A stretch of 64,000 bases of DNA from Streptomyces griseoruber (GTDB lineage: Bacteria > Actinomycetota > Actinomycetes > Streptomycetales > Streptomycetaceae): contig NZ_KQ948767.1 in assembly GCF_001514205.1 (NCBI RefSeq), forward strand, positions 124,001 through 188,000, given 5' to 3'. The position numbers were made by a program, and so were the translations under genes. The notes under the pieces are model-generated. The model did no database searches and was not told the origin of the DNA. It saw only the letters and a program-made list of their open reading frames with translations. Shown one piece after another: positions 1 through 64,000 of the stretch (its first letter is position 1; every line of letters starts with the position of its first letter).

Positions 1-731
1 CGGGAGCCGGGGTCGGGGTCGGGGTCGGAGCCGGGGTCGGGGTCGGCCGACCCCGGCGCGGGGGCGGGGGCGGGGGTGTCGAGGGGGGTGCGGATGGCCC
101 GTACGCCCAGCGCGGCGGCCGCGTAGGAGAGGGCGTCGGCCAAGAAGGGCACGGGCCGGGCGAGTTGGAAGAGGACCCCGCCGAGCGCCGGTCCCACGAC
201 GAGTGCGACCTGGTCGCCCACCTGCAGGCCGGCGGCCGCCCGGGGCAGCTCGTCCCTCGCGGCCAGACGTACGAGGGCTCCGCGCGACGCGGCTTCGTAG
301 GTCACGGCGCACAGCCGCTCCGTCAGCGCCAGCGTCACCACGACCCATAACGCGGGGCGGCCCAGACACGCCAGGGCCAGTACCCCCGTTCCCACGGCCG
401 CGAGTGCCGCCGAACCCGTCATCAGGCGTCTTCGCCGCCCTCGGTCCGCCGGTAGCGCGACGAGCGGGCCCAGGACGACGCCGGTGAGCGCGGCCGCACT
501 GGCCAGCACGCCCGCGGTGCCGGGGCCGTGCCCCAACTCCAGGAGCAGCAACGGCAGGACCAGTCCGGAGGCCTGGCTGCCGAGCCCGTCGACCGCGTTG
601 ACCCACCACAGGATCCTGAGGTCTCGGTGCCGGTCGGGCGGACCGGGCCGCGGGCCCGGGCGGTTCACGCCGTGCGACGGGACGGGCCCCTCGGCAGGGC
701 GGCGGATCGGTGACGCGTCGACGTTCCCCAC
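1..731 (-). CDS. MFS transporter, N-terminal half (cut by window edge)
   Basis: The minus-strand reading frame gives a polytopic membrane protein with several hydrophobic helices (for example LWWVNAVDGLGSQASGLVLP, then a loop with PADRGRRRRL, which matches the MFS loop 2-3 basic motif). This is the N-terminal six-helix half of a major facilitator exporter of the EntS/MFS_3 kind. It is followed by an Asp-Pro/Gly-Ser rich low-complexity stretch that would be the central cytoplasmic loop, and the C-terminal half lies beyond position 1. Two GTG starts are possible, near 731 and near 668, and neither has a strong ribosome binding site; the longer one is given. The substrate cannot be told from this sequence. 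Confidence 0.75.
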   Translation of the reverse strand, partial: MGNVDASPIRRPAEGPVPSHGVNRPGPRPGPPDRHRDLRILWWVNAVDGLGSQASGLVLPLLLLELGHGPGTAGVLASAAALTGVVLGPLVALPADRGRRRRLMTGSAALAAVGTGVLALACLGRPALWVVVTLALTERLCAVTYEAASRGALVRLAARDELPRAAAGLQVGDQVALVVGPALGGVLFQLARPVPFLADALSYAAAALGVRAIRTPLDTPAPAPAPGSADPDPGSDPDPDPGS

Positions 732-1198
732 CTCCCCGTACGCCCGGAAGGCCGCTGCGCACGGCCGGCCTCCATGTGTCGAACATGTGCGTGAAGCGTG
801 AAAGCGAGCGGGAGCCTAGCCATCGCGGAACGTCGGCGACAAGTGGCACACAGTAAGGAATCGTCGCCCGATACAGGGATATATGGCCGAGGAACGACTG
901 GTCCTGAGCTGTCGCCCGTGCAGGTGAGGCGTACGGGGAGACCGGCCCGGCGCTGCGGCGGCACGGCACCTTCCGCTTCACATCCGCACAGGGCCTGTCC
1001 CCGTTCACCACCCCGGGTGCCGTGGCGACCGGCGCGCCCTCCGGCCCGGGAAACGATTGCGCATCCGAACGTGGGCGGCTGCGAACGACGGTGACACAGC
1101 GCCACATCCGCCGCCGCCACGGCCCGCGGCGCTTCCCGCCGATCTCCCGCGTTCGCGGCGCCCCTCACGAGTATTGGCCGACAATCCACGCCATGCGC
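732..1198. other. No recognisable gene
   Basis: This stretch lies upstream of the MFS gene and beyond the end of the SARP remnant. The open frames here have no recognisable domain and read like antisense or chance frames in high-GC DNA. No hairpin or promoter that I would trust was seen. Confidence 0.5.
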
Positions 1199-1595
1199 CG
1201 GTCAAGAACCTGTGCCGCGCCCTTGATGCCGCCCGCACCGCACGCCTGTTCGGCTCGCGCGAGCAGTTCCCGGAAGGCGCCCAGGTCCAGTGCGTCGGGC
1301 GGGGTACGGAGCTGGTGGCCGTCCCCGGTGGAACGGATCAAGGACGCCGCGCTGTCCTCGGCCGGTCCCAGCGCCTTCCGCAGGCGGTGGACGTAGGTGC
1401 GCAGAATGCCGAGCGCGGAGGCCGGTGCCCTGGTTCCCCAGACCGCGTCGACCAACCTGCCGGTCGACACCTGCGACGCCTGCGCCAGCAGTGCACCGCC
1501 AGCCCCGCCCGCTGCTGAGGCGGGCCGAGCTCCCCCTCGTCCGGGCCGCGCCACGCCCTGACCGGTCCCAGCACCGAGAACCGTAACCGCTCTTC
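1199..1595 (-). pseudogene. SARP-type regulator remnant, frameshifted and truncated
   Basis: The minus strand encodes the start of a SARP/AfsR regulator: one frame reads RLRFSVLGPVRAWRGPDE and on to GPPQQRAGLAV, then near 1492-1500 the homology moves to another frame, ALLAQASQVSTGRLVDAVWG and HRLRKALG, the OmpR-like winged-helix part. The switch fits loss of one base. After about 115 residues of the BTAD beginning (LDLGAFRELLARAEQ) the similarity stops. Intact SARPs are 250 residues or more and often carry an ATPase domain, so this is a dead fragment. The Leu codon near the start is TTA, a codon often found in SARP genes. Confidence 0.75.
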
Positions 1596-1927
1596 CGGCC
1601 AGCTGCCCCCTCCGGGCGTCGTACCCGAAGTGTCATCGCTGTGAAGCTGGGAGGCGCCGCGCGGAACCGGCCACCACACCCCGGCTGTTCGGCCCCTCCT
1701 GCCCGGAGGGCGGCAGTGGGCCGCTCACCCGGCAGGCGGCGAAGAGCGACTGCGCGGGCGGTCGTGGTCGGGTGCGGGGCCGGCCGGACGTCGCCGTGCT
1801 CAACACACAGGGCTACCTGTTCGACGCGGTGGTACGGCATCCGGTGAGCGTGGTGTGACGGATCGCTGCCCCGGCGGCCAGAGGGTGGGGTGGAGTCGCG
1901 CCCGGAAGACTCATGCACCCCGTCCCG
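1596..1927. other. No recognisable gene between two regulator remnants
   Basis: About 330 bases separate the SARP remnant from the kinase remnant. No domain or regulatory element could be recognised. It probably consists of decayed flanks of the two genes. Confidence 0.4.
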
Positions 1928-2167
1928 TCACGTCACGGCAGGGGCACGGCGCTGTAGTCGGCGGCGCACGATCTCGCGGGCGAAACGCTCGCGGTACCCG
2001 GGCGTCTTCGACAGCTCGGCCCGGATCGTCTTGAGCGCCACGAGCCGCTTGCCGCCCGTGCTGCGGGCCAGGTACACGCTACCCATGCCGCCGGAGCCCA
2101 GACGGCCCATCACCTCGTACGGCCCGACGCGCGCGGGGTCGATCCCGTACCGAAGCGGCTCCACCAC
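1928..2167 (-). pseudogene. PknB-type Ser/Thr kinase, N-terminal fragment
   Basis: The 79-residue product starts at GTG and holds the kinase N-lobe: the glycine loop GRLGSGGMGSVYLA and the VAIK-type lysine in VALKTIRAEL, followed by a helix GYRERFAREI with the conserved Glu-like position. After that the frame runs into unrelated sequence and stops. The HRD catalytic loop and DFG motif of a real actinobacterial kinase (usually 270 residues for the domain alone) are absent here and in the neighbouring frames, so the gene is truncated. It reads toward the SARP remnant, and the two may be relics of one regulatory locus. Confidence 0.75.
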
Positions 2168-2535
2168 GACGCACCCTCACCCGTATGTCGACGATCCCGG
2201 AGTCAGCCACGCCGTCTGCCCGTGCCGAGATCGGCTCCGTACCACCGGAGCCGAGCAGTACATTCCTACGATCCACACCCACCCGTGACAGGGCGCGCGG
2301 GGTTGCGGCACGGCGCACGCCATCCCGGCGACCGCCCGTGGCCGGCGCACGCGGTGCTGCCGAGAAGCAGCGCTGCCGCTGCTGATCGGGCCGGGCCTGC
2401 TCGTGAGGCGCATTGCCCTTGCATTGAGATTCACATCACAGACGGTCTACCGTGAAAACACTTGGAGGACTCCCCCTTCCTCGGGGCGAGCCGAGCAGCG
2501 GTGCGCGAGGAAACCGTCACCAGGTGGAGGAAGTG
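2168..2535. other. Intergenic region upstream of the phosphatase gene
   Basis: This 370-base stretch is bounded by the divergent kinase fragment and the phosphatase gene. It becomes less GC-rich near 2410-2460, where a TTGAGA hexamer followed 17 bases later by CTACCG could be a weak promoter for the downstream gene. Nothing coding is recognised. Confidence 0.35.
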
Positions 2536-5520
2536 GTGCCGATGACCGTCGCCTGGGACCAGATAGGGGGTCTGGTCGATGCCCACGAGCGTTTCCTGAC
2601 CGGTGCCCGGGTGGACTCGGATGTGCGCGGCTCGGTGCTCGAGTCCTGGAAGCGCTGCAGGTCCGCCGGGCTGGAGCCGCACCAGTTGCTGGTCCCCTAC
2701 AGGTCCGACCTGGAGCTGGACGACCGGTTCCGGCGCGCGGCCGACCCGGTGCTGAAGGACCTGGCCGCGTCGCTCGTCGACGTGAGCATGACGGTCGTGC
2801 TCTGCGACGGGCGGGCCCGCATGATCCAACGGTACGGCGGCGACCGCACGCTGCGCGAACGCCTCGACGAGATACGGTTCGCCCCCGGATTCGACGCCTC
2901 CGAGCAGGTCGTGGGCACCAACGGCGTCGGCACCGCGCTGGCCGAGCGATGCCCCTTCTACGTCGTCGGCCGTGAGCACTTCGCCGACTGCCTGCAACCC
3001 TTCACCTGCGCGGGCGCGCCGATCCGCAATCCGCTCAGCGGACACGTCGAGGCGGTCCTCGACCTCACCTGTCTGCGCGCCGACGGCGACCCCGCCATGC
3101 TGCGGCTGGTCCGTGAAGCCGTCCACGGTATAGAGGAGCGGCTGTTGGAACAGGCCACACAGCACGAGCGGGCGCTCCTCGCCGCGTACCGGCGAGCCGA
3201 GCGGGACACCGGCGGCGCGCGCGTATGGTCACAGCAGCCCGAACACGCCTCCCCGGAGCATCGCACTCCCCAGGGCGGCGGCGACCTCGGCCGGATCGAC
3301 CTGGCCGTGCTGCGGGAGAAGGCCGAGGAACTCATCGCCGCACCGCACCGGGCCTTCGACGAGGTGGCCCTGTCCGGCGGCCGGATCGCCACTCTGCTGC
3401 GCCGCCCGGTCATCGGTGAGGCGGGTGAGACAGGGGTGGTCATCGAGGCCCGTGTTCTCGGTGGCCCCCGTCTGCGACATGTCGAACTCACCGTGCCGGA
3501 GGTGCCGGCCGGGGCCGCCGCAACGGCCATGACAGCGTCCCCCGCACAGTCCGCCACAGTGCCGGCGCCCTCCGTGACGGCTCCCGTCGACACGCACACC
3601 GTCGTGCCGTCGCCCCTGCCCGGCGCACCGGCATGGCCCAAGTCCCCCACGGCCTCACCCACGGCCTCACCCGTGCCCGGGGGCGCGACGGACACCGGCG
3701 GATTCGGGGACGAGGGCTGGTTGCTGCTCGTCGGTGAGCCCGGTGTCGGCCGGCTGGCCGTGCTGGCCCGCAAGCGTCTGGAACTGCTGTACGACGCAGG
3801 CGTCCGCATCGGCACCACCCTCGACGTCACCCGGACCGCCGAGGAACTGGCGGACGTGGCCGTACCCCGGTTCGCCGACTTCACCGCCGTCGACCTGGCC
3901 GACCCGGTGCTGCACGGAGAGGAACCGGCGCCGACCGACGCGGGCACCCCGCTGCGCCGGGTCGCGCTGGGCGCCGTGTACGAGGAGCGGGCCCTGTACG
4001 GCGTCGGCGACCGGGTCGGCTACGTCCCGTCCACGCCGCAGGCCCGCTGCCTGGAGAGCGGGCAGTCGGTGCTCGAACCCGTACTGGCCGAGGCCCCCGG
4101 CTGGATCGCCAACGATCCGGCACGTGGCGGACGCGTGCTCGCGGCGGGCGTCCACTCCCTGATCACGGTGCCGCTACGGGCCCGGGGCGTGACCCTCGGT
4201 GTGGTGAGTTTCTACCGCTCCCGGCAGCCCGCCGCCTTCGAGGACGACGATCTGTCCCTGGCCCAGGAGCTGGTCGGCCGGGCGGCGATCTGTATCGACA
4301 ACGCCCGCCGCTACACGCGCGAGCACAACACAGCCCTCGCCCTTCAGCGCAGCCTGCTGCCCCGGGGCAGGCCCGAGCAGAACGCCGTCGAGGTCGCCTA
4401 CCGCTATCTGCCGGCGCGGGCCGGGGTGGGCGGCGACTGGTTCGACGTCATCCCGCTGTCCGGCGCCCGGGTCGCGCTGGTGGTCGGCGATGTGGTCGGC
4501 CATGGGCTGCACGCCGCCGCCACGATGGGCCGCCTGCGCACCGCCGTGCACAACTTCTGCTCTCTGGACCTGGCACCCGACGAACTCCTCACCCACCTCG
4601 ACGACCTGGTCGGCCGGCTCGACCGGGGCGAGGGCTGGGCGGTGGAGAACACCCACCCGGACACCGGGATCATCGGCGCCACCTGTCTGTACGCCGTCTA
4701 CGACCCGGTTCTCCGGCGCTGCACCCTCGCCCGCGCCGGGCACCCGCTTCCCGCGGTCGTCCGCCCCGACGGCACGGTGGACTTCGTCGATCTGCCGCCC
4801 GGGCCGCCGCTCGGGCTCGGTGGGATGCCCTTCGAGACCGCCGAGCTGGAACTGGCCGAAGGCAGCCAGCTGGTGCTCTACACCGACGGTCTGATCGAGG
4901 ACCGGCTCCAGGACATCGACGTCGGCATGGACCGCCTGCGCACCGTCCTGGCCTGTGCGGAGCGGGCGCCGGAGGACACCTGCGAGGCGGTCCTGGACGC
5001 ACTGCTCCCAGCCCGGCCGAGTGACGACGTGGCCCTGCTCGTCGCCCGTACCCGCGCCTTGGGGCCGGAACACGTCGCCCAGTGGGAGCTGCCCAGCGAC
5101 CCGGCGGTCGTGGCCCGCTCCCGCGCGGCGGTCACCGGCCAGCTGGCCGCCTGGGGCCTCGACGAACTGGCCTTCACGACCGAACTCGTCGCCAGCGAGC
5201 TGGTCACCAACGCGATCCGGCACGCGACCGGTCCGGTCCAGTTGCGGCTGCTCCGCGACCGCACACTGATCTGCGAGGTCTCCGACGGCAGCGGTACCTC
5301 GCCCCGGCTGCGTCGCGCCAGAACCGAGGACGAGGGCGGGCGCGGCCTCTTCCTCGTCGCCCGGCTCACCGAGCGCTGGGGAACCCGGTACACATCCACA
5401 GGCAAGATCATCTGGACGGAGCAGCCCCTGCCGCGACCGCCGTCCACCGCCTCTTCGGACCCGCCGGATCGGTCAGCCGCGTCCGGGGGAGGCGAGATCA
5501 ATCGACGGATCCACCGATAG
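2536..5520 (+). CDS. GAF / SpoIIE-type PP2C phosphatase / anti-sigma kinase fusion
   Basis: The 994-residue protein has four parts. Residues 1-210 resemble the GAF-like sensor found before AcoR-type regulators (SWKRCRSAGL, GTNGVGTALAER). A Pro/Ala/Ser-rich linker follows. A second GAF domain covers about 415-620. A SpoIIE/PP2C phosphatase covers about 630-850 with the metal-binding GGDWFDV and GDVVGHG motifs. A HATPase_c2 domain of the RsbW/SpoIIAB kind ends the protein (ELVTNAIRHA, GGRGLFLV). By family knowledge such fusions phosphorylate and dephosphorylate anti-anti-sigma factors in response to a small ligand or redox signal. GTG at 2536 lies 5 bases after GGAGG; ATG at 2542 is the alternative start. 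No partner STAS protein is nearby. Confidence 0.9.
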   Translation: MPMTVAWDQIGGLVDAHERFLTGARVDSDVRGSVLESWKRCRSAGLEPHQLLVPYRSDLELDDRFRRAADPVLKDLAASLVDVSMTVVLCDGRARMIQRYGGDRTLRERLDEIRFAPGFDASEQVVGTNGVGTALAERCPFYVVGREHFADCLQPFTCAGAPIRNPLSGHVEAVLDLTCLRADGDPAMLRLVREAVHGIEERLLEQATQHERALLAAYRRAERDTGGARVWSQQPEHASPEHRTPQGGGDLGRIDLAVLREKAEELIAAPHRAFDEVALSGGRIATLLRRPVIGEAGETGVVIEARVLGGPRLRHVELTVPEVPAGAAATAMTASPAQSATVPAPSVTAPVDTHTVVPSPLPGAPAWPKSPTASPTASPVPGGATDTGGFGDEGWLLLVGEPGVGRLAVLARKRLELLYDAGVRIGTTLDVTRTAEELADVAVPRFADFTAVDLADPVLHGEEPAPTDAGTPLRRVALGAVYEERALYGVGDRVGYVPSTPQARCLESGQSVLEPVLAEAPGWIANDPARGGRVLAAGVHSLITVPLRARGVTLGVVSFYRSRQPAAFEDDDLSLAQELVGRAAICIDNARRYTREHNTALALQRSLLPRGRPEQNAVEVAYRYLPARAGVGGDWFDVIPLSGARVALVVGDVVGHGLHAAATMGRLRTAVHNFCSLDLAPDELLTHLDDLVGRLDRGEGWAVENTHPDTGIIGATCLYAVYDPVLRRCTLARAGHPLPAVVRPDGTVDFVDLPPGPPLGLGGMPFETAELELAEGSQLVLYTDGLIEDRLQDIDVGMDRLRTVLACAERAPEDTCEAVLDALLPARPSDDVALLVARTRALGPEHVAQWELPSDPAVVARSRAAVTGQLAAWGLDELAFTTELVASELVTNAIRHATGPVQLRLLRDRTLICEVSDGSGTSPRLRRARTEDEGGRGLFLVARLTERWGTRYTSTGKIIWTEQPLPRPPSTASSDPPDRSAASGGGEINRRIHR

Positions 5521-5527
5521 ATCCGTC
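5504..5527 (+). terminator. Inverted repeat at the end of the phosphatase gene
   Basis: GACGGATC and GATCCGTC form an 8-bp stem around an 8-base loop, overlapping the stop codon. There is no T-run, so this is a possible terminator or attenuator between the phosphatase and the DUF4331 gene. Confidence 0.35.
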
Positions 5528-5611
5528 AGATCAGTCAATATGCACCAATCCGCAGGGGTGGCTGTTCCGAATCCTCCAGCGTCAGGGAAGTTGGCATGGA
5601 GGACGGACGGT

Positions 5612-7147
5612 ATGACACCTATCTCCAGGAGCGGTGCGGGGCGCACGGGCCTCGCGACCCTCATCGCGGGTGCACTGGCCGCCGGGGGACTCGCAGCCGC
5701 CGGTGTGGCCACGCTGGAACCGGGGGCGGCCTCCGCCTCCAGTCACCGGGAGGCCCCGCTGATCTCGGGACAACCCCGGTACGACAACACGGACGTGTAC
5801 GCCTTCGTCAGTCCGGACGATCCGGAGACGACGACGATCATCGCGAACTGGATCCCGTTCCAGGACCCGGCGGGCGGCCCGAACTTCTACACGTTCGCGG
5901 ACGACGCCCAGTACGACATCCACATCGACAACAACGGTGACGCGCAGGGCGAACTGCTGCTGCGCTACACCTTCACGACGCACACGAAGTCCAAGAAGAC
6001 GTTCCTGTACACCACGGGCCCGGTCACCGCCCTGGACGACCCGGACCTGAACGTCACGCAGACCTACGACATCGAGCTGTTCAAGCTGCACAACCAGGAG
6101 GTCGTGTCGAGGACGCGGCTCGCCGACGACATACCGGTGGCTCCGTCGAACGTCGGCAAGGCGTCGATGCCGGACTACGGCACGCTGCGCCGGCAGGCCG
6201 TCCACAAGCTCGCCGGCGGCGCCCGGACGTTCGCCGGCCAGGCGGATGACCCCTTCTTCCTGGACCTGCGCGTGTTCGACCTGCTGTACGGCGGGGACCT
6301 CTCCGAGGTCGGCGACGACACCCTCGAGGGCTACAACGTCAACTCGGTCGCCCTGCAACTGCCCACCGACATGATCACCGCGTCGGAGCGCCAGCCGGTC
6401 GTCGGCATCTGGTCGACCACCCAGCGAAAGAACGCCCAGGGTTCCTACGAGCAGGTCTCACGTCTGGGCAACCCGCTGGTCAACGAGGTCGTCAACCCGC
6501 TGAAGGACAAGGACAGGTTCAACGCGTCCTCGCCGTGGAACGACGGCCAGTTCCTGAACAACGTGACCGATCCCGAACTGCCGAAGCTCATCGAGAGCGT
6601 CTACAAGATCAAGGCGCCCGCGGCACCACGCACCGATCTCGTCGATGTCTTCCTCAACGGCGTCAAGGGCCTCAACCGGCCGCCGAACGTGCGACCGGCG
6701 GAGATGCTGCGTCTGAACACGTCGATCAAGCCGGCCGCCGAGCCGAAACGGCTCGGTGTGCTCGACGGCGACCAGGCGGGTTTCCCGAACGGGCGCCGAC
6801 TCACCGATGACGTCGTCGACATCGCTCTCCAGGTCGTCGAGGGTGAACTGGTCGGTTCCAAGAACGACTTGGGCGACGCGGTCGACGCCAACGACCAGCG
6901 GTTCGGTGACTCCTTCCCCTACCTGGCCGAACCCGTGGCGGGTTCGCGGGGGCCGCTCGCGAAGGGCACGAACGGTGGCAACGACGTCCGCAACCAGGTG
7001 GTCGACGCCCTGCAGCCGGCCGGCTCCACCGACGGCACGCGCAACACCGGCCTGATCGCCGCGTCGGCGGCCACGGGCGCCGTGGGGATCCTGCTGATCG
7101 GCCTGGCGCTGACGTGGTGGCGTCGACGCACACAGCCGCCGAACTGA
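5612..7147 (+). CDS. Secreted, membrane-anchored DUF4331 protein
   Basis: The 511-residue product begins with a signal peptide (basic start, hydrophobic stretch about residues 10-35, ASA-type cleavage region) followed by SSHREAPLISGQPRYDNTDV, the hallmark of DUF4331 proteins. The family is secreted and its biochemical role is unknown. Near the C terminus a single helix (AATGAVGILLIGLALTWW) followed by RRR suggests a membrane anchor with the bulk outside the cell. ATG at 5612 sits about 8 bases after GGAGGAC. The gene converges with the nuclease-like gene on the other strand, only 25 bases away. Confidence 0.88.
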   Translation: MTPISRSGAGRTGLATLIAGALAAGGLAAAGVATLEPGAASASSHREAPLISGQPRYDNTDVYAFVSPDDPETTTIIANWIPFQDPAGGPNFYTFADDAQYDIHIDNNGDAQGELLLRYTFTTHTKSKKTFLYTTGPVTALDDPDLNVTQTYDIELFKLHNQEVVSRTRLADDIPVAPSNVGKASMPDYGTLRRQAVHKLAGGARTFAGQADDPFFLDLRVFDLLYGGDLSEVGDDTLEGYNVNSVALQLPTDMITASERQPVVGIWSTTQRKNAQGSYEQVSRLGNPLVNEVVNPLKDKDRFNASSPWNDGQFLNNVTDPELPKLIESVYKIKAPAAPRTDLVDVFLNGVKGLNRPPNVRPAEMLRLNTSIKPAAEPKRLGVLDGDQAGFPNGRRLTDDVVDIALQVVEGELVGSKNDLGDAVDANDQRFGDSFPYLAEPVAGSRGPLAKGTNGGNDVRNQVVDALQPAGSTDGTRNTGLIAASAATGAVGILLIGLALTWWRRRTQPPN

Positions 7148-7172
7148 GCGGCACCACATGAACGGAAGGGCC

Positions 7173-8093
7173 CTAGGGGTGGGTGGTGGCCCCCGGCGGT
7201 GCGGGGTCGGGGCTGATGATGAAGTCCTCCGGCCAGAGCGTGAGTTGAATGTCCTGCCCCGAGGCTTCGATCACGTCGTGCAGGTTGCCGTACTCGCCCC
7301 GGTCCAGGAGGAAGAGGGGATCGTCGCGGTGCACCGGGTCGCTCCGCAGCCAGGCGTCGAAGCCGTTGAAGTCGGTGGCTCCCGTCGCGAGGTAGGGCAC
7401 GATCCGCCGGAACAGCTTGGGCCACATCACCAGCTGCTGCAGCGTGTCGAGGTCCGGGACGTCGGCCTTGCCGTTCGGGTCGGCCTTCGAGCGGGGCCAC
7501 ACCCCCGCCCCCGCTGTCCGCGCCACCCGGGACGTCGTGGCCAGGTGGGTGCGGAGCGAGGCGGGCAGGGTCGCGTAGAACGCCGGGTAGGTCAGGCCCT
7601 CGGTGAGCAGCGTCGCGTTGGCGGACCGGTCCACCCTGGCCTCGTCCAGGAACACGTCCGTCCCGTCGGGCTCGGCCGGGTCGCCCGGGTAGACGAACCC
7701 GATCATGCGGCCGTTGGCGTCGATCCCGTTGGAGAGCACATATCCGCGGATGCTGTCCTGGTCGGCCGACTTGACCTTGTTCGGATGGTCCTCGAAGAAG
7801 GTGACGTGGGTGAACCCGAGGAGGTGCAGCAGCCTGTCACGGGCCTCCTCGGCGCCGGCCGGCTCCTGGTGGGTCTCGGTGAAGTGCGTCTCCAGCGCGT
7901 CGACCGCCTCCAGCCGCACCGAGACGCCCCGGGCGTTGATGTCCGGCGGCGTCCCCGACGGCCGGCGCAGGCCCTCGACCAGGGCGGGTGTGTCCGGCTT
8001 GAACTTGACCGTGTCGCCGTCGGGCTCCGGCCCCTGCCGCGGCAGATCGGGATAGCGGATGACGAACAGGCCACGCAACAGCGTGTAGCTCAT
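7173..8093 (-). CDS. Staphylococcal-nuclease-like (SNase) protein
   Basis: The 306-residue protein carries the pieces of a thermonuclease active site in order: PDGDTVKF (metal-binding Asp), VRLEAVDALETHF (equivalent of the Arg35-Asp40-Glu43 segment) and NGRMIGFVYPG (equivalent of the Arg87 segment). These residues suggest an active Ca-dependent nuclease fold, but with a long insertion between the first two motifs and about 140 extra residues at the C terminus of unknown role. No signal peptide is seen, so it is probably intracellular. ATG at 8093 follows GAGGGGAA at good spacing; a start 24 bases further upstream is less likely. Confidence 0.6.
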   Translation of the reverse strand: MSYTLLRGLFVIRYPDLPRQGPEPDGDTVKFKPDTPALVEGLRRPSGTPPDINARGVSVRLEAVDALETHFTETHQEPAGAEEARDRLLHLLGFTHVTFFEDHPNKVKSADQDSIRGYVLSNGIDANGRMIGFVYPGDPAEPDGTDVFLDEARVDRSANATLLTEGLTYPAFYATLPASLRTHLATTSRVARTAGAGVWPRSKADPNGKADVPDLDTLQQLVMWPKLFRRIVPYLATGATDFNGFDAWLRSDPVHRDDPLFLLDRGEYGNLHDVIEASGQDIQLTLWPEDFIISPDPAPPGATTHP

Positions 8094-8251
8094 GGCATTC
8101 CCCTCGCCGACGACCAACCGGATAGTAACTCAAGGAGAGTGAATGCGCGCTTTCTGTGACAAGGGGGCCGGACTCGGGGTGGTCGCGGCGGCATTCGTCG
8201 CGCCGACCGTCGTACTGGCGAGGGGGACGGTGACGGCGACGCGGCGTCGAT

Positions 8252-8614
8252 GTGGATCTCCGCGGGGCCTGTCCGGCACTGGTCCGGGCCGTGCCGACGG
8301 GCAGCCTGTGGAACACCATGCCCACCGGGCTGTGGACACCGACCGGTCCCTCCACCGCCGCGCGGAGCGCCTGGGGCCGACTGGGGGTGGCCCGGGTCGG
8401 GCCGGCGGTGACGGGGCGCGCGCCGTGGCGGCTCATGCGGTTCCTCGACGAGGCGCACCGGCGCGGGGTGCTGCGCCAGTCGGGCGCGCACTACGAGTTC
8501 CGCCATCTGTGCCTCCAGCAGCGGCTCGCGGCGGAGAACGGCGGCGTCGGTGGTCAGGGCTCGTCCAGGAGACGGACGGCGCGCACCCGGCGCAGGTGGA
8601 TGAGGATGTCGTAG
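8252..8614 (+). pseudogene. C-terminal remnant of a NACHT-type membrane protein
   Basis: In one plus-strand frame the segment SAWGRLGVARVGPAVTGRAP followed by WRLMRFLDEAHRRGVLRQSG and YEFRHLCLQQRLA matches, from memory of the family, the conserved C-terminal end of Streptomyces NACHT/STAND membrane proteins. No start, NTPase domain or upstream membrane helices are present, and the frame runs into the end of the oppositely oriented esterase gene. It is best read as the surviving tail of a deleted gene. Confidence 0.5.
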
Positions 8615-9897
8615 GAGCGCGCCAACGCGATCTCGTACTCCCGCTCCGGGTACGCCGTACCGATGCTGCGGGTGGGGCGGGCCGTCGTCAGCCAGTTGCG
8701 GACGACGGCGGGAGCGGTGCGCAGGTCCAGGACGTAGCGGAGGCGGCACACCCGGTCCAGGACGTACTCGTTGCCGCCCGGCTCCGCAGGGCCGACCGAC
8801 TGGGTGAGCATCATGGTCTCGGCGGGGTCGGTGGCCTTGAACGAGCCCTGGCCGAAGGTGAACCCGATGGCCGTGTACCCGGTGCCGAGCCGGTCGCGGA
8901 GGAAGGCTCCCTGGGTCCTGGGCTGGTTCGGCGGGTCCTCGGACTCGTAGGCGACGTGTCCGTTGTGGGCCGACAGCAGGACCCGGGTGCCGGTCCGCTC
9001 CTGCCACCACACGACGTTGTCCGCCATGGTCGAGTCGCGCCAGCGCATGATGGCGGCCACCTGCTCCGGATCGGCGGGGTCGAACGCGTACTGGCGGGCG
9101 GTCTGGTCGATCGCCGTCGCGTCCCGCAGCGCCCACGCGTGCTCCTCGCGTGCCCGCGGTCCGGCCGTGGCGGGCGGTGCGAGACGCGCGAGCAGTGCCA
9201 CGGCCCGCCCGGTCCGGCCGGCCATCTCCTGGCGCTCGGTCAGCGGCCGGGCGAAGTACGCCTTCTGGTAGGCGCCGGAGGGCAGGGCGGGCGGCAGGCC
9301 GCGGTACAGCTCGGCGATACGTCCGAGGAGCTCGGGGTGCGCCTCGGCGACGTACCCGATCACCCGGTCGTACACCTCCGGACCGGTGTAGCCGAAGTCG
9401 TCGCCCATGATCCGCACCGGATCGCCCGGATGCCGGAGGTTGTAGGCCCGCATCCATTCCACCAGGGCCAGGTACTCGGCGTTGTTCCAGAGTGCGTACG
9501 CGTACTGGAGGTCCTCGCTCATGATGCGGCGCGGATCCCCCTGTCCGTGCACGACGTAGGTGTCGAGGCGCCGCCCGGTGCTCCAGGGTGCCTCCAGGGC
9601 GAACGTCCGAAACCCCCTCTTCTCCACGAGGTACCGGAAGACGCGGTGCTTCATGGTGGCGAACTCGTGGGAGCCGTGGGTCGCCTCGCCGAGCCCGACG
9701 ATCCGCGCCCGGCCCACCATCGCTCCCACCGGACCGAGGTCTGCCAGGCTGCCCTGCGGCTCGGTGGTGTGCAGCGGCCGGGCCGCGCGCTGGACGGCGG
9801 CCACGATCCGCTCGTCCCCGTCGCGAGGTACGGCGGTTGCCGGGCCTGCGGCCGTCGTCGCCGCAATCAGTGCCAGAACATGAGGAAACTTTCGCAC
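8554..9897 (-). CDS. Erythromycin-esterase-family hydrolase
   Basis: The 447-residue protein shows the Ere family motifs: GLGEATHGSHEF (the catalytic histidine region), FALEAPWSTGRRLD, and SAHNGHVA near residue 300. Members of this fold hydrolyse macrolide lactones or unrelated esters; many actinobacterial copies have no proven resistance role. A hydrophobic N terminus ending in AVP suggests export. The start is GTG at 9897 and has no clear ribosome binding site, so the exact start is uncertain. It is monocistronic and its 3' end overlaps the NACHT remnant on the other strand. Confidence 0.85.
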   Translation of the reverse strand: MRKFPHVLALIAATTAAGPATAVPRDGDERIVAAVQRAARPLHTTEPQGSLADLGPVGAMVGRARIVGLGEATHGSHEFATMKHRVFRYLVEKRGFRTFALEAPWSTGRRLDTYVVHGQGDPRRIMSEDLQYAYALWNNAEYLALVEWMRAYNLRHPGDPVRIMGDDFGYTGPEVYDRVIGYVAEAHPELLGRIAELYRGLPPALPSGAYQKAYFARPLTERQEMAGRTGRAVALLARLAPPATAGPRAREEHAWALRDATAIDQTARQYAFDPADPEQVAAIMRWRDSTMADNVVWWQERTGTRVLLSAHNGHVAYESEDPPNQPRTQGAFLRDRLGTGYTAIGFTFGQGSFKATDPAETMMLTQSVGPAEPGGNEYVLDRVCRLRYVLDLRTAPAVVRNWLTTARPTRSIGTAYPEREYEIALARSYDILIHLRRVRAVRLLDEP

Positions 9898-10084
9898 GCA
9901 CAGGAGGTGCCCGAGGGGCGGCAGGAGAAGTCTGCGGCTCCGGGCAATCCGCTCACATGGACCACGCCTGCGTCAGGCTGGGAACGGTGGCGTGTGCGCC
10001 GCAGGTGAGGGTCGTGAACCGGCGTAGCGGCCGGTCATGAAGGGCCGCGTGGGTGATGGCGCCGAGCGCGGCCCGCTCCCGGCG

Positions 10085-11644
10085 TCAGAGACCGGCCACC
10101 TTGGCGCTCGCCGACAACTCGTAGACCAGGGTGACCGTGTGTCGGCTGCCCGGTGCGAGCGTCAGCTCCCAGTGGGCGACCCCGTCGGAGTCGAGGAGGC
10201 CGGGCGCGGGGGAGCAGGCCTCCTCGCACAGCCGTACCTGCACCGCCGAGACCTCCGAGACCGGGATCCGCTCGCGCAGGACGACCACCCTGTCGTCCCG
10301 CTCGCCCGGGGCGGAGAACCGGGACACATGCAGCCGGACGGTCCGCGTCACCACGGTCCGCTGGGTGAGCGCGGCCGTGTCACGGGACTCCTCCGTGTCC
10401 CGGACGACCCGCATGTCGTCACGGCTGCCGTAGGCGAGTTCGACGGGAGCGCCGGGGGCCGTGAAGTCCAGCGTGCCGCGGCCGGTGAACCCACCGCCCC
10501 GCAGCAGGTCGACGGGGCCGGCGAGCAGCGCGTGCCCGGCCAGGTTGTCGAACCGCACCACCTGGGTGACCAGCGGGGACAGCTCGGGTGCGCAGGCGTA
10601 CTCGCTGCTCGCGGTGGTGGTGAAGACGGACAGCGGTACGCGGTGGGCGCGGCCGTCCGCGGGCACCGAGACCGGCGCGGGGGAGCGCAGCACCCGTACC
10701 TCGCCGCCGTCGTCCACTCCGGGCAGACCGAGCACCGGAGCCGGGCCGAGGTCCGCGATCTCCTCCTCGCGCAGTTCCACGTCGATGGTGCGGCGCTCGG
10801 CGGCCGGACGGTCCTGGAGGATCAGCCGGTCCTCGCCGAGCCGCGGCGGTTCGGTGGCCAGCGACGAGCGCGCCGTGGACAGCGTCAGGCGTACGCCGGA
10901 CCAGTCCTCGCCGGTGCGCTGCCAGACGATCGCGTCGGTCTCCAGCGTGACGGCGTCCCCCTCGAGTACGGCGCGGTAGGCGGGCCGCCACAGCGCGCAG
11001 GGGGTGAGATGGGTCAGGCGCAGTCCGGCCGGTCCGGCGGCCGCGGCCTCGACGGTGAGCTCGATGTGGCCGGTCAGCTCGGCCGGTTCGTCCTCGGCGA
11101 GGTCCAGCGCCCGCTGTGCGGCGTCGAGTTCCGCGGTGAGGGCGGCCAGACGGGCTTCCGTGGCACGCAGCAGTTCGCCGCAGGAGTCGCGTTCGTCGTC
11201 CACCCGGTCCAGTTCGCCGGTCCAGCGGGGTGCTTCGTCCTCTCCGGTGCCGGCGCCCTCACCGATCTCCCGCAGCAGGTCGGCCGCGAGACGGCCGAGC
11301 GTGTCGAGGCGGGTCCGCAGCCGGTCGCGCCGCTGCCCCAGGGCGAGCCGCTCGTCCTCGAGCCGGACCATGTGGTGGCGCAGGGCGGAGTCGTCGTCGG
11401 TGGGGCGCGGCCCGCGCGGCCGCCAGGCGCGGACGATCCGCACGTCGAGCACGGTCGCCGGGTGGTCGGCGGTCAGCTCCGCCTGGAGGGTGCGGTCGAC
11501 GGCCAGCGCGCCGACCGGCCCGAGCCGCAGCCGCTGGACGCCCGCCGCCAGGACCAGCACGGTCGTGCGCTCGATGTGGGCGCGGTCCTCCAGACAGGTG
11601 ACGGCGGTGACGGGGAGGGGGATCGGCTCCGGTGCCGTGGACAT
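10085..11644 (-). CDS. DUF4139 (MuiA-like) protein
   Basis: The 519-residue protein has an N-terminal beta-rich region, a coiled-coil region about residues 90-200 (LRHHMVRLEDERLALGQRRD) and a C-terminal DUF4139 domain with LWRPAYRAVLEGDAV and WQRTGEDWSGVRLTLSTARS. This layout matches the mucoidy-inhibitor MuiA/DUF4139 group, whose function is unknown. ATG at 11644 follows AGGAGC and begins 8 bases after the stop of the larger paralogue, so the two are co-transcribed. A domain prediction would be useful to confirm the N-terminal DUF4140-like part. Confidence 0.85.
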   Translation of the reverse strand: MSTAPEPIPLPVTAVTCLEDRAHIERTTVLVLAAGVQRLRLGPVGALAVDRTLQAELTADHPATVLDVRIVRAWRPRGPRPTDDDSALRHHMVRLEDERLALGQRRDRLRTRLDTLGRLAADLLREIGEGAGTGEDEAPRWTGELDRVDDERDSCGELLRATEARLAALTAELDAAQRALDLAEDEPAELTGHIELTVEAAAAGPAGLRLTHLTPCALWRPAYRAVLEGDAVTLETDAIVWQRTGEDWSGVRLTLSTARSSLATEPPRLGEDRLILQDRPAAERRTIDVELREEEIADLGPAPVLGLPGVDDGGEVRVLRSPAPVSVPADGRAHRVPLSVFTTTASSEYACAPELSPLVTQVVRFDNLAGHALLAGPVDLLRGGGFTGRGTLDFTAPGAPVELAYGSRDDMRVVRDTEESRDTAALTQRTVVTRTVRLHVSRFSAPGERDDRVVVLRERIPVSEVSAVQVRLCEEACSPAPGLLDSDGVAHWELTLAPGSRHTVTLVYELSASAKVAGL

Positions 11645-11652
11645 GGGGTGGG

Positions 11653-13821
11653 TCAGCTCCTGCGGTTGCCGCCGGCCAGGGACTTGCCGGAGGGGATGCG
11701 GATCTCGTAGCCGCCTTCGAGGGCGGCGGTGCCGCCGGCGGGCAGTTCCACCCGCCACAGGCGGGTGCCGGGCGCGTGGCGGTCCGGTCCGGTGCCGTCG
11801 CGGGGGGCCGTCCAGTCGGCCCGCTCCTCGACGCGGACGTCCGCGTCCGAGGTGACCGGGACCCGCTCACGGACCTCGACGGTGACCGGCCTGGCGAGCC
11901 GGTTGGCCAGTTCGACGTGGACGCGGTGGTCGAGCACGGTGGTCTGGTTGCGCATTCCCGCGGTCGACTCGCGCAGGTTCGTACGGCGGGTGACCCGGAT
12001 GCCCTCGGCCGGGCCGAGCCCCACCCGGCAGACCCCGCCGGGGGCGAGCGTGGGCAGCGCGGCGGTCACCAGGAAGTCGTCCCCGGCGGTGACCTCGACC
12101 GGACCGGCCAGCAGGGCCCGGTCGGTCGCGTTCGACACCATGAGCGTCGCGTACACGGTCTGCTCCACGGACGGCACGCAGAGGTGTTCGACGCGCAGAC
12201 CGACGGGTATCTCACCGACGGTGACGGTGTGCCAGGCGCCGTCCGAGGGGATGTCGGCACGGGCCACCGCGTCGAAGCGGTGGTCGAAGGAACCGGCCGA
12301 CTCGCGGGGCCGCACACAGTGGCCCGGCAACGGCAGCGCGGCCACCGCGTCGGCGCGGCGACGGTACTCGGTGGCCACCGGGTCGAAGGGGGCGTCGGCG
12401 AACAGCCGGCCCCGGCGGCCGCCCTGCTCGTCCGGGCCGCACAGGACGAGAGCGGTGTAGTCGAGTTCGGCGCCGCTGGGCTGCGGCGGACCGGCCGCCG
12501 GGGACGGCGGCGGTGCGGCCTTGCCCAGGGGTGCCGCGGGCCCCGCGGGCGCGGGAGGCGCCGCCCCGCCGGGCGCCGAGGGGGCCAGGGAACGGGGAGC
12601 CTGGGCGGCGAGGGCGGGGGAGGGCGCAGCCGCGGCGGCCGGGCCGCCGGCGAAACGCGGCCTGCTTCCCGCCGTCGACGGGGCCGGTGGCGCGAAGCCG
12701 TCCACGGCACCGCCCATGACGTCCGGACAGGCGCCGCCGGGCGGGAAACCGGGGGCAGCGACGGAGCCTGGGGCAGGCACACCGTGACCCGGCGCCATGG
12801 GGGCGGGTGCGCCGTAGCTCTGCGGAGGCGGCGGGGGCAGGGGCGGAAGGGGACCGGCCCCGACCCTCACGGCAGCGGTGGTCGGCTCAGGGCGGCGGCC
12901 CGCCGCGTCGTACCCGGCGAACAGGTCGGCCAGACCCGCCGGGGGCTCACGCCAGCCGGAGGGTTCGGGCCCGGGCTGCCGGCGTCCGATCCGGATCGAG
13001 CGGAGCCTGGGCAGGTCGGTGCGGCGTCGCAGGTCGGCGGTGGCCAGCGCGATCCGCACACCGGTCCAGTCCTCGCCGGTGCGCTGGGCCACCGAGGCGC
13101 GCAGGACCAGACGGCCGCTGTCCTCGTCCTGACGGTGGGTGAGCCGGTAGGCAGGCACCCACACGGCGCCCGGCACCCCGTATTCCACCTCCACCTCCAC
13201 CGTCACGTCCGTGTCCTCGACGCCGTCGAGGGTCAGGACCGCGGAGACGGTGGTCTCCACGTGTGCCGACGGTGCGTCGGTGGAGGCGCGGGCGAGCCGG
13301 TCCTCGGCGAGGGAGAGCTCGTGCTCGACGAGCCGCAGCGCCTCGTCCTGGTCGGCGAGGCGGGCGTGCAACGTGGTCAGCCGTTCGTCGACGAAGTCCG
13401 CCAGCCGAAGCCAGGCGTCGACCGGGGTGCGGCGGTGCGGATCGTCCTTCCTGCGGGGCGGCGGGACGGGGCGCAACGCCCCGATCTCCGCGATCAGACC
13501 GAGCAGGCGGTCGCGGCGACCTCGTGCCGCCGCGCTCTCCTCGCGCAGCCGCTCGACCTCACGGCGCAGCCCTTCGGGCGCCTCGGTGCCGAGCGGTTCG
13601 GCCTCGACCTCCACCCGGGCTTCCCCGACGCGCACCGTGGAACCGCCCAGGACACGAGCCCGGAGGGACCCCGCGTCCAGCGAGCGGGGAAGTCCCGTGA
13701 CCCGTACCCTGCCGTCCGGCGGTACGACGCCCCGGGCCAGACGGCGGCACATCGCGCCCTGCGCGTACACCACGACCGAATCGAGGCGCGACTCCCACCC
13801 CTGTGCCGTCTCCGACGTCAT
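11653..13821 (-). CDS. DUF4139 (MuiA-like) protein with long Pro/Ala linker
   Basis: The 722-residue paralogue of the downstream gene starts at ATG 13821 after GGGGGAGC. It has the N-terminal DUF4140-like part (SVVVYAQGAMCRRLA), a coiled coil about residues 90-190 (LRREVERLREESAAARGRRD), and the DUF4139 signature AVWVPAYRLTHRQDEDSGRL with QRTGEDWTGVRIALATADL. About 180 residues of Pro/Ala/Gly-rich low-complexity sequence interrupt the C-terminal domain. The domain then resumes (YTALVLCGPDEQ) and ends in EIRIPSGKSLAGG. The function is unknown; the pair is divergent from the sigK-like gene. Confidence 0.85.
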   Translation of the reverse strand: MTSETAQGWESRLDSVVVYAQGAMCRRLARGVVPPDGRVRVTGLPRSLDAGSLRARVLGGSTVRVGEARVEVEAEPLGTEAPEGLRREVERLREESAAARGRRDRLLGLIAEIGALRPVPPPRRKDDPHRRTPVDAWLRLADFVDERLTTLHARLADQDEALRLVEHELSLAEDRLARASTDAPSAHVETTVSAVLTLDGVEDTDVTVEVEVEYGVPGAVWVPAYRLTHRQDEDSGRLVLRASVAQRTGEDWTGVRIALATADLRRRTDLPRLRSIRIGRRQPGPEPSGWREPPAGLADLFAGYDAAGRRPEPTTAAVRVGAGPLPPLPPPPPQSYGAPAPMAPGHGVPAPGSVAAPGFPPGGACPDVMGGAVDGFAPPAPSTAGSRPRFAGGPAAAAAPSPALAAQAPRSLAPSAPGGAAPPAPAGPAAPLGKAAPPPSPAAGPPQPSGAELDYTALVLCGPDEQGGRRGRLFADAPFDPVATEYRRRADAVAALPLPGHCVRPRESAGSFDHRFDAVARADIPSDGAWHTVTVGEIPVGLRVEHLCVPSVEQTVYATLMVSNATDRALLAGPVEVTAGDDFLVTAALPTLAPGGVCRVGLGPAEGIRVTRRTNLRESTAGMRNQTTVLDHRVHVELANRLARPVTVEVRERVPVTSDADVRVEERADWTAPRDGTGPDRHAPGTRLWRVELPAGGTAALEGGYEIRIPSGKSLAGGNRRS

Positions 13822-14064
13822 CCGCTCCCCCGGGCCGTGACTGTGCTGTGCGCAGCCTACGCCCGACCGGCCCGCGCTCCTCCGCCGAGCCCCCGACGAA
13901 GGGACGACGACGAACCATCCGGTTCTCGCGGCTGGCCGCCGAAGGGCGCCGAGATGCTCAGGACCACCTGCCTTCTCACACGAGTGTCCCATCCACCGCA
14001 ACCGATCCGGGGTCCCGACAGGAACGGATTACGCCCGGACATGTCCCGACGGTGGAGGCCCTCG

Positions 14065-14649
14065 GTGAAAGAAGCAGTGGATATCGGAAGCAACCCCTCG
14101 ACGGAACCCGACCTCCAGGGCCTGCTAGGCCAGGTGGCGCTGGGGGACGAAGAGGCGTTCGCCGGCGTCTACGACGCCGTGGCGGGTCCGGTGCTGGGAG
14201 TCGTACGCGCCGTACTGCGTGATCACGCACAGTCGGAGGAGGTCGCCCAGGAGGTCCTCGTGGAGGTGTGGCGGACGGCTCCCCGCTACCGCCCCGACCG
14301 CGGTACCGCGATCAACTGGATCCTCACCCTCGCCCACCGCCGCGCGGTCGACCGGGTGCGCTCGGTGGACGCCGCGGCGGCCCGGGACCACCGGGCCGCG
14401 CTGCTGGACCGGGTGCCCGAGTACGACGAGGTGGCCGAGCACGTCGAGGCGCGGCTGGAGCGGGAGCAGGTGCGGCGCTGTCTGCGCACCCTGACCGAGA
14501 TCCAGCGCCAGGCGGTCACGCTGGCGTACTACCGAGGGCTGACCTACCGCGAGGTGGCGGAGGCGTTGCACCTCCCACTGGGGACCGTCAAGACCCGGCT
14601 GCGTGACGGGCTGATCCGGCTCCGCGACTGCCTGGGGGTGACCGCGTGA
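14065..14649 (+). CDS. sigK: ECF sigma factor, SigK-like
   Basis: The 194-residue protein has sigma region 2 (AVLRDHAQSEEVAQEVLVEV, then WILTLAHRRAVDRVRS) and region 4 (LTEIQRQAVTLAYYRGLTYR, LPLGTVKTRLRDG). The layout is that of the SigK/ECF19 group, which is held at the membrane by an RskA-type anti-sigma factor. GTG at 14065 lies 6 bases after GGTGGAGG, so it is preferred over the in-frame ATG at 14041. Its stop overlaps the start of the anti-sigma gene. The symbol is given by family resemblance. Confidence 0.88.
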   Translation: MKEAVDIGSNPSTEPDLQGLLGQVALGDEEAFAGVYDAVAGPVLGVVRAVLRDHAQSEEVAQEVLVEVWRTAPRYRPDRGTAINWILTLAHRRAVDRVRSVDAAAARDHRAALLDRVPEYDEVAEHVEARLEREQVRRCLRTLTEIQRQAVTLAYYRGLTYREVAEALHLPLGTVKTRLRDGLIRLRDCLGVTA

Positions 14650-15398
14650 CCACCATCGACCTGCACCGGCTGACGGGCGCCTACGCCCTGCACGCCCTGT
14701 CCGACGACGAGAACGTCTCCTTCGAGCGCCATCTCGCGCGGTGCGAACCGTGCGCGCAGGAGGCCGCCGAACTGCGCGCGACGGCCGCCCGTCTCGGGCT
14801 CGCCGCCGAAACCGCGCCCTCCCCGGCCCTGCGCGAGCACGTGCTGCGCCGGATCACCACCGTCCGGCAGGAAGCGCCCGGGACGGTGGGCGGGCCCCTC
14901 TCCGCGCGCGACGGCCGTCGGGCCCGGCTGCTGTCCCGGTGGGCGCTCGCCGCCTGCCTCGCCGCGGTCGCCGCGCTCGGCGGGACCGCCGTGTGGGAGC
15001 ACCGGCGGGCCGAGGACGCCGGTGAGCGGGCCCACCGCGCGGCGGGCACGGCGGACGAGATCGCCGCCGTACTCGCCGCACCGGACGCCCGCACCCGAGC
15101 CGCGGAGCTGGGCGACGGCGCCACCGGTGCCGTCGTCGTCTCCCGTGAACTGGACAGGGCCGTGTTCGTGGTGTCGGGGATGACCCACCCGCCCGGCGGG
15201 AAGGTGTACCAGCTCTGGTTCGACGACGCCGGGAGCATGCGGCCGGCAGGGGTGATGGACCCCCGCCGCAGCGACCAGGTCGTCCTGCTGCGCGGCGCCG
15301 TGGACGGGGCCTCGGGGATGGGTATCACGGTCGAACCCGTGGGCGGTTCGCGGGAGCCGACCTCCGGCCCGGTCGCCCTGATGACGCTGCCCGCCTGA
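14646..15398 (+). CDS. rskA: RskA-like anti-sigma factor
   Basis: The 250-residue protein begins at GTG overlapping the sigma-factor stop by 4 bases (GTGA), which implies tight coupling. The N-terminal cytoplasmic domain carries a zinc-finger-like HLARCEPCAQEAAELRATAA motif. One transmembrane helix follows (about residues 98-117, WALAACLAAVAALGGTAVW), then an extracytoplasmic RskA domain (FVVSGMTHPPGGKVYQLWF). Family members bind and silence SigK until they are proteolysed. It is followed directly by a strong terminator. Confidence 0.9.
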   Translation: MTTIDLHRLTGAYALHALSDDENVSFERHLARCEPCAQEAAELRATAARLGLAAETAPSPALREHVLRRITTVRQEAPGTVGGPLSARDGRRARLLSRWALAACLAAVAALGGTAVWEHRRAEDAGERAHRAAGTADEIAAVLAAPDARTRAAELGDGATGAVVVSRELDRAVFVVSGMTHPPGGKVYQLWFDDAGSMRPAGVMDPRRSDQVVLLRGAVDGASGMGITVEPVGGSREPTSGPVALMTLPA

Positions 15399-15400
15399 GC

Positions 15401-15424
15401 GACGCCGCCCCGAGGGGCGGCGTC
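15401..15424 (+). terminator. GC-rich hairpin terminator, probably bidirectional
   Basis: GACGCCGCCC and GGGCGGCGTC pair perfectly over 10 bp with a 4-base loop just after the rskA stop and before the converging hydrolase gene. There is no long T-run, as is usual in this group. Confidence 0.75.
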
Positions 15425-15466
15425 TCCCGTCCGCGCCGCTCGGGATCGGGTGGGGGAGCGGCGCGG

Positions 15467-16273
15467 TCAGATCTCCGGGAAGGCACCCGTCCCGTAGCAC
15501 TCCTCGGGCAGGGGGTCCGGTGCGCCGTCCGGGTCGAGCAGATGGGCCACGACGGCCGCGGCGGTGCGGTGCCAGAAGCGGTGGCGGCGCAGCAGAGCGT
15601 GGTCGCCGTCGGCGACGAGGGCCATCCCGGCCCGTGTCGCCGTGCCCTGCGCCCGGTGCACGCAGTCGGCCGTCGCGGCGGGGGAGGTGACACGGTCCCG
15701 CGCCCCGTGCAGGGCGACCAGCCGCCGGCCCGCCACCTGCTCGACCGGCTCGCCCGCAGGCCACCACGGCGCGAGGGCGAGCACACCGCGGACCTGGGGG
15801 TGACCCGCGGCGCGCAGGGCGGCCCGGCCGCCCATGGAGTGGCCCAGCAGCACCGTGGGGACGGGGCCCGCGAGGCGGGCGAGGTCGTGCAGCGCCCGCC
15901 GGGCGTCCCGCGCGGGGTCGGCGCGCATGCCGTTCCAGCCGCGGAGGCGATAACGGACCTGCCCCACCAGGACGTCCTGGTGGGGCAGCGCGGCGGCAAC
16001 CGCCCGCAGGATCGGGTCCATGCGCAGCGCGGCGAGCTGCCAGGGCCTTGCGGGCCGCTCGCTGTCCGCCTGCCCGCCGTGCAGCACCAGCACGGCCGCC
16101 CGCGGCCGCGGCGGCCACCCGCGCAGCACCAGCGCGGACCCCGGCGAGGCGGCACGCTCCTTCTCAAGCCTCTTCCCAAGGCCCTCCTCAAGGCCCTTCC
16201 CAAGCTCCTTCCCGGGCTCCTCCTCAAGGCCCTTCGCCTGGCGTTCCCCGGGCTCCGGGGGCGGGCCGGTCAT
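15467..16273 (-). CDS. Alpha/beta hydrolase, last gene of the lipid operon
   Basis: The 268-residue enzyme has the alpha/beta hydrolase signature VLLGHSMGGRAAL (nucleophile Ser), a later Asp in LVALHGARDRVTSP, and a His in ADGDHALLRRHRF. The first 40 residues are an unusual Lys/Glu/Leu/Gly low-complexity stretch (KELGKGLEEGLGKRLEKE) encoded by imperfect DNA repeats. ATG at 16273 overlaps the stop of the DUF1295 gene by 4 bases. Given the operon, a lipid ester or acyl substrate is likely, but the sequence does not show which. Confidence 0.85.
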   Translation of the reverse strand: MTGPPPEPGERQAKGLEEEPGKELGKGLEEGLGKRLEKERAASPGSALVLRGWPPRPRAAVLVLHGGQADSERPARPWQLAALRMDPILRAVAAALPHQDVLVGQVRYRLRGWNGMRADPARDARRALHDLARLAGPVPTVLLGHSMGGRAALRAAGHPQVRGVLALAPWWPAGEPVEQVAGRRLVALHGARDRVTSPAATADCVHRAQGTATRAGMALVADGDHALLRRHRFWHRTAAAVVAHLLDPDGAPDPLPEECYGTGAFPEI

Positions 16274-17097
16274 GGTTTCCTCCGGCCGCCGGTCCGGGCC
16301 CGCTTCGGAGGGCGGGGGAAGAAGCCGCTGGTGCGGGCCGTGTACTCGGCGAAGCCGGGCCGGTCGGCCATGTGCTGTTCCAGCAGCCGCTTTCCGCTGC
16401 CCCGGATCAGCAGCAGACTCATCACCACCGGGGACACGACGGACACGGCGGCTGCCGCCGGGGAGTCACAGGCGAGCAGGAACAGGCCCCACCACACACA
16501 GAAGTCCCCGAAGTAGTTGGGGTGCCGGGTCCACGACCACAGGCCCCGGTCCATGATCCGGCCCCGGTTGTCGGGGTCGGCCTTGAACCGGGCGAGCTGG
16601 GCGTCCCCGACCGCCTCGAAGCCGAGGCCCACCGCCCACAGCGCGGTACCGGCCCAGGCGACGAGGGACGGCGTGCCCGGCACGTACTGCGCCGCCTGGA
16701 CGGGCAGCGAAACCAGCCACACCAGCGCGCCCTGGAGCAGGTACACCATCCGCAGGGCGTACGCGTTCCGGTTGCCGGGGGCCTTGGCCAGCATCGCCTC
16801 GTAGCGCGGGTCCTCGCCGTGGCCCCGGCCGCGGCGGGCGATGTGCGCGGCGAGCCGCATCCCCCACACCGCGGTCAGCAGCGTGACCAGGACCCGCCGA
16901 CCGAGGTCTGCGTACCCGGCGCCGGCCGCGAACGTCACGGCGGCGACGGCGGTGAAGCCGATCCCCCAGGCCACGTCCACGATCCGGTGCACCCCCGCGC
17001 GCACCGCGACGGCGAAGGTGACCAGCATGACGGCCAGGGCCGCGGCGGCGGCCCAGGCGAGATTGAGCGCGAACGCGCCCCACGGGAAACCGCTCAC
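16270..17097 (-). CDS. DUF1295 membrane protein (steroid 5-alpha-reductase-like)
   Basis: The 275-residue integral membrane protein has about seven helices and the conserved DUF1295 C-terminal block GLWSWTRHPNYFGDFCVWWG, then SGKRLLEQHMADRPGFAEYT. This fold is related to 5-alpha-steroid reductases and isoprenylcysteine methyltransferases. GTG at 17097 overlaps the preceding stop (GTGA). In related bacteria DUF1295 genes sit with CFA-type methyltransferases and DUF1365 genes, as here, which suggests a role in reducing or modifying membrane fatty acyl chains. Confidence 0.88.
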   Translation of the reverse strand: MSGFPWGAFALNLAWAAAAALAVMLVTFAVAVRAGVHRIVDVAWGIGFTAVAAVTFAAGAGYADLGRRVLVTLLTAVWGMRLAAHIARRGRGHGEDPRYEAMLAKAPGNRNAYALRMVYLLQGALVWLVSLPVQAAQYVPGTPSLVAWAGTALWAVGLGFEAVGDAQLARFKADPDNRGRIMDRGLWSWTRHPNYFGDFCVWWGLFLLACDSPAAAAVSVVSPVVMSLLLIRGSGKRLLEQHMADRPGFAEYTARTSGFFPRPPKRARTGGRRKP

Positions 17098-17720
17098 GGC
17101 ATCTCCAGCCCCTCGTCCCACGGGTGCGTGGTCGTCGGCATACCGCTGCGGACGTCATGCTCGCGCAGGGACCTGGTGTGCCGGACCTCCCGCCCGGCCG
17201 CCTTCAGCGGACCCACCGGCTCGCCGAGCGGCCGCAGGTGGCTGTCCGGGGCGGCGGCGGGCGCCGGGTACGCCGCCCGCTCCCGGGCACCCGGCTTCAG
17301 GGCGAGATTGCGGCAGACCAGCTCCGGCTTGGCCCGCTGCGCGTCCGCGGACGTGAATCCGGGGCCCTCGCCCGCCCGGTGGACGCACGAGCGGGCCATG
17401 GTGTCGTCGAGGAGCGGAGGGCCCGCGACCCCGAGCCGTACGGCGGTGGCGAGCGCTCTCGCCCGGTCGGCGGGCGTGCGCCGGGGCGGGCGCGGGCCGC
17501 GCGCGCGGGCGGCCGCCCACACCGCCCTGCGTCCCTCCCCGAGGTCGCCCTCGACGTCGAGGGCGCCGGTGGCGCCGGTGGCGCACGCCCGCGCCGGACC
17601 GAGTTCGCCGGGCTGCCTCGGCGGCCGGCGCAGCGCGCGCCGGGAACGTGGCACGACCGCCGGGGCACCGGCCGGTCCCGTCGCGCCGCCGTCCCGGGAG
17701 ACGGGCTGGAGGATGGTCAT
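17094..17720 (-). CDS. Hypothetical protein in the lipid operon
   Basis: This 208-residue frame starts at ATG 17720 overlapping the CFA stop by 4 bases and ends overlapping the DUF1295 start. Third codon positions are almost all G or C, as expected of a real gene here. I do not recognise the family. The protein is rich in Ala, Arg and Pro, with segments such as GRRAVWAAARARGPRPP, LLDDTMARSCVHRAGEGPGF and SLREHDVRSGM, and no membrane helix or signal peptide. Its fixed place between the methyltransferase and DUF1295 genes suggests it serves the same pathway. Confidence 0.65.
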   Translation of the reverse strand: MTILQPVSRDGGATGPAGAPAVVPRSRRALRRPPRQPGELGPARACATGATGALDVEGDLGEGRRAVWAAARARGPRPPRRTPADRARALATAVRLGVAGPPLLDDTMARSCVHRAGEGPGFTSADAQRAKPELVCRNLALKPGARERAAYPAPAAAPDSHLRPLGEPVGPLKAAGREVRHTRSLREHDVRSGMPTTTHPWDEGLEMP

Positions 17721-18985
17721 CGGACTGCGCCCTCCTTGGTGAACAGATACTGCTGGACGTCGAGGTAGCCGGCCCGGAACCCGGCCTCGGAGTAGGCGAG
17801 ATAGAAGGTCCACAGGCGGCGGAACGTCTCGTCGAAGCCGAGTGCCTCGACGTCCTCGGCGCGCGTGGTGAAACGCTCCCGCCACAGGCGCAGCGTCTCG
17901 GCGTAGTGGGCGCCGAACGCGTCGCGGCGCGCCGGGCGCAGCCGCGTGTGGTCGCGGACGGTCTCCTCGATCGCCCGGGTGGAGGGGATCAGGCCGCCCG
18001 GAAAGACGTACTTGTGGATCCAGGTGAACGTGTCCCGGCTGGCGAGCATCCGCTCGTGCGGCATGGTGATCGCCTGGAGCGCCACCCGGCCGCCGGGGGC
18101 CAGCCGCGCGTCCAGGGTGCGGAAGTACACCGGCCAGAACTCCGCGCCGACCGCCTCGATCATCTCCACGCTGACGACGGCGTCGTACTCCCCGCCCGCT
18201 TCGCGGTAGTCGCACAGCTCGATCGAGACCCGGTCCTCGAGGCCCGCGGCGCGCACCCGCTCCCGGGCCAGGGCCCGCTGCTCGCGCGAGAGGGTGAGCG
18301 AGGTGACGCACGCGCCGCGGGCGGCGGCCCGCAGGGCCAGCTCGCCCCAGCCGGTGCCGATCTCCAGCAGCCGGGTGCCCTCGCCCACGCCGGCCAGGTC
18401 GAGCAGCCGGTCGATCTTGCGCCGCTGGGCGGCCACGAGCAGGTCCCGGCTCGCCGGGAAGCCGCGGAAGACGGCCGAGGAGTAGGTGAGGGTGTCGTCG
18501 AGGAAGAGGGCGAACAGGTCGTTCGACAGGTCGTAGTGGCGGCTGATGTTGGAGCGGGAGCCGTCGGGGGTGTTGCGCTCGGCGTGCGGGTGCCGCGGCG
18601 CCCACAGGCGGCGCAGCCGTTGCAGCGGCGCCGCAACCAGGTCCGCGGCGTGCCCCGCGAGGACGGTCAGCACGGCGACCAGGTCGGGGGCGTCCCACTC
18701 GCCGGCCATGTAGGACTCGCCGAAGCCGACCAGGCCGCCGGTGCCGACGCGGGCGTGGAAGGCACGCGGGTCGTGGATCTCCAGCAGCGGGCCGCCCCCG
18801 CCGAAGGTGCCGCTGCCGGCGAACCGGGCCCGCAGGGGCAGCCCGCGCAGCGCTCTGCGCACCAGAACCCCGGCCGCGGCGGCACGGGCCCGGGAGGAGG
18901 GCGGCACGACGGCTACGTCCGGCCAGCGGGCCGGATCGACGCCGGCTCGCGCCTGACGGGCGGTAAGGGGCTCTGCTGTCCTCAT
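17717..18985 (-). CDS. Cyclopropane-fatty-acid-synthase-type methyltransferase
   Basis: The 422-residue protein contains an N-terminal lipid-binding domain and a SAM-dependent methyltransferase domain: ISRHYDLSNDLFALFLDD, DRLLDLAGVGEGTRLLEIG (SAM motif I with TGWGELAL), SVEMIEAVGAEFWPVYF, and FPGGLIPS with WTFYLAYSEAGFR near the end. CFA-type enzymes methylate double bonds of phospholipid acyl chains; in actinobacteria and alphaproteobacteria close relatives make 10-methyl or furan fatty acid precursors. ATG at 18985 overlaps the DUF1365 stop. Confidence 0.92.
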   Translation of the reverse strand: MRTAEPLTARQARAGVDPARWPDVAVVPPSSRARAAAAGVLVRRALRGLPLRARFAGSGTFGGGGPLLEIHDPRAFHARVGTGGLVGFGESYMAGEWDAPDLVAVLTVLAGHAADLVAAPLQRLRRLWAPRHPHAERNTPDGSRSNISRHYDLSNDLFALFLDDTLTYSSAVFRGFPASRDLLVAAQRRKIDRLLDLAGVGEGTRLLEIGTGWGELALRAAARGACVTSLTLSREQRALARERVRAAGLEDRVSIELCDYREAGGEYDAVVSVEMIEAVGAEFWPVYFRTLDARLAPGGRVALQAITMPHERMLASRDTFTWIHKYVFPGGLIPSTRAIEETVRDHTRLRPARRDAFGAHYAETLRLWRERFTTRAEDVEALGFDETFRRLWTFYLAYSEAGFRAGYLDVQQYLFTKEGAVR

Positions 18986-19734
18986 GTCACCTTCTCCGGG
19001 GTGCGGTGGTCGTCGGGGCGGGGCTGGACGGGCAGCCCCCGCAGGTACAGGCGTATGCCGTGGGCCCGGATCGCGGCCGACACGACGAGAGGGGACCAGG
19101 GATGGCGCAGCGCCAGCCGCAGCAGGGCCGCGCCGCCCGCCTCCCGGCGGGTGCCCCGCACCGTCGCGGTCAGGGCCCGGCCGCCCGCGCGGTCCAGGTG
19201 CACGGCGAGGTCGAGGCGCTGCCCGGGTACGGGCAGCCGCATGCGGTAGCGGCCGTCGACCGGGAAGAACGGCGAGACGTAGAACTCCTTGCCGGTGCGC
19301 GCGGTCCCGTCGGCGTCCGGGCGCAGCAGGTAGCAGTGCCGTCCTCCGTAGGTGTTGTGCACCTCGGCGACGACACAGCGCAGGTCGCCGTCGGGGCCGT
19401 GGCACCAGTACAGGGTCAGCGGGTTGAAGACGTACCCGAGCACCCGGGCGTGCGTGAGCATCAGCACGCGCCCGCCGTCCAGCCGTACGCCGTGCGCGGC
19501 CAGGAAGGCGTCCAGGCCGGCCCGGATCGAGGGCTGGTCGCCGGTGAAGTGGTCGCGCGGATCGAACCGGGCGAGCGGGCGCAGCGGGCGCGGCAGCCGG
19601 GGCGGGCGGTCGGGGTCGATGAGCCACAGGTAGGTGCGGTGCCGCAGGGCGTACCGGCGGGGGGCGGTCCGCACATGCGTGATCGTGCACGGGTAGAGGG
19701 CGGCGCACGGGTGGGGGCCGGGTACGGCGTTCAC
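18982..19734 (-). CDS. DUF1365 protein
   Basis: The 250-residue protein shows typical DUF1365 sequence: THVRTAPRRYALRHRTYLWL, then GRVLMLTHARVLGYVFNPLT and LRCVVAEVHNTYGGRHCYLL, and KEFYVSPFFPVDGRYRMRL. The biochemical role of the family is not known, but it is nearly always found with a CFA-type methyltransferase and a flavin amine-oxidase-like protein. GTG at 19734 overlaps the FAD gene stop by 4 bases. Confidence 0.9.
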   Translation of the reverse strand: MNAVPGPHPCAALYPCTITHVRTAPRRYALRHRTYLWLIDPDRPPRLPRPLRPLARFDPRDHFTGDQPSIRAGLDAFLAAHGVRLDGGRVLMLTHARVLGYVFNPLTLYWCHGPDGDLRCVVAEVHNTYGGRHCYLLRPDADGTARTGKEFYVSPFFPVDGRYRMRLPVPGQRLDLAVHLDRAGGRALTATVRGTRREAGGAALLRLALRHPWSPLVVSAAIRAHGIRLYLRGLPVQPRPDDHRTPEKVT

Positions 19735-21035
19735 CAGCGGGCTCCCAGCGCGGCCGCGGCCGCGACGCCGGAGCGGCAGCCGTCCTCGTGGAACCCCCAG
19801 CCGTGGTACGCCCCCGCGAACGCGCAGACGGCGCTGTCGAGTTCGGGCAGGCGCTGCTGCGCGGCCACCGACTCGGGCGTGTAGACCGGGTGTTCGTACA
19901 CCATGCGGGCCAGGACCCGGCCCGGGTCGACCCGGTCCTCCCCGCCCAGGGTGACCACGAAGTCCTCGGCGGAGTCCAGGCGTTGCAGCCGGTTCATGTC
20001 GTAGCTGACCCGCACCCGGTCGGCGCCGGCCGCGCAGGACGGCATCAGGTAGTTCCACGAGGAACGGGCCCCGCGGGCGCGCGGGAGCAGCCGGGTGTCG
20101 GTGTGCAGGAGGGTGCTGTTGCGTGAGTAGCGGAACGCGCCCAGCACCTTCCGTTCCCGCTCGGTGGGGTCGGCGAGCAGCCGCAGCGCCTGGTCCGCGT
20201 GGACCGCGATCACCACCGCGTCGTACGACTCGGTGGAACCGTCCTCGGCCGTCACGTCGGCGCCGTCGGCACGGCGGCGCACGGCCCGCACCGGGGTGGC
20301 GGTGCGGATCTCGCCGATGTGCTTGGCCACCCGGTCGACGTACTCGCGTGAACCGCCGGTGACCGTGCGCCACACGGGTGAGCCGCCCACCGAGAGCATG
20401 CCGTGGTGCTCCAGGAAGCGGAACAGGTAGGCGGCCGGGTAGCGCTGGGCGGTGGCGGCGTCGCAGGACCATACGGCGGACACCACCGGTGTCATGAAGT
20501 GGGCGCGGAAGTAGGCCGAGAAGCCCTCCCGGTCCAGGAACGCCCCCAGCGTGAGCCCGTCCTCGCCCCTCTGGGCGAGCAGCCGCCGGGCCGCCCGGTG
20601 AAAGGCGGGCACCTCGGCCAGCAGCCGCAGATACGGGACGCGCAGCAGATTGCGGGGCAGGGCGAACAGCCCCGCCGGGCCGCGGGCTCCGGCGTACTCC
20701 AGGCCGCATCCCTCGCACCGCACCGACATGCTCATCTCCGACTCCTGCGTGGCCACGCCGAGTTCGTCGAACAGCCGTAGCAGGTACGGATAGGTGCGGC
20801 GGTTGTGCACGATGAACCCGGAGTCCACGCGGTGCACCCGCCCGTCGTACGACGACGTCAGCTCATGCGTGTGCGCATGCCCGCCGAGCCGGTCGTCGGC
20901 CTCGTACAGGGTGACGTGACAGCCGCGGCCCAGGATGTACGCGGCGGTCAGTCCCGCCACGCCGGATCCCACCACGGCTGTCCGCCGTCCGTACCGCGCC
21001 GTCCGCTCCGGAACGTCCCGTGACGTGCGCTCCAT
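19731..21035 (-). CDS. FAD-dependent (amine-oxidase-like) oxidoreductase
   Basis: The 434-residue flavoprotein starts with a Rossmann FAD-binding motif, VVGSGVAGLTAAYILGRG, with ADDRLGGHAHTHE after it. The conserved core continues with DSGFIVHNRRTYPYLLRLFD and ends with CAFAGAYHGWGFHEDGCRSG. It is the first gene of a six-gene run in which each gene overlaps the next by 4 bases. Homologues next to CFA-type enzymes act as desaturases or oxidases on acyl chains (compare the UfaD/UfaO logic of furan fatty acid synthesis). ATG at 21035 follows GGGAGGAGAGG. Confidence 0.9.
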   Translation of the reverse strand: MERTSRDVPERTARYGRRTAVVGSGVAGLTAAYILGRGCHVTLYEADDRLGGHAHTHELTSSYDGRVHRVDSGFIVHNRRTYPYLLRLFDELGVATQESEMSMSVRCEGCGLEYAGARGPAGLFALPRNLLRVPYLRLLAEVPAFHRAARRLLAQRGEDGLTLGAFLDREGFSAYFRAHFMTPVVSAVWSCDAATAQRYPAAYLFRFLEHHGMLSVGGSPVWRTVTGGSREYVDRVAKHIGEIRTATPVRAVRRRADGADVTAEDGSTESYDAVVIAVHADQALRLLADPTERERKVLGAFRYSRNSTLLHTDTRLLPRARGARSSWNYLMPSCAAGADRVRVSYDMNRLQRLDSAEDFVVTLGGEDRVDPGRVLARMVYEHPVYTPESVAAQQRLPELDSAVCAFAGAYHGWGFHEDGCRSGVAAAAALGARW

Positions 21036-21327
21036 CGCCTCTCCTCCCGCTCTGGGCGATCAGGGTTGTGCGCGTAATCCGGAGCGGAACGGGCGACGGA
21101 TTGGCCGCTTCTTCGCCGGGTGCCGGGCGGGCCCGTGGGCGGCGGTGGAGGGCACCGCGGAGCGGAGCCGGGCGCCGCGGCTGCGGCGGCTCGGGCGATC
21201 ACTCCTGCGGGACTCAGGAGGAGGGCGAGAGGGCGGTTCCTCTCCAGCGGTCGGCCTCGCCCTGAGAGCGCGCCGCAAGGAGCATGCAGATCCGTGGGGC
21301 AGCCCGCGCTTCAGCCGATCACGATTC

Positions 21328-22857
21328 TCAGCTCCGGAGGAGGCGTTCCACGACGAGGTTGCACTCCTCGACCAGGCGGCCGGTTGTCTGGTCCACAAGG
21401 GCGAACGGCTGGAGTTGCAGGGTGATGCCGGCCAGCCAGCCGGCCAGGTCTTCGGCGATCACCGCGCCTGCGGGGTCGCTGTCGAAGGCGGGTATCAGGG
21501 CCAGGAGCATCCGCGCCCAGGCGGCGCCGAAGTCGTGGAACTGGTAGCGCATGGAGATCACTTGAGCCTGGGAGGCCGCGGCGAACAAGTAGTGGGCCTC
21601 GCGGCCCAGGAGACCGGCTTCCCGGGCGCTGTAGGGGTCCGGATCGTCGAGGAGGTCGACGGTGAGTTCGGCGAGCATCGCCGCCGCAGCGGGTGCGATC
21701 TGCACCGGACAGCGCAGCGAGGGGATCACGGTCGTAGCGCCCTCCGCCGGGTCGAACGCCAGCTCGCGCAGCGTCGAGGGCACCCGGTCGTCACCGAGTC
21801 TGCGGGCCACGGCGGTCAGGGCGGCGGAGAAGGACGACGGCAACGGCACACCGTTGTCTCCGGTGCTGTGGGCGGTGACGGACTGCCAGTACTCGGTGGC
21901 CTCGGCCGCGGCCGAGGGAACGAGCCCCCGGCCTTCCTCGACAAGTTCTGTGCCCTCGTCCGTACGACCCGCCTCGCGGAGGTTGAGTCCGTGGCGGGTG
22001 AGGGCGGAAGCCAGGTGGGCGAGGTCCTCGGGGGCGTTCGACCGGGCGATCGCCCGCGCGCTGTGCACCTCTGTCCCGCCGACGGCGAGGGCGATCTCGG
22101 GCCGGCCCTGTTCGGTGTGCACACGCGCCGCGATTCCGGCGGACCCCCGTAGGTAGCGTCCGTGCATGAAGGACTGCGAGAGCGGGGCGTTGTTGAGCGC
22201 TTCGGCCTTGGCGAGGTAGTAGCGGACGGCCCAGTCCGCCGAACAGACGGCCAGGTCGTGGTCGCCGTGGTTGTACAGGACATTCGCGTTCAGGCTCAGC
22301 ACTCTGGCGAGGTCCAGACACAGAGGGTGGTCGGAGTTGTCCGCGCCGAGGTCCAGGTAGGTCATGACCGCCCGGTCGGACTCCACGACAGCGGACACGC
22401 CCCGGCCCAGCTTGCTGAGGACCTGTGCCTTGCGTACACGGACGTCGGCGATGAGCGGTTGCATGTCGGGCTCACCGAGTTCCGCGAGATCCTCGTAGAT
22501 TCCGGCGCACTCCGTGAGCGCCGCGAGCGCCTCGTTCGGTTGCTCCGCACTCACCAGCGTCGAGCCCAGTCCGTAGAGCACGCTGCCGAGCATCCGTTTG
22601 GCCTCCCGGTCGCCCGGGTCGCGCTCGACCAGCACGTACATCAGCCGCCGGGCCTGCTGCTGAAGCGGCGCGGCGTCGGCGGACAGGCCGCCGACCATCA
22701 GCGCCTGCGCCTCGGAGAACAGCTCGCCCACCTGCCGCCGGAGGTCGGCGGTGCCGGCGTCAGGGGACGGACCGGGCCGCGCACTCCCGTCAGGTGGACT
22801 GCTCTTCCCCGTACGGTCACCGGATGAACCGGACTTCGCCGAACGACGCCACTTCAT
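21328..22857 (-). CDS. TPR-repeat protein at the edge of the CHAT island
   Basis: The 509-residue protein is mostly alpha helical with TPR-like units: GELFSEAQALMVGGLSADAA, GSTLVSAEQPNEALAALTEC, and SLNANVLYNHGDHDLAVCSA. The N-terminal 40 residues are polar and probably disordered, and no enzymatic domain was found. It starts at ATG 22857 (weak ribosome binding site) or at ATG 22890. It is divergently arranged with the large TPR gene of the island and looks like a partner or regulator of it, but this is inference from position. Confidence 0.7.
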   Translation of the reverse strand: MKWRRSAKSGSSGDRTGKSSPPDGSARPGPSPDAGTADLRRQVGELFSEAQALMVGGLSADAAPLQQQARRLMYVLVERDPGDREAKRMLGSVLYGLGSTLVSAEQPNEALAALTECAGIYEDLAELGEPDMQPLIADVRVRKAQVLSKLGRGVSAVVESDRAVMTYLDLGADNSDHPLCLDLARVLSLNANVLYNHGDHDLAVCSADWAVRYYLAKAEALNNAPLSQSFMHGRYLRGSAGIAARVHTEQGRPEIALAVGGTEVHSARAIARSNAPEDLAHLASALTRHGLNLREAGRTDEGTELVEEGRGLVPSAAAEATEYWQSVTAHSTGDNGVPLPSSFSAALTAVARRLGDDRVPSTLRELAFDPAEGATTVIPSLRCPVQIAPAAAAMLAELTVDLLDDPDPYSAREAGLLGREAHYLFAAASQAQVISMRYQFHDFGAAWARMLLALIPAFDSDPAGAVIAEDLAGWLAGITLQLQPFALVDQTTGRLVEECNLVVERLLRS

Positions 22858-23227
22858 GCGCCCGCCCCCAGTCGGATGATCAACACTCATGAACGGGAGC
22901 GTCGGCCGCTCGTTCGCCTGCGGAGAGACATGGCTGCCGGCGCGGTCCGACCACCCCACCCCTTCCTCCCCTGCCAACACACTGGGAAACAAGGAAGGTT
23001 CACCCTCGGAACCCGATCCCCCTTCCGGCACGGGCATGCCCCGCCCGCTGGAAACGTCCTCGTCGCCGAAGCCGGGCGTACGAGCTCGACGAGGGCTGGT
23101 GAGGGGCGGGCCTGCGAAGACGCCCCGAATCCGGCGATGTCGGCTGGCGGGCCGGTCATGGCGCCGGACCCCGTCAGTTATGCCCGTTCCCCGACTTGAA
23201 GCCCTGTACCTGCATTATGGTGATGAG
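22858..23227. other. Divergent intergenic region between two TPR genes
   Basis: This 370-base spacer must hold the promoters of both TPR genes. It is slightly lower in GC near 23170-23225. The plus-strand TPR gene lacks a good ribosome binding site, so a leaderless or very short-leader transcript starting near 23225 is possible. No clear palindrome was found. Confidence 0.4.
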
Positions 23228-25909
23228 ATGTCAGGTTCGCCCCGCGAGCTGCCCGCAGACCCCGCGTCGTCCCCCGTCGACTCGCTGACCCTGGTCCTGG
23301 CCGGCTGGTTCAGCACCTCCTCGTGGGCAGAGTCGGAGGCATTCCTCGCCACACATCCGGAACTCCTCACCGACGCCGGGGAAAAGGCGCTGGCCGAGCA
23401 GCTGCACGCGCAGACCGACCGGAACACGCGGGTCCTGATGGAAGAGCACGCGATGCTGCTCCGGCGGGTCAGGCAGCGGGGGGTCGAGGAGACCTTCCAG
23501 TGGTGGGCCGCGCTCCGACAGCGGCTGACCGAGACGGTCGCGCGGGCCGACGCGGCTCAGAAACGCCATACCCGTGGCGCTGGCGAGGCAGCGGCGGCCG
23601 CGCTGGACGAGACCGTCGAAGTGCGCGCCCGGATACGGGAACTGGTGGCGGGGATACCGACCCGTCGGCAGTCGGCCCTGGTCACGGAGGCCGAGGCGCT
23701 GGTCGAGCGGTACCGGGTGGCGGGGCGGGACGTGGATCTCGACGCGGCGCTGGACCGCGCCGGCGCCGCGCTTCGACCGCCGATGACCTGCCCGCCGGGC
23801 TGGGCCGAGCTGGTGGTGAGCCTGACCGCCGCGTTACGGCAGCGGCACGAACGCGACCGGGGCGCCGCGGACCTGGACGCCGCGGTGGACCTGGCGCTCA
23901 AGGCACTGCGAGCCGCCGGACCCGACGCGACGGCGGTACCGGTACTGCTCGGGGCGCTCGGCGAGGCGCTGCGCGCCCGGCACTCGTTCGGCGGCCGACC
24001 CCACGACCTCGAACTCGCGATCCGCAGTACCGAGCAGGGGATCGGCACGCTGGAGCAGATGCTGGCCCGGCTGCCGTCCCTCCTGGACAACCTCGGTGGT
24101 GCGTTCGCCGAGCGCTATCAGATCCAGGGCGACGACGCGGATCTCGACCGCTCGGTCAGGGCCTTCACCGACGCGGTGCGCCACCTGCCCACCGACTCCC
24201 CGGCTCGGCCCGGCTCCCTGGCCAACCTGTCCGGCGTGCTGTTGCTCCGCCACGACCGGCGGTCGGACCCCGCCGACCTGGAACGGGCGACCGACCTGCT
24301 GACCGAGGCCGCCGCCCTGGTGACACCCGGATCCCGTCTGGAGGCGGCGGTCCACGGGACGCTGGCCAACGCCTGGCGACGCCGGTACGAACGCGGCGGT
24401 GACCCGGCCGATCTCGACCACGCGATCGACAGCGGCGAGCACGCGGTGCGGGTCGCCGTACCAGGCAGTGCGGACCGGCCGTCGCATCTGGTGGCGCTCG
24501 GGCATGCCCTCCAGATGCGGGCTGAGCGGGGGAGCGCCGCCGACGACGACATCGACCGTGCGATCACGATCTACCGGAAAGCCGTCGCCGAGACCTCCGC
24601 CGACTTCGCCCGCTTGCGCGACCGGGTCAACAGCCTCGGCATCGGGCTGCTCACCCGGTATCAACTGCGCGGCACCGAGAAGGACCTGGACGAGGCCCTG
24701 GAACTGCTGGAACAGGGCGCCGGAGAGGACACGCCGGACACGCCGGCGTCGGTGAGCGTTCTCGGGTTCCTGTTCAACCTGGGGAACGGGCTGTGGATCC
24801 GCTACCGCCGCACCGGTGACCTGGCCGCCCTGGACCGTGCGCTGCGGCTCTTCACCCAGGTGGCCGAGGCCACCCCCACGGACTCCGTCGACCGGGCGGC
24901 GTGCCTCAACAGCCTCGCGGTCGGCTTCGCCGAGCGCTATGAGCGCACCGGTGACGAGGCCGCTCTGCGGGACTGCGCCGACCGGTTGCGGGAAGCACTC
25001 AAAACGACCCCGGCGGACTCCCCGGCCGGCGTGAGCTACGCCGGCAACCTGGGCAATGCCCTGCGCCTGCGGTACGGCCACACCGGCGAGCAGGGACTGC
25101 TGGACGAGGCGATCCGGCTCCTGGAGAACACGCTCCACCTGCCCTCCGACTCGGCGGCTCAGCGTGCCACCCTGCTGAACAACCTCGGCGGCGCCCTGGT
25201 TCAGCGTGCCACCGTGCCGGACAGGCGACCGGGCGTGCGACCGGACAAGGGGGCGGGCGGGGGATCGGACGGCGAACCGGCCGGGCAGGGCGTACGGCAC
25301 GATGCCTCGGCGGATCTCCGCGCGGCGGAGGACCACTTCCGTACGGCGCTGTCCCTGGTGTCGGAGTCCTCCCCGGACCGGGCCCTCCACCTGGCCAACC
25401 TGGGCCGGTCACTGCGCGGCCGACATCGCCGTACCGGCGAGGAGGCCTGTGTCGAGGAAGGCGTGGCACTGCTGGCGGAGGCCTGCCGTCTGGCGCTGCG
25501 CACCGGACCCGATACCGCGCTCGGCGCGGCGCGGGTGTGGGGCCGGTGGGCCGAGGCACGGGAGGCACCGGACGAGGCGGCCAGGGCGTTCGGACTCGGG
25601 GTGACGGCGGCCCATCAGCTCTTCCAGGCCCAGGTGCTGCGGTCCCACCGGTGGAGCTGGCTGCGCACGGCCGCCGACATCCATGTCCGGGCCGCCTGGA
25701 ACCACGTGGCGCGGTCGACGCCCGAGGACCGGGCGGCGGCCGTGGTGGTCCTGGAACGCGGCAGGGCCCTGCTGCTCTCCGAGGCGCTCGAAGCGCGCAG
25801 CACCATGGTCGACCGGCTGGCGGAGGCGGGTCACCAGGACCTGGCCGACCGGTACCGCGCGGCGGTGGCGCGGCTGGGCGAGTTCACGCGGGGCGCGCTG
25901 GAGGACTGA
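23228..25909 (+). CDS. Large TPR protein, partner of the adjacent CHAT protease
   Basis: The 893-residue protein is built of about 12 repeats of a degenerate TPR form with a conserved beat, for example RYQIQGDDADLDRSVRAFTD, RYRRTGDLAALDRALRLFTQ and RYERTGDEAALRDCADRLRE. This is the array that normally precedes a CHAT protease in one polypeptide; here the CHAT domain is a separate gene 57 bases downstream. Codon 203 (Leu, bases 23834-23836) is TTA, which is rare in Streptomyces and depends on the bldA tRNA. ATG at 23228 has no convincing ribosome binding site; an upstream ATG at 23179 is possible. Confidence 0.85.
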   Translation: MSGSPRELPADPASSPVDSLTLVLAGWFSTSSWAESEAFLATHPELLTDAGEKALAEQLHAQTDRNTRVLMEEHAMLLRRVRQRGVEETFQWWAALRQRLTETVARADAAQKRHTRGAGEAAAAALDETVEVRARIRELVAGIPTRRQSALVTEAEALVERYRVAGRDVDLDAALDRAGAALRPPMTCPPGWAELVVSLTAALRQRHERDRGAADLDAAVDLALKALRAAGPDATAVPVLLGALGEALRARHSFGGRPHDLELAIRSTEQGIGTLEQMLARLPSLLDNLGGAFAERYQIQGDDADLDRSVRAFTDAVRHLPTDSPARPGSLANLSGVLLLRHDRRSDPADLERATDLLTEAAALVTPGSRLEAAVHGTLANAWRRRYERGGDPADLDHAIDSGEHAVRVAVPGSADRPSHLVALGHALQMRAERGSAADDDIDRAITIYRKAVAETSADFARLRDRVNSLGIGLLTRYQLRGTEKDLDEALELLEQGAGEDTPDTPASVSVLGFLFNLGNGLWIRYRRTGDLAALDRALRLFTQVAEATPTDSVDRAACLNSLAVGFAERYERTGDEAALRDCADRLREALKTTPADSPAGVSYAGNLGNALRLRYGHTGEQGLLDEAIRLLENTLHLPSDSAAQRATLLNNLGGALVQRATVPDRRPGVRPDKGAGGGSDGEPAGQGVRHDASADLRAAEDHFRTALSLVSESSPDRALHLANLGRSLRGRHRRTGEEACVEEGVALLAEACRLALRTGPDTALGAARVWGRWAEAREAPDEAARAFGLGVTAAHQLFQAQVLRSHRWSWLRTAADIHVRAAWNHVARSTPEDRAAAVVVLERGRALLLSEALEARSTMVDRLAEAGHQDLADRYRAAVARLGEFTRGALED

Positions 25910-25966
25910 CGGAGGCATGGTCGCCGTACCGGAACGGCGCATCGCGAAGAGGGAGAGGAGCGGGGG

Positions 25967-27256
25967 ATGTCCGACGACGACCTGATCGGGCTCGGTGCCG
26001 CGCGGCGGGAGCTCGACGAGGCCATCGGGGCGATCCGTGGGGTGCCGGGATTCGGGTCCTTCCTCGCCCCGCCGGGCATGGACGAGGTGGCGGTGGCGGC
26101 GCGGTACCAGCCCTTGGTCTATCTCGCCGCGGCCGAGGCGGGCGGGCTGGCGATGGTGGTACGGGGCGAGGACGTCGAGCACGTCCCGTTGCCGGGACTC
26201 ACCGGCGAGGCGCTGCGGGGGCGGGTCGCGCGCCATCTGGAGCTGCACGGCGCGGACAAGGAGGACACGCCCACCGCCACGGACTCCTGGAGGACCGGTC
26301 TCGACGACGTCACACGATGGCTGTGGACCGCGGTCATGGAACCGGTCCTCGGACGGCTGCGCGCGGACGGTGCCGCGACGCTCGTGGCCGGTGGACTGCT
26401 CGGGCTGCTGCCCCTGCACGCCGCGTGGACGCAGGACACGTCACGGCCGACCGGGCGGCGCTACGCGCTCGACGAGTCGACCCTCACCTACGTCCCCAAC
26501 GCCCGAGCGCTGACGGCGGCCCGGGAACTCGCCGAGGGGCCGGTCGAGCGGTTGTTCACCGTCGCCGATCCGGCCCGGGAGGCGGGAAGCCGGCGGTTGG
26601 ACAACGCCGGGATCGAGGCCCTGGTGGCGGCCGCGGCCTTTCCGGGGTCCACGGAGTCCGCCGGGGGGACCGCCGCCGACGTGCCGACCGTGTCCGCGGC
26701 TCTCGGGCGGGCCGACGTCGCGCATCTGGCGTGCCATGGCGAGGCGGACCTGATGACCCCGCTGGAGAGCCGGCTGCTGCTGTCGGGCACGGACGCGTTG
26801 CGGCTGCGGGATCTGCTGGCCCTGCGGTTGCGGCTGCGGCTGGCCGTGCTGTCCGCGTGCGAGACGTCGGTGCCGGGCGACGAGCTCCCCGACGAGGTCG
26901 TATCGCTGCCCACGGGGTTGTTGCAGGCGGGGGCCGCCGGGGTCATCGGGGCCCTGTGGGAGGTCCCGGACCAGGCCACCGCGATGCTGATGACGGAGTT
27001 CTACCGGCGCTGGCGCCATCAGGAGCGGCCGGTTCCGCCGCCGACGGCGCTGCGGGAGGCGCAGATCTGGCTGCGGGACACGACGAACGGCGAGAAGCTG
27101 AGCGCGTACCGGAAGGCCCTCGCCGAGGGGGCCGGGTGGCTGCCGGAGCAGGCGGCCGACGAGTTCACCCTGCTGCTGGAGCTGCGCGGCGCCCCCGACG
27201 AACGGCTCTTCGCCGGTCCGGACTCGTGGGCCGGGTTCGCCTACTCCGGCGTCTGA
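25967..27256 (+). CDS. CHAT-domain (caspase-like) protease
   Basis: The 429-residue protein is a stand-alone CHAT protease. The catalytic dyad is seen as His257 in VAHLACHGEADL and Cys298 in LAVLSACETSVPG, and the C terminus has the usual DSWAGFAYSG ending. The N-terminal helical region (LGAARRELDEAIGAIRGVPG) is the piece that usually joins CHAT to a TPR array. It follows the large TPR gene by 57 bases with GGGAGAGGAGCGGGGG before ATG 25967. CHAT proteases in conflict systems cleave a partner, often a pore-former; the membrane protein next to it is the obvious candidate. Confidence 0.9.
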   Translation: MSDDDLIGLGAARRELDEAIGAIRGVPGFGSFLAPPGMDEVAVAARYQPLVYLAAAEAGGLAMVVRGEDVEHVPLPGLTGEALRGRVARHLELHGADKEDTPTATDSWRTGLDDVTRWLWTAVMEPVLGRLRADGAATLVAGGLLGLLPLHAAWTQDTSRPTGRRYALDESTLTYVPNARALTAARELAEGPVERLFTVADPAREAGSRRLDNAGIEALVAAAAFPGSTESAGGTAADVPTVSAALGRADVAHLACHGEADLMTPLESRLLLSGTDALRLRDLLALRLRLRLAVLSACETSVPGDELPDEVVSLPTGLLQAGAAGVIGALWEVPDQATAMLMTEFYRRWRHQERPVPPPTALREAQIWLRDTTNGEKLSAYRKALAEGAGWLPEQAADEFTLLLELRGAPDERLFAGPDSWAGFAYSGV

Positions 27257-27355
27257 CCGGCCCCACCCGTACGTATAACGGCCTCCCGTACGGGTATCTC
27301 TCGGGGACGGGCCAGGCGGCGCAGGGAACGGACACGGAACCCGGGAAGGTGCGGC

Positions 27356-28120
27356 ATGGGCCAGCTCACGCTGTCCGCTCCGTTCGACAAGTACAGCTGG
27401 CGGGCCCGGATCCGGCCGGTGCTCCTCGCCTCGCTCCCCCTCGTGCTGCCGGTCGCCGCAGCCCTGCCCCACCTGCCCCGCGCCCAACTGCTCTGGTCGC
27501 TGGCGCTGCTCAGCGGAGTGCCCCTGCTCGCCGACCAGTTGGGGCGCAGCCGGGGGAAGCGGATCGAGAGCAGGCTGTTCCAGTCCTGGGGCGGGAAGCC
27601 CAGCGTCCAGTTGCTGCGCTGGCGCGGGCCCACCGACCGGCCGCGCCTCGCCTACCTGCACGCCCGCATACAGCAGATCACGGGCACGGCGCTGCGGTTG
27701 CCCACGGAGAGCGAGGAGCGCGCGAAACCGGAGGAGGCCGACCAGATCTACGACGCCGCCGGACTGGTCCTGCGCGCTCGGGCCCGGGGGCTGCCCGGGG
27801 CCGAACTGGTGCTGGAGCAGAACTGCGAGTACGGCTTCCGGCGCAACGCGCTGGGCCTGCGCCCGTACGCGCTGGTGATCGCGGTCGCGGGCCTGCTGGC
27901 CGTGGTGGCCTGGGGCTTCGTCCCGCCCGGGTGTCTCGGGCGCCCGGAGACCGCGCTGCTGGCGGTGCTGGTGGTGGTCGAGGCCGCGCTGACGGTGTTC
28001 TGGTCCGTGCTGGTGCGGGCCCGCTGGGCGGAGTCCGCGGCCTGGCTCTACGCCGAGCGGCTGCTGGAGACCTGCATGGTGCCGGACCAGGGCGCGGTGC
28101 CCGGGGGCACCGGTGGCTGA
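27356..28120 (+). CDS. Four-TM membrane protein, candidate effector
   Basis: The 254-residue protein has two helices near the N terminus (about residues 20-40 and 45-60), a soluble middle domain of about 110 residues, and two helices near the C terminus (about 175-195 and 203-225). Recognisable family-like segments are QLGRSRGKRIESRLFQSWGG, LARIQQIT-like helix text, and QNCEYGFRRNALGLRPYAL. It resembles 4TM proteins from bacterial conflict loci, but I cannot name the family with certainty. It lies 99 bases after the CHAT gene and ends 7 bases from the end of the opposing MBL gene. Confidence 0.7.
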   Translation: MGQLTLSAPFDKYSWRARIRPVLLASLPLVLPVAAALPHLPRAQLLWSLALLSGVPLLADQLGRSRGKRIESRLFQSWGGKPSVQLLRWRGPTDRPRLAYLHARIQQITGTALRLPTESEERAKPEEADQIYDAAGLVLRARARGLPGAELVLEQNCEYGFRRNALGLRPYALVIAVAGLLAVVAWGFVPPGCLGRPETALLAVLVVVEAALTVFWSVLVRARWAESAAWLYAERLLETCMVPDQGAVPGGTGG

Positions 28121-28127
28121 AGTCCGT

Positions 28128-29273
28128 TCAGAGCGGGGGCAGTCGGCCTCGGGTGACCGTTGTTCCCCGGACCAGAAGGGTGATGCCCTCGGTGCCGTCC
28201 AGGGGATACTTCGCGGACCGCAGGCCGCAGTGGCGCAGGGACGGGTCCCGGTAGCGTTCGGTGCTCGGGGAGCGGTGGTTGAACCAGAGCGTGGCACCGG
28301 GTCCCCGCGGCGGGTCGTGCAGCAGGATCCGGGCGACCGCCGCCAGGTCGGGGTGCGTGGACCGGCCGGACCGCAGCCGTTTCTGGTGACCGCGGCCGCC
28401 GTTCGTGGAGAACAGCCAGTGCCGGCAGTCGAGGGCGCCGAGCAGCGCCGGGCTGACGTTGTGGGCACTGCCGTGGTGCGGCACCTTGCACAGCGCGACC
28501 GGACAGCCGCCGCCGGGCCAGTGCCGGTCGAGTGACTGGACCAGGGTCTCCGCGTGGGCGTCGGCCCCGAACAGCACACGGCTGCCGTCGGGGTGCTCGG
28601 CGAGGAAGGCGATGCTGGAGCCGTTGGCCGGGTTGCGGTCCCGGCTGTAGGGGCGGTCGGCGATGATCTCGGCCAGCCGCTGCGGGGTCAGGGCGGTCCC
28701 GTCGCCGTCGGCCGTCGGCCCGAGGACGTCCCGGTCCTCGTCCGCCGTGGCGTCGCGCGGATCCGGCCAGTGCTCGAGCAGCTTGTCCAGCTTCGCCTGA
28801 GTGGGGGACAGCAGGGTGAGCCGTAGGCCGCGCGGCTCGAACACGGGAAGCGGGCCGTCGTCCGGCACGACGATGGCGTCTCCCCCCGCCTCGAGGTTCC
28901 ACGGCAGACCGCTGTCCGTCAGCCGGTCCACCAGGAGGTTGGCGCTGCGGGCGCCGAGGGTGTCCCGTGCGCCCAGGTGACGGTGGCTGTTGAACCAGAT
29001 GTCGCGTGTGCTGAAGTGCTCGGGGGGCGCGGAGAGCAGGGGCAGCAGCCCCGTGATGTGGTCGTCGTCGATGTGGGTGCACACCACCAGCTCGAATTCC
29101 CGTGCCGCCGGGTCGGCGGGCTGGCGGTCGAACCGCGCCTTCAGCTCCGGGGGCAGGGAGTTCCGGGCGCCGGGGCCGCCGTCGACGAGCATGCGGCGGC
29201 GGTGCGGGCCGTCGTCCCACTCCACCCACAGGCAGTCGCCGTGCTGGGCGGGCAGGGCCTCCACACTGATCAC
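28128..29273 (-). CDS. ComEC-like metallo-beta-lactamase-fold hydrolase
   Basis: The 381-residue protein has the MBL metal-binding motif HIDDDH (His67, Asp69, Asp71, His72), an Asp-rich LFGADAHAET segment and a second metal motif KVPHHGSAHN, the pattern of ComEC C-terminal domains and related soluble hydrolases. No membrane helices are seen. GTG at 29273 overlaps the stop of the CHAT gene by 4 bases. Soluble ComEC-like MBLs are common parts of conflict gene sets, with nuclease or phosphodiesterase activity assumed. Confidence 0.88.
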   Translation of the reverse strand: MISVEALPAQHGDCLWVEWDDGPHRRRMLVDGGPGARNSLPPELKARFDRQPADPAAREFELVVCTHIDDDHITGLLPLLSAPPEHFSTRDIWFNSHRHLGARDTLGARSANLLVDRLTDSGLPWNLEAGGDAIVVPDDGPLPVFEPRGLRLTLLSPTQAKLDKLLEHWPDPRDATADEDRDVLGPTADGDGTALTPQRLAEIIADRPYSRDRNPANGSSIAFLAEHPDGSRVLFGADAHAETLVQSLDRHWPGGGCPVALCKVPHHGSAHNVSPALLGALDCRHWLFSTNGGRGHQKRLRSGRSTHPDLAAVARILLHDPPRGPGATLWFNHRSPSTERYRDPSLRHCGLRSAKYPLDGTEGITLLVRGTTVTRGRLPPL

Positions 29274-31207
29274 GGTTGCCTCGCCGGGGTCGCGGACGGC
29301 TGCCGCACCAGCAGCATGCCGCTGTCGCCATGAGCGGTGTAGAGCAGTCCGAGCAGGTTGTGGTGCTCGGTGAGCAGTTCGTGGCTCACCTGGTGCAGCG
29401 CGGTGCCGAGGGGCACGCCCGCGAGCAGCCGGTCGAAGAAACGCCGGGCCCATTCCGTCCCGAACTCCATCGGCACCTTGGCCTCCGTGCAGACGACCCC
29501 GCGTGCCCCCTTGGCGAGGAAGTAGGGCGGGAACCCCGCGCGCCGCACCGGCCAGGGCGGGGCCGACTCACAGGTGTTCAGCACCACCAGCGGCGCGCCG
29601 GACAGGGGCTCTTCGTACGGCGCCGTGTTCCGTACCCTCCTCAGCCACAGCCGCCGGTCACCGGTGAGGACCATACGGGTGTCCTCCGACGGCTGGTCCT
29701 CGCCCTCCTCCAGGTGGCAGTAGAAGTACCAGAGCGCGTCCGGCTCTCTCGGCCCGACCAGGGCACGGGTCACCTCCTCGCTCTCGTACAGCGTCTCCGC
29801 CCGGTTCGCGAGGCGCCCGCGCCAGTAGTCGAGCTGCCCGGACACCAGGGTCCGGGGACGGTCCGTGCCGGGGCGGTCGATGTCGGAGTTGACGGCGAGG
29901 AGCGCTCGGAGCGTGTCGAGCGAGCCGCACGCCTCGGGTGGCCGGTGACGCTGGCCGGAGCTGAGGGGGACCAGGGTGACGCGGCTGCCGAGACCGAGCA
30001 GGCGGGTCGGGCTCAGCTCGTCCTCCCGGTAGCGGTCGGCGATGTACATCAGGTGCCACGGGAGACAGAGTTCGTCGGAGACGATCTCGATGCGCGGGGG
30101 CGGCGTGGCCCCCTTCTCCGCCTCGTCGACCGCGTGCAGCAGCATGTCGCCCAGCTTGCGCAGGTCCTCGCTGCCGCCCGGAGCGCGGAACAGGGCGCGG
30201 AAGAAGTCGACACCGTGCTGGGCCAGCGTCCGAAGTCCCTGCTGGTACACGTCCTTCGGGATGGTCAGCGAGGTCGCGTACACGCGACCCCCTGGGCCGC
30301 CCAGCAGCTGCCCGAGCCCCCTGCGGACCTCGCGGACCTTGGACGACAGCTCGGTGACGCCGTGCGGCAGGGGGGCGAAGGCGGCCCCGGTGCGGTCCTG
30401 GACGCACAGCTGATGACCGCCGCCCGCCGACATCAGGGTGATGCTGATGTCCGGGCCCTCGCCGTCACCCGTGGTCAGCGGGGGCAGCAGAGCGCTCTGT
30501 TCGACCGGCCCGGCCGGACGCAGGGTGAGTCGCAGCACCTGGGAGACCCGGGCGGCGCCCCGCGTGAAGCGGGCCATCAGAACCACTGGTCGGTCCGTCC
30601 TGCGCGGGGTCACTTCGAAGACCGCCGAGGCTGCCTCGGGGACGGAGGCGGGCACGTTCCGGTGGACGGTGAGCCGGGTACGGACCGGCCGGATCGTGAC
30701 GGCGTCCGGATCGCCGTGCAGGGTGACGTCGAGCATCGCGCTGTCCTCGCCGGCGGCCGGGGCGAGGTCGAGCTGTGCCGTCGCGAAGGCGAAAGGGTGG
30801 TCGTGGCGGTCCACCGTGAAGGCGAGGGTGTGGACACGTCCGGCCTCGAAGGGCTCGCCGGGCGGGTGCCCTTCGAACACGGCGCTGATCCACTGCTCGT
30901 ACGGCGCGGCGGCCAGCTGGCGGCACAGCTCGCTCAACTCCGCCGTGTCGTCGGGCTCCCCCTCGGGGGTGCGTCGGGGGTCCCTGGCCGCCGGCCCCGC
31001 GAGCAGCGCGCCCACGCGCGGATGAGGGAGGAACAGCCGCAGCAGCTTGCCCACGCCCCGCCTCCGCTCGGCGTCGGTCGTGGCCGAGGCCAGCAGGCCG
31101 ATCTGCTCCAGCGCCCGGGGGCGCAGCGTCGACCAGCCGGGACCGACCAGTTCCGGCAACCGGGGCCACTGGGCCACCAGTTCGGCCACGGCGTCCCGGG
31201 CGGTCAC
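29270..31207 (-). CDS. CHAT-domain protease with novel N-terminal region
   Basis: The 645-residue protein ends in a CHAT domain with His498 in YFYCHLEEGE and Cys546 in LVVLNTCESAPP; the LPWHLMYI motif before it is typical of CHAT proteins. The first 100 residues are helical (LVAQWPRLPELVGPGWSTLR), and residues 120-290 are beta-rich and unrecognised. GTG at 31207 overlaps the stop of the CpXC-TPR-CHAT gene (GTGA). It lies between that gene and the MBL gene in a three-gene coupled operon, so the products are probably made in fixed ratio. Confidence 0.88.
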   Translation of the reverse strand: MTARDAVAELVAQWPRLPELVGPGWSTLRPRALEQIGLLASATTDAERRRGVGKLLRLFLPHPRVGALLAGPAARDPRRTPEGEPDDTAELSELCRQLAAAPYEQWISAVFEGHPPGEPFEAGRVHTLAFTVDRHDHPFAFATAQLDLAPAAGEDSAMLDVTLHGDPDAVTIRPVRTRLTVHRNVPASVPEAASAVFEVTPRRTDRPVVLMARFTRGAARVSQVLRLTLRPAGPVEQSALLPPLTTGDGEGPDISITLMSAGGGHQLCVQDRTGAAFAPLPHGVTELSSKVREVRRGLGQLLGGPGGRVYATSLTIPKDVYQQGLRTLAQHGVDFFRALFRAPGGSEDLRKLGDMLLHAVDEAEKGATPPPRIEIVSDELCLPWHLMYIADRYREDELSPTRLLGLGSRVTLVPLSSGQRHRPPEACGSLDTLRALLAVNSDIDRPGTDRPRTLVSGQLDYWRGRLANRAETLYESEEVTRALVGPREPDALWYFYCHLEEGEDQPSEDTRMVLTGDRRLWLRRVRNTAPYEEPLSGAPLVVLNTCESAPPWPVRRAGFPPYFLAKGARGVVCTEAKVPMEFGTEWARRFFDRLLAGVPLGTALHQVSHELLTEHHNLLGLLYTAHGDSGMLLVRQPSATPARQP

Positions 31208-34200
31208 CCGGCCTCCCCTTCCTCCGGGGCGCCTTCCGCCGTGCCGTGGTACGCGAACCCCGCCCAGGCGGCGGGATGCCGGAACGGCCGGTGCCCGGGC
31301 GCCGTGTCCTGCCACAGCAACTGCTGTGCCTCGACGGCGAGTCCGACGGGCAGCAGCGCCCCCGGCACCTCGTCCAGGGCCTCCGCGACCAGCTGTTCGA
31401 TGTCCGCCCTGGTCACCGCCGAGAGCCACAACTGGGCCTCGCGCAGCGCCACCGCCGGGTCGGCGCCCTGGCCGAGCAGACGGTAGAACCGGCACATCAC
31501 CAGACTGCTCGACAGGTCCGAGAGGTCCCAGGTGCTGCACACCACCGCCTTCGCCCCGGTCAGCAGGAACGCGGTCCCGAAGCCCAGCAGTTCGTCGGCC
31601 AGCGACTCCGTGGCGACACCGGTGGAGCAGCAGGACAGCACGACGAGGCCGAGGCCGGGCGCGACGAGGTCCAGGACATCGGTGATCGTCAGCCGGTGCG
31701 GGGCGCCGAGGTCGATCCAGGAGCTCAGCGGGTCGTCGGGGTTCCAGTGGGCGTGGCAGGCGAAGTGGGCGGTCGTGGCGTCCCGGAGCGCCGTCAGCAG
31801 CCAGGCGGTGCGGTCCCCGCCGTCGGGTTCCGGGTACCGGGCGCCGAGCCGCGCGGGCAGCGCCTCCGGTTCGTGCAGCGCGCAGTCCAGCCCGCCCTCG
31901 GGGTCGGTGACGGCGACCACGCCGGGGCGGGCGGGGCCCGGCGCGCCGCCGGTGGCGGCCCACCGGCCCGGGATGTACCGGACCACCGCGAGGTCGAGCC
32001 AGCACGCGGACGCCGCTGCGTCCTCCGCCGGTGGGCGCAGCGCGTGCAGCGGCAGCCCGCCCAGCAGTCCCGACGCGACCACCTCGATGTCGCCGAGTCC
32101 CGCCTCCCGCAGCAGCTCCCGCGCGGGCACGAGCACGGCCGGGCCCAGGACCGCGCTCACCGCGTCCAGGGCCTCCGCCAGTTCCTCGTGGGTGTCGGCC
32201 GCGCGGACCGCGGTGACCAGGGGGCGCAGGTCGGCGGCGGTCAGCGGGGTGAGCGCCCCGTACGGCGCGTACCCCGGCCGGACCAGAACGACCCAGCTCG
32301 CGTGTGGTCCCGTGCCCACGTAGAGCGTGGGCCGCCCGGCGGGCGCGGAGCCGTCCCGGCCGGCCCGCGCGGCCGGTGTGTCCCGCAGCAGACGGGCACG
32401 GGAACGCTCGATCGCGGTCACGGCGGCCGCGGTGTCCTTGTTGAGGATGTGCGCGACGACCAAGGAGCCCACCAGGTCGGCGCCCTCGCCCAGTTCGGCG
32501 AGGCGGGTCGCGTGGGTGTGCGCGTCCTGGTAGAGCCGTTCGACGGCGTCGAGGGCCGTCTCCAGGACGGCGGCGGCCGGACCGGACTCCCCGCCGCGCA
32601 GCAGCATCCGCCCGAGGTTCGCGGCGACGACCGACCGCACCCCCGGTGAGCGCTCCGGCGCGGCGGCCGACAGCAGCTCGTGGAGCAGTTCCCGGGCCTG
32701 CGCCAGGAACTCCGGGCGGTCGTCGGCGCAGGACGCCAGACAGGAGGCGTGGTTCGCCCCCACCCGCAGAAGCTCCTCGTGGCCGGGAGGCAGGTGCCGG
32801 ACCGCCTCCTCGTACGCCTGCCCGGTGAGCCTTACGGCCAAGTCGCGGTCGGAGTCCTCCGATCCGGTCGCCTCGGCCCCGGTCATGGGCCGGTCGCGGA
32901 CTTGGGAGAGCACACCGCCGAGGTTGGACAGGGTACGGATCCGGCCGGGATCGCCCTCCCGCAGCGTGGACTCCAGCCGTACGGCGGCCCGCCGCGCGGC
33001 CTCGGCCACTTCGGTGGCGGGCATCTCGGCGGGGGCCAGCAGATGCAGCCGGTAGGCGGAGTTGACGAGATTGGCCACCGGCTGGGCCAGCTCCAGCGCG
33101 CTCAGCAGCTCCGGGGCGCGCGGATCGTCCACGACCTCGGTGTAGAGCCGGTGGGCCTCGCGGACGGCCGCCACGACGTTGCCCGCGCGGCGGTTGCGCA
33201 GCGCCGCCGCGGTGCTCAGCATGAGCAGCAGCTCGCCGCGCCGGTCGCGGGGGGCGAGCCGGCGGTGGACGTGGAGCGCGTCCCGGTACAGGGTGATCGC
33301 CCGTTCCTGGTTGTCGGTGCGGCCCTGCCGGTTGTGGTTGACCAGGGCGTTCGCCCAGTTGTGCAGGGCTGTCGGCAGAGCCCGGCCGCCGCTGGTGGCG
33401 AGGGCCCTCGCGGCCTGCTCGAACAGGGCCAGGGCCTGCCGTTCGTTGTCCGCCGGGTCGCCCTGCTGGCGTTCCAGGAGCAGGGCGGCGTAGTCCTGCC
33501 GGGCGGTCTGGGTCACGGCGTGATCGTCGCCGAACACCTCGGGTGCGAGGACGATCGCCTCACCGGCGGCCTCGAAGGCGGCGGCCAGCGCGGCCGGGGT
33601 ACGCCCGTGGGCGGTGCTGACGCGGGCGGCGTAGCTGATCAGGGCGGCCACCAACAAGGGAGCACAGTCGGGGCGTTGCCGCAGAGCATCGATCAACTCC
33701 CGGATGGCCACGGGTCGTTCGGGGGCGAATTCGTCCCAGCCCTCCGTTGCCCGGTCCAGGAGCTCCGACGTTCGCGGATCCAGCCCGTCCTGGCCGGTGG
33801 GCGGGATCGTCCCGAGGCGTAATCGCCGTAGCACACCGGCCCGTTGCCGGACCCGCTCCAGGGCCTCGGGGTCGACCTGGAGGGCGGCGGTGCGTGCGGC
33901 GAGTTCGTCCACGACCACCGACCACACCGGGTCCAGGAGTACGCCCGTCCGCGTGGCCTCGGCGACGGCCTCGGCCTCCGAGGGATGCTGGACGAAGGCG
34001 GCGAACTCCGCGTGCAGTGGCGGCGCGGAGACCGTCTCGGAGAGCTGGGCGAGCCAGGCCCGCTCCCGGTCCGTCCAGGGCTCCTCCGGGGCCAGGTCCA
34101 GCCCCGACAGCGCGCACAGCGCGAACCCCGTGTACCGGCCGGCCAGAGCCGCCGCATCGGCCAGCGCCGTCACGACCGGGGCCGAGACCCGGCCCTCCGG

Positions 34201-34563
34201 GGTACGGGGCACCGCCGGATGCCCCAGGACGGCCCGCAGCACCTTGCCGTCCTGTTCCGGGTCGGTGTGGAAGGGCAGGCACAGGAGCATGGCCGCCGGG
34301 TCGCCCGGTCGCAGGACGACCACGGGGGCGTCGAGCGGAATCCCCTCGCCGCAGGCCTGGCAGAGCACGGTGGGAGCGCAGCGCGCCAGCAGCTCCACGG
34401 CCTCGCGGTCACGCCAGTCGATCAGCCTCGGTACCCGATGGTCGGCCCGGTGCTCGCACTTGCCGCAGTGGAGCGGGTGGTCGGCCAGCACCTGGGGGAA
34501 CAGGCCCGCGAGGGGGCGGCCCGGCGTCGGTGAGCCTCTTCCGGCCTCCGTGCTGTCGGTCAC
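31204..34563 (-). CDS. CpXC-TPR-CHAT protein
   Basis: The 1119-residue protein starts with a CpXC-like zinc domain (Cys33-x2-Cys36 and Cys68-x2-Cys71), followed by TPR repeats over about residues 300-700 and a C-terminal CHAT domain with His937 in HFACHAHWNPDD and Cys979 in VLSCCSTGVATE. Residue 248 (Leu, bases 33820-33822) is encoded by TTA. GTG at 34563 follows AAAGGAGC, and TAAGAT about 40 bases upstream could be a -10 box. It is the first gene of a minus-strand operon with a second CHAT gene and an MBL gene. A CpXC sensor joined to a CHAT protease suggests a ligand- or metal-gated protease; this is inference. Confidence 0.88.
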   Translation of the reverse strand: MTDSTEAGRGSPTPGRPLAGLFPQVLADHPLHCGKCEHRADHRVPRLIDWRDREAVELLARCAPTVLCQACGEGIPLDAPVVVLRPGDPAAMLLCLPFHTDPEQDGKVLRAVLGHPAVPRTPEGRVSAPVVTALADAAALAGRYTGFALCALSGLDLAPEEPWTDRERAWLAQLSETVSAPPLHAEFAAFVQHPSEAEAVAEATRTGVLLDPVWSVVVDELAARTAALQVDPEALERVRQRAGVLRRLRLGTIPPTGQDGLDPRTSELLDRATEGWDEFAPERPVAIRELIDALRQRPDCAPLLVAALISYAARVSTAHGRTPAALAAAFEAAGEAIVLAPEVFGDDHAVTQTARQDYAALLLERQQGDPADNERQALALFEQAARALATSGGRALPTALHNWANALVNHNRQGRTDNQERAITLYRDALHVHRRLAPRDRRGELLLMLSTAAALRNRRAGNVVAAVREAHRLYTEVVDDPRAPELLSALELAQPVANLVNSAYRLHLLAPAEMPATEVAEAARRAAVRLESTLREGDPGRIRTLSNLGGVLSQVRDRPMTGAEATGSEDSDRDLAVRLTGQAYEEAVRHLPPGHEELLRVGANHASCLASCADDRPEFLAQARELLHELLSAAAPERSPGVRSVVAANLGRMLLRGGESGPAAAVLETALDAVERLYQDAHTHATRLAELGEGADLVGSLVVAHILNKDTAAAVTAIERSRARLLRDTPAARAGRDGSAPAGRPTLYVGTGPHASWVVLVRPGYAPYGALTPLTAADLRPLVTAVRAADTHEELAEALDAVSAVLGPAVLVPARELLREAGLGDIEVVASGLLGGLPLHALRPPAEDAAASACWLDLAVVRYIPGRWAATGGAPGPARPGVVAVTDPEGGLDCALHEPEALPARLGARYPEPDGGDRTAWLLTALRDATTAHFACHAHWNPDDPLSSWIDLGAPHRLTITDVLDLVAPGLGLVVLSCCSTGVATESLADELLGFGTAFLLTGAKAVVCSTWDLSDLSSSLVMCRFYRLLGQGADPAVALREAQLWLSAVTRADIEQLVAEALDEVPGALLPVGLAVEAQQLLWQDTAPGHRPFRHPAAWAGFAYHGTAEGAPEEGEAG

Positions 34564-34831
34564 TTCGCTGTGCTCCTTTCCGTACCCACCTGAATCATCT
34601 TAGAAGCGCTGTTTACCGGCAGGCAGGCTGGAACGAGGTTTCTTCCCGGGTGCTTTGACGACGGCGAGCCTTCCGAAGCCACGGCCTCGCCCGCGAAGTC
34701 GCCACTCTGCGCCGGACTTGCCCGCCCGCTCCGCCGACTCAGCGTGCGTTCACCGGAAGTTCGGCCCGCACGGCAAGCCCACCGTGTGCCCGGCCGGGGG
34801 GTGCCCGAACGCCGTACGGCCTCCCGCCGCC

Positions 34832-36556
34832 TCAGCCCGAGGCGGCCTGCGCCGGGGCCGGGGTCGGCGCGGGGGCGGTCGGGGGAGGGCCGAACAGCTC
34901 GGTGAGGGCGTCGAGTTGGAGGCTGATCGCGTCCAGGGCGGCGTGGGCGGTGGTCACCTCGGGCGATCGGGGCCCGCCGGCCGGGGCTTCGGGGCCCGCC
35001 GGGGATTCCTGGTTGGGCAGTCCCTCGGGTGCTGTGCCGCCCCCGGCCGGGTGCAGGGTCGTACCGTCGTCGGACGTGTCCGGTGCCGGGGCCGGGCGGC
35101 GTCCGATCGCGCGGCGGACCGCCACCCCGTGCGCCGCGACCTCCCGGCGTCGACGCGACAGCCCGGGGTCGGCGGCGACCGCGTCCGGCGCCGCGGCAAC
35201 AGCCGTGGCGTAGGCGCCCAGCGGCTCGGCGCACCGTCCCAGCGCGGCAGGTGCCGCCAGGATCGCCAAACCGCCCTTCCGCCACCGCGCGGCCAGTGCC
35301 GGCGGCACCGGGAACGACTCCGCGACGCGCAACGGGGCCGCGGCCAGCGTCAGTTGCTCCAGCCGGAACAGGAAGCGGGCCCGGGTAACCCGTACCGCCC
35401 GGGTGTCGTGCGGGTCGGCTGAGAGCACCTCGCCGAGGCCGGCCAGCGCCGCCGCGGTGCGGGACCGTACCGTCCCCGAGGTGGGGATGGGCAGGACGAG
35501 CCAGGAGGCGGCGATGCCCAGCACCGCGCCGACCGCGATTCCCGCCAGCCGGGTGTGCAGCAGGCTTCCGGCGTCCTGGCCGAACCAGTCGTAGAGCAGG
35601 GAGAGCACCGCGGTGACACAGCCCGCCCAGTACGCGTAGCTCAGCTCGCGCAGCCAGGTGGCGACGGCGAGGACGCTGAAGATGATGACGACGACGGTGT
35701 CCGAGTGGGGGCCGAAGGAACCGGCCACCGCCCCCGCGACCACCGTGCCCGCCGCCGCGCCCAGGGTCCGCCAGACCCCCTTGACCAGCACGTCCCCCCG
35801 GCTGCGCGCCCCGCTGCCGACCAGGAACGCGGTGAGCACGACCCACGTCCAGTGGTCCGGCCACAGCGCCCTCCCGAGCGCGAACGCGGCGCCCAGCGCG
35901 GCCACCGACTGCAGGGCCATACGGGTACTGGCCCGCAGGCCGGGGCGGTCCGGCGCGGGCATCGCGGCCACCGAGGCGGACGGCGGGCGGGGGACCAGAC
36001 CGGTGCGGTGGCCGACCCAGGTGACCACCGTCCCCCAGGCGACCGCGAACAGCGCGGTGAGCGCCGCCCAGCCGGTGGGCGCGTGTCCCTGCGCGGGGGC
36101 GACGCCGCCGGGCACGACCAGGACGGCGACCAGGGGCAGCACCACCAGCGTGCCGGCCCGGGTCGCCCGCATCCCGAACCGGCGTATCCAGACGGAGGCC
36201 GCGACGCCCAGGGTGAACAGGACGTCGCCGGCGTCGGGGTGGTGGTGGATCAGCGTGGTCAGTTCCATGCCGCCGGCCGCCGCGCAGGGCAGCACCAGGC
36301 AGGCGACCAGCCGGTCGGTCCGGTCGTGGACGCGCTGGACGCGGGCGAAAGCCGAGGAGATCACCACGGCCTGGACGACGCTGTCGACGTACAGACCGGC
36401 CCGGTTCTCGATCCACAGCGACCAGCCGTAGGTGCCGAGCACGGTGGTCATGCCGAGCGCGGTGGCGCGCAGCAGACGGGCGCCGGGGTCGAAGTGGAGA
36501 GCGAGGCGGAGAGCCCGGCGGAGACCTTGGCGCAGCCGCACCCATAAACTAAGCAT
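34832..36556 (-). CDS. FUSC-family membrane protein (aromatic acid exporter-like)
   Basis: The 574-residue protein has two sets of membrane helices with a cytoplasmic C-terminal tail, as in FUSC/YccC proteins, which export aromatic acids: RTLGAAAGTVVAGAVAGSFG and YAYWAGCVTAVLSLLYDWF are typical. The fourth codon of the ATG 36556 frame is TTA (CTT AGT TTA), so translation may need bldA unless a later GTG (codon 6) is used. No ribosome binding site is visible before the ATG. It is divergent from marR with 122 bases between them. Confidence 0.85.
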   Translation of the reverse strand: MLSLWVRLRQGLRRALRLALHFDPGARLLRATALGMTTVLGTYGWSLWIENRAGLYVDSVVQAVVISSAFARVQRVHDRTDRLVACLVLPCAAAGGMELTTLIHHHPDAGDVLFTLGVAASVWIRRFGMRATRAGTLVVLPLVAVLVVPGGVAPAQGHAPTGWAALTALFAVAWGTVVTWVGHRTGLVPRPPSASVAAMPAPDRPGLRASTRMALQSVAALGAAFALGRALWPDHWTWVVLTAFLVGSGARSRGDVLVKGVWRTLGAAAGTVVAGAVAGSFGPHSDTVVVIIFSVLAVATWLRELSYAYWAGCVTAVLSLLYDWFGQDAGSLLHTRLAGIAVGAVLGIAASWLVLPIPTSGTVRSRTAAALAGLGEVLSADPHDTRAVRVTRARFLFRLEQLTLAAAPLRVAESFPVPPALAARWRKGGLAILAAPAALGRCAEPLGAYATAVAAAPDAVAADPGLSRRRREVAAHGVAVRRAIGRRPAPAPDTSDDGTTLHPAGGGTAPEGLPNQESPAGPEAPAGGPRSPEVTTAHAALDAISLQLDALTELFGPPPTAPAPTPAPAQAASG

Positions 36557-36662
36557 CACGTAACATCATCGCCGATCCGTGCCGCTGCCATGTCCTTCAA
36601 GAGTGGACAAAACGGCGGGATTGCGTGGCGCGCGGAGAGGCTCACCCGCCCGTATTTAGTAA

Positions 36663-36678
36663 GTGATACCTTAATCAC
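36663..36678. promoter_or_regulatory. Probable MarR operator next to the marR start
   Basis: GTGAT and ATCAC form a perfect 5-bp inverted repeat with a 6-base spacer, ending directly before the marR ATG and lying between the two divergent genes. The position fits autorepression. No ribosome binding site is present, so the marR mRNA may be leaderless. Confidence 0.55.
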
Positions 36679-37248
36679 ATGACGTTGCAGAAGCCAGAGC
36701 GCATCCCCGAGGCCGGAGAGGGGGCCGAGGAAACCTCTCGTGCGGGGGACGCGGGTGGCGTGGGCGGCGCCCCTGGAGCGGCGGGTGCCCGGGAGTCCGC
36801 CGAGATCCGGCAGGGGGTCGTGCGGCTCGCGCGCCGGCTCAGCGCCGAGCGGCCGGCTGAGGGGCTGAGCCTCAACAAGAGCAGCGTCCTCGCGCATCTG
36901 CGGCGCAACGGGCCGATGTCCGCCGGGGCCCTGGCGGCGGCCGATCACCAGCAGCCGCAGTCCCTCACCCGGGTCTTCGCCGAACTCGAACGGGACGGGC
37001 TGATCAGCCGCACCCGGGACGAACACGACGGCCGGCAGCGGGTGCTGGAGCTGACGGAGGCCGGCCGGGACGCCCTCGCCGAGGACATGGCGCGGCGCGA
37101 CGCCTGGCTCGACGTGGCCCTCGCCGACCTCACCGAGACCGAACGCCAGGTGCTGCTGCTCGCCGCCCGCCTCTTGCGGCGGCTCGCCGACTCCCCGGCC
37201 GAACTGCCCGCCCCCGCACCCCGACCCGCACCCCGATCCTCACCCTGA
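36679..37248 (+). CDS. MarR-family regulator
   Basis: The 189-residue protein has a winged helix of the MarR kind: SLNKSSVLAHLRRNGPMSAG, then QPQSLTRVFAELERDGLISR and the wing TRDEHDGRQRVLELT. About 35 polar, Gly/Ala-rich residues come first, and a Pro-rich tail follows the dimerisation helix. It most likely controls the divergent FUSC exporter and itself, sensing the transported aromatic acid; this follows from common gene arrangement, not from any direct signal in the sequence. Confidence 0.87.
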   Translation: MTLQKPERIPEAGEGAEETSRAGDAGGVGGAPGAAGARESAEIRQGVVRLARRLSAERPAEGLSLNKSSVLAHLRRNGPMSAGALAAADHQQPQSLTRVFAELERDGLISRTRDEHDGRQRVLELTEAGRDALAEDMARRDAWLDVALADLTETERQVLLLAARLLRRLADSPAELPAPAPRPAPRSSP

Positions 37249-37291
37249 CCCCCGCCCCCGCCCTCACCTTCACGCTGACGAAGGGACGCCC

Positions 37292-38608
37292 GTGTCCTGG
37301 TCCGATCACGCCATCTGGTGGCACGTCTATCCCCTGGGCTTCCTCGGCGCCGAGCACGCCGCCCTGTCCGCCCGCTCCGCCCCGGTCCACCGGCTCCCGG
37401 CACTCACCGGCTGGCTGGACCACCTGGTGTCCCTCGGCTGCAACGGGCTCGCACTGGGCCCGGTGTTCGCCGCCGAGACCCACGGTTACGACACCGTGGA
37501 CCACTTCCGGATCGACCCCCGCCTCGGCACCGAGGACGATCTGGCCGAGCTGGTCGAACGGGCCGGCGAGCGCGGCGTGCGGGTCCTGCTGGACGGCGTG
37601 TTCCACCACGTCGGCCGGTCCTTCGGCCCGTTCGCCGATGTCGCGGCGCACGGCGCCCGGTCCCCGTACGCCGACTGGTTCGTCCCGGAGAGCGACGACT
37701 ACAGGGTGTTCGAGGGCCACCGCCACCTGGTCGCCCTCAACCACGCCGCCCCCGCCGTCGCCGACCACGTCGCCTCCGTCATGGAGCACTGGCTGGACCG
37801 GGGGATCGCCGGCTGGCGCCTCGACGCCGCGTACGCCGTGCCGCGCCCCTTCTGGCGCGCCGTCACCGACCGGGTCCGGCGCCGCCATCCCGGCGCCTGG
37901 TTCAGCGGCGAGGTCATCCACGGCGACTACACCGCGTACGTCACCGAGGGCGGCCTCGACACCGTCACCCAGTACGAGCTGTGGAAGGCGGTCTGGAGCT
38001 CCCTCAACGACACCAACCCGCACGAACTGGCCTGGGCCCTCAAACGCCACAACGCCTTCCTCGACGTCTTCGCTCCCCAGACCTTCGTCGGCAACCACGA
38101 CGTCACCCGCATCGCCAGCCGGCTGCGCGAACCACGCCATCTCGCGCACGCGCTCACGCTGCTGTTCACCCTGGGCGGCGTCCCGTCGGTGTACGCCGGG
38201 GACGAACGGGCGATGCGCGCCGTCAAGGAGGACCGGGTGGGCGGCGACGACGCGATCCGGCCCGCCTTCCCCGCGGATCCGGCCGGGCTGGGGGAGGAGG
38301 GGCTCGACGTCCAGCGGCTGCACCAGGCACTGATCGGGCTGCGCCGCCGCCACCCCTGGCTGGTGCGCGCCCACACCCGGGTCCATACCCTCGGCAACGC
38401 GGCGCTCTCCTACACCGCCGTCGACCCGGCGGGGGGCTCCGCCGTCGCCGTCGCCCTCAACTTCGGCACCGCGCCGGTCACCGCGGGGGTCCCGGCCGCC
38501 CCCTGGGCGCACGCGGCCGGCGACACCGTCATCGAGCCTGGCAGCGGTAAGGCCGTGCTGCCCCCGCTCGGCTGGTCGGTCGCCGTCTCGGCGGTGGCGC
38601 CGGACTGA
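37292..38608 (+). CDS. Alpha-amylase-family (GH13) glycosidase
   Basis: The 438-residue enzyme has the GH13 motifs in order: WWHVYPLGFLGAE, VLLDGVFHHVG (region I), GIAGWRLDAAYA (nucleophile Asp), GAWFSGEVIHG (acid/base Glu) and FVGNHDVTRIASR (stabilising Asp). There is no signal peptide, so it is probably cytoplasmic and acts on imported oligosaccharides or glycogen-like chains. GTG at 37292 follows GAAGGGA. The gene is 43 bases after marR and on the same strand, so co-transcription is possible. Confidence 0.9.
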   Translation: MSWSDHAIWWHVYPLGFLGAEHAALSARSAPVHRLPALTGWLDHLVSLGCNGLALGPVFAAETHGYDTVDHFRIDPRLGTEDDLAELVERAGERGVRVLLDGVFHHVGRSFGPFADVAAHGARSPYADWFVPESDDYRVFEGHRHLVALNHAAPAVADHVASVMEHWLDRGIAGWRLDAAYAVPRPFWRAVTDRVRRRHPGAWFSGEVIHGDYTAYVTEGGLDTVTQYELWKAVWSSLNDTNPHELAWALKRHNAFLDVFAPQTFVGNHDVTRIASRLREPRHLAHALTLLFTLGGVPSVYAGDERAMRAVKEDRVGGDDAIRPAFPADPAGLGEEGLDVQRLHQALIGLRRRHPWLVRAHTRVHTLGNAALSYTAVDPAGGSAVAVALNFGTAPVTAGVPAAPWAHAAGDTVIEPGSGKAVLPPLGWSVAVSAVAPD

Positions 38609-39010
38609 CCCGACGGCGTCGACGAGGTGGCCACTCGATGCCCGTCCCCGACGCCGGCCCTGACGCCGACCCCGACGCCCGCGAATTTCCGGTGACGAAG
38701 TAGTGCGGGAAAGGGGTCGCGTTTGCGTCGCGGCCGATCCGCCGAATTGATTCGTCGGCCGATATGTCGGTCGATGCTTCGGCCCATTCCCCGGCCCATT
38801 CCCGGCCGGTTCCTCGGCTGCTTCTTCGGGCGACTCGTCCGTTCAGCCCATCTTTGGCTCAGGTTTTGTCCGGTCCGATGGTCCGTTCGTCAGCCATCCG
38901 TCGACCAGTCCGTCGATCCGTGCGTCGATCCGTGTGTCGATCCGTCCGAAAAACGAAGGCCGTTCGTACGGAATTTTCCGTGCCCGGGGGCGGCCGGTGC
39001 GCCCCGCCCC
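38609..39010. other. Intergenic stretch with short tandem repeats
   Basis: No gene is seen in these 400 bases, which separate the converging GH13 and XRE genes. Runs of GTCCGTTCG/CGATCCG-like units give it a repetitive texture, and GC content falls near 38690-38980. No classic terminator hairpin was recognised. Confidence 0.45.
38912..38947. repeat. 12-bp tandem repeat, three copies
   Basis: The unit GTCGATCCGTGC occurs three times with small changes at the last bases. It is intergenic. It may be a slippage product with no function. Confidence 0.6.
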
Positions 39011-39622
39011 TCAACCCGGTTCCGCATTCACCGCCCGCGCCCAGGCCCGCCGCCACTGGACGACATGCTGGCCGTGCTGTCCGCAGACCCGGACGAAGGC
39101 GACCAGCAGTTCCTCCGAGGGCATCCGCAAACCGGCCAGCACGTCCGCGACCGTGCTCCGCGGCAGCGGGCCGGCACCCAGTTCGCGCGCCCGTTTCTGC
39201 ATTTCCCGCAGCGACGGCTGACCCGCCGCCAGCCGCACCCGGTGCATCGCCTCCAGCAGGTGGGCCGGGTGGTAGACGAGTTCCAGCCGACGCCCCGCCC
39301 GGGGGGCCGCCGGGGACTGCGGACCGCCGGCCGCGGACTCGGCGCCCACCGCCGCTCGTTCCCAGCGCAGCCGCGCCTCCTGCCGGGTCGCGCCGCAGAC
39401 CTGCGCATACGTCTCCACCACCTGCTGGCGCGGCAGGGCCGCCCCGCTGTCGGCCCGGCACAGGGTGACCGCCGAACAGGCGGGCCCGGCGACCCGTGGC
39501 AGCTCCGTCAGCTCCGACATCTGCCGGTACGTCAGCCCCGCACGCTGCCTGAGTGCGCGCAGCCACTGCGCCAGTTCCTCGTACCGCGCGGACGACGGCA
39601 CGGGTTCTCGCCTGCGAACCAC
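39011..39622 (-). CDS. XRE-family regulator with two helix-turn-helix-like parts
   Basis: The 203-residue protein has an N-terminal XRE helix-turn-helix (LAQWLRALRQRAGLTYRQMS) with the recognition region ending ALPRQQVVETYAQVCGA, and a second, similar pattern in the C-terminal half (QPSLREMQKRARELG, PLPRSTVADVLAGLRMPSEE). GTG at 39622 lies 5 bases after AGAGGAG. It lies on the opposite strand upstream of the type II PKS operon and is the nearest candidate regulator for it, though no operator was proved. Confidence 0.75.
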   Translation of the reverse strand: MVRRREPVPSSARYEELAQWLRALRQRAGLTYRQMSELTELPRVAGPACSAVTLCRADSGAALPRQQVVETYAQVCGATRQEARLRWERAAVGAESAAGGPQSPAAPRAGRRLELVYHPAHLLEAMHRVRLAAGQPSLREMQKRARELGAGPLPRSTVADVLAGLRMPSEELLVAFVRVCGQHGQHVVQWRRAWARAVNAEPG

Positions 39623-40163
39623 CACTGCTCCTCTGGATAGCAAGACCCTTGGACGTGCGGCTGGATGTGCGGCGTTTCGACGATCCACCTGGCCGCCGGT
39701 TGCACCGGGGCCGTGCAGGCGTCCGACGAGTGCGGACACGCATGCTCACGGCGCGAACGGATCGCGCATGGACCGGTCATGGAGGGATCGGTTGTGGACC
39801 GCTCGGATTGTTTACGGATCGTTTAAGAACCGAAATTTGTTCTCCCGGACAACCTTATGGACGGGCCCGTTGAGTGGTCAAGAAGACTTTACTGAGCTTT
39901 ACCGGCAAACCCTCTTGCGGCTGTGCCCGGCGACCCCTTGTTTCAATCCGTCCGGGAAGTGGAGAAACCGGTTCCTCCGATCGACCAGTTTCTTTTTCCG
40001 GTAGTTGACGCGGACGCCCCGGAAGGTGTCCGGAGCCCGGCACCCGACGCGTCTTGCCGTCGCACTCCGCGCTCTGTTGGCATGGATGAGCCGGCCGAGC
40101 GGGCCGGGAAGACAGCGCCCCCTCATCGAGGCGGGCCGCGCCCATCCACGGAGGAGTTCTTCG
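39623..40163. other. Promoter region of the polyketide operon and the XRE gene
   Basis: This 540-base divergent spacer has AT-richer patches near 39800-39860 (GTTTACGGATCGTTTAAGAA is a repeated GTTTA pair) and near 39880-40000 (two CTTTAC copies 9 bases apart, and ACCGG/CCGGT flanking a T-rich run). These could be promoter or operator elements. No gene is convincing in any frame, and I could not assign a clear -35/-10 pair. Confidence 0.45.
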
Positions 40164-40433
40164 ATGACGACCGCTTCCCACGCCACCCTCGACGAGATCA
40201 TCGAGCTCATCAAGGAGGTCAAGCCGGGGATCGCCGACCAGGCCGTCACCGCCGACCAGTCCGTCGTCGAGGACCTGGGCCTCGACTCCCTCGACCTGCT
40301 CCAGCTCTCCCGGCGTATCACCCGCCAGTTCGGCGCCGACTTCGACCTCGACAGCTGGAACGCCGAGGCCGACGACCACCACCGCAGCGTCGCCTCCATC
40401 GCCGCCGCCGTTGCGGCCGGCAAGCATGCCTGA
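40164..40433 (+). CDS. Acyl carrier protein of the type II PKS
   Basis: The 89-residue protein is a four-helix ACP with the phosphopantetheine site Ser42 in VEDLGLDSLDLLQL. It is the first gene of a nine-gene operon, and ATG 40164 follows GGAGGAG at good distance. Its stop lies inside the start of the next gene (8-base overlap). The ACP would carry the growing chain for the KS, KR and dehydratase encoded downstream. Confidence 0.93.
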   Translation: MTTASHATLDEIIELIKEVKPGIADQAVTADQSVVEDLGLDSLDLLQLSRRITRQFGADFDLDSWNAEADDHHRSVASIAAAVAAGKHA

Positions 40434-41367
40434 GGCGGCCGTGCCCGAAGCCGCCACGAACGGGACCGCCGCGAACGGGACCGCCGCGAACGGGACCGCC
40501 GCGAACGGGACCGCCGCGAACGGGACCGCCGCGAACGGGACCGCCGCGAACGGGACCGCCGTGCCGGGGACCACCCCGGCCGGGGCGGTCGGCGCCGGGA
40601 CGCCCACGACCCCCCGGGTCGCGCTGGTCACCGGCGGCTCGCGCGGGATCGGCGCCGCCATCGCACGCCGCCTCGCCGCCGACGGGCTCACCGTGCACCT
40701 GGTGTGCCGCAGCGCGCGGGACGCCGGACTCCGGGTCGTCAAGGAGATCGAGGAGTCCGGCGGCCGCGCGGTCCTGCACCAGGCCGACGTCGGCGTCGAG
40801 GCCGACGTGGAGGACCTGGTGGAACGTGTCACTGCGCAGGAGGGTGCACTGCACGTCCTCGTCAACAACGCCGCCGTCATCGACGACCAACTGCTCGCGG
40901 TGACCCGTACCGCCCGTTGGGAGAACGTGCTGCGGACCAACCTCACCGGCCCGTTCCTCACCAGCCGCGAGGCCCTGCCCGTCATGCTCGACCAGGGCTG
41001 GGGACGCATCATCAACATCTCCTCCAACTCGGCCCGCACTCCCGGCCCCGGCCAGAGCGCCTACGCCGCGTCCAAGGGCGGTATCGAGTCGCTCACCCGC
41101 GCCCTCGCGGTAGAGGTCGGCCGCAAGGGCATCCGCGTCAACTGCGTGGCACCCGGCAAGGTCCGTACCGAGATGACCTCGGCCGTGGCCGACAAGCTCG
41201 GCTCGGACGGGGACGGCACCCGCTGGGGACTGCCCGAGGACATCAGCGGGCTGGTCGCCTTCCTCGCCGGCGACGAGGCCGACTACATCCAGGGCCAGAC
41301 CTTCACCGTCGACGGCGGACGCATGGTCATGCGCAGCCCTGGCACCGGCCGCCGCCCCCGCCGATGA
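40426..41367 (+). CDS. Ketoreductase (SDR) with N-terminal NGTAA repeats
   Basis: The 313-residue SDR has the NADPH motif VALVTGGSRGIGAAIARRL from about residue 65 and the catalytic Ser and Tyr-x3-Lys (NISSNSARTPGPGQSAYAAS, with Tyr213 and Lys217). It is a FabG-like beta-ketoacyl-ACP reductase. Residues 12-46 are seven copies of NGTAA, encoded by a perfect 15-bp repeat, and are absent from normal FabG proteins. The gene overlaps the ACP gene by 8 bases. The repeats lengthen a probably disordered N-terminal tail. Confidence 0.9.
   Translation: MPEAAVPEAATNGTAANGTAANGTAANGTAANGTAANGTAANGTAVPGTTPAGAVGAGTPTTPRVALVTGGSRGIGAAIARRLAADGLTVHLVCRSARDAGLRVVKEIEESGGRAVLHQADVGVEADVEDLVERVTAQEGALHVLVNNAAVIDDQLLAVTRTARWENVLRTNLTGPFLTSREALPVMLDQGWGRIINISSNSARTPGPGQSAYAASKGGIESLTRALAVEVGRKGIRVNCVAPGKVRTEMTSAVADKLGSDGDGTRWGLPEDISGLVAFLAGDEADYIQGQTFTVDGGRMVMRSPGTGRRPRR
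40459..40563 (+). repeat. 15-bp tandem repeat coding for NGTAA
   Basis: The unit AACGGGACCGCCGCG is present seven times in a row, the last one ending GTG in place of GCG. Copies are nearly identical, so the array is recent or kept uniform, and it keeps the reading frame of the ketoreductase gene. Confidence 0.95.
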
Positions 41368-41401
41368 GGCCCGGGCAGGCGCCGGAGGCGATGAGACCGA
41401 C

Positions 41402-41449
41402 GAGGGAGAGGAGAGCGATGAGGGAGAGGAGAGCGATGAGGGAGAGGAG
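41402..41449 (+). repeat. 18-bp tandem repeat with Shine-Dalgarno-like units
   Basis: The unit GAGGGAGAGGAGAGCGAT is repeated about 2.7 times just before the dehydratase start. Each unit contains a purine-rich AGGGAGAGGAG stretch followed by ATG, so it duplicates a ribosome binding site. The final copy directly serves the downstream GTG. Confidence 0.9.
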
Positions 41450-41455
41450 GCGGCC

Positions 41456-41953
41456 GTGGGGGCCGTGAAGTACTGGGAGGACCTGGCGCAGGCGCCCGTA
41501 CGGCGGTTCGGACCAGTGGTGTTCGACGAGGCGCTGCTCGATCGCCTGCTGGATCTGATGGGCGAGAAGCACCCGGTGCACGACAGCGACTCGTTCGCCC
41601 ACGGCACCGACCGCCGACGGCGCATCGTGCCCGGCGGATTCATCCACTCGATCACCTCCGGCTGGGTGGTCCAGCACGGCTCACCCGCCGCGATCGTCGG
41701 GATGCGGCGGATGAGCTGGGATTTCGTACGGCCGCTCTACCCCGACACCCCGTTCTGGTTCACCACCGCCACCGACCGGTCCGCCCCGATCGACGACCGG
41801 CTCGGCCTGATCGACACCACCCGCCGGGTCTTCGACGAACACGACCGGACCTACGCCATCGGACGGATGAGCGTGGTGCTGCTGCGCCACGCCGCCGTCC
41901 CCGCAGCCGAGGCCGCGACGCCGACCGCAATCCCGACCGGAAGGGCTCAGTGA
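41456..41953 (+). CDS. MaoC-like dehydratase (hot-dog fold)
   Basis: The 165-residue protein has a hot-dog-fold pattern: KHPVHDSDSFAHGTDRRRRI with the catalytic Asp/His region of MaoC hydratases, then VPGGFIHSITSGWVVQHGSP. It would dehydrate the beta-hydroxyacyl-ACP made by the ketoreductase. GTG at 41456 follows GAGAGGAGGCGG; a second GTG at 41465 is possible. The stop overlaps the start of the next SDR gene. Confidence 0.85.
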   Translation: MGAVKYWEDLAQAPVRRFGPVVFDEALLDRLLDLMGEKHPVHDSDSFAHGTDRRRRIVPGGFIHSITSGWVVQHGSPAAIVGMRRMSWDFVRPLYPDTPFWFTTATDRSAPIDDRLGLIDTTRRVFDEHDRTYAIGRMSVVLLRHAAVPAAEAATPTAIPTGRAQ

Positions 41954-42759
41954 TGGACAGCCAGTACCAGCCGCTCAAGGGCAAGGTGGCCCTGGTCACC
42001 GGCGGATCGCGTGGCATCGGCGAGGGCATCAGCCGCAAGCTCGCCTCCTGGGGCGCCACCCTCGCGATCAACTACGTCGACCGGGAGGGCCCGGCGAAGG
42101 AGCTCGCCGCCGAACTCGCCGACCAGGGCACCGAGGTGTCGCTGCACCGCGCCGACCTCAGCGACCCGGCGCAGATCCAGAACCTCATCGACGAGATCGG
42201 CGCCCTCCACGACGACCTGCACATCCTGATCCAGAACGCCGCCGCCACCAAGTTCAGCCGGCTGGAGGACGCCACCCTCGGCGACTGGCAGTTCGTGCAG
42301 GACACCAACTCCCGTGCCACCTGGCTGCTCGCCAAGTACGCGCTGCCGCTGATGAAGAACCGCCCCGGCGCCCGCTTCATCACCATCACCAACTCCACCA
42401 CCACCCGCATCATCCCCCGGGCCGGCCTGTTCGCCGCCGCCAAGGCGGGCCTGGAGTCCCTGACCGACTACCTCTCCTACGAACTCGCCCCCTACGGCAT
42501 CGTCGCCAACTGTGTCCGCCCCGGCCTGGTGCAGACCGGCGTGTTCAAGGTGCGTCCCGACTTCGCGCACGGCGTCAAGAAGGAACTGTCGGTGTCCCCC
42601 TGGGACGGCGACAAGATGACGACCCCGGAGAACAGCGGTGACGTGGTCGCCCTGCTCTGCCTGCCGGAGGCCGACTGGATCGCCGGGCAGACCGTCACCG
42701 TCGACGGCGGCTACCGCCTGTGGGGCGGCATCAGCGGCGGAGGCCGGCGTGCCGAGTGA
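41953..42759 (+). CDS. SDR protein lacking the catalytic tyrosine
   Basis: The 268-residue protein has the NADP-binding TGGSRGIGEGISRKLA and the conserved NAAATKFSRLED, DTNSRATWLLAK and VNCV-like segments of SDR enzymes. At the active site Ser148 and Lys164 are present but the tyrosine position is Phe160 (GLFAAAKAGL). It may use a variant mechanism, be an enoyl reductase-like protein, or be a non-catalytic partner. ATG at 41953 lies after GGAAGGG; the dehydratase stop overlaps it (TGATG). Confidence 0.8.
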   Translation: MDSQYQPLKGKVALVTGGSRGIGEGISRKLASWGATLAINYVDREGPAKELAAELADQGTEVSLHRADLSDPAQIQNLIDEIGALHDDLHILIQNAAATKFSRLEDATLGDWQFVQDTNSRATWLLAKYALPLMKNRPGARFITITNSTTTRIIPRAGLFAAAKAGLESLTDYLSYELAPYGIVANCVRPGLVQTGVFKVRPDFAHGVKKELSVSPWDGDKMTTPENSGDVVALLCLPEADWIAGQTVTVDGGYRLWGGISGGGRRAE

Positions 42760-44116
42760 CCGCAGTCCGGACGACGTCCCGGGCCGTACCCCTCACGACG
42801 TCCCGGGCCGTACCCCCTACGACGCCTCCGCCGGGATCGTCGTCACCGGCACCGGAGTGATCTCCCCGGCGGGCCTCGGCGCGGCCCGTCTGTGGGAGGC
42901 GATGGCGGCCGGCAAGGCCTTCTTCGGCACCGGCGACCACGACGGGCCGGCCCCCGCGCTGCCCTGGCCGACGGCCGCCGTCGACACCTCCGAGATCGGC
43001 TGGCCCCAGGGCACCGTCTGGGCAAACGCAGGCAAGTACGCCAACCAGTCCGCCCGTTGGGCGGTCGCGGTGGCCGGGCAGGCGCTGGAGCAGGCCGGGA
43101 TCACCGGGGACACCGAGGACGTGCGCGGCGGCACCGTGATGGCCGTCGGGAGCAGCGGCGACGAACTCAGCGAGGTCATGCCCCGGCTCGCCGCCCGCTT
43201 CCGCGACGACCCCCGCCCGCTCGCCAAATTCCTCCATGACGAGGTCCCCGACTACTCCTACATCCGCGGCATCCCCTCCCAGCTCGGCCAGTTCGTCTCC
43301 CTCGCCAGCGGCTTCCGCGGCTCCAACGTCGCCGCCTACGGCGAGTCCGCCGCGGGCGGCACCGGAGCGCTCGCCCTCGCGGTACGGCTGCTGGAGGACG
43401 GCGAACTCGACCGGGTCCTGGTGGTCGGCGTGGCCGGTGCGCTGTCCATGACCTCACTGGCCGCCTTCGACAGTCACGAGGCGTTCGGCACCCGCGCCAC
43501 CGTCGGCGCCGGCCCCTTCGACACCGGCCGCGCCGGGACCCTGCCCGGCCAGGGCGCCGCCGCCGTGCTGCTGGAACGCGCCGACCGGGCACGGGGCGTA
43601 CCGCTCGCCCGGTTCCTCGGCTGCGAGGTACTGGCCGCCCGTGACCCGGAGAGCGCGTCCCGGTACGCGGTCGACGCGGTCCTCGCCGACGCCGCGCCGC
43701 CCGACGCCTGGTGGGCGCACGGCGCCGGCTCCCGCACCCTGGACGCCGTCGAGGCCCATACGGTCACCGCACGGGCCGGCACGCTGCCGGTCACCGGCTC
43801 CAAGGGCACCATCGGCAACGCGTTCGAGTGCGCGGCGCTCCTCGACACCGCCCTCGTGGTGGAGAGCCTGGCCCGCCGCGAACTCCCCCCGGTCGGCCTG
43901 CTCGACCGTCCCGACCCGGCCCTGGGCGCGCTCGACCCGGTCCTCGGCGGACCCCGCCCGCTGGGGGACGGTACGACCGTCCTGCTCACCGCCTTCAACC
44001 AGGGGCGCGGCGCGGCGGCGGCGGGGGCGGCGCTGATCGCGGCGGTGTCCGGCACCGACGGGACCCGCACCGACGGGACCGGCACCGGAGAAGCAGACGG
44101 AGAGGCACCCGCATGA
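42749..44116 (+). CDS. Chain-length-factor-like protein (KS-beta)
   Basis: The 455-residue protein is a ketosynthase homologue without the catalytic cysteine: the active-site position is Ser200 in GESAAGGTGALALA, and the usual HGTGT and GHxxGA histidine motifs are replaced by HGAGSRTLDAV and KGTIGNAFECA. These changes are those expected of the KS-beta/CLF partner. The gene precedes the KS gene; the reverse order is usual in known type II clusters. GTG 42749 follows CGGAGGC, within the end of the SDR gene. Confidence 0.8.
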   Translation: MPSDRSPDDVPGRTPHDVPGRTPYDASAGIVVTGTGVISPAGLGAARLWEAMAAGKAFFGTGDHDGPAPALPWPTAAVDTSEIGWPQGTVWANAGKYANQSARWAVAVAGQALEQAGITGDTEDVRGGTVMAVGSSGDELSEVMPRLAARFRDDPRPLAKFLHDEVPDYSYIRGIPSQLGQFVSLASGFRGSNVAAYGESAAGGTGALALAVRLLEDGELDRVLVVGVAGALSMTSLAAFDSHEAFGTRATVGAGPFDTGRAGTLPGQGAAAVLLERADRARGVPLARFLGCEVLAARDPESASRYAVDAVLADAAPPDAWWAHGAGSRTLDAVEAHTVTARAGTLPVTGSKGTIGNAFECAALLDTALVVESLARRELPPVGLLDRPDPALGALDPVLGGPRPLGDGTTVLLTAFNQGRGAAAAGAALIAAVSGTDGTRTDGTGTGEADGEAPA

Positions 44117-45498
44117 GTTTCCCGAGTCACGAGACCCCCGGCACCCAGGATCCCCTGGACCGTCCCGACGACATCGTCATGACCGGCCTCGGCGTGGTCA
44201 CCCCCATCGGCGGCGACGTCGAGACCTTCTGGTCGGCCAACCTGGAGGGCCGCTCCGGGATCGTCCTGGAGGAACGGATGGACACCCGGGGCCTGCCCTG
44301 CGGCTGGACCGCAGGACTCATCCCGGACGACGTCAAGGACAAGGTCCGGGCCGGGCACGGTGCCCCCGACCGCTCCTGGGGCGACACCCTGATGCACGCC
44401 TGCGTCGAACAGGCCCTCGCCGACGCCGACTTCGCGGGCCGGCCGCCCGCCGACGGCCCGGCCGCCCTGGTCTACGCCCGGGTCTGGCCCGGCCCGACCG
44501 GCTCCTTCCCCCAGGACTACGTCACCCACATGGCGGACCTCGCCGACCGCTACGACGCCGTCGGCAACGACCCCGTCGGCGTTCTCGAACGCCTGCGCGG
44601 ACGGCATCTCTCCCTGGAGACCCAGGACCTGTCCGCCTTCCCCCGCGAGATCGCCGAACGCCTCGGCACCGCCGTCCTCCCGGTCCGGCTGGAGGCCACC
44701 TGCTCCGGCGGCCTGCGCGCCATCGCCGAGGCGGCCCGGCTGCTGCGCTCGGGCCGTGCCGAGTACGCGGTCGTCTCAGCCGCCGTGTCCCGTAACACCC
44801 CCTACGTGCTCTCCCAGTACGGGCAGTTGATGGCGCTGTCCCGCTGGAAGGGCGACCCGGGACAGGCGTCCATGCCGTTCGACAGGCGCCGCACCGGCAT
44901 GGTCATCAACGAATCGGCGGGCGCCCTCGTCCTGGAGACCGCCGCGCACGCCGCCCGGCGCGGCATGACCCGTCCGCACGCCGTGATCGGCGGCTGGGGC
45001 CTGGCCGTGGACACCGCCCATATGACCGCGCCCCGGGTCGAGATGATCGAACGGGTCATGCGCACCGCCCTCGCCGACGCCGGGGCGGAGCCCGACGACG
45101 TCGACTCGGTCAACGCGCACGGCACCTCCACCCGCCTCAACGACGTCACCGAGGCACGCGCCCTGCACCAGGTGTTCGGCGAGCGCATGGCCGAGATCGA
45201 CACCTGCGCGGTCAAGTCGCTCACCGGGCACGGCTCGGCCGCCTCCGGCGTCGTGGAGAGCGCGGTTGCCGCGCTCACCCTGTGCCGGGGCGTCGTACCG
45301 CCCGTGGTGACCTGCACGGAACCCGACCCGGCGTGCGGGGTCAAGACCTCGCTCACCCCGGTACGGCGCCCGGTCGCCGCGGTGCTGAAGAACTCCTTCG
45401 GCTTCGGCGGCCAGTACGCGTCGATGCTGTTCCGCCGGCCCGCGACGCCCCGCCAGGCGCCCGAGCGGGCACGGACGCACGAACCCCGGCCGGCATGA
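44113..45498 (+). CDS. Beta-ketoacyl synthase (KS-alpha) of the type II PKS
   Basis: The 461-residue enzyme has all the catalytic residues: Cys197 in LEATCSGGLRAIAEA, His336 in VNAHGTSTRLND, and His373 with Lys368 in VKSLTGHGSAASG. It would condense malonyl-ACP units together with the preceding KS-like protein. ATG at 44113 overlaps the CLF stop by 4 bases. There is no aromatase, cyclase or starter ketosynthase next to it. Confidence 0.92.
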   Translation: MSFPSHETPGTQDPLDRPDDIVMTGLGVVTPIGGDVETFWSANLEGRSGIVLEERMDTRGLPCGWTAGLIPDDVKDKVRAGHGAPDRSWGDTLMHACVEQALADADFAGRPPADGPAALVYARVWPGPTGSFPQDYVTHMADLADRYDAVGNDPVGVLERLRGRHLSLETQDLSAFPREIAERLGTAVLPVRLEATCSGGLRAIAEAARLLRSGRAEYAVVSAAVSRNTPYVLSQYGQLMALSRWKGDPGQASMPFDRRRTGMVINESAGALVLETAAHAARRGMTRPHAVIGGWGLAVDTAHMTAPRVEMIERVMRTALADAGAEPDDVDSVNAHGTSTRLNDVTEARALHQVFGERMAEIDTCAVKSLTGHGSAASGVVESAVAALTLCRGVVPPVVTCTEPDPACGVKTSLTPVRRPVAAVLKNSFGFGGQYASMLFRRPATPRQAPERARTHEPRPA

Positions 45499-46238
45499 GC
45501 GCCGCGGCCGTGGACCGGCTGGACCACGAGGAGATCGAACCGGCCGGGCAGCACCTCGCCACCGTGGTGTGGCTGCACGGCATCGGCCAGGTCCCCGGCG
45601 ACCTGGCCGAGGTGGCCGGCCGGCTGCGGCTCGCCGAGGCGGGCGTGCGCGGGGTCTTCCCGCGCGCGCCCGTCACGGCACCCAGCCTCCTCACCGGACT
45701 CCCGGTGACCTGCTGGTTCCCGCAGAGCGTGCTGGCGATCGACCGCATCGACACCGAAGGCCTGCACGCGGTACGCCGCCCGCTGGCCGCCCTGCTCACC
45801 GAGGAGGCCGAGCGGATCGGCGCGGACCGGGTCCTGCTCGCCGGTTTCTCCCAGGGCGCCACCGTCGCCCTCACCCTCGCCCTGTCCCACCCCGAGCCCC
45901 TGGCGGGCGCCGCCCTGTACGCCCCCTACCTGCCCCCCGACCTGCCCGCACTGCTCGACGGAGGGCGCCCTCACCCCGCCAACGCCGGGCTCCCGGTGTG
46001 GATCGGGCACGGGGCGCGGGACTGGGTCGTCCCGGAGCGCAGCGGCGAGGGCCTGCGCGACCTCCTCTGCTCCTGGGGCCACCCGGTGACCTGGCAGCGC
46101 TACGCCGGCGGCCACGAACCCTTCGCGGGGGTACGGGCCTCACTGCCGGACTTCCTCGCCAAGGCCCTCGGCACCCCCGTACCGCACGTCCCGGACCCGC
46201 CCCGCCTCCCCGCGCGCCGCCGGCCCGGACTGGACTGA
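45495..46238 (+). CDS. Carboxylesterase/phospholipase-type serine hydrolase
   Basis: The 247-residue alpha/beta hydrolase has VVWLHGIGQVPGDLAEV, the nucleophile motif LAGFSQGATVAL, an Asp in GHGARDWVVP and a His in GGHEPFAG, as in the esterase/lysophospholipase group. In the operon it may act as thioesterase that releases the finished chain from the ACP. ATG at 45495 overlaps the KS stop by 4 bases. Confidence 0.88.
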   Translation: MSAAAVDRLDHEEIEPAGQHLATVVWLHGIGQVPGDLAEVAGRLRLAEAGVRGVFPRAPVTAPSLLTGLPVTCWFPQSVLAIDRIDTEGLHAVRRPLAALLTEEAERIGADRVLLAGFSQGATVALTLALSHPEPLAGAALYAPYLPPDLPALLDGGRPHPANAGLPVWIGHGARDWVVPERSGEGLRDLLCSWGHPVTWQRYAGGHEPFAGVRASLPDFLAKALGTPVPHVPDPPRLPARRRPGLD

Positions 46239-46240
46239 CC

Positions 46241-47086
46241 ATGACCGCCCCCAGCTCGGTGACCGCCCCCAGCTTCATGACCGCCTCCGGCCTCATGACG
46301 GTCACGACCTTCACGAGGGTCACGCCCGTCGCGGCGCCCGGAACGCGGCAGGTGCACCTCTGGACCGTCCCGCTCGACGGACCGGCGGCCGACACGGCGG
46401 CGGCGCTGGCGCCCTCCGTCCTCGACCCGGGGGAGCGACGGCGTGCGACCCGCCTGCTGCTCCCCGAGGACCGCCGCCGCTGGACCACCGCCCGGGTCAC
46501 CCTGCGCCGCGTCCTGGGTGCCTACACCGGCCTGCCGCCCGCCCGGATCGCCTTCGCCTACGGGCGTCACGGCCGGCCCCGGCTGGACGGGCCCGGCGGC
46601 CGTCGCCTCCGCTTCAACCTCACCCACAGCCGCGACCGCGCCCTGCTCGCCGTATGCCGGGACACCCCGGTCGGCGCCGACCTGGAACACCTGGACGCCG
46701 GGCCGCCCGACGAGGGGGGCCTGGACGAACTCGCCGAGGCCGTCCTCGCCCCGCCCGAACTGGGCGCCTACCGGAGACTGCCGTACCCCGACCGCCGGGC
46801 GGCCCTGCTGCGCCGCTGGACCGGCAAGGAAGCCCTGCTCAAGGCCACCGGACGCGGGGTCACCCTGTCCGCGGTCCGCCGCGTCACGGTCCCCGACGGC
46901 GCGGGCCCGGCGTACGGCGTGCCGGGGGCGTGGACGCTGCTGCGACCGGCGCCGGGCGGCCCGTACACGGCGGCGATCGCCGTACCGCGGGACACCCGTA
47001 CCGGAAACGACAAGGACTGGGAGGTCGTCGAGATTGTCCCCGCCGATTTCAACGACGCGGTCGACCGTGCCGTCGACCACGGCTGA
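46241..47086 (+). CDS. Sfp-type phosphopantetheinyl transferase
   Basis: The 281-residue protein carries the Sfp-type motifs: FNLTHSRDRALLAV, VGADLEHLD (Mg-binding acidic residues) and RRWTGKEALLKATGRG. It would add the phosphopantetheine arm to the ACP of the operon. Its N-terminal 40 residues are a Thr/Ser-rich tail with several possible starts, ATG at 46241 being the first. The end overlaps the next gene by 20 bases. Confidence 0.93.
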   Translation: MTAPSSVTAPSFMTASGLMTVTTFTRVTPVAAPGTRQVHLWTVPLDGPAADTAAALAPSVLDPGERRRATRLLLPEDRRRWTTARVTLRRVLGAYTGLPPARIAFAYGRHGRPRLDGPGGRRLRFNLTHSRDRALLAVCRDTPVGADLEHLDAGPPDEGGLDELAEAVLAPPELGAYRRLPYPDRRAALLRRWTGKEALLKATGRGVTLSAVRRVTVPDGAGPAYGVPGAWTLLRPAPGGPYTAAIAVPRDTRTGNDKDWEVVEIVPADFNDAVDRAVDHG

Positions 47087-48077
47087 CCCCGTATCCGGGC
47101 CGGTGCCGGTGGCCCCCGCTACCGGCCTCCTCTTCCCCGGCCAGGGTGCCCAGCGGCCCGGGATGGGCGAGCCGTGGCGGGACACCGCGCACTGGAAGGT
47201 GGTCGACCGGCTGTCCGAGGCCTGCGACCGCGACCTCGGCCGGCTGCTGCTGCACGCCGACGCCGCCGAACTGACCCGGACGGACAACGCCCAGCTCGCC
47301 ACCTTCACCCTGGAGACGCTGATCCTCGACGCGCTCGACACGGCCGTCGGCGGTGTCCGGCCGGCCGTGTGCGCCGGGCACAGCCTGGGCGAGTTCGCCG
47401 CGCTGACCGCCGCCGGGGTGCTCACCCCGGAGGACGCCGGCCGGCTGGTCGCCGAACGCGGCGCCGCGATGGCGGAGGCGGCCCGCCGGGTGCCCGGCAC
47501 CATGGCCGTCCTGGTCGGACCCGGTGTCGCCGCCCACGCCGAGCGGCTCGCCGCCCGGCTGCGGGCCGGCGCCGAGGCGCCGATCTGGGTCGCCAACCTC
47601 AACGGCCCCGCCCAGGTCGTGGTCTCCGGCACCGCCGACGCCGTCGCCGCGCTGGCCGAGGAGGCGGAGGCGGCGGGCGCGCGGGTGGTCCGCATCCCGG
47701 TCGGCGGGGCCTTCCACACCCCGCTGATGGCGGCGGCCCGCCCCCGCCTCGCCGCCGCGGTCTCCGCCGTCGCGCTGCACCCCGCGCACTGCCCGGTGAT
47801 CGCCAACGTCGACGCCCGCGCTCACCGGGGCGACCCGGAGCGCTGGCGGGACCTGATGCTGCGGCACCTGGTCATGCCCGTGCGCTGGGCGGGCTCGATG
47901 CGCACCCTCACCGCGGTGGCCCGGGGCCCGCTGCGGCTGGCCGAACTCGGTCCCGGCAGCACGCTCAGCGGACTCGCCCGCCGCCTGCTGCCCCCGCAGG
48001 TGCCGGTCCGTTCGGTCGCCACCCCGGACCAGTTGGCGGCCCTGGTATCCGACTGGTGGCCGGCGCACGCGGCCTGA
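47067..48077 (+). CDS. ACP S-malonyltransferase
   Basis: The 336-residue acyltransferase has the FabD motifs GLLFPGQGAQRPGMGE, the nucleophile Ser106 in CAGHSLGEFAALTAAG, and His217 in GGAFHTPLMAAAR. It loads malonyl onto the ACP. With the PPTase it makes the operon largely independent of housekeeping enzymes. The GTG 47067 start overlaps the PPTase gene; a later in-frame GTG near 47103 cannot be excluded. Confidence 0.9.
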   Translation: MPSTTADPVSGPVPVAPATGLLFPGQGAQRPGMGEPWRDTAHWKVVDRLSEACDRDLGRLLLHADAAELTRTDNAQLATFTLETLILDALDTAVGGVRPAVCAGHSLGEFAALTAAGVLTPEDAGRLVAERGAAMAEAARRVPGTMAVLVGPGVAAHAERLAARLRAGAEAPIWVANLNGPAQVVVSGTADAVAALAEEAEAAGARVVRIPVGGAFHTPLMAAARPRLAAAVSAVALHPAHCPVIANVDARAHRGDPERWRDLMLRHLVMPVRWAGSMRTLTAVARGPLRLAELGPGSTLSGLARRLLPPQVPVRSVATPDQLAALVSDWWPAHAA

Positions 48078-48338
48078 CCGGGCCCGCCACCCGAGTCTGC
48101 CCGGGCCTGTCACCCCGATACTGCCGGGGCCTCGCCGTCGGGAGCACACCCCGGCCGGCCGCACCCGCACCGCCGGGAAGCACCGCAGCGGGCATGACGC
48201 GGCGTCAGCGACCCCGTGCTCTCCCTTCTCTGCTGGGAGCTGCACACCACCGACCGCGACAGGGCCGAACGCGTCAGGGGTTGACGCCCGTGCCACGGAG
48301 CGTGCGCCGCTCTCGCCGAGGGCGGCGCCGGCCCGAGG

Positions 48339-49037
48339 TCAGCCGGTCGTGTCGGGTTCCGGAGTGGTGGGGTCGGCCGGGTTGGTGCGGAGCATGGCCC
48401 GGTGAAGGGCGTCGTGCTCGGGTGAGGCGGGCAGCGGGCCGCGAGCCGGGGCCTCGAAGGACTGGATGAACAGGGCGACGACGCGGCGCCAGGCGTCGGG
48501 AGCGGCCTCACCGGTGGCGTTGACGACGCCGGCGTTGGCCATGTGGATCAGGACCAGGTCCGAGGGATCGAAGTCCTCGCGCAGTCGGCCGGCGGCCTTG
48601 GCGCGGTCGATGAGTCGCACCATGCCCTCGTACGCCTCGTTGCGGCGCACCTCCAGGGCCTTGGCAGTGGGGAAGGAGGTGGTCAGGACGTCGGCGAAGC
48701 CCTGGTCGGCTGCCTGCATCGCGCTGGCGGTCTCGATGTAGCCGACGAAGCCGTGCCAGGGGTCGGGGTCGTCGAGGGCGACGGCGACCGCGTCGGCGTA
48801 GGCGTCCATGCGGTCGGCGAAGACGGCGGCGACCAGCTCCTCCTTCGTGGGGAAGCGACGGAACATCGTGGCGATCCCCACCCCGGCCTCGCGGGCCACG
48901 GACGCCATGGATGCGCCGAGTCCGTCGCGCGCGAAGACCTTGCGCGCGGCGGCGATGATGCGCTCCCGGTTGCGCTCCGCGTCGCTGCGCAGCGACTGGG
49001 GAGCGGGGCCGTGGGGATGCCGGGAGCCAGGGGTCAT
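48339..49037 (-). CDS. TetR-family repressor of the divergent SDR gene
   Basis: The 232-residue protein has a TetR helix-turn-helix: ERIIAAARKVFARDGLGASM, SVAREAGVGIATMFRRFPTK and EELVAAVF, then a longer C-terminal ligand-binding domain that I cannot assign to a ligand. ATG at 49037 lies after AGGATGG. Perfect palindromes built from GGATAG and CTATCC lie between it and the SDR gene, so it probably controls both. Confidence 0.9.
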   Translation of the reverse strand: MTPGSRHPHGPAPQSLRSDAERNRERIIAAARKVFARDGLGASMASVAREAGVGIATMFRRFPTKEELVAAVFADRMDAYADAVAVALDDPDPWHGFVGYIETASAMQAADQGFADVLTTSFPTAKALEVRRNEAYEGMVRLIDRAKAAGRLREDFDPSDLVLIHMANAGVVNATGEAAPDAWRRVVALFIQSFEAPARGPLPASPEHDALHRAMLRTNPADPTTPEPDTTG

Positions 49038-49059
49038 GGCCGCCATCCTATCAATCGGA

Positions 49060-49087
49060 TTGCCCTATCCACTTTTAGTGGTACGGT
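49060..49087 (+). promoter_or_regulatory. Promoter of the SDR gene
   Basis: TTGCCC (49060-49065) and TACGGT (49082-49087) fit a vegetative -35/-10 pair with a 16-base spacer, about 95 bases ahead of the SDR start. A degenerate copy of the operator half-sites lies over the -35 box. Confidence 0.5.
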
Positions 49088-49098
49088 GGTGCGGTGAA

Positions 49099-49116
49099 CC
49101 GGATAGGCCTATCCGG
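49099..49116. promoter_or_regulatory. TetR operator 1, perfect 18-bp palindrome
   Basis: CCGGATAGGCCTATCCGG is a perfect palindrome just downstream of the predicted promoter. It shares the GGATAG/CTATCC half-sites with the second operator. Confidence 0.8.
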
Positions 49117-49122
49117 ATATCG

Positions 49123-49144
49123 AATCGGATAGGTCTATCCGATT
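49123..49144. promoter_or_regulatory. TetR operator 2, 22-bp inverted repeat
   Basis: AATCGGATAG and CTATCCGATT are exact complements on either side of GT. With operator 1 and the degenerate half-sites at 49053-49070 this gives two or three sites for TetR dimers. Confidence 0.8.
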
Positions 49145-49181
49145 CGACCGCTTCCCCACCGAGATTTTCGAAAGGATCGCT

Positions 49182-49859
49182 GTGACCAGCATCGCCATCG
49201 TCGGAGCCGGCCCCCGGATGGGCCTGGCCATCGCCCGCACCTTCGGCTCCCAGGGCTACGACGTCGCCCTGATCTCCCGCAACCGGGAGAAGCTCGACGC
49301 CCTCGTCGGCGGGCTCGCCACCGAGGGCGTCACCGCCGCCGCGTTCCCCGCGGACGTACTCGACCACGACGCCCTCACCCAGGCCCTCAAGGACGCCGCC
49401 GACCGGTTCGGCGGGATCGACGTCCTGGAATACTCTCCGCTCGCCATCGAATCCACCGTGCTGGCCACTCCGGCCGAGAGCGATCCCTCCCACATCCAGG
49501 ACCAGATCGAGTTCCAGCTCTACGGAGCCATGGCCGCCACCAGGGCCGTGCTTCCCGCGATGCGCGAGGCCGGTACGGGCACCCTGCTCTACACCACCGG
49601 CGCCGGTTCCCTCGACCCGCTGCCGGTGGTCGGCAACGTCAACGCGGCCGCCGCGGCGTTGCGCAACTGGGTGGTCAACCTGCACAAGGAACTGGACGGC
49701 ACCGGCATCCAGGCCGCCCACGTAGCCATCGATGTGGCGCTCGGCGGCACCTCCCTCGACCCCACGCTCAAGGTGGCCACGGCCGAGGACATCGCCCCCG
49801 TCTACTGGGAACTGCACACCACCAAGCGCGACCAGGGTGAAATCGTCGTCAGGGGCTGA
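49182..49859 (+). CDS. SDR-family protein under TetR control
   Basis: The 225-residue protein has a Rossmann start (TSIAIVGAGPRMGLAIARTF) and the SDR body. Its fourth strand has lost the NNAG motif (VLEYSPLAIE), and the YxxxK pair is missing (GNVNAAAAALRNWV). It may be an atypical reductase or a sensor-like SDR. GTG at 49182 follows AAAGGA. Its location right after the TetR operators suggests it is the regulated target, perhaps the detoxifying enzyme for the inducer. Confidence 0.85.
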   Translation: MTSIAIVGAGPRMGLAIARTFGSQGYDVALISRNREKLDALVGGLATEGVTAAAFPADVLDHDALTQALKDAADRFGGIDVLEYSPLAIESTVLATPAESDPSHIQDQIEFQLYGAMAATRAVLPAMREAGTGTLLYTTGAGSLDPLPVVGNVNAAAAALRNWVVNLHKELDGTGIQAAHVAIDVALGGTSLDPTLKVATAEDIAPVYWELHTTKRDQGEIVVRG

Positions 49860-49898
49860 GGCCGACCCGATCCAGGCCGAGCCGCGTCGACCCGGCCC

Positions 49899-49928
49899 GG
49901 CCCGGTCCGGCCCGGAAGGGACCGGGCC
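49899..49928 (+). terminator. GC-rich hairpin downstream of the SDR gene
   Basis: GGCCCGGTCC and GGACCGGGCC pair over 10 bp with a 10-base loop, 40 bases after the stop. There is no T-run. It fits a terminator for the SDR gene and perhaps for the converging LLM gene. Confidence 0.5.
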
Positions 49929-50062
49929 CGTCTCGGGAGGCCGCGCGCTGGGGGCGCTCTTGCAGAGCATGGCGATCGGCGCCTGCCGGCTCCCTTGGGC
50001 GGGGGCGGGGTCTGCGGGGTGTGGTTGCCGGGTGCCAGGTGGGGTGGCGGGGAGGGGGCTCG

Positions 50063-51007
50063 TTATGCGGTCTGCGCCTCGACCCGCCGTATGACGTCGC
50101 GGCAGAACGCGCCGATGCCGTTCGGGTCGTCGATGAACTGGTTGGGTTTGACGCAGAAGGTCGTGAAGCCCTGTTCCAGCTGTTCGGGGATCGATGCGAG
50201 AGCCGCGCCCAGGTCCGCGGGGGAGTGGTGGTCGGGGAAGTCGGCCTGGGTGCCGCCGATCATCTCCAGCTCCGTGATGTCCCTTCCCGCAGCGGCCATG
50301 GCCGTCTTCAGCGTCTGGATGTCGTGCGGTGTGGGCCGGCCGAGGGGGTGGAAGCCGTGGCCGTGTTCCACCAGCCGGCGCAGGACCGGCCCGTGCAGGC
50401 GCTGGCCGCCGAACCACAGCCGCGGCCCGTCGGGGCGGTACGCCTTGGGCTCGAAGTAGACGTCCTGGAAAGGGTAGTGCTCGCCGTCGTGCGAGATCGG
50501 GGACGGCCCCCACGCCTTCGCCCAGACCTGGAGGTGTTCGTCCAGCAACCGCCCCCGCCTGCTGAAGGGCACGCCCAGTGCGTCGTACTCGTCCTTGCTC
50601 CAGCTGACGGTCGGCTGGACGAGGAGCCGGCCCTCGCTGAGGAGATCGAGGGTGCCGAGTTCCCTGGCGAGCAGCAGGGGGTGGCGCAGCGGTGCGAGGA
50701 CGGCGGCGGCGGCCAGGCGCAGGCGCTCGGTGACGGAGGCGATGGAGGCGAGCAGGAGCAGGGAGTTGGGCCAGGGTGTGTACGGGTCCTGGTTGCCCGG
50801 CAGGGCGTAGTCGCGGGGGTTGCCCATGATGCCGTCGGCTGCGGCGTCGGGGCCGAGCACGATGTGCTCGCTCACCATGACGGAGTCGAACCCGGCGTCC
50901 TCCGCCTCCCGAGCCCAGCGCACGGCGGCTGGCAGATCGGCCCGTCCGCCGGTCAGTGTCCAGTTCTCGCTGAGGACGAGCAGCATGCGGGGCGGGGTGG
51001 TCGTCAT
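50063..51007 (-). CDS. LLM-class flavin-dependent oxidoreductase
   Basis: The 314-residue protein has the luciferase-like TIM-barrel pattern: VRWAREAEDAGFDSVMVSEH, SIASVTERLRLAAAAVLAPL, and ARELGTLDLLSEGRLLVQPT, ending in an F420/FMN-dependent reductase-type segment ELEMIGGTQADF. Whether F420 or FMN is used cannot be seen. ATG at 51007 has GAGGAAG 4 bases upstream. It is a single gene between the TetR and MerR loci. Confidence 0.9.
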   Translation of the reverse strand: MTTTPPRMLLVLSENWTLTGGRADLPAAVRWAREAEDAGFDSVMVSEHIVLGPDAAADGIMGNPRDYALPGNQDPYTPWPNSLLLLASIASVTERLRLAAAAVLAPLRHPLLLARELGTLDLLSEGRLLVQPTVSWSKDEYDALGVPFSRRGRLLDEHLQVWAKAWGPSPISHDGEHYPFQDVYFEPKAYRPDGPRLWFGGQRLHGPVLRRLVEHGHGFHPLGRPTPHDIQTLKTAMAAAGRDITELEMIGGTQADFPDHHSPADLGAALASIPEQLEQGFTTFCVKPNQFIDDPNGIGAFCRDVIRRVEAQTA

Positions 51008-51202
51008 CGGCTTCCTCGCGCTTCCGGGTGTCCCTGGGGCCACAGGGGAATGTTGTTTGGGTCCAAACTTATTCTCTGGCGAGGTCCGCCGCAATCCCCG
51101 CCTCGGAGGGCCGCCACTGGCGAGGAGGAGAAGCTGAACGCCGCCTCGTACGGCTGCGTCGGCCGCATGGGCCGGGCAGACGGCAGCAGCTGTTTGCCTT
51201 CG

Positions 51203-51290
51203 CTGATGAGCTGATGAGCTGATGAGCTGATGAGCTGACGGGCTGACGGGCTGACGGGCTGACGGGCTGACGGGCTGACGGGGTGACGGG
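51203..51290. repeat. 8-bp tandem repeat array, 11 copies
   Basis: Four copies of CTGATGAG are followed by six of CTGACGGG and one GTGACGGG. The unit length is not a multiple of three and the region is intergenic, so it is not coding. The change of unit halfway suggests two expansion events. Confidence 0.9.
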
Positions 51291-51368
51291 GTGTGCGGGT
51301 CGGCCGTGCCGGGCGACGGTCTGGGCGAGCCGGTCCGCCACGGGTGTGCGGGCGCGGCCCGGGGCGGT

Positions 51369-51815
51369 TCAGGCGTGCCTGTCCGCGTCAGGCGCGGAGG
51401 GCACCTGTCCCACCTGCCTCGCCTGCCCTGCGTTGCCCACGGCCCGCTTGAAATCGGGGCAGTCGACGAGTGGTTCGTGGGTGCAGACGGCCGCGTGCCG
51501 CAGGCTGTCGCGAAGCCGCGTGAGCCTGCCGATCTGTTCGTCGAGGTCGTGGGCCTTGGTGGCCATGCGCAGGCGCAGGTCCGCGTCGGAGGGCCGGGCC
51601 ACGAGGAAGCGGTCGATCTCGGCGATGGAGAAGCCGGCGCCGCGCGCGCAGGTGATCAGGGCCAGGTGCTCGAGCACGTCGGGACGGTAGGTGCGGCGCA
51701 GGCCGTTGCGGCCCGCAGGGGTGATCAGGCCCTTCTTCTCGTAGAACCGCAGTGCCGACGGTGCCAGCCCCGACCGCTGTGCGACCTCGGCGATGTCCAG
51801 CAACGATCCGTCCAT
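51369..51815 (-). CDS. MerR-family regulator
   Basis: The 148-residue protein has a MerR winged helix (LDIAEVAQRSGLAPSALRFY, EKKGLITPAGRNGLRRTYRP) and a coiled-coil dimer helix. The C-terminal CTHEPLVDCPDF with an earlier Cys in LITCARGAGF may bind metal or sense redox state, but this is not certain. ATG at 51815 follows AAGGAG. A perfect palindrome lies between it and the divergent MBL gene. Confidence 0.9.
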   Translation of the reverse strand: MDGSLLDIAEVAQRSGLAPSALRFYEKKGLITPAGRNGLRRTYRPDVLEHLALITCARGAGFSIAEIDRFLVARPSDADLRLRMATKAHDLDEQIGRLTRLRDSLRHAAVCTHEPLVDCPDFKRAVGNAGQARQVGQVPSAPDADRHA

Positions 51816-51838
51816 GAGTACTCCTTGACGAGGGCTCC

Positions 51839-51869
51839 TTGACTTGAACCGCGGTTCAAGTAGCAGCCT
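51839..51869 (+). promoter_or_regulatory. MerR operator-promoter of the MBL gene
   Basis: TTGACT (51839-51844) is a -35 box, CTTGAACCGCGGTTCAAG (51843-51860) is a perfect 18-bp palindrome, and CAGCCT (51864-51869) gives a 19-base spacer, the long spacing typical of MerR-activated promoters. Transcription would begin near the MBL ATG. Confidence 0.65.
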
Positions 51870-51876
51870 AGCCATC

Positions 51877-52713
51877 ATGAAGATCCATCATTTGAACTGC
51901 GGATCGGTGCGCACGATCGAGGCCACGTACGACGGCCCGCGGAGCGCACCCGCCGTGAATCACTGTCTGCTGGTGGAGACCGGCGCCGACGGCCTGGTGC
52001 TGGTGGAGACCGGGCTGGGTCTGGGCGATGTCCGGGACCCGGACGGGGCGTTGGGTGCGGAGTGGGTGGAGATGGCCCGGCCCGTGCTCGACGAGGGGGA
52101 GACCGCTGTCCGCCAGGTCGCCCGGCTCGGGTATGCGCCGTCCGACGTGCGCCACATCGTCCTGACCCACCTGGACGTGGACCACTGCGGCGGCCTCCCC
52201 GACTTCCCCGACGCCCGGGTCCATGTGCTCGCTGCGGAACTGGACGCGGCGCTCGCCGAGGGGGCCGGCCCGCGCTACCGCCCGGCCCACTGGGCGCACG
52301 GTCCCGGCTGGGTCGCCTACGACCCCGAGCCGGGCGAGCAGTGGTTCGGTTTCACCGCCGTTCCGCTGAAGGGACTGCCTGCGCAGATCAGGCTGGTCCC
52401 TCTCGGAGGCCACACCGAAGGCCATGCCGGAGTCGCCGTACAGGGCGACGACCGGTGGCTCCTGCACTGCGGCGACGCCTACTACTACCACCGCGAGATC
52501 GAGGAGTCGAAGGAGACCCACCCGCTGCTGGACGTCGTCCAACAGCGGTCACAGGTCCATCGCGACCTGCGGCTCGGGACGCAGGCCCGACTGCGGGAGC
52601 TGGTCCGCGACCACGGCGACGAGGTCGAGGTGTTCTGCGCCCACGACCCGTGGGAGCTGGCCCGGTACGGCGAAGTTCGTCGGCACACCCGCGTACGCGA
52701 CACACCTGCGTGA
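51877..52713 (+). CDS. Metallo-beta-lactamase-fold hydrolase (AHL-lactonase-like)
   Basis: The 278-residue enzyme has HLDVDHCGGL (the HxDxDH metal site), LGGHTEGHAG and LLHCGDAYYYHRE (metal-bridging Asp), and a terminal FCAHDPWE histidine. The pattern resembles N-acyl-homoserine lactonase and related lactonases. No ribosome binding site precedes ATG 51877 and the predicted transcription start falls at the ATG, so the mRNA may be leaderless. It is the likely target of the divergent MerR regulator. Confidence 0.88.
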   Translation: MKIHHLNCGSVRTIEATYDGPRSAPAVNHCLLVETGADGLVLVETGLGLGDVRDPDGALGAEWVEMARPVLDEGETAVRQVARLGYAPSDVRHIVLTHLDVDHCGGLPDFPDARVHVLAAELDAALAEGAGPRYRPAHWAHGPGWVAYDPEPGEQWFGFTAVPLKGLPAQIRLVPLGGHTEGHAGVAVQGDDRWLLHCGDAYYYHREIEESKETHPLLDVVQQRSQVHRDLRLGTQARLRELVRDHGDEVEVFCAHDPWELARYGEVRRHTRVRDTPA

Positions 52714-52930
52714 ACGCCTCTGCGTCGAGCGGCAACTGATCACCGACGCGACGGACCGCGGACGGGAGCGGGAGACCGATCGCCACCAGCGCGTCGCCGG
52801 CCGCGTCACCAGCCTCCTCGACGACCTCGACCACCTCGACGACCTCGACCACCTCGACGACCTGGGCGACCTGGGCGACCTGGGCGAACCATACGACGAG
52901 CCGGCCGGCCGACCAGTGCGACTGAGATAA
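52690..52930 (+). pseudogene. C-terminal fragment of a recombinase-like protein
   Basis: In the frame after the MBL gene the segment THLRERLCVERQLITDATDR, then ERETDRHQRVAGRVTSLLDD resembles the helical C terminus of phage integrases or recombinases. It has no start codon or catalytic part and ends in Asp/Leu repeats. I recall the pattern from family members and rate it as a weak call. Confidence 0.3.
52817..52888. repeat. 9-bp tandem repeat, eight copies
   Basis: Units CTCGACGAC and CTCGACCAC alternate five times, followed by three CTGGGCGAC-like units. In one frame this reads LDD LDH LDD LDH LDD LGD LGD LGE. Confidence 0.85.
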
Positions 52931-52969
52931 ACACTGGTCGAACGGCTTCGCCCAGGACAGGATGCGGCC

Positions 52970-53596
52970 ATGCGTCACACGCACGAGGACCCCGAGCTGC
53001 TCGCACTTGTCCACCGCTACGTCACGCCCGACAGGCGCTACCTCAAACTCGGCGGCCCTCTCATGCGCATGACCGAACCTGAACGTGCCAAGTTCACACG
53101 GGAGCTCGGCGAGGCCGCCGACGACATCACGGCCCGCGAGCTGACCGTCCTGCTCGAAGGCGGGTGGCGCGAACGCAAGACCGCAGCCTGGCTCATCGCC
53201 GTCGCCCGCAGAACCGAGTTCCGCGAACGTCTCGGCGACATGCTGCTTGCCAGCGAGGTCTGCTTCGCAGGCTCGGCCTACTGCGTCACCTTCGCCGCGT
53301 TCGCGACTCCCGCCGACGTGGACCTGCTGGCTGCCTACCTCGATCGCTACCTGCGCCGCCCCGACCTCTACTACGACCAGCCGGCCGCCATGGGCGCGCT
53401 CCTCCACCTCGACGCCAAGCTCCGTGCCGATCAAGCAGCCCGCTTCCTGACCGCGGACGGCCTCTGGCATCAGTGGATCGACGGACCGCCCCGCAAGGAG
53501 CACCACGGCACGCCGGACGGCTATCGCGAGAGCATCAGCCGGCTCTGCGTCTTCGCCGATGAGAGCGCCGAGCACCGCACGGCAAGGAACCGATGA
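52970..53596 (+). CDS. DUF6000-family protein
   Basis: The 208-residue protein shows the DUF6000 features that I recognise: ALVHRYVTPDRRYLKLGGPL, LVLLEGGWRERKTAAWLIAV-like helices, and a conserved helical body ending QWIDGPPRKEHHGTPDGYRE. No catalytic motif is visible and the role is unknown. ATG at 52970 is preceded only by a weak ribosome binding site. The gene is isolated between the recombinase fragment and low-GC DNA. Confidence 0.75.
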   Translation: MRHTHEDPELLALVHRYVTPDRRYLKLGGPLMRMTEPERAKFTRELGEAADDITARELTVLLEGGWRERKTAAWLIAVARRTEFRERLGDMLLASEVCFAGSAYCVTFAAFATPADVDLLAAYLDRYLRRPDLYYDQPAAMGALLHLDAKLRADQAARFLTADGLWHQWIDGPPRKEHHGTPDGYRESISRLCVFADESAEHRTARNR

Positions 53597-54123
53597 CATC
53601 CAGACCAGCCAAGTGTTCGATGAGTAAGTCGGCGAACTGCGCGGCCGTGGCTTCTTGGGAGACATCCCATGCGTGCGCCGCTGCTCCCGCCTCTTCGAAC
53701 CGGGTGCACCGTTGCCAGCGGAAGAACCCGCCCGCGTCTCCGCCCCCCGAGCGGTGGCCCGCCCCCAACCCCCGCGCGTCGTCCGCTGGATCATTCCAAC
53801 ACCGGATCCCACCGGGCGGCACGGCCACAGATCACACACAGTGGGGGCTCGACCGGACGTCGCAGGGCAATATCACAAGTTAGCCCCTTTCGCGCCAATT
53901 TTCGAATATGTCAGGCCTGTTCAACCCCTTTCGGGTGACCGGTTACAACCCCCCGCGACTCTATGAAGTAAGTCCCGTTTAAGTGAGCGTGTGTCACTCG
54001 GCTAGGTGAGTATTGGAACCAGAACGCCAAAGAGGCAGCGAAAAACCTGAGAATAGGGCCGACGCGACGGGCGCCGACCCAAGACGTCAGGCGTGACGAC
54101 AGGAGGGTTGAAGATCGTATGAG
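53597..54123. other. Low-GC intergenic stretch, no recognised gene
   Basis: After a normal-GC part, GC content falls clearly from about 53870 (TTTCGCGCCAATTTTCGAAT, GTAAGTCCCGTTTAAGTGAG). An AGGAGGG stretch at 54100 is followed by an ATG that would open a weak 91-residue frame. No hairpin or convincing gene was found. The composition suggests DNA of different origin. Confidence 0.45.
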
Positions 54124-54414
54124 CTACCGTCGGCGAACCCTACGGGCAACCCACCTGAGCGCCTCCCCTGTCAATGCCACAGTCCCTGAGGCGGCTGCCG
54201 ACAACAGCACCTGCTTCATTTCGATGTCACCGGTCGTAAGGGCCGAGATGGTGGTCTCCCTCACCGATACCTTGATGACAGTCACGCCGACCTTGCGGAC
54301 TACTTCCGCGACGTGTCGAAGGGCAACACCGCCTCGCTGCTCAGCGGGGGTGCGGTCGGAGCCAACCGAGTTGCGGTCCGGCCTCATGGGCTGACCGCTT
54401 TGGGTGCTCGTCAT
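54124..54414 (-). CDS. Small hypothetical protein
   Basis: The 96-residue frame starts at ATG 54414 without a clear ribosome binding site. Its product has a polar start (STQSGQPMRPDRNSVGSDRT), a middle part EVVRKVGVTVIKVSVRETT and a C-terminal amphipathic stretch ending RWVARRVRRR. I do not recognise it. Third codon positions are less GC-biased than in neighbouring genes, so it is either foreign or not a real gene. A competing 91-residue frame lies on the other strand. Confidence 0.4.
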   Translation of the reverse strand: MTSTQSGQPMRPDRNSVGSDRTPAEQRGGVALRHVAEVVRKVGVTVIKVSVRETTISALTTGDIEMKQVLLSAAASGTVALTGEALRWVARRVRRR

Positions 54415-54937
54415 AGCATCCAATCTGAAAAGGCGAGCGGCGCCGGGTGTCTTTGGCGGATAGCGCGGCGCCGCAAGCCGTTCTGCTGCTGTTATTAACT
54501 CTCAACATCCTCATTCCTTGATCGTCACGCCCTTGGGTGTGGATTTGCGCTTAAGGGTTACATCAACCTGCTTGAAAATGCTTTGAGTTGGCGAATATCC
54601 CTCAGGTGTACGATTCCGCATGCCGTGCCGGGCACCCTTGGAGAATTACACCAGCAGAGTCAAAGGAATCGACGAAAAGTCGACGGCCCGCACTGTTCGG
54701 TGCGGGCCGTCCAAGCGCGCTCAACGGAACGGTCGGCAACGTCGTCAGGCCGGTGCGGGTGACCTCGGTGACCTTCCTCCGAGGGAAACGAACCTCGACC
54801 AGCTCGTCGGAGCCTCCCGGGAAGTGCGCCGTCCAGATGCCGCACACGACCATGGTGCCGTCAACCCGACTGCCTTCCACCGCAATCGGTCACGGGGAGG
54901 GGCCAGTCGGGATACCTTCGGTGTGGGGGTGGGGCGG
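54415..54937. other. Low-GC spacer upstream of the DUF4132 gene
   Basis: AT-rich sequence at 54490-54620 (GCTGTTATTAACTCTCAACA) is followed by a GC-rich part with a hairpin at 54683-54710. The frames here have no recognised domain. Confidence 0.45.
54683..54710 (-). terminator. Strong hairpin with T-run on the minus strand
   Basis: ACGGCCCGCAC and GTGCGGGCCGT pair perfectly over 11 bp with a 6-base loop. On the minus strand a CGACTTTTC run follows, as in a factor-independent terminator. No minus-strand gene upstream of it could be recognised, so it may be a relic. Confidence 0.65.
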
Positions 54938-56728
54938 ATGTGGCCGTGGTGGGCGGGTGGAGGATCGTTTCCCTATCGGAGGCGACGGGGTGCGGTGGTG
55001 CCACCGTTGCCCCCGGCCCTGCGCAGAGCCGCGGCTCGGGCCCGTCGGCGCGACTTCGGGATTGTCCCGTCGCTCGACTCGGGCGTTCCGCTCGGTGTCT
55101 TCCTGAAGGCCCCCCAGGACCCCGTCCACTGGAGCCACAGCCACCGTTTCGTCGCCGCTCTCGAACCCGGTGACCGCCGGCGGCTGGGCCTGGCGCTGCT
55201 GAGCGATCCCCACGGCACGAAGGACATCTGTCTGGAGGCGGCGCTGACCCAGCACACCTGCGGGTGGTCCCCCGAGGAGACCGAAGGGCTGCTGGAACTC
55301 TCCCTCCTGGACTCGGATCACAGTCATCGCCGGGTGTGCCGGGCACTGGGGCTGCCCCTCGCCGCCGTACGAGAACAGGAACCGTCCGAGCGGGCCCGCT
55401 ACCAGCCCCAGATACGCCGGATCATGCTCGGCGCGCTGGTCCACCACGCCTTCTCCCGTCACTGCGAGTGGCATCTCACCGATTGCACGGCCGCGGAACT
55501 GCTGGGTCTGCCGCAGGACCGCCAGGCCCTGGACCGCCTGCGCCAGATCGTGCGGAAGTGGTACGCCCGGAGCAACCGGATCCTGGTCGCCCTGGGACCG
55601 CGGGTCTTCGAACCCGGTGTGACACACCTGCTCGCGACACTCGCCTCCATCGACAACTTCCATCCGGCCCCGTCCTGGCTCAGCCGCGTAAGGAAACGGC
55701 TGGAAACGCTCCCGGCAGCCCCGGATGTCCTGCGCACCCTGCTCAGCTTCGACGACGGTGGTTCGGGGTACGACGCCATGCTCCCGGAATGCGGCCCCGC
55801 CTATGCCGTCCTGGAGGACACACTCGCGGCAGGAGCCGCCTGGGCGGCCTGCCTCACCGGTGACCCCGCCCTGATCTCGCTGGTGGGCGAACGGGTTCTG
55901 CGCCGCGCCCGAGCCCGGACCCGGCCAGGTCTGTCGGCCGGGGACACCCTGTCGGTGCGTGCGGCCGTCACCGCCCTCAACGCCGCGGCCGGGCTGCCTG
56001 CCCTGGGACGGCCCCGCGCGGCACTCACGGGACTGCCGACGGGCGTCGCCGACGCGGCACGGGCCGCGCTCGACACGATCGCCGACGCGTACCTGCCCGA
56101 GCCGGAGGGATCCGACGAGGTCGCCCGCGTGGTGTCCTTCGAGGACTACACGGCATCACTGACCGTGCGACCCCACGGCTCCGTGGTGGTGGACGTGCGC
56201 GACTCCGCAGGGCGGCCCGTGACGCCGTACACGATGCGCCGGCTCAACTGGCTCTTCGTCCCGGAACTGACAGCCCTGCGCCACAGGCTGCCGCGTCTCG
56301 TGGCCCGGGCCGACCATGAGCGCGGTGTCCTCGAGGAACTCCTTGTGGACAGCACGGGGCTGGCCGGCGCACGGTTCCGCTCCCGGTGGCTCGAGCACGC
56401 GGTCGCGGGCCCGCTCGTGCGGGCCCTGATCTGGGAGGCGGACACCACTGACGGCACCCGCACCGGTCTTCCTGTCGGCGGTCCCGACGGCCGCGTGCTG
56501 CTGCGCGACACCCACCGCGAGACCCACGAGATCGCGGACACCGACACCCTGCGGCTGTGGAACCCCGCCCGCGCCGACCAGGCGCAGATCTCGGCCTGGC
56601 GGACGGTGCTGGAACGCGAGGGCGTCCGCCAGCCCGTACGCCAACTGCCGGTGGCGGCAGTGAGGGTGGGGGAGGGATCGGCGAAGGCGCGGGACGCGGC
56701 CGGGACGGAGGACGCCGGACCACGGTGA
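54938..56728 (+). CDS. DUF4132 protein, C-terminally truncated
   Basis: The 596-residue protein has the helical body typical of actinobacterial DUF4132 proteins and then the start of the DUF4132 domain (VSFEDYTASLTVRPHGSVVV, ARFRSRWLEHAVAGPLVRAL, LRLWNPARADQAQISAWRTV). Family members I know continue with a QPFRQ-HREVY-like block and the rest of the domain; here the frame changes to VRQLPVAAVRVGEGSAKARD and stops. The start is ATG 54938 with a weak ribosome binding site. The IS481 relic 230 bases downstream may mark the event that removed the C terminus. Confidence 0.7.
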   Translation: MWPWWAGGGSFPYRRRRGAVVPPLPPALRRAAARARRRDFGIVPSLDSGVPLGVFLKAPQDPVHWSHSHRFVAALEPGDRRRLGLALLSDPHGTKDICLEAALTQHTCGWSPEETEGLLELSLLDSDHSHRRVCRALGLPLAAVREQEPSERARYQPQIRRIMLGALVHHAFSRHCEWHLTDCTAAELLGLPQDRQALDRLRQIVRKWYARSNRILVALGPRVFEPGVTHLLATLASIDNFHPAPSWLSRVRKRLETLPAAPDVLRTLLSFDDGGSGYDAMLPECGPAYAVLEDTLAAGAAWAACLTGDPALISLVGERVLRRARARTRPGLSAGDTLSVRAAVTALNAAAGLPALGRPRAALTGLPTGVADAARAALDTIADAYLPEPEGSDEVARVVSFEDYTASLTVRPHGSVVVDVRDSAGRPVTPYTMRRLNWLFVPELTALRHRLPRLVARADHERGVLEELLVDSTGLAGARFRSRWLEHAVAGPLVRALIWEADTTDGTRTGLPVGGPDGRVLLRDTHRETHEIADTDTLRLWNPARADQAQISAWRTVLEREGVRQPVRQLPVAAVRVGEGSAKARDAAGTEDAGPR

Positions 56729-56833
56729 GGTGCGGCAGGTATCGTGCTGTACGTCGGTGATCCGCACGGGTGGCGGCGCCGGCGGGACGGGCGCGTTGTC
56801 GATGCCCGGGCCGCGCTTGGATTCCCCTGTGAC

Positions 56834-56868
56834 GCGGAGTCACGTCGACGCGTCGAGCGTGACTCCGC
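56834..56868. terminator. Inverted repeat downstream of the DUF4132 gene
   Basis: GCGGAGTCACG and CGTGACTCCGC form an 11-bp stem around a core that contains the palindrome TCGACGCGTCGA. It may be a terminator or an insertion-sequence end. Confidence 0.5.
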
Positions 56869-56957
56869 ATGAGGCGGCCACGGCCTGCATGCCCCCAGGC
56901 TCAACCGCAGTGACCCCGCGGCCGGACCGAACGTCACCGCACGTCCGATCGCCACGA

Positions 56958-57275
56958 TCACCGGCCCGGCGAAGGACTTGCGGTAGGGCAGGCGTTGTCG
57001 GTCAGGACCCGCTCGATGCGGTCGATGCCGCAGGTGGTGCAGAAGGCCGCGGCCCGGCGCGGGAAGGCGGCGCAGGTGGCGGCCTTCTCGTCGCCGTGGA
57101 TCTCGCTGCAGGCCAGTCGGCCCAGCACCTTGTGGCCGCCGCCGTCGGGGATCCGGCCGAGTTTCTTCACGTCGACGTGGAGGAGTTCGCCGGGCCGGTC
57201 GCGTTCGTGGCGGACCAGGATGCGGTGCACGGTGGAGCGGGCAGGCCCAGCACGGGGCCGATGCGGGCCGGGCCG
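56958..57275 (-). pseudogene. IS481-family transposase remnant
   Basis: The minus strand reads VRLGPARIGPVLGLPA, then after a frameshift near 57242 STVHRILVRHERDRPGELLH and DVKKLGRIPDGGGHKVLG, and later GIDRIERVLTDNA. These are the N-terminal helix-turn-helix and the start of the DDE core of IS481 transposases. The middle, with the first Asp of the DDE triad, is deleted, and the C terminus is missing. Confidence 0.8.
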
Positions 57276-57310
57276 AGTCGAACCGCGAGTCAGGGGAAGC
57301 CCGTGGCAGC

Positions 57311-57338
57311 GTGCCCTGTGCCCTGTGCCCTGTGCCCT
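57311..57338. repeat. 7-bp tandem repeat, four copies
   Basis: GTGCCCT occurs four times in a row ahead of the helicase gene, at the junction with the IS481 remnant. Confidence 0.9.
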
Positions 57339-57418
57339 GTGCTAGCGTTGAGCTTTTGCAGCGTCGCTGCGTCGGTGCCCGGTTCGGTGTCCCTGACCGG
57401 TGGCCGCGTCCCCGCCGC

Positions 57419-57451
57419 GCCTTCCTCGGTACGGTCCCTTCGGAGGAAGGC
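57419..57451 (+). promoter_or_regulatory. Hairpin that sequesters the helicase ribosome binding site
   Basis: GCCTTCCTC (57419-57427) is the exact complement of GAGGAAGGC (57443-57451), which contains the Shine-Dalgarno sequence of the helicase gene, with a 15-base loop. Folding would hide the ribosome binding site, so the element may act as a temperature or helicase-sensitive translational switch. Confidence 0.65.
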
Positions 57452-57456
57452 TTTCC

Positions 57457-58878
57457 GTGAGCGAATCAGTACATGCCGACGCCCGGCAGCAGGACCCTGT
57501 GTCCGAGGCGCCGGGCGCCGCTCCGGCGCCGCATACGGCGGCGTCCTTCGCGGAGCTGGGCCTGCCGGCCGTGATCCTGCGGGCGCTCGACGAGCGTGGT
57601 GTGACGGTGCCCTTCCCCATCCAGGCGGCGGCACTGCCGAACGCGCTCGCGGGACGGGACGTCCTGGGCCGGGGCCGCACCGGATCCGGCAAGACGCTCG
57701 CCTTCGGCCTGGGGATGCTCGCCCGGACGGCCGGGCGGCGCGCGCAGCCCAAGGAGCCGCTGGCGCTCGTTCTGGTGCCCACCAGGGAGCTGGCGCAGCA
57801 GGTCGGTGAGGCGCTCACCCCGTACGCCGAGGCGCTGCGGCTGCGGCTCGCCACCGTGGTGGGCGGGGTGTCCATCGGACGGCAGGCCGCCGTGCTGCGG
57901 GACGGCGCCGAGATCGTCATCGCCACGCCCGGTCGGCTGCACGACCTCGTCGGACGAAAGGGCTGCCGGTTGGGACGGGTGCGCATCACGGTCCTGGACG
58001 AGGCCGACCAGATGTGTGACATGGGGTTCCTGCCGCAGGTCACCGAGATCCTGGACCAGGTGCGTCCCGACGGGCAGCGCATGCTGTTCTCCGCCACCCT
58101 CGACCGCGATGTCGACCAGCTGGTGCAGGACTACCTCCGCGACCCGGCCGTCCATTCCGTGGATCCCTCCTCCAGCGTGATCTCCGCGATCCAGCACCAT
58201 GTCTTCGTCGTGCACGGCCCCGACCGGTACGCCGTGACCACGGAGATCGCCGCCCGGGACGGCCGCGTCCTGCTGTTCCTGGACACCAGGCACGGTGTCG
58301 ATCAGCTCACGCGGCATCTGCGGGCCAGCGGTGTGGCCGCCGCCGCCCTGCACAGCGGGAAGCCCCAGCCGCAGCGCACCCGGACCCTGGCCCAGTTCAA
58401 GAACGGGCAGGTCACCGCGCTGGTAGCGACGAACGTCGCCGCACGAGGCCTGCACGTCGACGACCTCGACCTCGTGGTCAACGTCGACCCGGCCACCGAC
58501 CCCAAGGACTATCTGCACCGTGCGGGCCGCACGGCCCGGGCCGGCCGCTCCGGCACCGTCGTGACACTCGTCCTCTCGGGACAGCGCCGCGAGACGAGCC
58601 AGGTCATGGCGGACGCCGATGTCGCCGCCAAGGTCACCAAAGTGCGGTCCGGCGAGGCGGAGCTGAGCCGGATCACCGGTGCCAAAGCCCCCTCCGGAAA
58701 GCCTCTCGACGGCGGGCCGGCCGTACCGCGCCCCAAGAACCACAACGCCCCGTTCCGCGGTCTGGGCAGTACCAAGGACGCGAAGGGCGGCTCCGGTGGC
58801 AGGCCGTCCCGCAAGAGCAGCGAGGCCCGCAAGCTCGCGGAGGCCCGTGAGGCGGCCCGGGTGCGGCGCGGCGGCTGA
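57457..58878 (+). CDS. DEAD-box RNA helicase
   Basis: The 473-residue protein has a full set of DEAD-box motifs: FPIQAAALPNALAG (Q motif), RTGSGKT, PTRELAQQVG, TPGRLHDLVG, VLDEADQMCDMGF, FSATLDRD, ATNVAARGLHVDDLDLV and HRAGRTARAGRSG. The C-terminal tail is basic and low in complexity, as in RNA-binding extensions. GTG at 57457 sits 7 bases after GGAGGAAGG. It is preceded by the ribosome-site hairpin, which suggests regulation of its own translation or response to cold. Confidence 0.93.
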   Translation: MSESVHADARQQDPVSEAPGAAPAPHTAASFAELGLPAVILRALDERGVTVPFPIQAAALPNALAGRDVLGRGRTGSGKTLAFGLGMLARTAGRRAQPKEPLALVLVPTRELAQQVGEALTPYAEALRLRLATVVGGVSIGRQAAVLRDGAEIVIATPGRLHDLVGRKGCRLGRVRITVLDEADQMCDMGFLPQVTEILDQVRPDGQRMLFSATLDRDVDQLVQDYLRDPAVHSVDPSSSVISAIQHHVFVVHGPDRYAVTTEIAARDGRVLLFLDTRHGVDQLTRHLRASGVAAAALHSGKPQPQRTRTLAQFKNGQVTALVATNVAARGLHVDDLDLVVNVDPATDPKDYLHRAGRTARAGRSGTVVTLVLSGQRRETSQVMADADVAAKVTKVRSGEAELSRITGAKAPSGKPLDGGPAVPRPKNHNAPFRGLGSTKDAKGGSGGRPSRKSSEARKLAEAREAARVRRGG

Positions 58879-59009
58879 GCCCGGCTTCCCGGACTGCCGG
58901 GCGGTGTCTTCGTCCACGCTGCTGGACGGCCGCGGGGGACCGGGGAGCGGCCGTGGTGCACCGGACGGCGTCAGCGTCACGTTCCGCTGACCGGACGCAG
59001 GGGGAGGCG

Positions 59010-59345
59010 TTCGGGCGATAGCGTCTCCGAGACCCTCGGCCGTCCCGGCAAGGTCCCGGTCCGGATCGTGTGGAAGCCGGTCCTCACCGACGCCGAGTCG
59101 ATCCGGCGGATGTGCCAGGAGGCGAGCGCCTCCGACGCCTGTGTCGGCGTGATCGTGTGGCCCAGCATCGACATGGACTGCATGAACCTCAACCAGGCCG
59201 CCCACGGCGACCGCGAGTTCGGACACATCGAGTCCCGCGTCGGCGTCGACCGCAAGATCGTCGCCGGGCACGCCACCGATCCGCGCGTCGTCCGGCGCAT
59301 CGCGGCCTGGGCCCGCGCCGCCGTCGGCCGCCACACCGCGCGCGG
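59010..59345 (+). pseudogene. araA: L-arabinose isomerase remnant
   Basis: A plus-strand frame reads RPGKVPVRIVWKPVLTDAES and CVGVIVW, then jumps to STIDMD-like text (PSIDMDCMNLNQAAHGDREF), and on to GVDRKIVAGHATDPRVVRRI. These are N-terminal and central pieces of AraA joined by an internal deletion of several tens of residues. The C-terminal half (enzyme normally about 500 residues) is absent, and there is no start codon. It is a dead gene, possibly from a former arabinose-utilisation locus. Confidence 0.8.
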
Positions 59346-59355
59346 CCTGCGGGAT

Positions 59356-59587
59356 CAGTCCTTGACCGCGCCCGCGGTGACGCCCGCGGGTCCGGCGGGG
59401 TCTTGCGCGTGTCCTGCTGCGGGGTGAGGGACACGTTCAGCATCCAGTGCACCGGGAACAGCATGACGGCGGGTACTTGGTGCCCAGTCCGCCGCTGGTG
59501 CGGCCGCGTGCCGCGGTCTCGCCGGGGATGCCCGACATGAACGCGGTGAAGATCATGACGCCGAACGGCACGGCGATGGTGGAGTCG
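59356..59587 (-). pseudogene. Scrambled sugar ABC permease pieces
   Basis: Three segments of one sugar ABC transporter permease lie out of order on the minus strand: TIAVPFGVMIFTAFMSGIPG (59512-59587), VMLFPVHWMLNVSLTPQQD (N-terminal region, 59395-59479), and AGVTAGAVKD with the stop (59356-59390). In an intact gene the N-terminal part comes first. The missing middle part is on the plus strand next door. Deletion plus inversion must have occurred. Confidence 0.7.
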
Positions 59588-59599
59588 GCCCGTTCTGCA

Positions 59600-59808
59600 C
59601 GACCAGATGCCCTACCTCGGCACCAGTCTGCTCATCGGACTGGGCACGGTCGCCCTCACCCTCCTCCTCGCCGCCCCGGCCGGCTTCGCGCTGGCGAAGC
59701 TGCGCCCGCTCGGCGGCGGCGCGCTCGGCCTGTTCCTGCTGGTCGCGCAGATGATCCCCGGCATCGTCATGGCGATGGGTTTCTACGGCATCTTCCTCGA
59801 CCTCCCCC
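59600..59808 (+). pseudogene. Inverted middle part of the sugar ABC permease
   Basis: The plus strand encodes PYLGTSLLIGLGTVALTLLL, then ALAKLRPLGGGALGLF and MIPGIVMAMGFYGIFLDL, the central membrane helices of a MalG-like sugar permease. It is opposite in direction to the other permease pieces and has no proper start or end. Confidence 0.75.
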
Positions 59809-59971
59809 ACCGGCAGGACGGGGCCGCGCTCCGCCGTGCCCGCTCGCACTCCGCACAGGGCTGTCACCCGTCACCGGGGTCCAAGACCCCGGGCAACCCG
59901 GCCGGCCGTTCCCCGAGCCGCCTGCGCACCGCACTCGGCAAGTCCCCGTCCCCTCCTCAGGAGAGCCGCTG

Positions 59972-61741
59972 ATGTCGTACCTGAGCCACCGTCACCGTTT
60001 CAGAGCCCCTCTCGGCCGCGTCGGCGCCACCGCCGTGGCCACCGCCCTGGCCGCCACCGCCGTCGTCGTGACCGGCGCGTCCGCCCAGGCCACCCCCACC
60101 TCGGCCACCACTTTGGTCGTCAACGCCGCGCAGAACCTGCGGTCCGTCACCCACGTCGGCACGGGCAGCCTCTACGGTCTGGCGAACACGAGCACCCCCG
60201 CCGACAGCCTCGTGCAGCCCCTGAAGCCGAACACCTTCGTCCAGATGGCGCCGGGCGGCAGCCAGGTGCCCAACGGCGAGCCCGCTCCCGCGGGCGACTC
60301 CCTCGTCGTCGCCGCCAAGGCCGCCGCCGCGGGCGCCAAGGTCGTCGTGCGGATGCCGGACTGGTACCCGGACTTCCCCTACCAGTGGGTGAGCTGGAGC
60401 GACTGGCTGTCCGCGGTCGACCAGCAGGTCGCCGCCGTGAAGTCCTCCAGCGCCACGAACATCAGCGCCTACGCCCTGTGGAACGAGCCCGACTGGACCT
60501 GGGACACCACCAACGCCGGTGCCTTCAACGCGGGTTGGGCGCGTACGTTCAAGGAGGTGCGCACCAAGGACACCACGACGCCTATCCAGGGGCCGAGTTA
60601 CTCGGTCTGGAACCAGTCCTGGATGAGCTCGTTCCTCACCGACGCCAAGGCGAGCGGAACCGTCCCCGACGTCATCGCCTGGCACGAGCTGGAGGGCAGC
60701 CAGAACATCGCCGCCCACGTGTCGGCGTACCGCGCGCTGGAGACGAGCCTGGGCATCAGCCCGCGCCCGATCGACATCGAGGAGTACGGCACGCCCGCCG
60801 AGATGGGCAACTCGGGCGCCCTCATCGGCTACGCGGCCAAGTTCGAGCGGGCGGGCATCCGGGACGCCGAGCTCGCCTTCTGGAACCACTACGGCACCCT
60901 CGGCGACACCCTCACCGACACCGGCGGCTCGCCCAACGGTTCCTACTGGACGTACAAGTGGTACGGCGACATGTCCGGGAACATGCTCACCACCACGCCT
61001 CCCGCGCAGACCGGCATCGACGGCCTGGCCTCCCTCAACGGCGCCGGCAACCAGATCAGCGTCATCGCCGGCGGCTGCACCGGCTCCTGCGCCGTCACGG
61101 TCAACGGCCTGAACTCCCTGTCGGCCTTCGGCAGCACGGTCCACGTCAAGCTGGAGTACTCGCCCAGCACCGGCCGCACCACCGCTTCCCCCGGGCCGAT
61201 CACCCTCTCCGACACCGACTACACGGTCTCCGGCGGCTCCATCACCGTGCCGGTCACGATGAACGCGTCCGACGGCTACCACCTGGTGATCACCCCCAGC
61301 GGCAGCTCCACCACGCTGGCCGGCCGCTACCAGATCACCAACAAGAACAGCGGACTCGCCCTCGACACCGTGAACGCGGGCACCGCCCAGGGCACCTCGG
61401 TCGTCCAGGCCACCTCCACCACCGGCGCCGACCAGAACTGGACCCTGGTCGCCGCGGGATCGGGCCTGTACAAGATCGTCAACCAGAAGAGCGGACTGCT
61501 GCTGGGCATCAACAACATGAGCACCACCAATGGCGGCACCGCCCTGATCTGGGGCGACAACGGCACCGCCGACCACCTCTGGCAGGCCATACCGGCCCGT
61601 GACGGCTACTACAAGATCGCCAACTACAACAGCGGTCTGCTGCTGGGCGTCGACAGCATGAGCACTTCGTCGGGAGCCCAGGTCCTGCAGTGGTCCGACA
61701 ACGGAACCGCCGACCACCTGTGGAAGCTCACCTCTCGCTGA
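59972..61741 (+). CDS. Secreted clan GH-A glycosidase with ricin-type lectin domain
   Basis: The 589-residue protein has a signal peptide (RVGATAVATALAATAVVV, cleavage near ASAQA), a TIM-barrel catalytic domain with Glu172 in YALWNEPDW (acid/base) and the nucleophile candidates Glu270/Glu271 in IDIEEYGTP, a beta-sandwich linker, and a C-terminal RICIN/CBM13 domain (repeats such as GLYKIVNQKSGLLLGINNMS). The exact GH family is uncertain; a GH39-like group is my best guess. ATG 59972 follows AGGAGAG. It sits beside arabinose and sugar permease relics, which suggests a hemicellulose or arabinan substrate. Confidence 0.8.
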   Translation: MSYLSHRHRFRAPLGRVGATAVATALAATAVVVTGASAQATPTSATTLVVNAAQNLRSVTHVGTGSLYGLANTSTPADSLVQPLKPNTFVQMAPGGSQVPNGEPAPAGDSLVVAAKAAAAGAKVVVRMPDWYPDFPYQWVSWSDWLSAVDQQVAAVKSSSATNISAYALWNEPDWTWDTTNAGAFNAGWARTFKEVRTKDTTTPIQGPSYSVWNQSWMSSFLTDAKASGTVPDVIAWHELEGSQNIAAHVSAYRALETSLGISPRPIDIEEYGTPAEMGNSGALIGYAAKFERAGIRDAELAFWNHYGTLGDTLTDTGGSPNGSYWTYKWYGDMSGNMLTTTPPAQTGIDGLASLNGAGNQISVIAGGCTGSCAVTVNGLNSLSAFGSTVHVKLEYSPSTGRTTASPGPITLSDTDYTVSGGSITVPVTMNASDGYHLVITPSGSSTTLAGRYQITNKNSGLALDTVNAGTAQGTSVVQATSTTGADQNWTLVAAGSGLYKIVNQKSGLLLGINNMSTTNGGTALIWGDNGTADHLWQAIPARDGYYKIANYNSGLLLGVDSMSTSSGAQVLQWSDNGTADHLWKLTSR

Positions 61742-61753
61742 GGCAACACCACC

Positions 61754-61789
61754 GGTCCCGCGCCTGCCACCAACGGCGGGCGCGGGGCC
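61754..61789 (+). terminator. Hairpin after the glycosidase gene
   Basis: GGTCCCGCGCC and GGCGCGGGGCC pair with one G-T over 11 positions around a 14-base loop, 12 bases after the stop. Confidence 0.65.
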
Positions 61790-62154
61790 GCCATCGCGCC
61801 AGGAAGGCTCCGCTGTGTGACTGCGCCCCGGTGCCGGCACACGCACGATGAGTGCGGCGGAGAAGGGGTTCGCGCACCAGCAGCGCCGACGCCGCACGCG
61901 GCAGTGCGGCACCGAGGACGGCAGGCCGTCGCATGCCTCCGGACGGTGAGTGGACCGTGCGGCCGGCGGCGGCCTGCCAAAGGTGGGGCTGTGTCAGGTA
62001 GAGCCCGACCGGGCAGGCGCCGGACCGCACCGCCCTTGTGCGGAGGCACCGGGCTGAGGGCCCGCCCGCAGTTCGTTCGCCGGCCTGGAGGGAATGCCCG
62101 CATACAGGCGTTCGAACTGTTTCACTGGGTGTCCGGGTGGGGGAGGCGCAGGGG
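61790..62154. other. No recognised gene upstream of the WD40 gene
   Basis: One frame on the minus strand has a slightly acyltransferase-like text (CPVGLYLTQPHLWQAAAGRT), but it is too weak to call. The upstream part has normal GC and no obvious promoter. Confidence 0.4.
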
Positions 62155-63822
62155 ATGAGAACACGGTGGGGCCGGCGTCGGCTCGATCGCCGGCTCAGGG
62201 AGCACTGGGAGCAGGTAACAGGCCACAAGGACTGGGGCGATGACCCCCTCGGCAGGGCACTGGAGGATCTGGGGCTCAGTTGCTCGGATTCCCTCGACGC
62301 CCGGCGTCTGGCGGCTGTCCCTCCCGGCGTCGAACTGGACATGACCGAGGTCAAAGAGATCTGGGTCGATGTGGACTCCGGACTGAAGCGCCACGTCCAC
62401 CGCACTCTGTTCCTGCTTGAGGACTTCGAGCGCGTGGGTCTTGTGCACGCCGCCAAGGCCGACGACGGCAGGTGGCGGCTGACGGTCCCGGAGGCCCTGC
62501 ACGAGCGCCTGAGGTCGCGCTGGTCGGCGGACGAGGCGGCCGACTGGCACGGACGGCTCGTGGACAACGCCCTCGCACTGCTGAAACCCGGTGACCCCTG
62601 GTCGGCTCTGCCCGCCGGCGCCGGGTACTGGTGGCGGCATCTGGTGTGGCACATGCAGTACTGCGACCCGGCTCAGGCCGCCCGACTCGTGACGTTCCCA
62701 GGTTGGCAGATCGCCAAGATCCAGCGGCTCGGCGCGCAGGGCCTGCTGGCCGATCTGGCCCTGGTCGACTCCCCGGAGTCCAGGGCCACCGCTTCGGTGA
62801 TCCACGAGGTCATGAACGGGGAGGAGCACGGCTCCCGGCTGGATCCTGGGAAGCAGGCCGAGTTGCTGCAGGCCCTGGGCCATATGCCGCTCCCGCGAGC
62901 CCATGCTGACCACCACGGAGAACCGGAGCGGCCCACCGTCGCCGGGCAGTTCGTGGTCCAGCCGCAGTCGGCGGTCCGTGCCGTACTGCAGTTGCCTCGG
63001 CTCACCTTCGACTTCGCTCTGGCGCCGGACGCCACATGGCTGGTGGCGGTCGGAAACGACCGGCTCGTCCATGTGTACGACCTGGAAACCCAGGCCCTGC
63101 GAAGGACGATCCGAGGCCCGTCCGACATGCTCCGACACTGCGCCGTCGCTCCGGACGGCACATTCATCATGACCAGAGCGGTGGGTGAGAAGGCCCAGGC
63201 CTGGGACGCGGTCAGCGGCGAGGAGATGCTCCCCTTCAAGGTCGGCGCCGTGGGTGAGTCCGTGTACGGTCCCGACGGTATGTGGGTTGCCTACAACACC
63301 TCGACCGGCAGCTTCGTCTACCCGCTCACCAACGAACGCCGGGGAACGAAGCCCACAACGAAGGGGATGTCGCAGCTGGCGCTCGCCGCCGACGGAGCAA
63401 CCCTGGCTGCCTGCGGCCGCGGGGGTCAGATCCTGCTCTGGGACCCGCGCTCCGGCCGACTGCTCGCGGAGCTGCCCCGCCAGCCGCACGAGATCCACCG
63501 GCTCGGTCTGGCCCCGGACGGTTCGTGGATCGCCATCGGCGACCTGTACCGCCTCCGGGTCCTGGAACTGCCCGGCCTTCGTGAGCGCTTCACGCTGGAA
63601 CAGACGCGTACACGTTTCGCCACCACCGAGGACTGGCTGGCCGTGCCTGACGCCCGACGCGTGCAGATCCGGTCGACCCGCACCGGCGAACTCCTGAACA
63701 CCCTCGAGGCCCACACGGACGATGTACGCGACTGCCGCATGTCACCCGACCGGAAACACCTGATGACCAAGGATCGTGGCGACACACTCATCGTGTGGGA
63801 CGCGGCCGCCATCGTCCCCTGA
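62155..63822 (+). CDS. WD40-repeat protein, like the C-terminal half of an NB-ARC protein
   Basis: The 555-residue protein opens with a helical region (DWHGRLVDNALALLKPGDPW, GYWWRHLVWHMQYCDPAQAA) that matches the APAF-1-like helices behind NB-ARC ATPase domains, followed by about six WD40 repeats (LAPDATWLVAVGNDRLVHVY, LAADGATLAACGRGGQILLW, MSPDRKHLMTKDRGDTLIVW). No NB-ARC or TIR domain is present, so it is either a truncated STAND ATPase or a stand-alone scaffold. ATG at 62155 follows GGGAGGCGCAGGGG. Confidence 0.8.
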   Translation: MRTRWGRRRLDRRLREHWEQVTGHKDWGDDPLGRALEDLGLSCSDSLDARRLAAVPPGVELDMTEVKEIWVDVDSGLKRHVHRTLFLLEDFERVGLVHAAKADDGRWRLTVPEALHERLRSRWSADEAADWHGRLVDNALALLKPGDPWSALPAGAGYWWRHLVWHMQYCDPAQAARLVTFPGWQIAKIQRLGAQGLLADLALVDSPESRATASVIHEVMNGEEHGSRLDPGKQAELLQALGHMPLPRAHADHHGEPERPTVAGQFVVQPQSAVRAVLQLPRLTFDFALAPDATWLVAVGNDRLVHVYDLETQALRRTIRGPSDMLRHCAVAPDGTFIMTRAVGEKAQAWDAVSGEEMLPFKVGAVGESVYGPDGMWVAYNTSTGSFVYPLTNERRGTKPTTKGMSQLALAADGATLAACGRGGQILLWDPRSGRLLAELPRQPHEIHRLGLAPDGSWIAIGDLYRLRVLELPGLRERFTLEQTRTRFATTEDWLAVPDARRVQIRSTRTGELLNTLEAHTDDVRDCRMSPDRKHLMTKDRGDTLIVWDAAAIVP

Positions 63823-63929
63823 CGCCGCGCCTGCCGTACTCCCGGGAAACGCGCGCAGGCAACTGCTGGAAGAGCGGTCCCGGGACGTTGCTGTGGCCGT
63901 CACCGGCGGGTGGGGAGCCGAGCGCTTCA

Positions 63930-64000
63930 CGTTGTTGCCCGCGCTTCGTGAAGATGGCCGTGGCCCGCTCGAGGATCTCCGCGTCCCCTCCGCAGCCGGC
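63930..64000 (-). pseudogene. Possible TetR N-terminal fragment at the window edge
   Basis: The minus strand reads AEILERATAIFTKRG, which looks like helix 1 of a TetR DNA-binding domain, and then loses similarity (QQREALGSPP). The rest lies beyond the window or is broken. This is a weak call. Confidence 0.3.

What the first reader, a model, noticed from the sequence alone, without database searches (positions are those of the whole stretch)
40164..48077. Self-contained reducing type II PKS operon with its own PPTase and malonyltransferase
ACP, KR, MaoC-like dehydratase, KS, CLF-like, hydrolase, PPTase and AT sit in one nine-gene operon with overlapping starts, with no aromatase, cyclase or starter KS. 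This set would build a reduced, polyene-type chain, and resembles the ishigamide/aryl-polyene kind of logic but not any cluster I can name. Independence from housekeeping AT and PPTase is rare for type II systems.
Basis: partly seen in the sequence, partly recalled or inferred. Interest (0 to 1): 0.8.

Follow-up and report, generated by a model that had tools for sequence, protein, structure and literature searches.

The report
Uncharacterised reducing type II polyketide cluster
A Streptomyces genome carries a rare but conserved set of genes that looks like a self-standing factory for a small reduced acid, built around a chain-building enzyme pair that sits on its own branch of the family tree; its product is unknown.

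Summary
Nine tightly packed genes (40164-48077) encode ACP, FabG-type KR, MaoC-like dehydratase, a second SDR, a CLF-like protein, KS, an alpha/beta-hydrolase, a PPTase and a malonyltransferase-like AT. Eleven named relatives (9 Streptomyces, Actinoplanes, a Catenulispora MAG) share the ACP-to-hydrolase core, apart from one decayed copy and one cut contig. With it travel a FUSC exporter, MarR, GH13 and usually XRE (34832-39601), so the unit is about 13 genes, 13.2 kb.
It is a reducing KS-CLF system, but the KS forms its own deep, fully supported branch apart from the ishigamide-type, aryl-polyene, aromatic, cispentacin and FabF enzymes sampled, sister group unresolved; the CLF does too, in one tree. 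The dehydratase is MaoC-like, and the second SDR has lost its catalytic Tyr in 11 of 11 members. A polyene is only one possibility.
'Rare independence' fails: PPTase (4 of 11 assessable loci) and AT (6 of 10) are optional here, and other reducing type II clusters carry them.
Best reading: an uncharacterised cluster for a reduced, exported carboxylic acid, a new variant of a known kind. Eight searches of an open-licence library showed no description.

The parts
34832..36541 (-). FUSC-family (fusaric-acid-resistance-like) exporter, divergent from MarR
   Evidence: PF13515 1.9e-13; a homologue lies near the core in all 11 relatives, broken in L025
36679..37248 (+). MarR-family regulator
   Evidence: PF01047 2e-11; 10 of 11 relatives, not found on the short L034 contig
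37292..38608 (+). GH13 alpha-glycosidase (cyclomaltodextrinase/neopullulanase-like)
   Evidence: PF00128 7e-40; nearest solved 1ea9 cyclomaltodextrinase; catalytic D, E and NHD kept in 11 of 11 members, window plus 10 relatives; 7 of 290 genomes of the genus, including all 6 that have the CLF
39011..39601 (-). XRE/HTH_31 regulator
   Evidence: PF13560 4.6e-12; found in 9 of 11 relatives
40164..40433 (+). ACP with DSL phosphopantetheine site
   Evidence: PF00550 2.2e-8; GLDSLD in 11 of 11 members compared
40426..41367 (+). KR1, FabG-type ketoreductase with a repeat-coded N-terminal extension
   Evidence: TIGR01830 2e-65, below its cut-off; YAASK and SSNS in 11 of 11 members compared, L025 left out
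41465..41953 (+). MaoC-like hot-dog dehydratase (GEKHPVH site)
   Evidence: MaoC Pfam hit at E <= 10 in 11 of 11 members, best 8.6e-7; E34, H36, P37 and H39 invariant
41953..42759 (+). SDR2, FabL-like SDR lacking both the FabG-type and FabL-type catalytic Tyr
   Evidence: NCBIfam FabL 2e-52, 178 bits against cut-off 328; F160 and K164 invariant, A157 at the FabL Tyr column, 11 of 11
42749..44116 (+). CLF-like partner: condensing-enzyme fold, no active-site Cys
   Evidence: PF00109 1.5e-19; Cys column empty, or Ala/Gly by motif; second His is Asn in 11 of 12 and Thr in L034; AF2 model pLDDT 69.4, pTM 0.79, Z 42.9 to the actinorhodin KS
44113..45498 (+). KS with intact Cys-His-His
   Evidence: PF02801 3e-28; TCSGG or TCAGG, NAHGTST (NAHDTST in L025) and KSLTGHG: Cys and both His in 12 of 12
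45495..46238 (+). alpha/beta-hydrolase, likely chain-releasing thioesterase
   Evidence: PF02230 6e-18; GFSQG, Asp and HE kept in 12 of 12
46241..47086 (+). PPTase (accessory)
   Evidence: PF01648 3e-13; homologue in 4 of 11 assessable loci, a 3' remnant in L025
47103..48077 (+). malonyl-type AT (accessory; start could be 47067)
   Evidence: TIGR00128 FabD 2e-61, 208 bits against cut-off 260.9, scored on 47067-48077; in 6 of 10 assessable loci

Best explanation
A small, self-standing biosynthetic gene cluster of 13 genes that makes and exports a reduced, probably short-chain carboxylic acid by an iterative type II PKS of its own lineage. Inferred mechanism: PPTase primes the ACP and AT loads malonyl; where these genes are missing the host's copies would serve. 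KS with its Cys-less CLF partner elongates, KR1 reduces the beta-keto group and the MaoC-like enzyme dehydrates. SDR2 then acts on the enoyl or keto intermediate in a way that does not use the usual Tyr: a modified enoyl reductase, an isomerase, or a non-catalytic partner. The hydrolase releases the acid. The FUSC exporter, paired divergently with MarR, pumps it out. GH13 may attach or remove a glucosyl group. Shown: gene content, conservation, catalytic residues, a separate KS branch, GH13 co-occurrence. Inferred: every chemical step and the product.
For: Core order conserved across the 12 loci, with decay in L025 and a cut contig in L034. KS catalytic residues in 12 of 12; CLF keeps the condensing fold without Cys. 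Hydrolase triad in 12 of 12. FUSC, MarR and GH13 move with the core, lying upstream in some loci and downstream in L032, L033 and L035. GH13 is in 7 of 290 genomes of the genus and the CLF in 6 of 295; all six CLF genomes have GH13, hypergeometric p about 9e-12, approximate because the two draws differ slightly. Own branch for the KS (100/100, stem 1.3; again 100/100) and for the CLF (100/99, stem 1.9).
Against: No product, expression or biochemical data. Genome G176 keeps GH13 alone at the syntenic site, so GH13 may have a use without the PKS. No sister group is resolved for the KS: polyene-type placements are not rejected (HR p 0.413; HRa 0.333, HRa+HRc 0.392), and the free trees put it weakly to moderately beside the beta-branching (HMGS-cassette) KS (93/91 with one plasmid KS inside; 62/84). 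The MaoC assignment rests on weak sequence hits; its AF2 model was poor (pLDDT 44.9). That the product is short or a free acid is inferred only from the hydrolase and exporter families.
Confidence: 0.55

Rival explanations
1. It is an ordinary polyene-type highly reducing type II PKS (ishigamide/aryl-polyene logic): KS-CLF, KR and DH repeat to give a conjugated polyenoic acid, and SDR2 is a redundant or inactive reductase.
For: KS, CLF, KR, DH and ACP are all present. Sister placement with cinnamoyl-type KS is not rejected (HRa p 0.333, HRa+HRc p 0.392; three-member set p 0.413); HRb+APE1 p 0.0975 and HRb+APE1+KS-alpha p 0.509. Among the references, KR1 is closest to the KR of such a locus (L081, 38.5%, 152 bits).
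Against: The KS scores 127 bits to Iga11 (6kxd), whereas an Iga11-type KS from L081 scores 410. Joining with three HR plus two aryl-polyene KS is rejected (p 0.003). MaoC-like rather than FabA-like DH. A conserved second SDR has no role in the scheme.
Confidence: 0.2
2. It is a dedicated type II fatty-acid-like synthase: SDR2 is a true enoyl reductase with an unusual proton donor, so the product is a saturated or partly saturated acid.
For: SDR2 is closest to FabL among the listed NCBIfam models (2e-52); KS is nearest FabF among the BLAST references (162 bits, 31%) and in PDB; a joint clade with FabF is not rejected (p 0.276).
Against: Both Tyr positions (Y-x3-K and the FabL Y-x6-K) are lost in 11 of 11. 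FabL and FabF cut-offs are missed (178 against 328; 247 against 493.75). FAS does not use a CLF.
Confidence: 0.15
3. It makes a cyclised product, such as an alkylated aromatic or cyclopentane acid, with the Tyr-less SDR2 or the MaoC-like enzyme acting as cyclase or isomerase rather than in a fatty-acid-style cycle.
For: The type II PKS-like cispentacin system uses a hot-dog protein as a decarboxylase and, its authors propose, a CLF-like partner in cyclisation (PMC10698177, section 7 read). A joint clade with AmcF KS is not rejected (p 0.447). FUSC exporters and MarR regulators are often tied to aromatic acids (recalled).
Against: KS scores 169 bits to AmcF, cut-off 325. None of the nine operon proteins hits a cyclase/aromatase model among those listed.
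Confidence: 0.1

Closest known systems
Highly reducing type II PKS of ishigamide and of cinnamoyl lipids (Iga11-Iga12; skyllamycin, youssoufene, globisporamic acid)
   Same: KS plus Cys-less CLF, KR, hot-dog DH, ACP; may carry own AT and PPTase (gla cluster, passages; AT in L062 and L081)
   Different: KS on a separate deep branch, CLF too; MaoC-like DH instead of the two AmcE-like DH genes of the reference loci; one KS-CLF pair and no DsbA/isomerase-like gene (for the references); extra Tyr-less SDR, FUSC exporter, MarR and GH13
Aryl polyene clusters (E. coli CFT073, L066)
   Same: KS, CLF-annotated gene, KR, DH, ACP, thioesterase-type gene
   Different: CFT073 has a second ACP, methyltransferase, lysophospholipid-type acyltransferase, glycosyltransferase, acyl-CoA synthetase, MMPL and LolA genes, without counterpart among the 13 genes; family KS plus three HR plus two aryl-polyene KS as one clade rejected (p 0.003), with aryl-polyene KS alone borderline (p 0.059)
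Cispentacin-type KS-CYF system (AmcF-AmcG)
   Same: non-aromatic type II PKS-like pair with ACP and a hot-dog protein
   Different: KS below the AmcF cut-off (169 against 325 bits); no ligase model hit among the 13 genes; the host has a separate AmcF locus
Type II fatty acid synthase (FabF, FabG, FabL, FabD)
   Same: each core enzyme type has a FAS counterpart; nearest solved KS is FabF
   Different: CLF partner, accessory genes, and each NCBIfam model listed for these proteins below its cut-off (lists for KR1 and SDR2 capped at 25)

Membership tests
Highly reducing (polyene) type II PKS | KS with Cys-His-His plus adjacent CLF without the Cys | tested here: met
   KS Cys and both His in 12 of 12; CLF lacks Cys
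Highly reducing (polyene) type II PKS | KR, dehydratase and ACP encoded with the pair | tested here: met
   (dehydratase by weak MaoC hits)
Highly reducing (polyene) type II PKS | KS groups with known polyene KS | tested here: inconclusive
   Own 100/100 branch outside the Iga11-type and cinnamoyl-type clades; but joint clade with HRa not rejected (p 0.333), HRa+HRc 0.392, HRb+APE1 0.0975, HRb+APE1+KS-alpha 0.509, three HR 0.413; HR+both APE rejected p 0.003. References were few: 4 HRa, 2 HRb, 2 HRc, 2 APE
Highly reducing (polyene) type II PKS | FabA/FabZ-type dehydratase (a trait of the reference clusters rather than a strict definition) | tested here: not met
   MaoC in 11 of 11; one L062 DH hits FabA, the other has no Pfam hit; no BLAST hit between family DH and the reference proteins
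Highly reducing (polyene) type II PKS | product is a conjugated polyene | not testable with these tools
   no chemistry available
Aryl polyene cluster | second ACP, acyltransferase, glycosyltransferase and MMPL/LolA genes as in CFT073 | tested here: not met
   compared with one annotated cluster, CFT073; one ACP and a FUSC exporter here
Aromatic type II PKS | KS in the KS-alpha clade and cyclase/aromatase genes | tested here: not met
   KS outside the clade of the two KS-alpha used; joining with them weakly rejected, p 0.037, though a wider clade with HRb, APE1 and KS-alpha is not (p 0.509); no cyclase model among hits listed for the nine proteins
Cispentacin/coronafacic-type PKS | KS above the AmcF model cut-off and an AmcH ligase | tested here: not met
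   169.3 bits against cut-off 325; no ligase hit among the 13 genes
Type II fatty acid synthase | KS above the FabF equivalog cut-off, no CLF | tested here: not met
   247 against 493.75 bits; CLF present
FabG/FabL reductase (SDR2 only) | catalytic Tyr (Y-x3-K or Y-x6-K; the FabL spacing recalled) | tested here: not met
   Phe and Ala at these positions in 11 of 11; Lys kept

The most novel reading that the evidence does not exclude
A further functional class of type II PKS, beside the aromatic, polyene/aryl-polyene and cispentacin classes: an independent KS-CLF lineage coupled to a MaoC-type dehydratase and a Tyr-less SDR that performs a new, non-standard step on the ACP-bound chain, with GH13-mediated glucosyl transfer to, or removal from, an exported acid.
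Probability: 0.25. Interest if true: 0.75.

Novelty: new variant of a known kind. Interest (0 to 1): 0.5.

Why it matters
If right, a compact 13-gene cluster in a heavily mined genus gives access to a KS-CLF lineage that nests in none of the characterised classes sampled here, with an SDR whose conserved loss of the catalytic Tyr asks for a new mechanism. It is small enough to reconstitute in vitro from nine proteins, or from seven if AT and PPTase come from the host. It would also be an unusual tie between an alpha-glucan-type enzyme (GH13) and a polyketide. That AT and PPTase come and go among otherwise alike clusters suggests that cluster self-sufficiency is an evolving, optional trait.

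Tried and rejected
Ordinary FabF/FAS duplicate: rejected by missed cut-offs and the CLF. Cispentacin cluster: rejected; the AmcF locus of this genome is elsewhere. GH13/MarR/FUSC as chance neighbours: rejected by their co-movement and, for GH13, co-occurrence, with G176 as the exception; co-occurrence was not tested for MarR and FUSC. NF005490 as a route to polyene KS references: its loci L037 and L038 carry HMG-CoA-synthase-type genes and L036 an AT (by eye), so they are beta-branching cassettes; I kept them as an outgroup. Plasmid hits gave few useful references. The dehydratase AF2 model was too poor to search (pLDDT 44.9). Querying the KS N-terminal part against PDB did not bring Iga11 near the top (16.9 bits). 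Promoter and terminator scans found none of either, which means little for Streptomyces. Structure comparison of the CLF model does not separate KS, CLF and FabF types (Z 39-44).

Rows dropped: L025 left out of the KR1 alignment, of the CLF tree rows and of A3 because of its internal deletion; it stands in the CLF alignment, where its first half is out of frame. The L025 hits to PPTase and SDR2 were set aside as weak (the PPTase one proved to be a remnant). Two FabH-like rows dropped from the tree. The trees used 7 and 5 of the 12 family KS and no CLF. AT counts leave out L029 and L034 (contig ends); PPTase counts leave out L034. The unrelated 30% AT-like hit in L032 is not counted. An earlier count said L080 carries an AT; the fetched stretch does not reach that position, so only L062 and L081 are claimed.

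Literature: (eight searches of an open-licence library; one search listed 10 of 333) showed no paper on this cluster; most subscription papers are not held. Papers seen: PMC10698177 abstract and sections 4, 7, 9; PMC9582728, PMC10777205, PMC12230676, PMC8358021, PMC9381841 passages only; all others as search listings. Recalled, from no call: MarR and FUSC links to aromatic acids, FabL Y-x6-K, MaoC G-D-x-N-P-x-H, Gln in decarboxylating CLF, transglycosylation by maltogenic amylases, the position guess for the CFT073 cluster.


Full report
WHAT IS THERE. Nine genes on the + strand, 40164-48077, encode ACP, KR1, a dehydratase, SDR2, CLF, KS, hydrolase, PPTase and AT. On the starts chosen five of the eight junctions overlap, and the largest gap is 97 nt (KR1-DH). 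The window lies in an unnamed 10.2-Mb genome (G000, contig 5).

THE REAL EXTENT. A scan of named genomes with the KS found 11 relatives: nine Streptomyces (yr375, aureus, rhizosphaerihabitans, populi, olivochromogenes, longwoodensis, acidiscabies, GQFP, geranii), Actinoplanes sp. RD1 and a Catenulispora MAG. The order ACP-KR1-DH-SDR2-CLF-KS-hydrolase is kept, except that the MAG contig starts inside KR1 and yr375 has a large internal deletion. Four upstream genes belong too. A FUSC exporter (11 of 11 relatives), MarR and GH13 (10 of 11 each) lie upstream in some loci and downstream in L032, L033 and L035, so they move with the core; an XRE regulator is in 9 of 11. GH13 is found in 7 of 290 genomes of the genus and the CLF in 6 of 295; all six CLF genomes have GH13 (p about 9e-12). 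The seventh, G176, keeps only GH13, flanked by the same genes that flank the S. longwoodensis cluster, 81-93% identical. That looks like a loss with GH13 left behind, though GH13 predating the cluster at that site is not excluded. In a sample of 396 genomes across the phylum, the KS was found at E <= 1e-100 in 2, both of this genus and one of them this genome. The cluster is rare.

CATALYTIC RESIDUES. KS: Cys, both His and Lys kept in 12 of 12; L025 has Gly to Asp beside the first His. CLF: condensing-enzyme fold (AF2 pLDDT 69.4, pTM 0.79; Z 42.9 to the actinorhodin KS, 43.5 to a FabF). In the CLF the Cys column is empty or Ala/Gly rather than the Gln of decarboxylating partners (Gln recalled), the first His is kept in the members aligned, and the second is Asn in 11 of 12 and Thr in L034. 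KR1: Ser-Tyr-Lys in 11 of 11 compared. Dehydratase: MaoC-type, with GEKHP[VI]H in 11 of 11; the recalled MaoC motif has Asp where this family has Glu. SDR2: closest NCBIfam model is FabL (178 bits, cut-off 328), but Phe stands at the FabG-type Tyr and Ala at the FabL-type Tyr in 11 of 11, with the Lys kept. Its conservation (79% mean column identity) argues against a dying gene. Hydrolase: Ser in GFSQG, Asp and His in 12 of 12. GH13: catalytic Asp, Glu and NHD in 11 of 11; nearest solved structures are cyclomaltodextrinase, maltogenic amylase and neopullulanase.

PHYLOGENY. In a 60-row tree the 12 family KS form one branch (100/100, stem 1.3 changes per column) and the 11 family CLF another (100/99, stem 1.9). 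The tool warned that the family CLF and reference CLF are long branches that may join falsely, so I rely on the KS. In KS-only trees with two aryl-polyene KS and three or eight KS of reducing type II loci, the family stays a separate 100/100 branch. The reference loci were labelled by me from their content: one to three KS genes with CLF-like genes, KR, two DH genes, a DsbA-like gene like the glutathione-dependent isomerases of cinnamoyl clusters. They were also labelled by similarity to Iga11: the HRb KS of L081 scores 410 bits to 6kxd, against 127 for the window KS. The sister group is open. Free trees put the family weakly to moderately beside the beta-branching KS (93/91, with a long-branched plasmid KS inside; 62/84). 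Not rejected as a joint clade: HRa p 0.333, HRa+HRc 0.392, HRb+APE1 0.0975, HRb+APE1+KS-alpha 0.509, FabF 0.276, three HR 0.413, AmcF 0.447, APE alone 0.059. Rejected: HR plus both aryl-polyene KS (0.003) and KS-alpha alone (0.037). So 'own lineage' is supported and 'unrelated to polyene KS' is not.

AT AND PPTase. AT follows the hydrolase in 6 of 10 assessable loci and a PPTase homologue in 4 of 11; only the window has both intact, while L029 ends right after its PPTase. The yr375 copy (93-95% identical DNA over the core, 88% in the FUSC blocks) has lost most of the PPTase, leaving a readable 3' end, together with the stretch from KR1 to mid-CLF and part of FUSC: a decayed copy, unless the assembly is at fault. 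The host also has a FabD-like gene beside its FabH-ACP-FabF genes (C2:757050, 40% identical) and a second PPTase-like gene (C7:320810, 41%). Own AT and PPTase are not rare in reducing type II systems: L062 and L081 carry an AT, and the gla cluster of S. globisporus has PPTase GlaB and AT GlaA (PMC9381841, passages).

HOW IT MOST LIKELY WORKS. Malonyl-ACP is made with the cluster's or the host's PPTase and AT. KS-CLF extends the chain, KR1 reduces, the MaoC-like enzyme dehydrates, SDR2 acts on the chain by an atypical route, and the hydrolase frees the acid. The FUSC pump, divergent from MarR (137-bp gap), exports it, and GH13, co-directional with MarR (43-bp gap), may transfer or remove glucose. 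No starter ligase or KSIII was found among the 13 genes, so an acetyl starter from malonyl decarboxylation is the simplest guess. Residues, gene order and co-inheritance are shown; the chemistry is inferred. A polyene, a partly saturated acid and a cyclised acid all remain possible.

MEMBERSHIP AND NOVELTY. It works like a reducing type II PKS (KS, CLF, KR, DH and ACP are present). I do not file it inside the ishigamide or aryl-polyene families: the dehydratase type and accessory genes differ, and KS placement is inconclusive. Eight literature searches showed no description of it; the library lacks most subscription papers. antiSMASH 8 reports a new rule for highly reducing type II PKS (PMC12230676, one passage), so the cluster may be flagged automatically; I could not test that. 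Novelty: new variant of a known kind.

Noticed in passing
window 40451-40561, 41393-41449, 42771-42824, 44052-44087, 46240-46299, 48072-48132: Short tandem repeats (15-24 bp units) sit at gene junctions in six places of the operon, against three arrays inside genes; the first codes a repeated NGTAA stretch in the KR1 N-terminus. In yr375 a small repeat lies at the scar of the lost PPTase.
   Followed up: partly
L025 (Streptomyces sp. yr375): A near-identical copy of the cluster with large deletions: window 40826-43449 is missing outright, 46233-47005 and 35602-36759 are replaced by about 55 and 230 unaligned bases; KS has NAHDTST. A decayed cluster, or in part an assembly fault.
   Followed up: partly
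L075:16866-18170 (genome G176): Only the GH13 gene remains at the site where S. longwoodensis has the full cluster; flanking genes match at 81-93%.
   Followed up: partly
G000:C19:186859-187959 (L040): The same genome has a cispentacin-type locus: AmcF model 586.9 bits against cut-off 325, beside an ACP-like, a hot-dog-like and a ligase-like gene by eye.
   Followed up: no
window 29270-34563: Two adjacent large CHAT-domain proteins on the - strand next to the cluster, without a counterpart in the relatives' fetched loci.
   Followed up: no
L062, L080, L081: Reducing type II PKS loci of cinnamoyl-like make-up in other genomes, up to three KS genes each, with DsbA-like and hydrolase-like genes.
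   Followed up: partly
window 52970-56728: DUF6000 and DUF4132 proteins downstream of the cluster, function unknown.
   Followed up: no
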